A DNA stretch of 43,387 nucleotides from Apiotrichum sp. Y4204 (lineage: Eukaryota > Basidiomycota > Tremellomycetes > Trichosporonales > Trichosporonaceae), in NCBI GenBank assembly GCA_025531455.1, contig JAMYHL010000141.1:1-43387 (forward strand), written 5' to 3'. Under the pieces are notes generated by a model. The model was given only the letters and a program-made list of their open reading frames with translations, did not search any database and was not told where the DNA came from. Positions 1 to 43,387 of this stretch are shown here, in pieces (the stretch's first letter is position 1; every line of letters begins with the position of its first letter). The translations under genes were made by a program, and so were the position numbers.

Positions 1-2328
1 CCGCCACGGGGTTCTAGCGGCTGGACCGCTGAGTGTCGCCACAGCGCATTTGAGAGCGTTTAGAGCTTAGAGATCACCAGAGAGCTTATTGACACGTGTC
101 CCATTTCATGCCTCCTGGAGCGGCTCCGGCTCCGCCTCGACGCCGACGCTGAGAGCGGCACGCCTACCTTTGGCCGCCCGTATGTCGCCGACCTATGCCG
201 TTCTGCAGAAATGTCCTCACAGGCACACTCGTCAAGATATTAGAGGATGGCCATATGCAAGCAGAAGATCTCTACTTTCGGAGCGGCACATTGGCCTTCG
301 CGATCAAGTCCTACGCCGCCCAAGGTTGCGACTTGCCGTTGTCATGAAAGAACAGCACCGCCGCCGCTCCCAGGGATCCCTCCGCTGTTCTAAAGCTACG
401 ACAACCCAGAACACTTGTCCCTGGCGTCGTCCACAGCTATGCCGGCAACTACTTCGCTTGGAGTGCCCTTCCGGCGTGCTTGGGATTTCTCCTCTGTATT
501 TCGTGTCGTGGTCTATCCCTCTTCAATTTTCCTCAGATTGCCTCACTCCAGCGTGCTCACGGCCTGGCTGCAATGTCCTTTCTGCTTAACGATCTACACG
601 TCGAGTGCCACTTGTGCAATGGTCTGCGTTCAGTCCTACGCACCCTGTTTCCTCGCTCACCCCAGTGGGTATGGTCTCGGTGGCTGTGAGTCAAGGTCCT
701 TTGGTTCTGCGTCAGTCCTATCAAAGTACTTGCCCGCCAGGTATTGTACGAGCGTCGATGACTGAAGCGCGTCCCCCCATTGGCATCGCTGCACATCCTG
801 GGCCATCCCACCACTGGTGTTGGGCGGACGGCATGCTTCTGCGAGGAGAGCAGCACGAGGCGCTCGGTGCTCTAAGCCAACCTCGTGCGGCTGTCCAATA
901 CAGTACGCGACACCCTGGCTTGCTGACCAGCCGACGCGGTCTATGGTGGTGCATGTCACGCGGTAGCTCAGACGGCCCACAATGCTGCCTTGAAGCCTTG
1001 TGCGGTTGCCTGCTGTTGACTACCGGCTAGCACGACACTCGGCAACATCCTAGTCGCTATTCCGCGCGCGGGCTGTCCGTGGAGAAACAGCTCATTCGTG
1101 CCGCGTACGCCTCATCTGGCTCTCAGCAGCTCCGTTCCCTCGTCCTTCGTCTCTCGAATAACTGATTATCTATTGCGACGCCACACCTGTGCTGCCATGA
1201 AACGAGTAGGTCCACTGGGTCTTCCGTGAGCATCCCCATCACACCAACCCCCACTGCCATTATCTGCTGCCGGTATCAGTGTCTTGCTGTTGGACTCCAA
1301 GCCCAATATCTCGTTCTTGTTCCAGATGAGTCAGTCGTTCACTGGAGCTTGTGCGCGACCCAGTTCCGATCCAGTTCAGTATCCTCATTTCGTTCTGGAG
1401 GAGGGTCATCCAACACCTTTGCCGCCCTACCCAACCACGAGCCCGGCGTTCCTGCCTTTGCAGTGTTCTCCTCCCGTGGCCACCGCTACAGCTGCTCACT
1501 ATTCCGAGAGATGCCAGACTGCCCAGCAACCATCGAGCTCGTTAGATATGCATCCATTCGAATAGAGATACAACGCGTCCCGGTGCTCGCTGTGTGAGTT
1601 GCAGTATTCTTAAATGAAAAGCATGTCGATTGTTCGATGCCAATATGAACGATGGCACGCGTGGCAGTCATCTGGATCAGACGACCGGGTGATGTACTCG
1701 GCCGCTATGACTCTACAGTGTGCGGGCAGCTGTACTGCTGGGCGTTCCCGTCAGAGTCCGTGAACCATGAGCTGCAACCTGTGGCCAGCGGCGCTGGTAT
1801 TAGAACGTACAATTCGGTGTCGAATCATACCAGAAACACAGGCAGTGTTTCTAAACAAGCTCAATGAACGCCAAGATTCCTCGAGTCATGCCAGGCGCTG
1901 TCAAGGTCGCGCCGCACACTGCAGTCCCACAGCTCGGGGACGTCCCACGGTCCACAGATCCTCCTCGACCAAGCTGTCGCTAGGGGCCCGCTGGGCCCCG
2001 GGCATCGCGGCTGTGGAGTGCGGGTTGTGGACCGTGTGATCGGCGATGGAGTTGACCATCACGTTCAGTGGCTCGGCAGCCTCGTGGATGCGGCGGGTCG
2101 CTTCCGCATGTCCGCGGCGTTCCGCGTCACCGGGCGTGAACAGGCGGGGAGAGCTCTCCGGCGCGATCAGATGCGGGTGTACGCTCGCGCCGTGGGCTGG
2201 GCCGAGTGTGCGGCCTGGGCAGTTTCGTCATGGGCGGGCAAGGCTGTTTTCGGCGGAACGGCTCTCCCCAAAGAGTACATCGCGACGCGTTCAGGACAGA
2301 GCCGGCCGCCGGATCGGGGGCGGGGCCC

Positions 2329-2353
2329 GGGGGGGGGGGGGGGGGGGGGGGGG
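2329..2353. repeat. 25-nt poly(G) tract
   Basis: An uninterrupted run of 25 G on the plus strand follows a GC-rich stretch. It gives rise to artificial poly-Gly or poly-Pro reading frames on the two strands. Such a tract can form G-quadruplex structures and is a common site of replication slippage and of sequencing length error, so its exact length is uncertain. Confidence 0.9.
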
Positions 2354-3154
2354 CGCTCTGGGTTGGATAACTCACTGCGCGGCCTGGCCAGCGGCGGACC
2401 TGACTCCGGATCGGAGCTGCATCACAACAAGCCCACCGGCCATGTGGACGCGACACGGCCGGGACTGCATATCGACTGGCGCAACTCACGTAGGGACAGC
2501 ATTTGGCAGAACGCAGGTGGGCGTCGGCTGGCCGTACGTCCTTGCCCGCGACCGCCCGTTGACGAGGTGCCGGCTGTCGCGCGTGGCTGCGCTAAAACTT
2601 GCCTGTCAATGCACCGCAATGGGCTGTAGGCCGAACAGGATGCGCTGTGGGCAGATGAGTGGATGCTGTCGGTCGTGGCGCATTATCCCGATTAGTCGGG
2701 ATGGGAGGTTCTCGCGACGGGGCTGAAGTGCTGCTGTATCAATGGCGGGAACCATATGCTCAAATCTTATAGGTCTTCAGACGACTCATGCGGCACAGAA
2801 AAGCGATGGCTGAGCCGGCTTGTGGTACTGCGCTTGAAGGCAACGGTATCGGGCGACAACGCGAGAACGCGTGAGCGAGGAGCGGGGAGGCTGGGTAGGT
2901 GAGTGTGTGTGAGATCGGACAGTGCCCGAGAACGCGCAAGGATTGAATTACGATCGTGAGCATGTTATCTGCTGTTTTGCACAAAGTTGGTTGGGTGTAG
3001 AATGATAAGAAGGATGAACAGAACCAGGAACAGAAAATGCTGTTGTTGTCATCGTTGTCAACAACGTTCCGTTCTTGTGTGGGAGCTTTACGTAAGTGTT
3101 CCCCATGCATACAGTACTTACAATCTCCCAGTTCGTCTTCGGCTTCATCCTCAT

Positions 3155-3195
3155 CCATCCTCATCAGCATCATCATCATCATCATCTCCATCGCC
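3155..3195. repeat. CAT/ATC trinucleotide microsatellite
   Basis: Repeated CAT units read as His or Ile/Ser runs on the plus strand and as Met/Asp runs on the minus strand. This explains the odd poly-Met open frame opposite it. The tract lies in a pyrimidine-rich stretch resembling a fungal gene leader, but no convincing coding start follows. Confidence 0.75.
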
Positions 3196-6100
3196 ATCAC
3201 CCGCCCCTCCGTCACGCACTATGCACGTCTATTCCATCCACTGCTGCCTCTGTGCTATTGCTTACGATCACTCACGACTCAAAGCCCTTGCGACCGTCCG
3301 TCCGTTCACAGAAGCCCTTGGCTGATCCCGAGCTCCATGTCCTTGGACTGCAGCACAACACAACAGATAGCCCTTCTGAGTCACAACAGTACCTAATCTC
3401 ATGTTCCCCAGCAACCAGCGTCGGGAGACATCCTGGCTCCTAGCACAACCACCATCGCCGTGTAGACCCAGGCCGCAGGCCGAACACGCAGCAGCACGCT
3501 TGTCGCGCCGCCACCTTGGTACCATCAAGCCGTGAGTTCTGTCTACTGGTGGCATAGCATCCATCCTCCAGCGCGAGCTCATCGCCAACGTCGGCACCGT
3601 GTGTACCTTCCGGCCCCGAGTCTGGCCAGATGCGGACGCGGCAGGCTCTTGCCATTGCTATGTTGTTGTCATCTCGCTCTCAGTCCCCGTGCAGCTCCTT
3701 TCCGCCGTCCTTTTTTCTCCTCCCACATGATGCTCGCGAACTGGTGTTATCTTGCCGGCTGTCTCATCGCCGACCTATCGCTGTGCATGAAGTCGGCGCG
3801 ACAATCACCGACCGCAGGCGACTTGGTTTGTCACGCAAGTCCGCCGCACACTCTCTGATTACCTCTGAACACACCTCACTGCTGCAACGCCCTGACCTCA
3901 ACAAGCGCCTCCGCGTTCTTGACTCCCAACTCAGCAACGCTCTCAGCCCCATCGTATCCCTACCGCATTATCCAGGTCTGCTGCGGCACTAACATCATCA
4001 ACCATCAACCAATGCGCGGTTATTTGCTTTCTGGCTGAGGACATGCCGTCAACTTGCCATTGTCTATCCCCTCTCCCCCACAGAAATACGGCCGACACCC
4101 CCCCCCTGTTCGCCTCTGGACTCCATCTTGCACGCTCACACCACTCACGCAACACCGGCCCGGCAGCCCGCAACGAGAGCAGGCTGCCCCTTACGATTCG
4201 GTCATCCAACGGCCTCACGGCTTGGCCGCCTCCATCATCTCTAAGACGTTTACCGCCTGGGCAGTGCCCAAGTCACATCCGTGACTGCCCTAGAGTCCTG
4301 CAGATAAGCGTGCGGGATGCCTCTGGCGGTGTCGCTGCCTACGACCACACGTGCTTTGCCGGCGCATCTCGACCACCAGTTGACGCTGGCGTCCACTGCA
4401 ATTGGACCGAACAACATCTCCACGTCTGATTGTGTTTTACTCTGAAAGAGGTTGGCTGACAGCAGAGCACCGGCTGCCTGGTCTTCACCATTGCCGTCCC
4501 CACGCTTAACGCGTTCGCGATTATCGAAAAATCCACTGTGTTCTATCGTACGACAAAGTTCTCTGGCATGTTATCATTGTCAACTTGCCCGCGCTGGTTG
4601 CAGTCTGCACCCGCTGCGTGCAAGTGTGAGTGGACGGGCAACTTCACCTCCCCAAGATGCTCTTCGGTGTCCCGCTCACGTGGGGAAACAAGCGCGTCCT
4701 CCCATTCCAACCCCACCTCGTCCAAGAAGCCTGTTTTGAGAAACCCTTGTGATGTGAGGCGGGTCGCCCTCCGCTGGCCGATGTCCGTTCAGTACCCAGC
4801 CGTCTAGGGACGTGACGTGGAGATATGTGTCCAGACTGGTGGGTCGCCAGGCTCAACCCAATGTACCGTCGTTGGCCCAACCGAGAAGACATGCGTGAAA
4901 CGTTCAAACTGACCACTCCGGCCCCGGCCTCACTAAGTTCTTTCACAAGTCAGTGGACCAGCACTGGCCATGGGCCGTTACCCGGCAAGTCGCGGACATG
5001 TCGGCCCATTGCGGATTGGATCAATGTGTCCATGCCTGCGGCGCTCCACGCAGCTTCGCGTCTCTCCTCAACGACAGCCGCTCTTTTTGACTTCGGGGGC
5101 CGAACACGGAGCGACTCGCTAACAGACCGCCGCGCGACCGCGCGGACGTGTCATCTGAGAAGCTGCCCTCTCAAAGCTTCCTCAGAACGGGACCGATGGG
5201 AGGATGACAAGCGGGCCGCACACAATTATCGCCTCGCGACTCTCCCATCGCACCACCAAAGCCGTCCGGCGGAGCAGTGTCACCTTGGGCCTTTAAACGG
5301 TTGGTCGTATCGGCCGTTACTGACCTCGTACAGTCGCCGGGCGAATACCGTTATCATGTCAACCAGCGAGACCCCCACCACCTACTGCTTCGATACCAAT
5401 CATGTTACGACCCCGTCGTTTTAGTCAGTAGAGACGATGAAAACGTTCAATTAGTCATGATCGAATATGGTGTACGGGGCATCGTAAGGGGGTTGTACAG
5501 CTGATCGCAGGCCAAGCTCAAGATCACTGGCACGAGCCAGAAGCCATCTGAGTCTTCGCAGAACCAATGTTGTCGCGGCTCCTCCGTTCCTGGCGCGTGT
5601 CTTGGTCGGAGAGGAAGTCAGAGTCACATGCTGGGCCACGCGCGCCTTGGCGCGGGCAACCTAAGAGAACCGCCGCCTACCCGCCCGAGGCCGGAAGGGT
5701 GACGGGGGAAGGGATTGAGAGACGTCACAGAAAGGGAGGCGGAGGACTGGATGCCGAGGGCGCCAAGAAAGAGGACGGCTGGATATCGAGAGAGGGAAGG
5801 AGAAAAAGGACGGCGAAGGCGAAGAAGGGAGGAAAGAAGGAGGGGCTTAAAGCGTGAGGATTTGAGAAGACGAGGGATACCGGAAGCGGGCAAGGACGAC
5901 GTGGCTGTGAACATCCGCGCGTTGGCCGATGCCGCGGCCGAGGTGTTGGTGTGGCCAAGTCCTGCCTTCCCAACGGCCAAGCTCCTTGATGGTTTCCCTT
6001 GGGATGCTGATGCAGGCGGCCCACGTTGCAGCGCCCCGCCGAAAGAAATGTCCAGAAAAGCCGGTCGGTGTGCTCGTGATATCCGCAAGGTCAAGAGCCT

Positions 6101-6226
6101 TTCAGACTTGCTTCACAGACCACTGCTTGTCGAACGAATGCCTGTCGCGGGCTAGCCACGAGAGCCGCTGGGCAGAGCGAGGCCGCAGCGGACGCAGGGG
6201 AGACCGTGCGCGACGAGCCGCCCGTC

Positions 6227-7095
6227 CTACTGGGCCGTAAGTTCCGGGCTGTCAATGTGTGCGACAATGTTCTGGCGGATCTCGAGCGGGAGCCGCGTGT
6301 GCTCCCTGGCACCACGGAGGAGGATCTTGGCAGTAACCAAAAGGCGGCACGCGGTGGCGCCGACGCGTAGCTTCAGCTGGCCGTTGCGCTTTATGACGGC
6401 GATGCGGCGCGCGGCACGGTAACCCTTGTCAAAGTTGGCCTCGAGCTCGTCGGAGCCGAGGACGGGCCACCGGAGGCGCGTGTGGAAGTCTTCGAGTATA
6501 CACGCCTCGGCGAGGGGAGGGGATCGCTCATCGGGGTACAGCCCCGTCGTGGCTGGATTCTCCACCGCGCGCCGGCAGCACTCGTGCTCCAGGTCGTGCA
6601 CGGCCGTGCACCCGCGGCACGCGGAGCGCCAAGTCATGTTGAACTCTCATCAACACCCGGGCTCGTACCCGACCTCGCACAGGATGTGCCAGTGGTGGTC
6701 CCATATGGTCGGGAGGACGCGAGAGCGGGCCAGACGCGGCCGCGCGAGTCGATGGGGAGACGGACGGCGTGCAGTCCGCGGCGGAGAGGATAGTCTGCGA
6801 GACCTGGTCCCTCTGCGCGTTCCACGGGTAGCCCACCTTGCGGTCCCTCTTGCGTTACCCCGTCTTCGGCGGCTTTGGCGCGTCGATGCGGCAAAGCAGG
6901 CCCGCGTTGCTGCAACCCCCCAGGCGTGTACTTCATTGTGAGCACGGGATAGCGCACGCCGAAGGCCAGCAGGCGCGAGATGTTCCATGGTTGGCCGGCC
7001 CACTGCAACCCGCGCGTCTGGAAGATGATCTCGATCTCGGGAGGGGAGGCGGGCATGATGCGTGCGAAGAGGGTGAGGAAGAACGGGAGGGACAT
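6227..7095 (-). pseudogene. Frame-broken gene of unknown family
   Basis: The minus strand carries three protein-like stretches in different frames. The first begins at an ATG at 7095, just behind a TATA-like stretch, and runs about 60 residues (MSLPFFLTLF...). A middle part near 6650-6840 includes a WDHHWHILCEVGYEPG-like segment. The last, 6637-6227, starts with a Cys-rich stretch (CRGCTAVHDLEHECC) and ends LPLEIRQNIVAHIDSPELTAQ. They line up head to tail like one original protein of about 280 residues, but at least two frame changes and stops near 6645 break it. Introns could explain one junction; I found no clean donor/acceptor pairs for all of them. The Cys/His pattern suggests a metal-binding fold, but the family is not recognised. 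Confidence 0.45.
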
Positions 7096-8131
7096 GTCTG
7101 GTCTTATATTCTGCGTGGATGTGCTATGTCAGGGCGTTAGTTTCCGCACTAGTCTCCGAGCCATTCGACTCGACGCGCCCGCCGACGAGACGAGTCGGGA
7201 ATGACGGACGCGTCGAGTTGGGAATGACCCCGCGGTGCCTGTTTCGTGGTGCAGCTCCAGTGACAGTGCATAACCCATCTCTATACGTACAGACGAGGTG
7301 ATAACAACAGGATAGGGAGATACAGGGCGACTCGGGGAGGCAACTCCCTGGTGGCTCGGTTCCGGGCGAAGGCCCGGTTTATTCACAGTCGATTTCCGCT
7401 CGGGAACAGCGTCCACATCGCTATCGCTCCCACCGAACGATGGGGTGATAGGTGGCGAGCCCGTCTCCTTGGATGGCATGGGGGCATGGGCGATGTGGCA
7501 CTGGAGGACTTGGGGGTAGTGGAGGGTGGGACGGTGGAGCTGCCCGCGATGGGGTGTGCGGCTGGGACCCGCCCGGCCAGGTCCACACAGCAGGCTGCTC
7601 GTCGACGGACGGGTCACGACAGGGGCGCACGCTGCCTCGTCCGGTTCCACGAAGAGGTCCCACTATACGCGCGGGAGTCGCGACAGGGGATCACGGGCGG
7701 AGGGTTGGGGCCGAAACGACGGGCAAGCGCAGGCGAGACGGGTCCGAGGGCAAGAGACAGCGGAGGCAGGCAAGGCGCATGGCGGGGAGATGATGTGAGA
7801 ATAGCGGTGGATGGATGGGTTGATGACGATGGTGGGTGGTGAGCCGGACTCCTGGGTTGTCTTGAGGGAGTGGGCGACGAGGAACTAGAGGACTTTGACA
7901 TGGAAGAGGGGTATGATGGTGCGGTATGACGGTGCTGCTGTCCGGGATGCGGTTTGGCGGTTGCTTCCACCGGAACGCGGTGGGGTGCTACGCGGCGAGC
8001 CGCACTCCTTGCATGACATCTCGCCCTTCTTACCACAATCACAACAACCGACCGCTCTCTCAACAACCGCATCCTCCTACACCGCTGCATCCTCACCTTT
8101 CACCTCGTCGAACCACCTTTCCCTTGCAACA
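7096..8131. other. Intergenic, with a low-complexity Ser/Pro ORF
   Basis: No confident gene. A minus-strand frame opening with an ATG near 7903 encodes a Ser/Pro-rich stretch and stays open to 7614, but it has no recognisable domain and is compositionally biased. The last 120 bases before 8132 form a C/T/A-rich leader typical of a fungal promoter or 5' UTR and probably belong to the downstream gene. Confidence 0.4.
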
Positions 8132-9538
8132 ATGGAAGCCACCCCTAGCTCCCGCACACGAGCCTTGGAAGCTCTGAGGTCGTTTGGCCTCAACACACCC
8201 GACGCGCGCATCGCCTACAGCGCAGTAGCTTCCGCAATAGGTAGGAAGAAAGCACCCTCGACGTCGTCCTCGGTGCCGGCCGAGCGCACTGTGCAGGCAG
8301 CGCGAGAGGAGTACTTCCAGGCCCTGTTCCGTCATAGTGAGTTAGCTTTCCCGAGCGCCTCATCGAGGAGCACACACTGAGTCTGTTCAGCAGATCACAC
8401 CCCCGTTCTGGACGCCTCGACCGAGCACAGCGTAGTAGCGGTGCAACGACATTCATCTACGACGGCATTGGGCCGGGCTAAGGCCGATGAGGAGGCCCGC
8501 GCCTGCGCCAAACGGATGCGGATGATCATGGAGATGCTCGGTTCAAGATTTGAGTCCGTGCGGGTATGTAGCGTCTTGGGGAGCGCGGTGTCGGCGACGC
8601 TCCACAAACCCCTCAACGGTCGGGATGGTGGCCTGCATTTGTCCCCAGCCAACCTAGAGGCGCAGTTGGAGGACGGGGCGTATGCGCTTGTCATGCTCTG
8701 GCATGATGACGGAATTAACTGTCACCCCGACTTTTTGAACACGTTTTGGGCCAAGGCACCCGCCAAGCGAGGCTGCGAGGCCTGCCTCCTTCCAGAGCGA
8801 GACCGCGAGTTAGAGGGTGCCTGCCTCCGCTCCATGACGCGCAGCGACGACGACGAGTCGATGCGGGCGACATCAGCTGAGCTCCCCGCCGAGGCTACAA
8901 AGCCGTTCGCGTCCTTCGTTCCGCCCAGAGACGCGCCGCCAAACCCTATGTCCGGCCCGTCGACCATCCCCGCGGGCACCGGCATCTCAGCGAGCTCAAG
9001 GACGGCAATGATGCGAGGCGCGCTGTTTGAGGGCAGCCGGCGCGACGATGAGAAGAAGAAGGCCGACGAACGAGTCGGGAAGCTCAACGCGTCGTACGAG
9101 TCAGCCAAGCAGGCGGCGACGAACAGCGCAGAGCTGGCCTTTCTGGCCACGCAGCGTGAGAACGATCTCACGCTTCAGCTGCAGCAGGCGGAACAGCGCG
9201 TGACGGAGCTTCGCGAGCAACTCGCGTCGGCCACCCTTCACAGCAACGAGACGCGCCGTGTCGCGGCAGCGCGGGCGACAGCGGCCGCGCAGTCCCATTC
9301 CGAACTTCAGGCTGCTATCGAACAACAGCGCCTGTTCCGGCTCGCGTTCGAGTTCGCGAAGGGGGAGACGGACGACATGGCCTGGGCAGTGAATCGCCCG
9401 AATACGGATTACGCGTTGGTGGCGGATATGCTAGCGAGAATGCCTTTCGTCACAGACGAGAACGAGACCAACGATGTCAACGACAAAGGCAAGGCGAAGG
9501 AGGTTGAAGGCGACGAGCTAGGAGGCACGGTACCATGA
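8132..9538 (+). CDS. Hypothetical coiled-coil protein
   Basis: Two exons are proposed. The first starts at 8132 in a good context (caacaATGG) behind a pyrimidine-rich leader. A GTGAGT donor at 8337 and a TTCAG acceptor ending at 8390 define a 54-nt intron that keeps the frame, giving about 450 residues. The N-terminal 70 residues are Ala/Ser-rich. The middle contains a Cys-bearing segment (residues about 110-180), then a Pro/Ser linker. Residues about 280-385 are Glu/Gln/Ala/Arg-rich with heptad-like spacing, a likely long coiled coil. The C-terminus is acidic. There is no signal peptide or membrane segment and I do not recognise the family. Its location among retroelement debris could mean a lineage-specific gene or an element-derived protein. 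Confidence 0.6.
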
Positions 9539-9590
9539 TGGGATGGTCGATAGAGTATGCAACTGCTTCTTTGGTCCTGTTCAACATAGT

Positions 9591-10616
9591 TCAACCGCTG
9601 CTGAGGGGCGCCGCAAGAGTCGCGCTGGCTGGGTACACGCACGCATGCGCCGGCCCGAACAGGGGCGCGAACAATTGGAGAGTAGGCCGAGTCCGACGAG
9701 AGAGGTCCCCCGGGCTGGAACACTCCGCTCTGCTGTCCACGAACCGCCCACGCAGTATCCGGCTGCCGTCGCCTTTGGCAGTGTCCAGTGTCCGACAGGT
9801 GTGCCACACAAGCGACATGCGATAGTCGCGCTGGGCGTCCAACAGCCCCATGTGTGTACACGAATCGTCCGCATTCTGGCTTTCCGATGCCGACGTCAAC
9901 GGGAGCTCCGTGCCCAGGACAGCATGTGACGGTCGCGTCCCCGGTGCGAGATTTGACCACACGGTGGCATAGTGTTGGTCCGTGTGTGTGGCAGTTTGCG
10001 CTCTCGGTCGGAAAGCCCAGTGCAGATCTGAGACTCGCACTCGCCGCGGCTGAAGCCGACGACGCTCCTGCACAATCGATCGTATAATCGAGAGGGCTGA
10101 TGCGATCGGCGGCAGTCGTCGTGAGTCATGGCCGTGCGAGGAAGCCGCCTCCGGCAGATCTCGGAGGGCTCGGCCCACTTTCCCAGAGAGTCGCCAAAGG
10201 CATTCCGTCGCGAGAGACAGTAGGTCTCTGCAAAGCTCCTTGAGTCGATCGGCGACTTGAACGCATCCGATTTGCAACGAGCGGGTCATATTTTGCCACG
10301 GGATGAGACGACATCCTCTGAGGCATGAGAGCAGGGACGGAAGGCCGCCAGCGAAGATTGGGGCAGGGCTGTACGTCATGGGCGCGTGAGGCCTGTACAC
10401 GCCGACGAGACAGGTCGCTGACGAGAGCGCGTCAACAACCGGGTTGAGCGTGTTCTCGTGGAATGGGATGGACGTGGGTCCGACGAGAATGACCAGATCA
10501 AAGGTGTTGCGCTCCACTAATCGCCAAAAGTCGGTCGGGTGTCGAGCCAGGGGTGTCGAAGCGTATGTCACAGCTCCTGGTCTCGGAGCGAGCTGGGATG
10601 TGCTGTGAAGGCACAC
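9591..10616 (-). CDS. Degenerate or lineage-specific ORF, unknown
   Basis: A 341-codon minus-strand frame opens without an ATG near its 5' end (the first codon is GTG) and remains open upstream to about 10793, where a stop occurs. The N-terminal half looks protein-like (for example FDLVILVGPTSIPFHENTL). The C-terminal part lies in a sequence that is duplicated at 11099-11215 and has a biased Arg/Ser/Thr composition. Lack of an ATG and of a family match suggest an exon whose upstream part is missing, or a decaying element-borne gene. Confidence 0.3.
   Translation of the reverse strand: MCLHSTSQLAPRPGAVTYASTPLARHPTDFWRLVERNTFDLVILVGPTSIPFHENTLNPVVDALSSATCLVGVYRPHAPMTYSPAPIFAGGLPSLLSCLRGCRLIPWQNMTRSLQIGCVQVADRLKELCRDLLSLATECLWRLSGKVGRALRDLPEAASSHGHDSRRLPPIASALSIIRSIVQERRRLQPRRVRVSDLHWAFRPRAQTATHTDQHYATVWSNLAPGTRPSHAVLGTELPLTSASESQNADDSCTHMGLLDAQRDYRMSLVWHTCRTLDTAKGDGSRILRGRFVDSRAECSSPGDLSRRTRPTLQLFAPLFGPAHACVYPASATLAAPLSSG
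9994..10100. repeat. Direct repeat, copy A
   Basis: This stretch shares ordered blocks with 11101-11215 in the same orientation: a CTCTCGGTCGGA block, then GATCTGAGACTCGCACTCGC, then CAATCGATCGT with TAATCGAG. The match is imperfect with small length differences. It overlaps the C-terminal part of the minus-strand ORF at 9591-10616. It looks like an old segmental or element duplication. Confidence 0.75.
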
Positions 10617-11100
10617 TGTGGTCTTGTTCTCGGAAATGTTGAACCCGTCTTTGCGCAGCTGCTTGAGTACAGTGGGGAGCCGCTTGCGGCGGAAGTCACG
10701 AAGATCTGCCGGCGTCGTAGTGCCTCCACAAGATGAGACGCGGAAGAAGATCGCCAGGCGGATTGTTCTTTTGCGCTTGAGCGCGTCAAGGATCCCTATG
10801 TGTTATCATTTGGCCCCCGTACTCGGGGGCGAAAGCAACGCACCCTTGTCCATGGTCATGTCGGCGAGCTTGCGCCCGAGGCGGGCGATGTGGATCCCTA
10901 CTTGCTCACTGACAGGAGGGAGTTCCACGAGGGGCGCGGGCGGCGGGGAGACAGACAGGGACGTTCGGGCGCGGGCGGGGAGCGGGCTGATCTGCCTATC
11001 GAGGCGTTCCGGGAGATTGGGGGGCGGGGAGGGGGAGGGGGAGGGGTACCGGTCGGGGATATGCCCAGATGGCGTCCGAACGTCGGTCTCGGTCGTTGAC

Positions 11101-11215
11101 AGTTTGCACTCTCGGTCGGACAGCCCGGTGCGGATCTGAGACTCGCACTCGCCGCGCCTGTACGTCGACGCCGCTCTTAGAGTCTTGCGCAATCGATCGT
11201 GTAATCGAGGGAGTG
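11101..11215. repeat. Direct repeat, copy B
   Basis: Second copy of the block at 9994-10100. Its minus-strand translation repeats the peptide pattern RRVRVSD-H-A-RPR-QT seen in copy A, so the copies diverged from one sequence by substitutions and small indels. Confidence 0.75.
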
Positions 11216-11530
11216 ACACGCGAAGTTAGAGACGCGGTCGTGAAATTGGTGCAATGTCCAGCAGTGGCTCGCCCGGTGTCCGGCAGTTGCAAGCGTTGTC
11301 CGTCCTACGCGGCGCGTGCGATTTCCTCCAGTTGTGCGAGAATCTCGTACCCCACCGGAGGGGCCAGCGCTCCGCTGTCGTCCGAGACGTTTGCAGGCGA
11401 CTGTGGGTGGGGTCGCGTCCCCCCACAAGTGCGCGCGTTGTCTGAAATTGGTGGGTTGCTAACTAGTTGCTTCCACCTCCCGAGATTGTCGCGCAAACAC
11501 TTCGATGCTTGGGCTCCGGCAGTGCTGCTG

Positions 11531-11690
11531 GTAGTCACGTGATAGTGACAGGAGGTACATAAGGAGGCGTCGAGGCATCTGTGCTCCCTCATCCTCCCAC
11601 TCTTCCTCCACGCCTCTATCTCGCTCACTCGAACGGGCTAGCGCCGGCGCTACCCGTCTCTCTCTCTCGCTCTCGCTGTTGCTCTCGCTC
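11531..11690 (+). repeat. LTR-like inverted repeat, left arm
   Basis: About 150 nt match the reverse complement of 16885-17034 at high identity. Shared landmarks in order are GTAGTCACGTGATA, AGGAGGCGTCGAGGCATCTG, TGCTCCCTCATCCTCCCACT, and ACTCGAACGGG followed by a 14-nt palindrome TAGCGCCGGCGCTA and a CT-rich run. An ACATAAGG stretch may be a TATA-like element. A Ty3/Gypsy reverse-transcriptase scrap lies just inside this arm, so an LTR fragment is plausible. I saw no clear target-site duplication. Confidence 0.8.
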
Positions 11691-11744
11691 CTGCTCTCGC
11701 TCTCTCACGGCGGAATATGAACAGCTCTCAGATACCGCGTGCAG

Positions 11745-11855
11745 ACAACGGTTAGGAGACTCCAAGCTCCACGCCAAAGCCCAGAAATGCGAGTTCTATG
11801 CCAAGCCAACAGAGTCCTTGGGTACGTAGTATCTCCTGAAGGCGTATTGATCTTG
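11745..11855 (+). mobile_element. Ty3/Gypsy reverse-transcriptase fragment
   Basis: The plus strand encodes LHAKAQKCEFYAKPTESLG, followed after a one-base frame change by YVVSPEGVL. This matches the well-conserved reverse-transcriptase segment of Ty3/Gypsy elements (pattern L-x-K-x-x-KCEF ... LG-(Y/H)-x-(V/I)-S-x-x-G). Only this segment survives; no aspartate-bearing catalytic box, RNase H or integrase is visible nearby. It is a frameshifted relic. Confidence 0.7.
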
Positions 11856-12116
11856 TACTGTGCGCGTTACGCTCATGCAGACCGCGAACATTTCGCAGGC
11901 ATGCGGCTTAGACACTTTGCAAGCGCGTGTCGACTTGTTGGCGGGGCCGGTAGGTGTCGGTAGACCGATGTTTGGAAGTGATGGTTTGAGGGCGGGGCCC
12001 GTGGACGTCGGTCTGGCGGGGCCAGGACGCTGGTGCGTGGAGGATGGGACGGGGGCGTTTGTCGCCACACGACCCTCCGAGTCGTGTGGTGTCGATCGGG
12101 GGCCGTCCGCGCGTTC

Positions 12117-13112
12117 CTACGCAGCTTTGGCCGTGCAGTGGATGGCCTTGTGTGCCTTGCCGCAACGTGAGCACAAGTGTTGGCGTCGATTGGGGCACGG
12201 ACCAGTCTTTGCGCACGCGTCGTTGTTCCACATTTTGCAGACTTGGGTGGACCGACTCGGCGTTCTCGCAGACGAGGGTGCCGCAATACGGGATGGCAGC
12301 CGGGCGGAAGCCGTCTTCGGTTTCGATTCGAGGACCTTCATGTATTTAGCGTCGGCGTAACCTTGCCAGAGCGCAGGAGCGGATGCTCCACCGCGGAACC
12401 ATCCGGCGGTAAGGCGAATGTGGTAGCGAACGCAGGACTCCCAGGTGTGTGAACCATAGTTGTCGCCCATCCATTCGCCGTACTCGGTCATAATGGCGAG
12501 GAGGCGAAGCGCACGGGGCGGGTCGCCCAGTCCGAGACACATGGCTGTGGCGAGGTTCGACCAGGCCAAAGCGAAGGTGGCGTAATCAGGGATCGTGGTG
12601 AGAAATTTCTTTACGACGTCGATCTCCTCCTTCGTCTTCTTGGTGGCCTTCAGGGCGCCGTCCTCGTCGTCGACGTTCAAGACCACGGCGGCCTGTGGGC
12701 CCTTCTTGAAGAGCGTGGACGCGGGGTTGATCATTAGGTGGAGCAAGTCGGCCGGCAGAGTGCCCGCGAGAGCGAGGCCCAAGGTCTTCTTGTCCATCCA
12801 GGTGAAGCGTTTCTTCACGTATTCGGGCGTCTGCCCGTTGGACTCACGGTCGTTGTCATCCTCCCCTGCCCCTTCCTCATCGTCCGATGCACTCCCGCGG
12901 ACCCTTTTGCGTGACGTGGCAAAGAACTCTTTGAGCTCATCCATCTTGTCCTCCATCCGTTGGGTCATGTCCTCGACACCGGCGTCGACCTTGCGGCCCA
13001 TGGCGTCCTGGACTTCGGCTAGCTGCTGTTCAATGTCGGTGAAGGCCTCGTTGAGACGCTTGTCCTCGAAGTCGTGCTTGGAGGGGCAGTCCTCCTCTGA
13101 GTCGTCTGACAT
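12117..13112 (-). CDS. Gag-like protein with C-terminal zinc knuckles
   Basis: A single intact 331-codon frame. The N-terminus is acidic and helical (residues about 10-70, coiled-coil-like). A central region (about 100-250) has the conserved feel of a Gag/capsid domain. The tail, residues about 289-327, carries closely spaced Cys/His: C-x7-C-x5-C-x5-H followed by C-x2-C-x3-H-x4-C, ending TAKAA. Such tandem CCCH-like and CCHC-like knuckles bind nucleic acid and are typical of Gag proteins of fungal retroelements, including DIRS-like ones. No reverse transcriptase or recombinase accompanies it, so this is an orphan, possibly non-autonomous or domesticated. The intact frame amid decayed sequence is notable. 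The family call is inference from the knuckle pattern and context. Confidence 0.65.
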   Translation of the reverse strand: MSDDSEEDCPSKHDFEDKRLNEAFTDIEQQLAEVQDAMGRKVDAGVEDMTQRMEDKMDELKEFFATSRKRVRGSASDDEEGAGEDDNDRESNGQTPEYVKKRFTWMDKKTLGLALAGTLPADLLHLMINPASTLFKKGPQAAVVLNVDDEDGALKATKKTKEEIDVVKKFLTTIPDYATFALAWSNLATAMCLGLGDPPRALRLLAIMTEYGEWMGDNYGSHTWESCVRYHIRLTAGWFRGGASAPALWQGYADAKYMKVLESKPKTASARLPSRIAAPSSARTPSRSTQVCKMWNNDACAKTGPCPNRRQHLCSRCGKAHKAIHCTAKAA

Positions 13113-13619
13113 GGTGAGTGGTCAGTCTTGGAAGGAGAGCGAGAGGCAGTGAGTGCTGGCGGTCGCTGACGAGAAGAGCAAAAGAGCGACAGTGCCGCAC
13201 TGTCTCAACGTGCCCGAGGGTCCAACATCTAGGTCTCAGTGTCGCGGAGTGGGGTTAAACATGAGTGCAGCTGGGCAGGGAGATCTTACAGTTGCGGCGG
13301 TCCATAGGCACGCCCTGTCGCGAACCCACCACCGCTCCAAGCTTCATCCGGCATCCGGTACACCTATCCACTGTTTGACTTGCGATGTTCGAGTGTCGCG
13401 TGCTCCACCCGACATCGGTGCGCAGTGTGCAAGGCTCCCGCGCGGTTGAAGAACCCTACTGTGACGGGGTGGCGAATGGATGCCTCACGGCGGGACCAGT
13501 TTTAGCGATGCTTATAACAGACATCGTGGCTCCAGCTACAAACACTAGTATGCACAGTACGTAGGGCGATACCCTTGTGCGCAAGACTGATACGAGAACT
13601 CTGCAGGACAAAGAGCGCG

Positions 13620-14960
13620 GGTTTGCTCATGTTCGTCGTTGTCTCGTGACACTTACACATGGTCTTATACTCTCGCGTTCACCTGAGGAGTCGCCCGAAT
13701 GGTTCTGGCGCGCCATATCCGAACACTTTCGCGTTGGTATCCGTCGGGTTTGAGACTGGTCCCGGCGGTCCAAGAAGTCGCAGTTGTGAGACACGCGCGC
13801 TCGCTTACCTGGCCGCGGCGAGTGACCGCCGAAACGTGGGCACAGCGACCTCGTGACCAAAAGATTCTCTAACCAACAGGTATGGATCAGTCCATTGTGC
13901 AAGGCCCGACAGGTACGCGCGTCCTTCTTATGGCTGCGCAGAACCAGGATTCGCGCGTGGGACTGAAAGTCGCGCGGGGTGTCCTATAGTCAATACTCGT
14001 GTAGTGTTCCAGAGTCACTCCGCCTCTCCTGCGCACAAGTAGAGACGGTGGGACTAAGGTCCTCGCGGATTTGGAGTCACGCGCCATCCGACCAACAGAC
14101 GCCCGAGGTGGAACGGACAGGAGGGAGCCTTGCCCACTGTGGGAAGAGAGCTGAGGCGCTGTTCCAAGCTTGATGGCCACACCCGCAGGGCGAGGATGCA
14201 GTGTCGCAGAGACCTACGCTACAGTCGTGGGGTCGATGTATCGGACGTTACAGCGCATCATCTGACAGTCGGGAACAGAGGGAAGATCGTGGTCTTCAAG
14301 ACCCACCGGATTAGCATGACCGTCCCATGCAGGTCTGCGAGTCGCGCGCGCTCCTGTTCAAAAGCCGCCCGTGGTGTCCAAGTGTTGCGCGCGGCCGCCT
14401 GAGGGCCTTGCACACTTCCGGGTGATGGTCGCGCGCGGTGCCCTGCGGATGCCCAGTGTCCACGGCACCAGAGACCCGGCGCAATTGCTTGGAGTGCCTC
14501 GCAGTCTGGACCTGAAAGGCATGGTGTTCAAGAGTCTCTCGCAATGTGCGAAAGTCCTCGTGGCTGTCTCGCGCTTAAACCCTCCGCTGGGCGCGCTGAG
14601 GAAGCGTAGATGCCCATGACTAACAGTTTCCCGCGCCGAGTCTGACAGTCACATGTTGGAGAGGAGCAGACTCTATGACTGAGGGCTGCCCGCGTCGGGT
14701 CTGGCAGTCGTGCGCGGCGATCAACAGTCTTGAACAGCTCGGGGAGGGGGCCCAGCCTTGCGGGCGCGTTCCAAAGTCCTTAAAAGCTTTACGCAGACTC
14801 ATGGACCCATGCAGAGCCACGCGCAGTGATGCCTGCAGTGTCTGACAGTCGCGCTGAATCCTCTGCAGTTGTCAAAGAGTTACACGCAGTGTGCGAGCAG
14901 AACGGTGAGGCGGTCTTGTGAGTGTCTTAAAGTCGCCCAGGCAATGTCCGAGACCCCAGT
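13620..14960 (+). repeat. Degenerate AGTCGCGCGC-motif array
   Basis: Many related short words recur on one strand: AAAGTCGCGCG, GAGTCGCGCGCG, ATGGTCGCGCGC, GACAGTCGCGC, AAAGTCGCCC and others, with GTGTCC or CAAGAGTC words between them. Spacing is irregular, so no exact period is claimed. It is unlike the flanking sequence and encodes no sustained frame. Confidence 0.4.
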
Positions 14961-15499
14961 CGGAGTAAGGCGCCCTCTCATCGTACAGGTCAGCGCGGCC
15001 AACGCTAGGATCCACGGACGTCTCCTTCTCATTTCTGTTGGGTGTTTTCAACGTCATTGCCTAACCCTTCACAACCACCAACACATCAAGGTCGTGTCGT
15101 GCAGCCAAGCCATCATGACACACTGTCAATAGGCGGCCCGTCTTCGACAAGAAACAACGCATCTCCTCCGAAATCAGCCCATCTGAACTACTGGTTTCTC
15201 CCGATCCAGCGGAAGTTATCATACCCACGCTGAGCTCTGCTTGCGGTCTCTGCGTCCCTTCTCAAGCTCGGAGAGTTGGGAGAAGCGGAACGATCATTCG
15301 GAGTGGTTCTACCAGCAACCGATGGGCCTCCACGAGATGTACGGTGACTAGCTTCCGAATGTGCAACACCGAGAGCACCTTCTGCGACATCTCCTTGCCC
15401 GTCCCCTTGTTCTCTTTTCTCATTCTCGGTCTTCCGTTCCCACCTCAGTCTCGTTTTCCCTCCGTCACTTGTACATTGATATTGTATAGTTCCTTCGGT

Positions 15500-15700
15500 G
15501 CTCCCCGCACGGTTCGGCTGCATAGCGAGAATCGCGCTTGATGTCCAAACGTCCGTACGTCCGAGATCCGGATGGCAGAATGTGGCCCCGCGGCCACATG
15601 CCATCGGCAGTGTCGAGACTGTCGAGGACATCGACATTGATGACATTGAGGACATTGGGGACATCGTTGGAGAGCTTTGCGACATGCCACAGCGCGGCAG
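15500..15700 (+). repeat. Duplicated upstream block, copy 1
   Basis: Shares ordered words with 17085-17260: CGTCTAAACATCCG-like and CCGGAATGTGG-like sequence, CCCGCGGCCACATG, GACATTGATGACAT with GAGGACAT, then AGCTTTG and GCGCGA. Copy 1 lies just upstream of the gene starting at 15884 and copy 2 just upstream of or within the next gene, so the block may be a duplicated promoter/5' region. Confidence 0.7.
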
Positions 15701-15799
15701 CGCGAGACTGAATCTCGTCCATCACTCCACCGTCGAGTCTATCACTCTCATCATCATCATCACTACTCATCACTCGTTACACACGTCACTCAAGTCACA

Positions 15800-15850
15800 C
15801 ACACATCACACATCACACATCACACATCACACATCACATAATTCACACAT
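15800..15850 (+). repeat. CACACAT heptanucleotide repeat
   Basis: About five tandem copies of a 7-nt unit (cacacat), preceded by a CAT-rich tract at 15741-15765. It sits in the leader immediately before the ATG at 15884. Confidence 0.85.
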
Positions 15851-15883
15851 CACATCAACTCCCGCTCTCAATCGCCCACGACC

Positions 15884-16637
15884 ATGCCGCCGATCGACAT
15901 CCCAGCCCCCAAGGTCGGCGACACGATGTACGTATGACTATGATTCAAAAGCCAGAGGCCCATGGCTGGTCCAGGTGTATCACGCACTGAACCTGTCAGC
16001 TGACAGCCAGCGTCCTCCCTCCATGCGCGAACTCCGGAGCAACCGCTCAGGGGTCTATCGTTTCCGTCCTCGCTGACGGCGTCACCTCACGGTGTGACCT
16101 TGCAAAGAACTGTTGGAACGTTTGCCGGCCACCGCACCGTGCAACCACGAGGGACAAGCGCTGCCTCAACATCTCGTCCGGATCGCAGGTCATCCTCACT
16201 GGGTGATCTTGGAGACTGAGGAGAGACCAGATTTGTGAGCACATCTCCCCATGGGGAGTCATTGTCACACATCTTGCTTATAGCCAAGGGATGCTACTAT
16301 GGATATGGTCAAGGGGCATCACGAGCGTCTTGCTGGCAATGTTCGACGAGAGTTTGTCGCGATGCGGACCTTTGAATCAGCCTGCATTACGACCCAGGAG
16401 CAGATTGACGCCGGAGGAGTCGCACGCGATTGTCGCAAAAGGCTCCACGATGCGGAGGCTTCGCTCACTCGACTGCGTGAACGCCTCGTCACGGAGCAAC
16501 AAGCTGCCGACGACAGCGCAACGAGGCACGACGCCGCGCAAAAGGCACTCAATAATTTTACCAAGAGCCTCGACTCAGCACACCAGGGCGTTGTGCGCGA
16601 GGCGATACGGCCCCCCGAGAGGGCTCGCGATGCTTAG
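15884..16637 (+). CDS. Hypothetical protein, probably decayed, coiled-coil end
   Basis: The start at 15884 (cgaccATGCC) follows a long CA/CT-rich leader. Exon 1 encodes MPPIDIPAPKVGDT. A GTACGT donor at 15928 and an acceptor ending at 16010 restore a frame (IVLPPCANSGATAQGSIVSV...) with several cysteines that ends at a stop at 16204-16206. A second protein-like frame begins near 16278 and runs to 16637: it is Glu/Arg/Ala-rich and heptad-like (for example RLHDAEASLTRLRERLVTEQ), a probable coiled coil. An intron from about 16180 (weak GTCATC donor) to the TTATAG acceptor near 16277 could join them; otherwise the gene is truncated. Function not recognised. The upstream block is shared with the next gene, hinting at one duplicated family. 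Confidence 0.4.
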
Positions 16638-16884
16638 TCGAGCATGGGTTGTAATCGATGTAGCTATCAATGATATGATATTCCATACGTGGTTCCATCA
16701 GGAGACCGTTTCATCGGCCACGCGACTCAGTCTAGGAGCAACGAGTGTGGGCGGCGGCCGCGGCGGTGGGAGCCGTGGTTAGTTTGCTTGTCGTATTCAT
16801 ATATCTTTCTTTTGTGGTCGGTGCCCGTCGTCATCGCCGCTCATCTTGGAGCAAGGCGAGCGATAACAGGGCGGGAAGGGTGGG

Positions 16885-17034
16885 AAAGCGAGAGAGAGAG
16901 ACGGGTAGCGCCGGCGCTAGCCCGTTCGAGTGAGGGGAAGAGAGAGGCGTTGATGAAGAGTGGGAGGATGAGGGAGCACAGATGCCTCGACGCCTCCTCA
17001 TGTGCCCTCATGTCACTAAGTATCACGTGACTAC
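16885..17034 (-). repeat. LTR-like inverted repeat, right arm
   Basis: Reverse-complement match to 11531-11690, including the 14-nt palindrome TAGCGCCGGCGCTA, the CT-rich run (here AG-rich), and the outer TATCACGTGACTAC end. The two arms face each other and enclose about 5.2 kb with the Gag-like gene. Outer boundaries are GTAGTCACGTGAT on both sides; flanks do not show an obvious duplication. Confidence 0.8.
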
Positions 17035-17064
17035 CATCTCGTCCGATGTGAGAGCATTCGAAGG

Positions 17065-18975
17065 ATGGGAGACAGTTGCAACGGTTGTGTGCAGGTTTCC
17101 AAGAGATCGTGTGTGTCGCGTCTAAACATCCGGGAGGGAAGACCGGAATGTGATTTCGTGGCCGTCGGGGCCCCGCGGCCACATGACACTGACAGTGACA
17201 TTGATGACATGGAGGACATAGAAAACGACGAGGACACTGTTTGTTGTAGCTTTGGAGTGCGCGACAGTATCCATCTCCTCTTTGTCTCTTTCACATCACC
17301 TCCATCACCTCCTTCATCTCCGGTCTCTATTCACCACCCTTTCTCAACATCCACAGCGCATCTCTCCCCCGCGCTCTCTCCTCTTCACATCAGATCCGCC
17401 AGAAGGGCAGCCGCGGCGGCGGCGGCGACACCACCACCACCACCACCAGGGCCGGCGCTGACACCATCACCGCCTGCATCCGCAGCCTCTTCCTCACCAC
17501 CCGCTCAACCCCCGACAGCAGTCGCGACGGACCCTCCGCCCCCGTCTGGTCCCTCCTACTTCAACTCGGCCACTCATCCCGCAGTCGCTGCGGCCCTCGT
17601 CGCTGTCCTTTCTCGTGACCTCCTCGCCGCGGTCCGCGGTGTCTCCCGCGCCTATCGCGACCTGTGCGATGCCGTCCTCGCCCACCAGCTTGTCCTCTCA
17701 GACACCAGTCCTGTCTGGGCGGCGCAAACCTCGTCTCTCATCATCACACGCCACAGCCCTCGCCTCGCAAACGGACACGATGAATCCCGCGTTGACGTGC
17801 GCAGTGCGCGCGTCCCCGGCCTCCGCAACCTGGAGAAATGTAAGGCTGCGAATAGTGTGTCCCACGCTGCGCGGCGTGTCTTGAGTCTTGTGCAGGTCCT
17901 CGACCTTTGCATCAACAATAGTGACAAGCTGCCTGCGGCGTTGACGCTCGCCGCTGCCCTCGCGCCCCACCTCACGCAGCTCCACACTGTCCGCATTATC
18001 GGCCTCATCCCTCCCCATATCCCGCTGAACGGCACGACACTTGTGCTCGACACATCCCAGGAGGACCCACTTGTCCTTCCTGACTTTACTGGCTTTGAAC
18101 ACCTTGTCATCAATCTTCGCCGTCCTCCAGCTCGCCTCAACCCCACTCCGATCCGGTATCCGCCGCAAGTTAAGCGTGTGGCTCTTCAACTCTCGCAAGA
18201 AGAAACTCTGAACCTTTGGGGTCATCACGACGTTCAGTACGACAGGGTCCCGAAGGAGGAGCTGCTCCGTCTCACGCTAGCATCTGCGGTCGACCCCGCC
18301 TTTCCCGGCAAGGATGTCACCGTTATTCTTCGTGATCCGCCCACACGACTCTACTGGCGCACCGGCCGCATCGACACCAACCGCGCGGCCCTCATCACAG
18401 CGGCTGTGGGTCGTTGCATGCCACAGGAGGCCCAGCCCGACGGGGACGGCCCGCGCGTCTACTTCGAGCGCCTTGACATGCCGCTCAGTCGGGACACGGC
18501 GCGACTGTGGTGGGAGAAGGACCACGTCTGCCGCCCACTCAAAGGGTTCTTCCGCCTCTGGACCGTTCTCGACTCTGCCGAAACCGTCGCTCTAGAGGGT
18601 CTGGAGCGCGCCTTCAAAGATTTCAACTACACGCTCCGCGGCAAGTTGCAGGACATGGCCGTATTCGTTCGCGCGCGCGAACAGGCAGTTCGAGCGTTGT
18701 GAGTCGTTCGTGTTGGTCGCTCACCGCTTGTTACACTGACACCACCCAGCATGCCTCTGGACGCCGCCACCCTTGCGCGTCTGTACGCTGTTTCGGTGTC
18801 GAGGGGCGTCGCGCACATTATTGAGCCTGGAATGTTTGCCCTCGCGCCCGACACAGTGCTCCAGAGCGGTATCCTGCACGACATTCAGAAAGCCCTCGGT
18901 TCCGGGCCCCTCACGGCTGCGCTATCAGGCATGGCAATGTACTCTGGCGAGTGGGACAGCGCCGAGATAGAGTGA
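17065..18975 (+). CDS. Hypothetical protein, possible F-box-like N-terminus
   Basis: A long frame (17065-18698) joins an 18750-18975 exon through a 51-nt intron with GTGAGT donor and CCCAG acceptor. The true start is uncertain: in-frame ATGs at 17065 and 17208 lie inside the duplicated upstream block, and the stretch encoded at about 17400-17560 is Ala/Pro/Ser low complexity. The folded part begins near SATHPAVAAALVAVLSRDLL, where a helical segment (RDLLAAVRGVSRAYRDLCDAV) resembles the F-box pattern at the N-terminus of many fungal substrate adaptors. A leucine-rich portion with repeated hydrophobic patterns follows. No catalytic motif is visible. The stop at 18973 coincides with another GTGAGT, so a further exon cannot be excluded. 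An F-box role would be in ubiquitin ligase targeting; this is tentative. Confidence 0.5.
17085..17260 (+). repeat. Duplicated upstream block, copy 2
   Basis: Partner of 15500-15700 in the same orientation, about 1.6 kb downstream. Best conserved around CCCGCGGCCACATG and the GACATTGATGACAT/GAGGACAT run. It begins directly after the right inverted-repeat arm. Confidence 0.7.
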
Positions 18976-19111
18976 GTCCATCCTGTATCTAAAGCTTCTT
19001 AACATTGTCCGCGCTCTGCCCTCTCGTTTTCCTTTTCCTCGACAATGACCTGACCCGTTGTCGCAATGGGCCATGCATTTATTCCCTCCTGTTCCGCCTT
19101 TCCCATCCGTC

Positions 19112-20056
19112 CCAATGGCTCTTCCCACACCGGCGTCCGCTATTCCCCGCTTTTTCTCCCATCTCCTGGCTGACAGCAGCTTTGCTCCTGCTCCTACCCC
19201 AGCCCTCGGCCGTATCATCGTCAACCTCCCTTCAAACGCTTCGGGCGGGCACCTCTCGCTGTCTAATGGCGACACTCTGCCGGCCTGGGGTGAGACCCCC
19301 GAGTGGGTCTTTATCCCAGCCACCGACGTCGCGACCATCTCCCGCGTATCCGGTACACGAGTTTTTCTGATCTATGACGTGCAAGAGTACTCGGGGTCCT
19401 CGATGGTGGCCGCTCCCTGCCTTGTCGACGCATTACAAACAATCCTGGCGGACACTAGCATCCTACCGGAGGGCGGCGCCCTCCTCTTTGGCCCGCAAGG
19501 GCGATACACCACCCCGCCGTCTCTCGCGACACTTCTGGGGTCCGACTGGGCATAGGCAGAGGCATTTACCGCTGCAGGGCTTCACCCAGAGGTCGTCGCC
19601 GCGTACAGGAACTACGAGGCGGAGGGGCGTAGCGCGCGCATGTTTCGTCGGCGCAAAATACAGGCCTCGTCTATTTTCCTCCTCCACAAGATGCCAGAAA
19701 GAATTCGATGCTTCTCGAGAGGTCCGGGCAGCCTCCGGCTGCCGGACGTTGTGGAGCGTCGCGGTACACGGCACTGGGTGACGCTCCCCCGTTACTGGGA
19801 GGTGACGGATCACCCTGCCGCCAAAAACATGCACAACAAATCGCTTGTGCGGGTGTGTGTGGGGGCGGCATTGCTCTTGCCTCTGGGCCCGCCAGGAGCT
19901 AGGGTACCGGAGCCAAAGGGAACGATTGAAGAGGAGATGGACGAAGTTGAAGAGGGGGATGAGGGGAGCACGTCAGAGGGCAGCAGGTGGACGCAGTGGT
20001 ACTCCGAAGACCAAGATCTCGATCAAGATACTAATGATGGTTGGAATAGTTATTGA
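19112..20056 (+). pseudogene. Hypothetical gene split by one in-frame TAG
   Basis: The likely start is the ATG at 19112 (cccaATGGCT). The frame encodes 147 residues (MALPTPASAIPRFF... ending LLGSDWA), then TAG at 19553-19555, and the same frame continues without another stop through 20056. It reads AEAFTAAGLHPEVVAAYRNY and later an acidic tail rich in Glu/Asp (residues about 265-314). Both parts look equally protein-like, with no frameshift between them. I found no GT-AG intron that removes the TAG while keeping frame. Options are a recent nonsense mutation, stop-codon readthrough, or a sequencing error. The 5' part could also be expressed alone. No family recognised, no signal peptide. Confidence 0.5.
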
Positions 20057-20277
20057 GCCGGGACTGCACCAGAAGTAAACAGAAGAATACATAAGACGAT
20101 ATATATCATGCAGGGAAATGGTTCTCTCCCCGCAGCCCATTACATTGCTCATCGCTGTGCTGTTTATGCCACCTATATCCGTGGCCGCTTCGCGCGGTGC
20201 TCGTCGGCTACGCATTCTGTGGAGCCGACTGGGGTGATTGAACTGCCTGTCAGAGACTTGGTCCAGTTACATGGGGC

Positions 20278-22536
20278 TTACCGCGTCTTTTCTGCTTTGG
20301 GCTCCATACTGCTGATCCGGAGCATGACCCTTGACGAGCCCCATTCCTCTTCACGCTCTTCATCCCGTCGCAAGAGGTCCAATGTGAACGTTCCGAGAAA
20401 GTATGAAGTATGGACCCACCAATCCCCAGGATTGGGGTGCATTACGACTGCCCCTGCCAGTGTGGGTGGTGGCTTGTCGGCGCAGATGGGAGGGAGATCG
20501 TCAATGTCCAGCACAACCATGCCTCCGGGAATGTTGACAACAAGTTTCGAGCATTCCATGGCCACACGGGGACTGAACCCTCCCGTCGACCTCCCCCGGC
20601 AGGAGAGGATAATGGATCGGGAGGCGACATAAGCTGCGCGCTCATCTGGTTCCACGGCACTGGCGCCATCGAGGACCGCGTGCATGTGAGGAATAATCAT
20701 GTATGCGTCGATGTTTGCCAGGGAAATGACTCCTGGACCACCTTCAGAACACCACACACTGGGGTTAATGACCATGAACCAAAAGGTAGGACTTACGATT
20801 TGACATTCAACTGCATTACCGCTCCATGCGTAACTTTACCAAGATAAAAGAGACTCTGAAGGAGGCCTTCTTCATCGTCAAAAGTCGGTAGCTCGATGCG
20901 CACAATGCCGCGTGCTTGTGTCTGTTCGATGACACTGGCAGTGTCCAAGACAGATATAAAAGGTGGCAGTTGTCGCTCCTCTATATCACCGGAATCGTCC
21001 CCATGAAAGGTTGGGAGGGTGACCAAGATCTCTCCCGTGCGGCGGGAACACACGCGCACCTTGCCAGGAACTTCGGGGATGCGAGGGTCTTCATCAGATG
21101 CCGTGCCTTCATTGAACACGAGCGTGTACCGTCCGAAAAAGTGTATCGCATGGTTGGAATTCGGTTTCTGCTGTCCAGATAAGCATAGAAGGGAAAGCAC
21201 AGAATATCACTCACACCGTCGAAATCGGAATGAGATGGTGCCGACACGTCCCATGTCCTTTGCACACTGGGGTCTAATGTTGTTCCAGTAAGCTTCTCCC
21301 ACTGGGGAGTTGAGTCGTACACTCGTCCAACCTCCAGATGGGACCCGCTTCTGCCAATCACAACTCGATCCATTTGAGACCGCGCGAATCCAAGGACTTG
21401 GCGATGTCTTTCCGGTGGAAACGGCATGTTCAGTCCTCGGCCCAGATGGTGGAACGCACGGCCTGGGATGCTGAGGCGCATGAAATCTTCACCACGTCCG
21501 TCGGTGTCATGGTCGTCACCGTAAAGCGATAGACTGAGTCGTTTATATTCTGCGAGATCGGAGGGTTCCACATATGGGTCATGCGGGAGATCTGAGCGGT
21601 GGAACTTTGGGACGTGGTAGACCCCACAGAGTCCGATGTCCTGCCTTGCCTGAAAGTCTTCCGCGGGGCGCCAATCCTTTCGAGCAGTTATATGGCGAAT
21701 ACGCCCAGTGGTAGGCTCCACACAGACCAAGGACTGTCCGATGAGCGTCCTAAGTGCCAACGCAGTGAATATAAGCCCGTCGTCTCCCGGATCGTAACCA
21801 TCGAAACGCAAGGCCCAGTGTCGAGGGATGTGGAGAGGCACTGTAATGGTTGTGACGACTTTGCCTGCTTTCCAGTTTGCTCGGGTAGCAAGGTGAGTCA
21901 GGGCTAAGTAGTTATCAGTACTGATAAGGCATATATACCGGTTATGCAAGGCGGGTTCAATACACTTACCGAGTCGACGCCAGTTGGGCCTATCGCGGCG
22001 CGTCCCCCATTCGTACACCAGGTCGTCTGCAGCGGGTAACTCCGGCTCTCGAACATTGCCATCCTCATCGAAAAGGCGAGAGCGAATTGGGTCGTTGTCA
22101 GCAAGGGGCGCAATGACATCGGCATCAAACTCCGTCGCCCAGTGACTGTCAAGCGCGAGCCTGTCTGTCTCTAGTCAGAATGCACTGTGTGGGGCCGAAT
22201 AAAGCACCCCTCCTTACATCTTGTGACTGTGTCTAGAGGCGGACCTGACACCCCTCGACCGTCTCCAGGAGGCATGGGAGCTGCAGCTGTCGTATCGTGA
22301 TCTCGCCTTCCATCCGAATCGAGCGATAAAAAGCGCCATTTCGTGGCCATATCAATGTCGTGAAAGGCAAGGTATTGCCGCCGCCATAGTTTGCTCTGCC
22401 TGATAGTGGTCTGCCAGGTTCGAGATACGGCCTCAGCCGCGAGCAGGGTGTGTAGATCGACATAGTCGAGAATGTCGAGCACGAGGTCTTTGGGCAAAGC
22501 GCCGAGCGAACCGTAGGCGGCGACGTGGGTGGGCAT
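20278..22536 (-). CDS. F-box protein
   Basis: Five exons are proposed: 22536-22218, 22164-21970, 21903-21215, 21170-20797 and 20758-20278. Introns of 38-66 nt have GTAAG/GTGAG donors, and one has a CTGAT branch-like site. The lengths sum to an exact frame of 685 residues. Residues about 11-50 form an F-box: LPKDLVLDILDYVDLHTLLA, then VSRTWQ and LWRRQY. The F-box binds Skp1 in SCF ubiquitin ligases. The rest is beta-rich, with recurring aromatic-Gly patterns that could be a propeller-like substrate-recognition domain, but no Kelch or WD signature is clear. A GTAAGC at the stop codon (CGG TAA) leaves open one more short exon downstream. No signal peptide; probably cytosolic or nuclear. Confidence 0.75.
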
Positions 22537-23028
22537 TGTCAGAAATCGATGCCGGTGTCGCTGTTGGTAGTGATGATAGGGATGAAGGTGAGGCGAGCTA
22601 ACGGCAATGCTATCGCTCGTGGTGGTGAGGATGCAATCCGGAGAACATGAGGATGCAAAAACAAGACGACGGAAAGACGAGAAAATGAGACGGGATGTGA
22701 TGAGATGTGATCAGCATGCCGATCTGTCGATCTATTGCCGACGTGTCAACAAGAAGCTAAAACCCCTGATACAGGGATCCACGTGGGACCACCGCCTGAT
22801 CCACAGGGGTAACAGGGGTACAGAACGAAACATGAAACATTGGTTACTCCGACATTGGGAGTCGGCACGCGCAACTCGTGCGCTCTGCAATCTGCTCTAA
22901 TCTACATGTCTTCATCTATGCAAATCTCTACCAATGCACTGTACAGATCTGCAAATCTACTGAACATTCTATGGGATATCTTAGCGCATGCGCGCAATCA
23001 CCGTCTGTCTCCGGATCCTTTCTGTGCA
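22537..23028. other. Intergenic, between F-box gene and RNase gene end
   Basis: Holds the upstream region of the minus-strand F-box gene and the 3' flank of the RNase gene. It is A/G-rich around 22650-22700. I see no gene. Confidence 0.6.
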
Positions 23029-24174
23029 TCAGTACTTCGTCTTTTTGGCCGTCTTTCTCGTGGCTGTCTTTCTCGTCTTTTTCGTGGCCGTCTTTCTCGT
23101 GGGCTTCCTGGCCGGCTTCTTAGCAACCTTCTTGTTCGGCTTCTTAGTAAGCTTTCTGTTTGGCATCTTGGCGGGCTTCTTGTTTGATTTCGTAGTTGGC
23201 TTTTTCACCTTGCTCTTGGTCTTCTTGGTAACGGGTTTCTTGATCGGCCTCTTCGTCGTCTTTTTGGTCGATTTCGTAGTGGGCTTTGTAGTGATGCCCT
23301 TGGTCGGCTTTTTCTGAGCTGTCTTGGCTGTCTTTCCGGACGGCTTTCTCGCCGGCCTCTTAGTCTTCGTTTTCTTCGTCGTTGCAGTCGATGTCTTGAT
23401 CGGCTTCTTCGTCTTCTTCTTCGTCTTCTTTTTGGTCGGCTTGGTGGTCGTCTTCTTGAGTGGCTTCTTCTTCGTTGTCTTTGTCGATCCCTTGGTCCGG
23501 TTCTTTGTCGATGGCTGTCGTGATGGGACAGCACACGTGGTTCCCCTGCAGGCAATGTTCGGACTCTTTGAGCTCGACGCCTCCTTCTCGACTTTGGACA
23601 TGACCTCCTCACACTTCGCGAACCCTTTGCCTTTGTGCGTAAGCACCGTTATCAGACCCTTTGCGCCATAAACAACACGGTCCGGACCTGGGGACTGAGT
23701 GCCGTCGTATCCGTCCTGACGGATAGGGAATTCTGATGAAATGATGTTTGCCATGCCAGTGAAGCCGGAAAGCCCGTCGTGATTTTTAAAAGTCTTGGGG
23801 TATCCCGGATTTATGACATTGCCCTCCGCATCCTTCACCACACCGATCGGTTTGCTGGTATGCTCTTTCGCCTGGACGACGGCGTCTTTGGCTTCAGCCA
23901 CGGTGTATTCCCTGTTTCCACAGCGATATTTGACAAGGGTTGGCTTGGGGGAGCTGGGCCGGTCGTAAGGCTTGGGTCTGTCGAAAACGTTACTTGGCTT
24001 GGGGGCGGGCTTGGGCCTTGTATCAGGAATTGAGAATCTAATCGGGCCGGGAACGGGTGTGGCCAAGACGAAGGCGGCAAGAAGAAGGGCTGTTAATAAA
24101 TGAAACTGAATAATGTTAGTTGGGTATGCTTCATATGTCGGAGGGTCTGTAATGCTCACGCGGACGGGTAGCAT
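23029..24174 (-). CDS. Secreted T1-type ribonuclease with lysine-rich tail
   Basis: Two exons: ATG at 24174, intron 24159-24106 (GTGAGC donor, AACTAAC branch-like site, TTCAG acceptor), then one exon to 23029, giving 363 residues. Splicing creates a clean signal peptide (MLPVRFHLLTALLLAAF, cleavage near residue 20-23). A Pro-rich linker covers about 23-62. Residues about 63-175 match the guanyl-specific RNase N1/T1/U2 family: YRCG near 65, YP-x-x-F-x-N-x-DG at 107-115, SSEFPI with Glu130, PGPDRVV with Arg148, and THKGKGFAKC with His162. Glu, Arg and His are the expected catalytic residues. The position matching His40 of RNase T1 is Lys109. Residues about 205-363 are a Lys/Thr/Pro/Arg repeat tail (KKPTK-like units), resembling histone H1 tails and unusual for this family. 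The tail could bind nucleic acid, anionic cell surfaces or cell wall. Activity is inferred. Confidence 0.78.
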   Translation of the reverse strand: MLPVRVSITDPPTYEAYPTNIIQFHLLTALLLAAFVLATPVPGPIRFSIPDTRPKPAPKPSNVFDRPKPYDRPSSPKPTLVKYRCGNREYTVAEAKDAVVQAKEHTSKPIGVVKDAEGNVINPGYPKTFKNHDGLSGFTGMANIISSEFPIRQDGYDGTQSPGPDRVVYGAKGLITVLTHKGKGFAKCEEVMSKVEKEASSSKSPNIACRGTTCAVPSRQPSTKNRTKGSTKTTKKKPLKKTTTKPTKKKTKKKTKKPIKTSTATTKKTKTKRPARKPSGKTAKTAQKKPTKGITTKPTTKSTKKTTKRPIKKPVTKKTKSKVKKPTTKSNKKPAKMPNRKLTKKPNKKVAKKPARKPTRKTATKKTRKTATRKTAKKTKY

Positions 24175-24340
24175 GTTGGAACGAGGGAGCTGACCGAACC
24201 CTCGGGGGGGGGGGGGTTGAAGATTCCGGGGAACGAAGATCGAACAGTACTTGTCTGTGTGAAGAGCAACAGTATTTGTCTGTGTGAAGAGCTAGTGTGG
24301 GATTGAGGAGTTGTCCTAACTTTGCGATTGTGCGTCTCTC
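24175..24340. promoter_or_regulatory. Upstream region of RNase gene with poly(G)
   Basis: Short upstream region of the minus-strand RNase gene. It has a 13-G run at 24204-24216 (poly-C on the gene strand) and an imperfect duplication of a CAGTA(C/T)TTGTCTGTGTGAAGAG segment at 24247-24293. No clear TATA box. Confidence 0.5.
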
Positions 24341-24899
24341 TTATAAGCGGTTTCTGGACGACCTGTAGAGTTCCCGGGACAACTCAGCTATGTACTGTTC
24401 TCGCCGATCGAACCCAGTGAATGCATCGGCTGCACGCTGGCAGTCGAGTGGCATCTCAACAGCAACACCCTTCACTCTCACATTTTCACTGCTGTTCAGT
24501 GCAATGCACATTGTGGGCAGTAAGATTGCATGCAGACGATAAGAGATCGTTATGGGTCGCATAGCCTGATGAGAAAGCACAAGTGTTACAGACTCGGCAA
24601 CGGTGCCAGAGGTGAGCAATAGGAGGGGTTCTATTGTTCGATTTCTCGGCCAGCTTGATCTGCATCTATGCATGTATGTGACCTTTTGACACAGGAACGA
24701 CACGTTTACGGCGCACATTGCGCACATTCTGGCATTGTGGTTTGTAGAAATGGAACGCCAGGTCACATATCACGGCGTCTTTCCCCCCGCCTGGGTCATG
24801 AAACATCATCTCCACAACCCAGCCCGCAGATCTACAGACTATGCAATGCAATGTGCGTTGCATTCTCGCCTTCATCGTCACTTCGTATTCCTCACCCAT
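24341..24899 (-). CDS. Hypothetical small protein, uncertain model
   Basis: The minus strand has two protein-like stretches. One begins with an ATG at 24899 (MGEEYEVTMKARMQRTLHC) and is Cys-containing; its frame closes at 24666. The other, ending at 24341 (...DAFTGFDRREQYIAELSREL...), follows a good CATCAG acceptor at about 24568. An intron could connect them, but I could not fix its donor. No domain recognised, no signal peptide. The 3' part looks more genuine than the 5' part. Confidence 0.3.
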
Positions 24900-25523
24900 C
24901 TCCCTGTTCCGCGAGCTTGGTGCACGCCGACGTTATCTCCCATGCAGAGCATGCGATTGTGTATCGAAAAGCTGAATACAGTCCTGTTCAGTCAGGGACA
25001 AGGAAACACCGCCATGTCACCGCCTCCATCCCATCTGCCCTGCTTCAGCCCAATGTTGAAACGCACACTCCAAACCAAGTGATGCACCACATGTGCGTTG
25101 CACCACCAGTATCGTCAACGGTTCAAAGAACAGGCTGCAGTCTATGGCTATTGCATGTGATTTGACTGACCGCGAATCTGCCTTCCCACAGCTGCGGGCT
25201 ACTAGCCTGTTTACTTGAAGCCGTGGAAGGGGATGTGTTTGGAAAACAGACACATGGGACAGAGATGCACTCCTGCACCTTTCTCATGCATGGGGAACCT
25301 CCGCTGCGGTATCGCTCTACCTATCGAAGCTCTGGTGTGTTGCCGAAGTCCGATTCGTCCTGCCCGCCGTCAGTGAACTTTTCTCATGGCGAACGGCGCA
25401 GCATTGGAACGCAGGGCGCGAGTGTCAGCGTCAGATTGATCCACCTGCGCCATGCAACTGGGCTCAAACACCACAAGTAGTCCCCTTCTCATCATACATC
25501 GGAAGCAATACATGGCAGCGCGC
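24900..25523. other. Intergenic, nothing recognised
   Basis: Open frames here are short, overlap on both strands and show no recognisable motif. The 25370-25861 minus frame is a shadow of the membrane-protein gene. Confidence 0.55.
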
Positions 25524-28064
25524 TTAGTCTTCTTCTGGGTCACCTTGGGGAACTCGGGGAAGCGTGGCAGCTGTGTACGCGAACGCGGCAGACATTGCCA
25601 TGTCGAGCAGAACGTTCGGGCCAAGGGCGTCGGGGGCCTTCTGGCCAATGAATGGTGCCGCGTACAAAGCGGCGGAAAGGGGGGCGACCATATACAGGAA
25701 GGCACAAAGAGCGTAGGTGCCAGCGAAGGTAGAAGTGCGCAGATTGACAACTGTTTGCAGAAGCAGATAAGCCCGCTGGGCGCCGCTCTGCATTGCCTCA
25801 AGAATCTCAATGCTGCCTCTTGAATGTGCTGCTGGATGCGCAGCGGGAATGAGAACAACATCGTAATGGATGACAGCCCAGTCGAATGTTGTGAATGCCA
25901 ACCATACCTGCTGTCAGTAGCGCAAGGTCATGTAACGCACGAGAAGGCCGCTTGACCAACCAACGTCGCGGCGGGCTGTCGCTCGCTCTCGGTGGGTCCA
26001 CCGGCGCCTCGCAGGGCTCCACTTCCCGGCCTCGTTGTACAGTCTGACCGGTGACACTGCCAACAGAAGAAACGCGAGCCACGGAATAAATGGGATGGTT
26101 GTCGGTTCCAGGTAGAGGAATGTCCGCCCTTCGGGGTAAAAGAGATCCGAACAAACGACAAGATTGACAACCAGGTGGGCGGCCAGGAGCCACGCGGCGG
26201 GGAGCGAGATGCCTGCAGTAGTTGTGCGGGTATACCAGTAGAGAGTCATGAAGACCAGCGTCCCAATGGAGGCGCACACCCTGGGGTCAACATTCTGTCA
26301 ATGACCCTTCGTAACGTACAGTAAGCCAGAGATGCCAATGAGGAGCCAAGCGTGTAGTCCCTCGGCGGGGCTCCCCAGAACATGTTCTGAAGTCAGCACA
26401 GACGCTATGACTACTCACGCAAGAGATCCGTCATATCCTGCCCTTGAGCAATCTCCCTGGCGGTTCGATAGGGTGGATGGAAGTTGTATGGCCTCAGATC
26501 ATAGATAAGCTCGTGAAAGGGCGACAAGGTTGAGAAGCGCAGCTTCAGCGTCACATTCATGCTTGGTACGTCTGGAGGCGGCTTGTTATCTTGCTGGTCG
26601 GCTGCGACCGGAAGTTTGACAAGATCCTGGGGTGTCAGAGTGTGGTAATGTGGATCATGGTGGCCGGTCAAAATGCACCTGTGGACCAGCAACGTTCAAG
26701 ACGTTGCGTAGAAAGGGTGGGTACGCGGATCGCCCTTTTCCGTGGACGCCATCTCCGTTGAGCAGGTATCGCGCATCCCAGTGACCTCGCTCGAGATACT
26801 TTCTATAGCTCGTCGGACAGAGGAAGAACGACTGCGACTTTATGCTTCTTGTCGAGCGGCACTGTCGGTGAGCAACATCTTGGTTGTAGCTCACGTTTGA
26901 CATTCTGTGCTTGGAAAACATGCCACTAAACTCGCGAGACTTGATCGGCCGCGTCTCATTGACCATTACAACGTGGACCCTGTTATCAGTACGACATCAT
27001 GAGTTCAGCTTACTTGGTCATGATATACGGGTGCAGCGCGGGGCCAGACGAAGCCTTGCGGAGGTTGACACCGACATCCTCCTCACCCCCAGCGCCGTTG
27101 TGCTCGGGTTTGGGGGCTTCATACCCCTGCAGCGTGCGTCCATCCGGAGCCTCGTAGTGGAACTTGATAAGTGGAACCTCAACTGACAACGTTTCTAGGG
27201 CCTGTCTACGTGCTGAGCCGTCTTCGCCAAAGTCACCCGTTGCCTTCAGCCTCGCACATCAGCCTGTGATCACGACGGGGGCGTGTCCACCCATCTGTAC
27301 CCACTTGTCACTCAGAACCTGGCGCAGCTCCAAGCCAGGCGGAAGGGCACGCATTGTCATGTTGACGCGGTCCACCATGGACGGGGAGCGCGGGACAAGG
27401 GTAAGGGTCGCCCGTGCATCAAACATGAGGTTAATGAGCTGTTCTCTGGAACTACATGGCAAGTCAACAATGATCACAGCGGAGAAACTCACAATCGGCG
27501 GAGTGGGAGCTCGAAATTGACGATCGCATCTCTGTGCTTGTTCTGCAGGGTGACGCCGCGCATCACAATGTCCGAGAACACCACCTCCTCCTCGGGCAGG
27601 CGCACGAGTTCAATGAGGGGAATGTCCATCTTTCGCCCTACGGCTGCGAGCAACGTGCGGCGCCCAGGATCAATGTCCTTTCCGTCCCAGTCTTCAGAGT
27701 ACTCGTCGGGCCGCGAAGTTTCGCTGTCTGGCTTCCGCACCCACACCGTCATCGCAACGTCGAACACGGTGTCGTTCCCAATGATGGGCACAGCGCCCTC
27801 GGGGTCGCCGTCAACCGCGATCATGTCATCGAATGGGGAGCGGAGGACCTTCATCCCACCATGGACACTCTTCGCGACAGTCCATGTACCATAACCCAGA
27901 CCTACCGCAACCACCCCCAAGAGACAGTAGCAGCATGCGCGGACAGTCGACCGAGGACGCCGTCTCTGCCGGGGAGCATACAGGACGGGCTGGGATTTGG
28001 GCTCAATACTATCTAGTAGCGGAGAGCGAGCGATGGCGTCGTCTGGGGGATCTGCGCGGCTCAT
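25524..28064 (-). CDS. Multi-pass membrane protein, unknown family
   Basis: Eight exons are proposed: 28064-27493, 27451-27305, 27250-27014, 26979-26679, 26626-26419, 26386-26320, 26280-25941 and 25910-25524. Every junction keeps frame and gives 752 residues. Introns are very short (30-54 nt). One further 36-nt in-frame intron within exon 4 is possible. The N-terminus is basic and cytosol-like, with a membrane segment at about residues 46-64 (CCYCLLGVVAVGLGYGTW). A large, beta-rich, probably extracytoplasmic region of about 400 residues follows, then about five to six C-terminal membrane segments (for example near LHAWLLIGISGLLVCASIGT, SLPAAWLLAAHLVVNLVV, IPFIPWLAFLLLAVS and YALCAFLYMVAPLSAALYAA) and an acidic end. 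The design suggests an endomembrane or plasma-membrane protein. No RING, transporter or enzyme motif was seen. Confidence 0.72.
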
Positions 28065-28445
28065 GTTGACTGGGAGAAAGCGAAAGTGTTAAACGCGAGT
28101 CACACCTTGTCACCATGTTCACAGTGTTGTTCACGGTGGACCTTGTTCGGTGGCGCAGGTACTTTGCGGGAACCGGGTACCTCGCGTGCTGGCGTGAACC
28201 GCGTTTCGTCCTGTGCACCGACACGAAATGTCGTCATTCTTTGTTGCAGGTTTCACAATTTCACATGGTTTAGCCGTCCACGTCGAAGACACGGACGCAA
28301 TGGACAACCATGTTTCTGTGTCACAGAGTGCAGGTCGCAAGGAAACATGAACATTAGGATGATGCATAGATATACCGTTACGAGATCCCAAAAGATATAA
28401 ACCCCCCAAGTCACTCCCTGATCAAGGGCCGGCCTTCCCAGCCAG

Positions 28446-30359
28446 CTAAACATCCTTCACCGCGGCCTGCGCCGCGCAACTTGACTCCCCGGCAACTCTC
28501 GGCGCTGTCGAGGAATTCTGCGCCGCCTCCTGCCCATTGGCCGAACACGCGCTGTGTGCAGTTGTGGTAGTCCCCTCGCTTCCGATCGACGGACCCGCCC
28601 CACACTCTTCATCCCGCGCACGCAGATACGCCTCGAGCTCCTTTGGCGACATGCCCGACTTGGGTCCACTCCTACCCAGCAGTCGGAAAAGCAGCGGATG
28701 TCGGCCAACCCAGATAAACTCGGGAATCAACACGGCCGCAAAAACGCCAAAGGCAATCCAACAGGTGACGCTCCATCCGTTCCGAACGTGGTCGTAGATC
28801 TGACCACCGACAGTGGCGCCGATCGCCGTCGAGACGGCGAACGAGAGGTTGACGGATGCAAACATGTGTAGCTCGCTGATGCCCTCGCGGAACTTTGCTA
28901 CCGTCGCCATCTCAAGGGAAGCAATGGAGGAGACGGTGGTCGCAGCAGTGTTCATCACCGCGAAGAAGAAGATGAACAGCGGAAGACTCTTATCCAGGCT
29001 CATGAGCGGGAGGAACGGGAGCGAGATGACGAGTGCCGGAAAGAGCACGAGCTCTGTACCATACAGGTCCGCGAGCCAGCCAGCAATGGGACCGGCAAAG
29101 AACGCAGGCGACGCAGCGATCAGGTACATGTACCCGACAAAGTCTGCGTCCTTGTTCCATACTTCCTGAACTCGTAGGGCGATTGTCGCGTCGAAGCATC
29201 CGATCACGTAGCCGTAGATGAACACGAGGAAAAAGCCAACAAGACCCCGCGGAAGGGAGGCAAGCGTTGTGAGGACCTTCCAGATGGGCAGCTCGACAGG
29301 TGGTTGCGGATGCGGAAGACCGAGGATTGAGAACTCGTCGTTGGCAGTCGTTGGTGGTCTGTCCTTGTCGTCTTGCGTCTCTTGGGTGTGCTTCTCATCC
29401 ATCGTTGGGACAAGATCGTCATCCGCTGTCACCACCGTTTTGTGGTCGGCCAATTGACAATCCAAGGATTTACTCGGCCTCGCAACGTCGTCTGAGTTTT
29501 GCGCAGACACATCCTGGCCCCCACGGAGTACGGCTGCGGCAAGCTCATCGGAATGCTTGCGCTCGAACCGTTCCCAGTCGCGGCGTTCCAAGATCAGAAA
29601 CCGGCCAAGGAGGTCCACTGCAAGCACGATAATACACAGAACGAAGGGCGCGTGCCATCCGAGGTACTTGTATAGGGCTCCACCGATAGGAGGAGCGATA
29701 GTGATCCCGATCGACAGGCCAGCAGTGCAAAAGCCGAGGTGTTTGCCAAGATGGGCCGGGTCGATATTCTCGCACACGAGCGCCAGGCCGACAGTCCATA
29801 CTACGCAAGAGCACACGCCTTGGAGAAAGCGGGCAATGACCATACACCAATACGGCGGGGCGAGCATGAACAGTACCACCGAGGCCTCCATCGCAATCAC
29901 ACCGACGACGAGCGGACCGCGCCGGAAGGGATAGCGATGAAAGTAGATTGCGATTGGAAACGTGCCAGCACCAACTCCGACAGAATACGCGAAAAGCAGC
30001 CAACCGGTCAACGACGAGATGTTTGTGTATCCAAGATCTTGCAGGCGGTAGGGCAGGACAGGTACGACGATTGAGTAGGTGAGCAAGTCTGCGGCGATGC
30101 CGAGAGTCACTACGCCAGTCATGAAGGCTGAGTGCGATCGCCACTGGTATCGTCAGCACGCGCAATCATATGAGCCCACCTTCCAGCCCCAAGGCATGCG
30201 GAGCCCGTCATCGGCGAGCGCGCGCAGTCGGCGAAGACGCTCGAGCGCGACAAGCACGGGGTCGGTTTCGGTGAACTTGGTGATTACGGAGGCATCGGGG
30301 ACAGGGGCCAGGCCCTGCTCCGCCTGTCCAACATGTGGCGTCGCCGTTGCTTGCGTCAT
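28446..30359 (-). CDS. MFS transporter, DHA1-like
   Basis: Two exons: 30359-30180 and 30143-28446, joined over a 36-nt GT-AG intron, giving 625 residues. The N-terminal 65 residues are cytosolic. Twelve hydrophobic segments follow in two blocks of six, separated by a charged loop at about residues 245-352 rich in Asp/Lys/Thr. Half-two carries the expected loop motif GWLADLYG. Segments such as ARFLQGVCSCVVWTVGLALV and GFCTAGLSIGITIAPPIGGA match the drug:H+ antiporter (DHA1) and vesicular-amine-transporter-like branch of the major facilitator superfamily. It likely exports or compartmentalises small organic molecules using the proton gradient; the substrate cannot be told. The C-terminal 80 residues are Ser/Ala-rich and cytosolic. 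The start at 30359 is the first ATG of the spliced frame with a coding feel. Confidence 0.92.
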
Positions 30360-31394
30360 CAACTTTGTTCCCACTTTGGTGGAGTGCAGGACATGGAGAG
30401 GAGATCCTAAAGAGAATCGTGAAAAGAATGAAAGTATGGAAGATTGTAAGATACCAAGAGATGCAAGACAGCAACGCCCCCGGGGGTGTGCACGACGTCG
30501 CCAGCCCCGACTAAAAAAACGATGGCCCCGGATTTGGCCGACTCGAGAAATTAGCCGATTAGCCTGAACCGGATTAAGACAAGACAAGACTCGACAACTC
30601 TTTCACGATGTGACTGTAGAACACTTCCTCTCCCGGTTCTAATCAGCTGCTCCGTTACTCTCATGCCTGAAGTGGTACGTTCCGTCCATGGACACCGCCG
30701 CCCAACAACACCTGACTGCGAGACTGCGCGCGCACGAAGCTGGAAGGGCCCGTTGTCCATATGAGGTTCATCCACCTGGACTTCTCGGTGATTCTTCCCG
30801 GGTGCCTAGATTGCCGCTGTCGGGTGCTGCCCCCTATAGCTGACAACAGTTAGTGCTTGTGGAAACATGCCGCACTGATAGATATGCTTTCCACCATGCC
30901 CTTCGTTCTGTCTAACCGTCTCCACCCCGCCGCTGGTGAGTCGGTGCGGGATTCGTACACCATGAATGTTGATCTCCACTCGTCTCTGACCATTACACGA
31001 CTGATGGCACAGCGGGCACAAGTTGGCGCGGTACCTTGGCAGCTTTGTACCATTCCCGTCAGAGTCAAGCTCAAGCTTAGCATCATCGGTCCTCACAGTG
31101 GAAGGATCGAGGACTCCATGAGAACAAGGCCGTAAACTTGTCCTATGGGCAGAGTGCGCAATCTCAATGCTTCCTTTATCACAAGTGCTGTCGCAAGTAC
31201 ACTCCGCACTAAGCGCTTTCTACTCACAGCAGTGAAACCGGCTGACAATGAACGAACATCTGAAATACATCTTTCAACTTGTGAAACTGAGAAACGAATC
31301 GGACGAGGCAGTGGGTAGTACAGCTAGTAAAGGACAAGCACTCGTTCCCCACCGAGATGGCCCAGTGGGAGTCACTGAACAGTATGTGAATGCT
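30360..31394. other. Intergenic with one Cys-rich minus ORF
   Basis: Mostly no gene. A minus-strand frame at 31096-30806 encodes 96 residues with a compact Cys/His region (NLCPLCHQSC, then PHR, GHGGKHIYQCG) that could bind zinc. It lacks a family match, and competing frames are open on both strands, so it is noted rather than called. Confidence 0.4.
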
Positions 31395-32319
31395 TCAGCA
31401 CTTGACCGGAAGAGCGGGGCCGGAGCCAGCCTTCCTTGAGAGCGCAAGCTCCTTGTTGCGGCGGTTGACGAGACCTTGAATAACCTCGCCGTGGTTGCCG
31501 TGCACCCACTTGGGAAGCTCCTGCGACAGTACGGTATTGACGTTTTCGCCCGCGTTCAGACGCTTGACGACCTGAGACTGCTTGTTGCAGCCCACGTTGA
31601 ATGCCCAGCTGACCAAAGCCCCGTATTGGTTTTGGTTGAGGACGGCCTTGGGGCCGAGAGCTCCTTTGATACAATTCTGGAACGTCTTGGAAGCGTCAGT
31701 AAGGATGAACGTGGTCGATGCTTACCTTGATCTCTGACATGAAAAGCGCCAGACCATTCGCCTTGCTGAGCGGAATAGGATACTTGACATCCGAGCACCG
31801 CTTGTCCTTGCACAAGTGGCCGTAGCCTACGGTTGGGTGACCGGTCGCATCGGTGTCTGAGTGGGGCTTCAGCGGTAACCCATGCACTTGCGATCAACGT
31901 CACTTACAGATGTTAGAGTACCAACCCTCCCATGAGAGAATAGCATCGACTGTGTCCTTGTTGATTGTCGGAGCGGCGCAGTTACCACCGCCCCCACCGC
32001 CACCACCTCCGCCGCCGCCGCCCCCGCTGCACTTAGTGGTGACATAGCCGTTGACGCCTGTCTTGACGTAGTGGTCGGCGACATAGCAACCATCCTGAGT
32101 CTTGTCCCAGATGCTGTTGCCAGAGACGGTCATCCCGGGGGTCTGGCATGAAAGGGACACCCTGTGGCCTTTGGGATAAACTTTCTTGCTGGGGTAGTTT
32201 GTACCGGGTCCGGACCGACAGTTGACACTGTTCCCGCTGATAGGGTACATCCTGGGAGGCACAGCCGCGAACACCGGTCCCACGGCGGTGGCAAGGACAC
32301 TCAAGATGATGAGCTTCAT
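31395..32319 (-). CDS. Secreted SH3b-GH24 lysozyme (peptidoglycan hydrolase)
   Basis: Three exons, 32319-31908, 31856-31726 and 31676-31395, with 51- and 49-nt GTAAG introns, give 274 residues. Residues 1-18 are a signal peptide. Residues about 24-97 are a bacterial-type SH3 domain (VNCRSGPGTNY, WDKTQDGCYVADHYVKTG), which in bacteria and phages targets cell wall. Residues 99-112 are 14 glycines. Residues about 115-274 are a T4-type GH24 lysozyme domain: SWEGWY with Glu131, YTDATG with Asp140, and HPTVGYGH with Thr146, matching the catalytic Glu/Asp/Thr triad of T4 lysozyme. The C-terminal part (NQNQYGALVSWAFNVGC, WVHGN) is also typical. Even Cys content suggests disulfides suited to secretion. 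It should cleave MurNAc-GlcNAc bonds of bacterial peptidoglycan, which fungi lack, so a role against bacteria and a horizontal origin are inferred. It is divergent from the CHAP gene. Confidence 0.92.
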
Positions 32320-33404
32320 GGCGTTTGTGGAATGCAGTGATAGAGTGAGACAACGGGTTACAGTAGGGGTTGAACAGATCGGGGTGACAAGATACGGATG
32401 TGGAGAAGTTGTCTGCTCTTGTCACGGACATTGCAGCCACTCTTATATCATTTATCGAGCCCCCCATCACTCCCACTCCTCCCCCCTCCGGCTCCCCTAC
32501 TCGCTCCGTTTCCATCTCCGAATCTCCTCCCCAGGCCACTTTCATCTCCCGAGTACGATTATGCGCGGCCTCGTCAGACCGTTCCGGCTGCGGCAAAGTG
32601 GACGGGTTGTCTTGTTTAAAGTTGGTTTCCGCTGGAGTTGAGTCAGATTGGCATAACCTCAAACGCGACTTTGTTCCGTGGGGGATAGCGCAGACGCGCT
32701 CGGTAGCTCGGTACTTTGTTTCAAGGTCACATGCGGCACAAGCCTGTGTGGATACGGCTGTTTCGTGCCACCGTGTCGTTAACGTTAGATATGCATCATG
32801 TGTTCTGCCGTCATGCATGGATTGTGGGTATCCACTATCCATCTTTTAACATGTACCAACGGAAAGAACCGGGTGAAGCGAGCAGACTCCACAGACGGGC
32901 CGACTAGGCGGTGCAAAGGATGGTGTCGCGCGTCGCCACATACCGTTCCACCGGAACCCACCCGGAACCCACCCAACGTGTTTTTCCTTCCCGCCGCGTT
33001 CCGTACCCAAAAAAAGAACTTGGAGTTGCGTTGGAACGCGTCCAAGTCCACATTAGCGCGCGTCAACCACGCCCATCGTCAATTGTTGTATCCCTCCGAC
33101 GGATTCAGCGTTTCCACCTTCGGCCCGCTGACCATAGTCATCACTACATGGGATAACTGAGACCGCACCGCTGCCGCACTACAATGTTCTAAGACTTGCT
33201 GTGCAAAAGGGTATCTTGCAGAATCTCCTCTCAATCGCAAAGGCGAGACTAAGGGCGCCAGTGAGCCATTCAGCATGGGTGTCATGTAGACAACCTTGGA
33301 TGGTATAAAATGACGGAGCTCTGCGCCGTTACTTGCCCTTCGAACAAGCTCCCCCCCCATTCATCATCTCATCTCATTTAGCTCCGGCTTGCCTCACAAC
33401 CATC
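32320..33404. promoter_or_regulatory. Shared divergent promoter region
   Basis: About 1.1 kb separates the two start codons of the head-to-head hydrolase genes. On the minus strand a TATAAGA element (plus 32441-32447) lies about 125 nt upstream of the lysozyme ATG. On the plus strand TATAAAA at 33304-33310 lies about 95 nt before the CHAP ATG, followed by a CT-rich leader. I see no gene between. Co-regulation is possible but not shown. Confidence 0.6.
33304..33310 (+). promoter_or_regulatory. TATA box of CHAP gene
   Basis: TATAAAA about 95 nt upstream of the ATG at 33405, followed by a pyrimidine-rich leader. Confidence 0.65.
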
Positions 33405-34186
33405 ATGAAGTTTACACTCTTCGTCGCTGTTTTCCTCGCTTGGGTGGTCAGTTTCGTAGCCGCCTATCCCATCTCTGGTAACGGCGTAAACTGCCGCACT
33501 GGCCCCGGAACCAACTTTGCCAGTAAGAAGGTATATCCCAAGGGTACCGATGTCAAGATCAGCTGCCAAACGCCTGGCACGAACGTCGAGGGCAACAATA
33601 TCTGGGACAAGACCCAGGACGGCTGCTACGTCGCCGACCACTACGTCAAGACAGGCGTCAACGGCTATGTCACCACCAAGTGCAGCGGCGGCGGCGGCGG
33701 CGGTGGTGGTGGTGGTGGCGGCGGTGGCGGCGGCATCCCCGGACCCGCTAAGAACGACTATCCCTACAGCGGCCGTTGCGGTGGTGTCGACCCGTGGAAC
33801 TTCTACAAGTGCCGTGAGTGCTCCGTGATCTTGCCAGGCGGCGAGGTTCCTTCCCGCTTACCTTTCCAGAGTGCACCTCCTTTGTCGCCTTCCGCATCAA
33901 CAAGCGTCTCGGTATCCATTTCACAAACCAATACAAGAATGTTCACTGGGGCAATGCCTACAACTGGGACAATGCCGCGAGGTCGGCCGGTATTCGGGTC
34001 GACAACAAGCCCGTCCCCGGCTGCATTGCTCAGACCGACTCTGGCCCTGGCCACGTTGCTTGGGTCACCGCTGTCAAGGGCAACAATGTAGTCGTCGAGG
34101 AGTACAACTTCAACACGCGCGAGGGATACGGCACGCGTACCGTTCCCAAGACCAAGTTTGGCAGTTACATCCACATCAAAGTTTGA
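33405..34186 (+). CDS. Secreted SH3b-CHAP peptidoglycan hydrolase
   Basis: Two exons, 33405-33813 and 33870-34186, with a 56-nt GTGAGT...TTCCAG intron, give 241 residues. Residues 1-20 are a signal peptide. Residues about 21-92 are an SH3 domain closely matching that of the lysozyme gene (VNCRTGPGTNF, WDKTQDGCYVADHYVKTG). Residues 95-110 are 16 glycines. Residues about 112-241 form a CHAP domain: QCTSFVAFRINKRLG with nucleophile Cys138 (created across the splice), GPGHVAWVTAV with His198, and VVEEYNFN with the third polar residue around Glu213-Asn216. CHAP enzymes are Cys amidases/endopeptidases that cut peptide parts of peptidoglycan. With the divergent lysozyme, the pair could cut both glycan and peptide of the same polymer. 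Bacterial-type domains in a spliced, secreted fungal gene point to old transfer and adaptation. Confidence 0.92.
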
Positions 34187-35230
34187 TAGCAGTCAAAGGC
34201 TTGCATCGTTGCGTGATAGTCTCAACAATGTACCAGCGCCGAGCGCTTTCCATGTTCATCTGAAAAGGCGTGTGAAGAGTGGGCCTAAACGCCGTCCTGA
34301 GCCAAGGTGTGAATCAGGGTGTCGGTACAATGGGTTCTGGATGTTCTGGAATCCTGGAACGGGGCCTGGGGTCTGCTGGGAACTCGGAACGTGTGTCAGA
34401 TAAGCACCAACGTGCGTACACGTACAGTACGCAGTACGTACACAGGTGGGGGCAAAGTTTGCACCACTTGCCGAATTTACACCGTAGCGCGTCGTTCACC
34501 GCCATCTGCGACCGGCGACGCTGCCTCCCACAGTGCCTCTAGAGTCTTGGGACTTGCTCAGGTGTCGCCTAGAGGGCAATGCTAGCTACTGACAGGTCTC
34601 TTGTATTTTTCTGATTTTTTCCTGATGCATTAAACGGGGTTGGATGTCCTCGACAGGTGCCACACTCAATTTCCTCTGCTCTTGTGCCTGCTGTCCCTGA
34701 ATTTCAACCTCAAGAATGTTGACCACCTCATGCCGCCTACTTAGGATGCATGTTGAAGTGCGATTTTAACAGTGCAGGTAGCTGTATATCTAATGCGTAT
34801 CATACCAAAAAATCAGCACCTGTTTAGAATGAGATTGTTGCAGCAGAGCTTGCCCAGTATCGCTCTCTATGGTGTAAAAAGGTGGGGTGGTGCAATCATT
34901 CCCCCCGCCTCTGTACAGTGCGTGCAGTATATCAGTACGCGTTTGACGAGATCAGGACACACATCTCGACAGTCGAGAGCCCCGTGGCCTTACATACACG
35001 AAAACCCTCCATCAACCGTAGTCTGCAGCTTCCAATGGCTACTGTACCTGACTGACACCGGACCCGGCTCCTGTCAAGCTGTGAGTGCAGTGCAGTACAG
35101 TATCTCAGGGCGGCTCCTGCAAGCCATACAGTACACGGTGCATGCAGTGGGGACGACGGTCAAGTGGCACGAGAAAGCTGGTGCACGCGTTCATTTGCTC
35201 ATCTGCCAAGTATGTAGGCAGCATGTCCAC
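34187..35230. other. Intergenic, nothing recognised
   Basis: Short overlapping frames only. Several GTACGTACAGTACGCAGTACGT-like words near 34410-34440 and scattered CAGTAC words near 34910-35130 form small palindromic clusters. No gene supported. Confidence 0.55.
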
Positions 35231-35962
35231 CTACTGCGCCTTCGGGATCCCCTCGATGATGCCGCCTTCCGCCCGATTACTCTTATTATCGCCTCCCGCT
35301 TCCGTATCGGTGCTGATCTTCGCCTCGTCCTCCCATCGCCCCTTTTCTCGCTCCTCTTGCTCCCTCCATAGCTGTTTAATCTCAGGCAGCATGGGGCCAT
35401 GCGGTTTGTAGGGCGTGGGGTCAGGCAGTTCATTGCCCTGCCCGTCCATGACCCATCGGAATATGCGCCACATCAACCAGGGCATGGAAAAGAACACCCC
35501 GATCTTGTCCCACCACGTCCACTCATACTGGAACATGACGCCCACACGGATGCCTTCGCGGTCGTAAAGAATCCGCTCGCCGGTGATGTCGTGAGTCGGC
35601 CGTGCGTCCTCGTTGCGACCTAAAGTGATCAGCTACTGCCCTAGGTAAGAGTTACAAGTACTGTACTCACTCTCCGGGGGAGGCCCTGTTCGTCCTCTGG
35701 TGACAAAGTCGTAAGCCGTGAATACGTGCATCAGGCCCTTGATCAACCAGATTGTTAACCGCCCCAGCCCAGAGTTCCTTTCCAATTCTTCGAGTGTGGG
35801 CGGGGCCTCAGGATGACGTATATCCTGATCCTGCGTGTTGCGGCTGGTCTCGCTCTGCGACTCGGGTGTAGGATTCGGGAACCTGGAACGATGGACTGCT
35901 GTTGTGTCGTTCATGTTGTGGAGGAAATTGTAGCTTGCAGGGCGTGATATTAGATACTTCAT
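35231..35962 (-). CDS. Small membrane-associated protein, unknown
   Basis: Two exons joined by a 51-nt intron (35670-35620, GTGAGT...TTTAG). Using the ATG at 35962 gives 226 residues; an in-frame ATG at 35914 would give 210. Two hydrophobic stretches are visible: LTIWLIKGLMHVFTAYDFV in exon 1 and IGVFFSMPWLMWRIFRWVM in exon 2, so one or two membrane or amphipathic helices. Between them lies a conserved-looking charged stretch (ITGERILYDREG). The C-terminus is highly charged and helical (LWREQEEREKGRWEDEAKIS). No family recognised. Clean splicing that keeps frame supports a real gene. Confidence 0.6.
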
Positions 35963-36340
35963 TCTGCCCGAGGCCACATTGCGTTCTCCGTTCTTTTAAT
36001 ATCCTTCTGAGGTCCTCTGATGAAGATGTCTCGCATCGCCATCTCTTTTCTGTGCTGCCGATCCCCTTGCGCAATCCTCCTGCCGATCCTCCTGCAGATC
36101 CCCCCTTTCGTTGCCCCCTTGCGCCCATGCCGATCCTGTGACGCATGCGGATCGAGGCGTTCCTGGCGGATCCTGGCGTACCTGGCGCTTGGCCGTCTGG
36201 CGCTTTGGCGCACGGGGACACAGTCTGTCACAATTTAGCTGCTCCCCCCCTCTGTTCCTGCTTCAAAATGACGTCACAGATCTCTCCGCCCCTCGTGCTG
36301 TCGATCCCGCCAATCCCCCCGCCGATCCTCCTATCTTCTA

Positions 36341-36562
36341 CTAGTGCGGGGCTCCACACCCCTCGTCTGTATCATCTGCATTTTCTGCATCTGCGTTGGC
36401 GTGTTTGGGCGCAGAGAGCCAAGCTAGGCAAGACCACACAGCTTTGAGCACTTTTGGCAGCTCTCGTCCAAACTGCAACCGCTTCCACAGCCTCCGCTTC
36501 ACTGCGGTAAACATCGACCACTGCCCCAAGTCAGGTCGCAGCTTGTTGTACCAGAGGGTCAT
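36341..36562 (-). CDS. Possible 73-residue protein
   Basis: Single open frame starting at an ATG at 36562. It begins MTLWYNKLRPDLGQWSMFTA, has a Trp/Leu-rich helix (VLKAVWSCLAWLSA), and ends in an acidic stretch. There is no family match. Its order and orientation (upstream of and same strand as the small membrane protein) would allow a separate gene or a remote first exon; neither is shown. Confidence 0.25.
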   Translation of the reverse strand: MTLWYNKLRPDLGQWSMFTAVKRRLWKRLQFGRELPKVLKAVWSCLAWLSAPKHANADAENADDTDEGCGAPH

Positions 36563-38741
36563 CGCTCAGCAACACAGCTCACTCAGGAACTAAAAATCCG
36601 GCGGAAGCAAATGGTTTGTGACTTGCAACGTGCAGCGTTGCAGTCCTCATACAGTATATACAGTCCTCATATCGGTAGCCTTACCTCTCAGATCAGTGAG
36701 CCAGTGACACTCTCAAGATAGTCATATACCCCGACGCTGTACAGAACTGACTGGTGTGCAGCTGTGTAGACGTGAGTTCGGGCAATTCCACGGGCCGCGG
36801 AGTGACTGGGGCATTTGTCCACTTATATCCGTCCGAAACATTTTCGTCGGCGCCATGGGTCATTTTCGGCATACCGATCTTACGGCCAGACTAGTCCACA
36901 CTACTGTTGTGGTCTGACTTGCTGGGCCCGTGCGACTGCACGTGGTTGTCCGCAAAACTCTCAAGCTCTCAACGGGGTTTTCTCGGACTTTCTCCAAATC
37001 ACACACTTCTTCCACCTCTCGCCACATTGACACCTATGGGTCCTGACCCCAACAGTCCAAAGAATGAAAAGAAGCTCTCCGCCCTGGGGTCCCGATCACC
37101 TTCCATATCGCCCTGTCGGGGTCGGTCCAATCGAGGAGCAGCTTGCAACTCGCGGCGCCTGCCAATAGGACTGATGGGAAGCAAACGGCTCGCAGCTGCC
37201 CATCACCACCACTGGCCGGAAAACGAGGACGCTCCCCCCTTTCCACTCTTGTTACACATGGCTTATCGACTCGGCAACTCATTCTACATCCCTTGAAATG
37301 CCTGCAGTTACTGATGGACGGTTTTTCCGCGTCAGAGCTGGCCCCCAGCTAATTCAGGCGACGTAGTCACCCCACAGCCTGGGCAATTGTGCCTCAGAGC
37401 GTTTCCCAGAGCGGACAGCCCTTGGGGGCAGGCCCCACTCGGAAGCCTCCTCAACTACAGCGCCAAGGAGGCAGGTAGCAGACTGTGTACGACAAACGGG
37501 GTGTGGCCCCATGGCCCCAGTGTTTGTCCATTCGGCGCCGCTCGACTAGTGCCAAGTCGTGGTAAAGTGCTTTGTGGCCCCACGCCGCAATTCGAGAAGT
37601 TCAAGGCCGATTGATCCCCTACAATGTGTCGCAAATCCGGATCCTGATGTAGTTAATGGTTCTCACTATTGCTACTGTTGGACATACTGTAAGCAGTGTA
37701 CTAAACATGTGGATACAAAGAATGCGTGAGCCTTGGCCTCAAACTATTCCCCCGAATTCTCCTTCAAACTCGCCCCACACGCTTCCGGTGCACTTGGCAT
37801 TTGGAACCGGAGCCCTGAGTGCGAATGCTCTCTAACGTTGGTAGGCCAACCCAGCAGATCGCTTTAGCTCTCTTCCGCGGAATGTCCTGTGAACGCGTAG
37901 AATCAACCGCGGTGTAAGGATTCGGAGGCCCGGAATTGACTATTGACTCGTTGCGTGTCCTCGATTCAGCTCGGGCTTTTTGTGTATAAATTTAGTGCGT
38001 TTCTCTGCTCGCGTGTGCCTGGGCGAGGGCTCCACCAGCTCAGGATTACTCTATTCACCGACCCAGATCTCTTGAACAGGGTCTCCCTTTACAAGATCCT
38101 TTTTGTGGGTTCCTGGGATACGATGATCCTGAGCTCTACTTGGCGTGTGGCGTGTGGCGGCATTTGAGCATCGAACAGTAGTAGCATGTCATTGCTGTCT
38201 GATGAGCAAGTTGGCACATGCTGCCGAAAGAGATGTTGCTCTTCGGCAAGGCGGCCTGGGCTCATTCATACGGTCAAGCGCGTAACACAAGGATAGGACC
38301 GCTTTCACAGGTGCAAACGCCTTACCAGCAAACAGGAACTGGTAGGCGGAACCCTTCAACAGCCAAGATGCGATCTGTACGCGATTCACGCCTCAACAGT
38401 GGGTTCGGCGTTCCCCCATCTCGGACCAACACGAACTGAAGGGGGGAAGGGCACCAGATGTGGGTGTGTATTGATGGCGCTGGTACTGTTAGCAAGGTAC
38501 GCATTGATTCTTGAACCTGACCGACTGGTGTACATGGCGTTCATCTGGCACTGCTGTTTCTCAGGCAGGTGGGACTGGGGTCGTACCCTCAGACCCAGAG
38601 CTCTGTTGTCGTTACTGATTCCTCTGCCACACTGACTGGAGAACCCGACGGAACCAGCCATGTTTGTTGACCTGTCTTGCTTTCGGTTGTACTGGGGTTG
38701 TGCTGCCTGCGCAAGCGGTCCGTCACCCCACCCCGCAAGTA

Positions 38742-38747
38742 TATAAA
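38742..38747 (+). promoter_or_regulatory. TATA box of WSC/PriA-like gene
   Basis: TATAAA 60 nt upstream of the ATG at 38807, a spacing compatible with a short leader. Confidence 0.7.
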
Positions 38748-38806
38748 GACCCCGGAGCTGGACTGGGAGGTGTGATCAGACCCAAACACGAACCAACATC
38801 CCGGAA

Positions 38807-40066
38807 ATGAAAGTCACCGCCATCTTCCTCCTCCTCGCCTCCTTGGTCTCGCAGACCATGGCCGCTGGAGTGTTCGTTCAGTGTGCCGATGGTGGAAGCC
38901 TTGTGTGAGTCCGAAATGATGATAGTTGCCGTCCACTAACAGTCTCCAGCTCAAATGTCCTCGACACTCTCGGTACTCTTGTGGGGAACGTGCTTCTCGG
39001 GCAATGCGAGGTGAGTAATGCCAGTGGCACACCTTGTTACTGTAGACACTACTGACATACGAAAGACTATGTGCCAGAATGGTAACTACGACTACACCCT
39101 CTGGTCTCCGGCGCTGTCAGTTCTGGGTATCAACCTGCTGAACATGTGCTACTGTGTCAACGCAAACAAGTGGAAGCCTGGCCCTCAGTACAACGATGTT
39201 GGTAAGTAGCAAATGCCGGTTCGGCCAGTCCATGCTCACAACCAGCCACCTCTGGAAACACTTGCCACAAGGGTGGCCTCCTTGGCGTCAGCGTGATCAA
39301 ACCCGACTGGCGGGTGACGTGGAACAAGGCCGGTAACTGGCAGTACTCCACCTGCTTGACTGGCGCCACTCTCACTGGTGGAATGACAACCACCGTGACC
39401 GACTCGGAGCAGTGCTTCAACGCGTGCAAGCTGTACAAGTACGCCGCCCTTACTTTCAACGGCGGTTCAATGGGCTGCACCTGTGGAACTGTTCTCTCCG
39501 GCGGTACCGCTACCAAGTGCGGCGATGCCGGGACCTGGTCGAATGGCGCGGCTCGCAAGCGCGCTCTCGGCACCGGAGCATCGACATTCTTCCTCAACGC
39601 GGCCCCCGAGATCTCCGCCGCTCCCGGTGCCAGGAGGGCCCTCCAGGAGCAGCTTCGTGCCGAGGCCGACGCCCGCGACTATGCCTACTGCCCCCGCGGT
39701 TTGGTCGGTTGCCTCATCCCGGGATCAGCCCAGTACGAGTGCATTGACCCGCAAGCTGAGCTCGGTAGGTTCCCATCACGGTTCAGCGAAACAGCCACTA
39801 ACACCTTCACAGAGTCCTGCGGCGGTTGCTCAAACGGGTACTACGGGGGAGTTAATGCCACCACTGGTGTTGAGTAAGTCATCCCCCCACAGCTCTCCAT
39901 TACAACCATAAGTCTGACTTGCAGTTGCACCACGCTCCCTGGCGTTGCTGTCGGCGGTGTCTCATGCCATCAAGGCCAGTGCATGGTCTCAAAGTGCGCT
40001 CCCGGATGGGTCCTTGACAACAAGGTTTGTGTCCGCAAGGACACTCGCGCCCGCCGGAGCTTCTAG
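38807..40066 (+). CDS. Secreted WSC/PriA-like cysteine-rich protein
   Basis: Six exons, 38807-38904, 38950-39010, 39066-39201, 39246-39764, 39813-39873 and 39925-40066, with introns of 44-55 nt; lengths sum to exactly 338 residues plus stop. Residues 1-19 are a signal peptide. The N-terminal half has Cys patterns of a WSC-type carbohydrate-binding module (SEQCFNACKLYKYAALTFNG, then MGCTCGTVL). The C-terminal third (YCPRGLVGCLIPG, YECIDPQAELESCGGC, CTTLPGV, VSCHQGQCMVSKCAPGWVL) matches the conserved Cys-rich domain of basidiomycete PriA-like proteins, which are developmentally expressed and of unknown biochemical role. Likely secreted or wall-bound and disulfide-rich. A basic linker (AARKRAL, GARRALQ) may be a processing site. 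Confidence 0.82.
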
Positions 40067-41594
40067 AAAACAGACTACGGACATTACCATTTCGGTTTAC
40101 CACTATTATAACTTACGATGCATGGGGGAAGTAAGGGCTATTGGCCCTTGAGGGGCAGGGCGGAGGATGTAGGGGCACAGCTGCAGTAGATAGAAGGAGC
40201 TGTGAGTGGATCGTTGTGCAACGTTGCAAAACGTCCAATGGCCGAAACGCAGCAACGGTGATGGCATGGCGAATGAATGGGTGTAATCGATCAAGGTTTT
40301 CCTGGCGCCCCATTCTCATTCCAGTGATGCGTGGGACCCACACCCTCTGGTCTCTGGTACAGTACCACTGCTCGGGGGATTAGTGGCTTTAGTGGCGCCC
40401 TCTAATGGCTGTTCCAGTCAAACTCTATCTGACATTCAGCGGGGCGAGGCTTGATCGATGCGGAGACAGCCAGTGCGCCGTTGTGGCGTTTGCCAGAGCC
40501 GACGGCCCCGAGGGCCGGAGTGGGCCGAGCCGTGCCGAAGGGCCGGAGGAGGCGTTGAATTGCACAAGCCGATGGTGGCTTTTATTACTACTCTCTGCAC
40601 AGTTCAACCACAACACAAGTGAAACAGGTTCCCAGTCGGCGTGCACCACATGGCAAGAGGCGACACCCTTCGTCCAACAGAGAGCCACCATTCTCCCCAG
40701 TTGGCCAGATGTACAAACAGGGTCCACCACGATGGCCAGACATGAGCGGTCAAGGAGATTGTAGGGAAAAGCCAACATGCGGGGCTACCTACCGACAGTC
40801 GATATATCGATACACAGCAAGCAAGAGTAGCCCAGATCTGCTAGCTGCTGGTGTGATTTGTTCAGCAGGGGGCACGCAAGGTGACACAGCCCTGGGCAAG
40901 AGCAAAATCCTGGCAGCATGCTTTTGAATTACTGCAAGCCGAAAGCTAAAGAGATGAATAACAATGCCCTGAATAAGGATGCATATCATCATTACTAGGT
41001 GCTTTCTTCGACTTGCATGACCTGGGGGATCACGTCGGCTTGAATTCTGGGTGTCAGGAAGGGTTGGTAGTAAGACGTGTCGACGCAGGCGAAGAACGTG
41101 GAGGCGAAAAACGCGAGGATCCGGACGGATCATACTAGGCCCACATTGAGATCTGATGGACTCGAGCAACAAAAGGTACTTCTTGGAGCGCATTGGTGGG
41201 CATAAGACGCTCTCGACTCTAGAGAACGAGGGCGATCAACAGTCGGCTTGCAACTCCATTGCTTGTGCAATAGGAGCAGGCCGACGTGCCGGGATATAAT
41301 ATCACTGGAGGCTACGGCGCTGCTGTCGTTGATCGCTGTTTAGCAACACAGGGCTCGGCAGGCAGCTGATGCCGCACACCAGGACGGGCGGCGTTGCACC
41401 TGTCCGTCGTCATCGAGCGGCCATTACGAGTCAGATGAGTCATTATCTGTGCATTCCTTGCGCCCATTTGCATGGGAACGTGTGTCTTGGTTTGCAAGCA
41501 TTGTCGTCCTGGAGATCATCAGTAGCGGCCACGGTTGAACGAGATGCTTGCATGGCTCAACCTTACAATACTTCATGCCTCTCGATGCCTGTAG
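40067..41594. other. Intergenic, nothing recognised
   Basis: 1.5 kb without a convincing gene. Short frames on both strands have no motif. The sequence directly before 41595 reads CTGTAG|ATG, so a non-coding or short first exon of the proton-channel gene could lie here. Confidence 0.5.
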
Positions 41595-42472
41595 ATGCTC
41601 CAAGTCCCCGAAGGCTGGAAGGACATCGCGTTGGCGCGCAGCCGAGTGCGCAAGGTTCTTGACCATAGGCTGTTCCAACGTGCACTCGTGTTCCTTGTGA
41701 GTATCCCGCGAGTACAAAATCCCACTATAAGAACGCTCGCTGATCAGTGTAGATAATAGTCGATGAAGTAGCTGTGCTCACCATCCTGAGCTATCGTGAG
41801 CACGGGGAGATTGTGAGTGAAGGGCCAACATCCCAGACGTGCTGCACTGCCACGAGGATCCCCACTGGTTTGACCCACTTGGCTATCTCTCTCTCGCACT
41901 CAACCTCCTCTTTCTGTTCGAGATCCCTGCGGCACTATTCGGCTTTGGGCTAGCATACTATGGCATAGCACGACCAAGGGCTCAGAGTAAGGACCCGCAC
42001 GAGACCGGCAGATGCCTACCACAGTGTTCCTCTTCCACCTCTTCGATGCTGTGATCATGGTTGTCACAGTCGTACTCGAATTCGTCCTCCATGGGCGGGA
42101 AGAGGAGCTTGTGGGTTTGATTGTTCTTCTACGTCTCTGGCGCATTAATCAAGTATTCGGCACGGCTCAAGGAGTGCGCCAGCGGAAACGGCTACGGCAA
42201 AGTGAAATCGGTAAGAACAGTCCCGGGGTCTGGCCTTGACCAGCTTAGCGGCGCTAGCTCCGAATGAATGGAACGCGGGCATTGTTGACGAACGCGACAG
42301 CACTTCTGTAGAGATTGAACGACTTCGACAAGAGAACGAGGCACTACGTCAAAGACTAGCTCATCTCGGGGTGGAGGTCACGTCGGAAGGGCGCTCGGCA
42401 TCAGTCGACGATACGCTATCGGCTGTCAGCAGCACGGAATCGAGCCCCGGTTCAGCTGGTTCAGGGCGGTAA
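41595..42472 (+). CDS. Voltage-gated proton channel (Hv1 type)
   Basis: Five exons, 41595-41696, 41753-41795, 41837-41986, 42025-42210 and 42249-42472, with introns of 38-56 nt, sum to exactly 234 residues. Four membrane segments match the Hv1 voltage-sensor fold. S1 has the selectivity-filter aspartate (IIVDEVAVL, Asp38). S2 has LNLLFLFEIPAALFGFG (Glu77). S3 has HLFDAVIMVVTVVLEFVL (Asp106, Glu117). S4 has GLIVLLRLWRINQ with Arg135 and Arg138. The position of the third S4 arginine is Gln141. His residues in the S1-S2 region (about 49-58) and His121 could bind Zn2+, as in animal Hv1. Residues 181-204 (VEIERLRQENEALRQRL) are a leucine-type coiled coil, as used for dimerisation. The protein lacks a pore domain. 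It should conduct H+ outward across the plasma membrane. The start could lie in an additional upstream exon. Confidence 0.86.
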
Positions 42473-43070
42473 CCTCCCTCACACGCGACTGCCCACTTTG
42501 ATTCCCATGGCGGCGCGTCGCGATGCTCGTAACGACCATACCAGGCGACTGGAGACCCCAGCTCGGTCTGTACGCGGCGGCTATCGTAAATGACGCTTGC
42601 ACCGTCAGCGGCTACCTCACAGCCGTGTATCCATTGTTTGGTCCGGTATCGATAAAATGGTACTTTGATGAGAGATTCAGTGTGGGTGCCTGTGATCGTG
42701 CCTGTCGCTGCCGCTGGTAGCCGCAGCGCATAGCTGTACAGTACTGTAGTAGGACACCTAACAGTGACGCGCAGGTGGGTGGCTCGCCGCGTAAGCAAAC
42801 TCTTTTGCTCTTGCACGTTGAACTCGCCTAGGGTTGTCTCACCGTCACGGGGTCTCGGATATTGGGGCAGCGGGTCAATGGCATCAAAGGTTATCGTACC
42901 TTGGCAACCCACTAATCTCATTGATATCCCATTCTCCGTGTCATGTGATGTTGCTCGATGTTGCGGGAGATATACTCACCCACATGGCTTCCGCCTTCGG
43001 AACGTTTGAGCGGCTGCCAGCCTCTCATCAGCTGACAGTGACACCCCTCGGCCTCCACCGCTTTGGGCAT
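42361..43070 (-). CDS. Hypothetical protein overlapping Hv1 tail
   Basis: ATG at 43070 (caaccATGCC) starts exon 1 (to 42980). A 68-nt intron (42979-42912, GTGAGT...ATTAG) leads to an exon that stays open to 42361, giving 213 residues. The protein is beta-like with several Cys (for example VVGCQGTITFDAIDPLPQYP, THLRVTVRCP, WIHGCEV). No signal peptide, no membrane segment, no family match. Its last 112 nt are antisense to the Hv1 coding tail. The final stretch may be artefactual, and the true end could come earlier through an unseen intron. Confidence 0.5.
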
Positions 43071-43347
43071 GGTTGTACTGTTTGAACCCCGTTGCTGCTC
43101 TCCTGTGGCACAGTACCTGGCCAGCATCACTGCTCTATGCCATCGTATCTGTCGAGTGCGCTGCACTGTACACCGGCTATTATGCAGACAGTAACGATGA
43201 CGAGCGGTTAGCGATCATAAGGCAGATGCCAAGAGGATAGTGCAACCTGGTCCCGTCGCGGTTCATACACTCGGCATTCACTTTTATACGGCACCCTCCT
43301 GCTTCCTGGTCGGTTCTCCAAACCCCCCCCCCCCCTCCTCGTCCACC
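43071..43347. promoter_or_regulatory. Divergent upstream region
   Basis: Lies between a minus-strand start (43070) and a plus-strand start (43348). A weak TATA-like stretch (TTTATAC, 43283-43289) lies about 60 nt before the plus ATG, and a 13-C run at 43323-43335 sits just upstream of it. Confidence 0.45.
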
Positions 43348-43387
43348 ATGGCCGACTTTGACGAGAAATACGAGCATTATCACAAGG
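43348..43387 (+). CDS. Start of a further gene, truncated by window
   Basis: ATG in a strong context (tccaccATGG) starts a frame reading MADFDEKYEHYHK before the window ends. A TATA-like element and CT-rich leader precede it. Too short to assign. Confidence 0.5.
   Translation, partial: MADFDEKYEHYHK

What the first reader, a model, noticed from the sequence alone, without database searches (positions are those of the whole stretch)
31395..34186. Head-to-head pair of modular antibacterial-type enzymes in a fungus
Two divergent, intron-bearing, secreted genes share signal peptide + bacterial-type SH3 domain + poly-Gly linker (14 and 16 Gly), then switch to two unrelated peptidoglycan hydrolase folds (GH24 lysozyme with Glu131/Asp140/Thr146; CHAP with Cys138/His198). 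Fungi lack peptidoglycan, so the natural target would be bacteria. One cuts glycan strands and the other peptide bonds: a two-enzyme, jointly controlled wall-breaking locus. Domain identities are read from the sequence; the joint role and transfer are inferred.
Basis: partly seen in the sequence, partly recalled or inferred. Interest (0 to 1): 0.92.

Follow-up and report, generated by a model that had tools for sequence, protein, structure and literature searches.

The report
Paired fungal bacteria-cutting enzymes, shared tag
Two fungal genes that stand head to head carry the same kind of wall-binding module joined to two different enzyme domains that would cut bacterial cell walls, and across 17 such gene pairs the modules of partners resemble each other more than shuffled partners do, most likely because one gene is copied over the other, which would keep both enzymes aimed at the same target.

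Summary
Gene A (31395-32319, minus) encodes signal peptide, SH3-like domain, Gly14 and GH24 lysozyme; gene B (33405-34186, plus) encodes signal peptide, SH3-like domain, Gly16 and CHAP. A is a full-length relative of a solved, active fungal muramidase (8b2s); B belongs to a widespread fungal SH3-CHAP family. The antibacterial reading rests on characterised relatives; activity here is untested. Beyond the finding: (1) the pairing is old. This genome looks doubled and both copies keep the head-to-head pair; A and B relatives share a contig in 15 of 17 name groups outside Kickxellomycotina and in 4 of 11 inside, some with consecutive locus tags. (2) In 17 ascomycete pairs the SH3 of A is 82% identical to its partner's SH3 against 72% for shuffled partners (0 of 20,000 shuffles), and follows it (r 0.73) rather than its own GH24 (r 0.15). 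In the window, silent differences between A and B drop from 31 of 36 to 1 of 13 sites within the SH3: a gene-conversion tract. The single enzymes are known kinds; ten paper searches did not show the pair or its homogenised module. Orientation elsewhere and co-expression are untested.

The parts
31395..32319 (-). Gene A, SH3-GH24, 277 aa; exons 32319-31908, 31856-31726, 31685-31395
32248..32319 (-). Predicted signal peptide of A (residues 1-24)
   Evidence: 8b2s chain begins opposite residue 25; no signal-peptide program run
32029..32247 (-). SH3-like wall-binding domain of A (residues 25-97)
31984..32025 (-). Gly14 linker of A (residues 99-112)
31449..31935 (-). GH24 domain of A (residues 129-260, introns included); Glu131, Asp140, Thr146
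33405..34186 (+). Gene B, SH3-CHAP, 241 aa; exons 33405-33813 and 33870-34186
33405..33464 (+). Predicted signal peptide of B (residues 1-20)
   Evidence: 8b2h chain begins opposite residue 21; no signal-peptide program run
33465..33683 (+). SH3-like wall-binding domain of B (residues 21-93)
33687..33734 (+). Gly16 linker of B (residues 95-110)
33795..34108 (+). CHAP domain of B (residues 131-216, intron included); Cys138, His198, and invariant Glu214 and Asn216
32320..33404 (.). Divergent intergenic region, 1085 bp; TATA-like sites at 33304 (+) and 32448 (-); 90.4% identical to the C165 copy
32029..32082 (-). A side of the putative gene-conversion tract (SH3 codons 56-73)
33630..33683 (+). 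B side of the putative gene-conversion tract (SH3 codons 56-73)
31985..32148 (-). Arm 1 of a 164-nt inverted repeat, 88% complementary to 33564-33727
33564..33727 (+). Arm 2 of the same inverted repeat

Best explanation
The locus holds two divergent genes whose proteins share one SH3-like wall-binding domain and differ in their catalytic domain (GH24 in one, CHAP in the other); they are predicted to be secreted and likely act together to lyse competing bacteria, one cutting glycan strands and the other stem or cross-link peptides. The SH3-like domain would anchor both enzymes on peptidoglycan, as published for the T. saccata relative, and the flexible Gly linker would let the catalytic domain reach its bond (inferred). 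The pair has stayed linked for a long time (contig sharing in other fungi; two head-to-head copies in this genome). Its targeting modules are homogenised, most likely by gene conversion (identity, distance and silent-site tests), which would keep both enzymes aimed at the same wall feature (inferred). Joint induction by bacteria is predicted, not shown.
Against: No activity, secretion or expression was measured for either gene. Strand order in other species is unknown; on megabase contigs the distance is unknown. Own is the best partner in only 11 of 17 pairs, and Rhypophila (60%), Podospora didyma (64%), P. australis (68%) and Apodospora (70%) show none of the excess. Four linked Kickxellomycotina pairs show no effect (p 0.25). 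Three Coemansia pairs listed on different contigs are 92-96% identical, so linkage is not shown to be required. The GH24 genes of Coemansia and of the main ascomycete clade lie in different parts of the tree.
Confidence: 0.68

Rival explanations
1. Two ordinary digestive enzymes: the fungus feeds on dead bacteria, and the two genes stand together by descent from a local duplication of the SH3 module, without joint control.
For: The genome encodes further SH3-GH24, SH3-NlpC/P60 and GH24 enzymes elsewhere, so the pair is not needed for wall digestion; the intergenic region is 1085 bp with one TATA-like site per gene.
Against: Linkage in distant fungi is more than a chance neighbourhood would give; the related CwhA and C. 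cinerea GH24 genes are induced by bacteria. It is not exclusive of the main reading, since killing and feeding can go together.
Confidence: 0.22
2. The likeness of the paired SH3 domains comes from selection for the same target in each species (convergence), or from repeated re-fusion of one SH3 source, and not from gene conversion.
For: It would explain protein likeness in pairs on different contigs (Coemansia 92-96%).
Against: In the window silent sites are nearly identical in the tract and saturated beside it (Fisher 7.6e-7); identical T. fergusii modules over 73 residues; the SH3 of the NlpC/P60 enzyme in the same species shows no effect; no intron lies at the module edges of these genes.
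Confidence: 0.15
3. The enzymes act on the fungus's own wall, for instance on chitin.
For: GH24 belongs to the wider lysozyme/chitinase group, and many secreted fungal hydrolases remodel the own wall (recalled).
Against: The T. saccata module bound Micrococcus cells and not Avicel, and its enzyme is a muramidase (PMC10394673; chitin was not in what I read); closest structures of the CHAP domain are bacterial and phage wall enzymes.
Confidence: 0.04

Closest known systems
SH3-GH24 muramidase of Trichophaea saccata (PDB 8b2s; PMC10394673)
   Same: Same order of domains and full-length similarity to A (E 2.7e-73); same four Cys in the SH3-like domain; catalytic Glu conserved.
   Different: Short Ser/Gly linker in T. 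saccata against Gly14 here; the sections and passages that I read say nothing of a CHAP neighbour ('chap' 0 occurrences).
Fungal SH3-CHAP proteins annotated as 'CHAP domain-containing' or 'Peptidase C51 domain-containing'
   Same: B is a full-length member (for example 70% to Chaetomium fimeti).
   Different: None found characterised in ten paper searches; the 'amidase' fused to this module in Figure 5 of PMC10394673 (legend) might be this kind. The Gly run here is longer than in any of the 120 listed relatives (16 against at most 10).
CwhA of Aspergillus fumigatus, SH3-NlpC/P60 (PMC12332128)
   Same: Secreted fungal peptidoglycan hydrolase with an SH3 domain; the window's genome has a relative of this architecture (C141 and C108).
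   Different: Other catalytic family and, as far as listed contigs show, not linked to the A-B pair.
Trichomonas NlpC/P60 hydrolases with complementary activities (PMC10461829 abstract)
   Same: A eukaryote with bacterial-type wall hydrolases of complementary activity against bacteria.
   Different: One catalytic family, protist, no gene pair with a homogenised module in the abstract.
Bacterial and phage CHAP enzymes (5t1q, PcsB 4cgk, LysK 4csh)
   Different: Other binding domains; the nearest bacterial CHAP found (55%) heads a long repeat protein.

Membership tests
GH24 lysozymes with SH3-like CWBD | GH24 domain over the curated cut-off | tested here: met
   PF00959 116.4 bits, cut-off 22.3
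GH24 lysozymes with SH3-like CWBD | Catalytic Glu, with Asp and Thr | tested here: met
   Glu131 invariant, Asp140 and Thr146 at least 90% in 60 sequences; their roles are recalled from T4 lysozyme
GH24 lysozymes with SH3-like CWBD | N-terminal SH3-like domain with two disulfides (four Cys) | tested here: met
   Cys34, 58, 78, 97 invariant in 60 sequences; full-length match to 8b2s
GH24 lysozymes with SH3-like CWBD | Muramidase activity | not testable with these tools
   needs an assay
CHAP (PF05257) | CHAP domain over the curated cut-off | tested here: met
   57.7 bits, cut-off 26
CHAP (PF05257) | Catalytic Cys and His and a polar third residue | tested here: met
   Cys138 invariant, His198 at least 90%, Glu214 and Asn216 invariant in 58 sequences; which is the third residue was not measured, as coordinates of the model were not at hand
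CHAP (PF05257) | CHAP fold | tested here: met
Bacterial SH3 domain PF08239 | Match over the curated cut-off | tested here: not met
   17.8 bits against 27 in A; no row for B
GH184 muramidases | Catalytic domain of GH184 | tested here: inconclusive
   B matches 8b2h only over residues 21-113, the SH3 and linker; that 8b2h is a GH184 chain is my inference from the paper
Conserved divergent gene pair | A and B on one contig in other species | tested here: met
   15 of 17 and 4 of 11 name groups, from equal contig length and organism
Conserved divergent gene pair | Head-to-head order in other species | not testable with these tools
   no fungal contig could be fetched; only the C165 copy in the same genome was seen, head to head
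Conserved divergent gene pair | Joint expression | not testable with these tools
   no expression data

The most novel reading that the evidence does not exclude
Fungi keep a two-gene antibacterial cassette, GH24 plus CHAP, whose targeting module is a shared cartridge: recurrent gene conversion between the paired genes rewrites both SH3 modules together, so that both blades are re-aimed at a new bacterial wall in one step, and the cassette has been kept, rebuilt or passed on between Ascomycota and Kickxellomycotina.
Probability: 0.33. Interest if true: 0.8.

Novelty: new variant of a known kind. Interest (0 to 1): 0.63.

Why it matters
Fungal antibacterial wall enzymes are described one at a time in the papers that I saw. 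A linked pair with two different cutting domains and one co-evolving targeting module would show that fungi field such enzymes as a set, and it is a natural experiment on swapping targeting modules between enzymes. It can be tested directly: are the two enzymes synergistic, are they induced together, and does module identity follow the bacteria that each fungus meets?

Tried and rejected
Viral contigs for relatives of B: 32 pattern matches, none a relative. Phage and plasmid CHAPs: at most 38.9% and 43.8% identical among the 20 rows listed for each, so no near donor was seen there. Bacterial and archaeal genome contigs: 34 pattern matches, one relative, a CHAP in an Erysipelotrichaceae MAG. 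Transfer of the pair as one unit between Ascomycota and Kickxellomycotina: not shown; in the GH24 tree the main ascomycete clade stands apart from Coemansia, while Trichoderma and Metarhizium fall among Coemansia (p-AU 0.0147 for one Kickxellomycotina clade), and the CHAP tree is unresolved (p-AU 0.457). Linkage as a need for homogenisation: not shown. SH3 tree: 73 columns, 22 of 43 inner branches open; A and B do not separate. Exon shuffling: no intron lies at the module edges of these two genes. A first pattern for linkers in relatives matched nothing. VIA-align note: families absent from its list are not excluded. The organism was not identified; the doubled genome made me think of known hybrid fungi, but nothing was tested.

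Rows dropped: one search used 96 of the 120 listed B rows and 91 of the 120 listed A rows. The 24 B rows left out were unnamed. The 29 A rows left out were unnamed, or named without a contig or partial or weak (P0121, P0200, P0201, P0203, P0227, P0232, P0233, P0234, P0235, P0237). The searches listed the best 120 of 254, of 450 and of 172. In one search Pseudogymnoascus strains were lumped into one name, which is one of the two groups without a shared contig (the other is Cladorrhinum sp. PSN332). The 17 pairs include the window pair and one unnamed metagenome pair that I counted as ascomycete; the C165 pair was left out so as not to count this locus twice. Only P0221/P0077 of the Linderina and P0180/P0074 of the C. 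spiralis combinations were used.

Full report
WHAT IS THERE. The window lies in a fungal genome of 48.9 Mb in 182 contigs. Gene A on the minus strand (31395-32319) and gene B on the plus strand (33405-34186) stand head to head with 1085 bp between the start codons. With introns of 51 and 40 bp (A) and 56 bp (B) they read as 277 and 241 aa (gene models are mine). A is predicted signal peptide, SH3-like domain, 14 Gly, GH24; B is predicted signal peptide, SH3-like domain, 16 Gly, CHAP. Pfam gives PF00959 at 1.3e-33 and PF05257 at 1.7e-15.

A GENOME THAT LOOKS DOUBLED, WITH A WALL-BREAKING SET. The SH3 matches fall into nine twin pairs on different contigs (18 matches), the GH24 matches into five (10 matches), and the large RNA polymerase subunit family into three (12 matches on six contigs), so the genome looks doubled, by hybridisation or duplication. 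Contig C165 matches the window from 24415 to 42661 in blocks of 84-91% identity, with A and B again head to head, 1103 bp apart. Between the copies protein changes are rare against silent ones (GH24 dN 0.011, dS 0.146; CHAP 0.010, 0.167; SH3 of A 0.027, 0.280; SH3 of B 0.046, 0.171), which indicates purifying selection. Besides the pair the genome has two more SH3-GH24 enzymes, one SH3-NlpC/P60 enzyme, one GH24 without SH3, one GH24 with PF01471 peptidoglycan-binding repeats, and four further SH3-like loci without a catalytic domain in the open frame, each in two copies (three of the four SH3-only kinds were scanned in Pfam, without a hit; introns were not modelled there).

THE PAIR IS OLD. 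The SH3-CHAP family (254 hits, 120 listed) and the SH3-GH24 family (450 hits, 120 listed) include named Sordariomycetes, Leotiomycetes, Pezizomycetes, Kickxellomycotina and Mucoromycota (classes recalled from the names). Equal contig length and organism show A and B relatives on one contig 20 times among 91 A and 96 B rows. Of name groups with both listed, 15 of 17 outside Kickxellomycotina and 4 of 11 Kickxellomycotina share a contig. The tightest cases are Coemansia furcata (H4S07_003179 and _003180 on 4877 bp), an unnamed metagenome contig of 15.6 kb, Humicola (21 kb), and consecutive tags in Thermocarpiscus, T. fergusii and Monosporascus. Seven of the others are known only to share a megabase contig. 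Strand could not be read.

THE TARGETING MODULE IS HOMOGENISED. Across 17 ascomycete pairs (window and one unnamed pair included) the SH3 of A is on average 82.0% identical to the SH3 of its partner B, but 72.0% (sd 1.1) with shuffled partners; none of 20,000 shuffles reached the observed value; the partner is the best B in 11 of 17. Without the window and the unnamed pair the figures are 81.6 and 71.6 (15 pairs). In T. fergusii the two modules are identical over 73 residues. SH3(A) distances follow SH3(B) distances (r 0.73, p 0.0002) and not those of the GH24 domain in the same protein (r 0.15, p 0.22); SH3(B) follows its CHAP (r 0.55, p 0.0008); GH24 and CHAP follow each other (r 0.45, p 0.010; with Kickxellomycotina r 0.53, p 0.0004). 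As a control, the SH3 of the NlpC/P60 enzyme in seven species shows no own-species excess to A (64.1 against 64.1, p 0.45) or B (64.8 against 64.6, p 0.44), while A-B in the same seven does (87.7 against 74.4, p 0.0002). That control domain is more diverged, which lowers its power. In the window, A and B differ at 30.9 of 36.0 silent sites in SH3 codons 1-55 but at 1.0 of 12.7 in codons 56-73 (Fisher on rounded counts 7.6e-7), and the last 54 bp hold no site that separates both A copies from both B copies (permutation p 0.00035). There, at five sites, B of C48 agrees with both A copies where B of C165 differs, so the last event probably ran from A to B in this copy. C165 has its own weaker break (29.7 of 36.2 against 2.3 of 12.3). 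A 164-nt inverted repeat, 88% complementary, spans the region.

AGAINST A SIMPLE RULE. Rhypophila (60%), Podospora didyma (64%), P. australis (68%) and Apodospora (70%) show no excess; four linked Kickxellomycotina pairs show none (58.8 against 57.6, p 0.25); in Dactylonectria an A on another contig is as close (75%) as the linked one (74%); and three Coemansia A-B pairs listed on separate contigs of 2.7-61 kb are 92-96% identical, which may be broken assemblies or homogenisation without linkage.

HOW IT LIKELY WORKS. Published relatives supply the mechanism. In PMC10394673 (section 3, part 1 of 2, sections 2.2 and 3.5, and passages) the SH3-like domain binds Micrococcus cells but not Avicel, and its removal lowers activity. 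In PMC12332128 (abstract and passages) CwhA, an SH3-NlpC/P60 enzyme, cleaves stem peptides, lyses Gram-positive bacteria and is induced by them. In PMC4704728 (passages) GH24 genes of C. cinerea respond to B. subtilis, and one only to a nematode. By inference A cuts glycan strands and B an amide or peptide bond, both held by the same module, and together they would break walls faster than either alone; homogenised modules would keep both on one target. Synergy, target and joint induction are inferred.

ORIGIN. Bacterial CHAP relatives: 43.8% in a Streptococcus salivarius plasmid, at most 38.9% in the phage rows listed, and 55% in an Erysipelotrichaceae MAG, where the domain heads a long repeat protein. 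A bacterial source is plausible but undated. In the GH24 tree Trichoderma and Metarhizium fall among Coemansia (97/97), which points to exchange between fungal phyla; the CHAP tree does not resolve the matter.

NOVELTY. Ten paper searches listed no paper that I recognised, from titles and starts of abstracts, as treating a fungal SH3-CHAP enzyme, the linked pair or homogenised SH3 modules. The library holds open-licence PMC papers only, and the legend of Figure 5 in PMC10394673 names C40, M23, GH73 and an 'amidase' as partners of this module; the amidase might be CHAP. So the single enzymes are members of known kinds; the conserved pair with a co-evolving module is the new part.

Noticed in passing
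G000; window 24415-42661 against C165: The genome looks doubled: SH3, GH24 and RNA polymerase genes come in twins on different contigs, and the window's right part has a counterpart at 84-91% identity.
   Followed up: partly
window 23032-24291 (-): Open frame with a hydrophobic N-terminal stretch, a microbial ribonuclease domain (PF00545, E 8e-9) and a long Lys/Thr-rich basic tail.
   Followed up: no
window 28449-30152 (-): Major-facilitator transporter (PF07690, E 1.4e-45) next to gene A.
   Followed up: no
G000 C141 and C108 (L031, L032): SH3-NlpC/P60 enzyme like CwhA of A. fumigatus, in two copies; 172 relatives, among the 120 listed mostly fungal names plus some bacteria such as Nakamurella.
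   Followed up: partly
window 31984-32025 and 33687-33734: The Gly runs of both genes (14 and 16) are longer than in any of the 120 listed relatives of each (at most 10); the C165 copies have 14 and 14.
   Followed up: partly
L054 82-3555 (+): Erysipelotrichaceae MAG with an N-terminal CHAP 55% identical to the fungal one, in a long repeat protein.
   Followed up: partly
GH24 relatives of Trichoderma (P0187) and Metarhizium (P0188): They fall among Coemansia in the GH24 tree (97/97), a hint of exchange between fungal phyla.
   Followed up: partly
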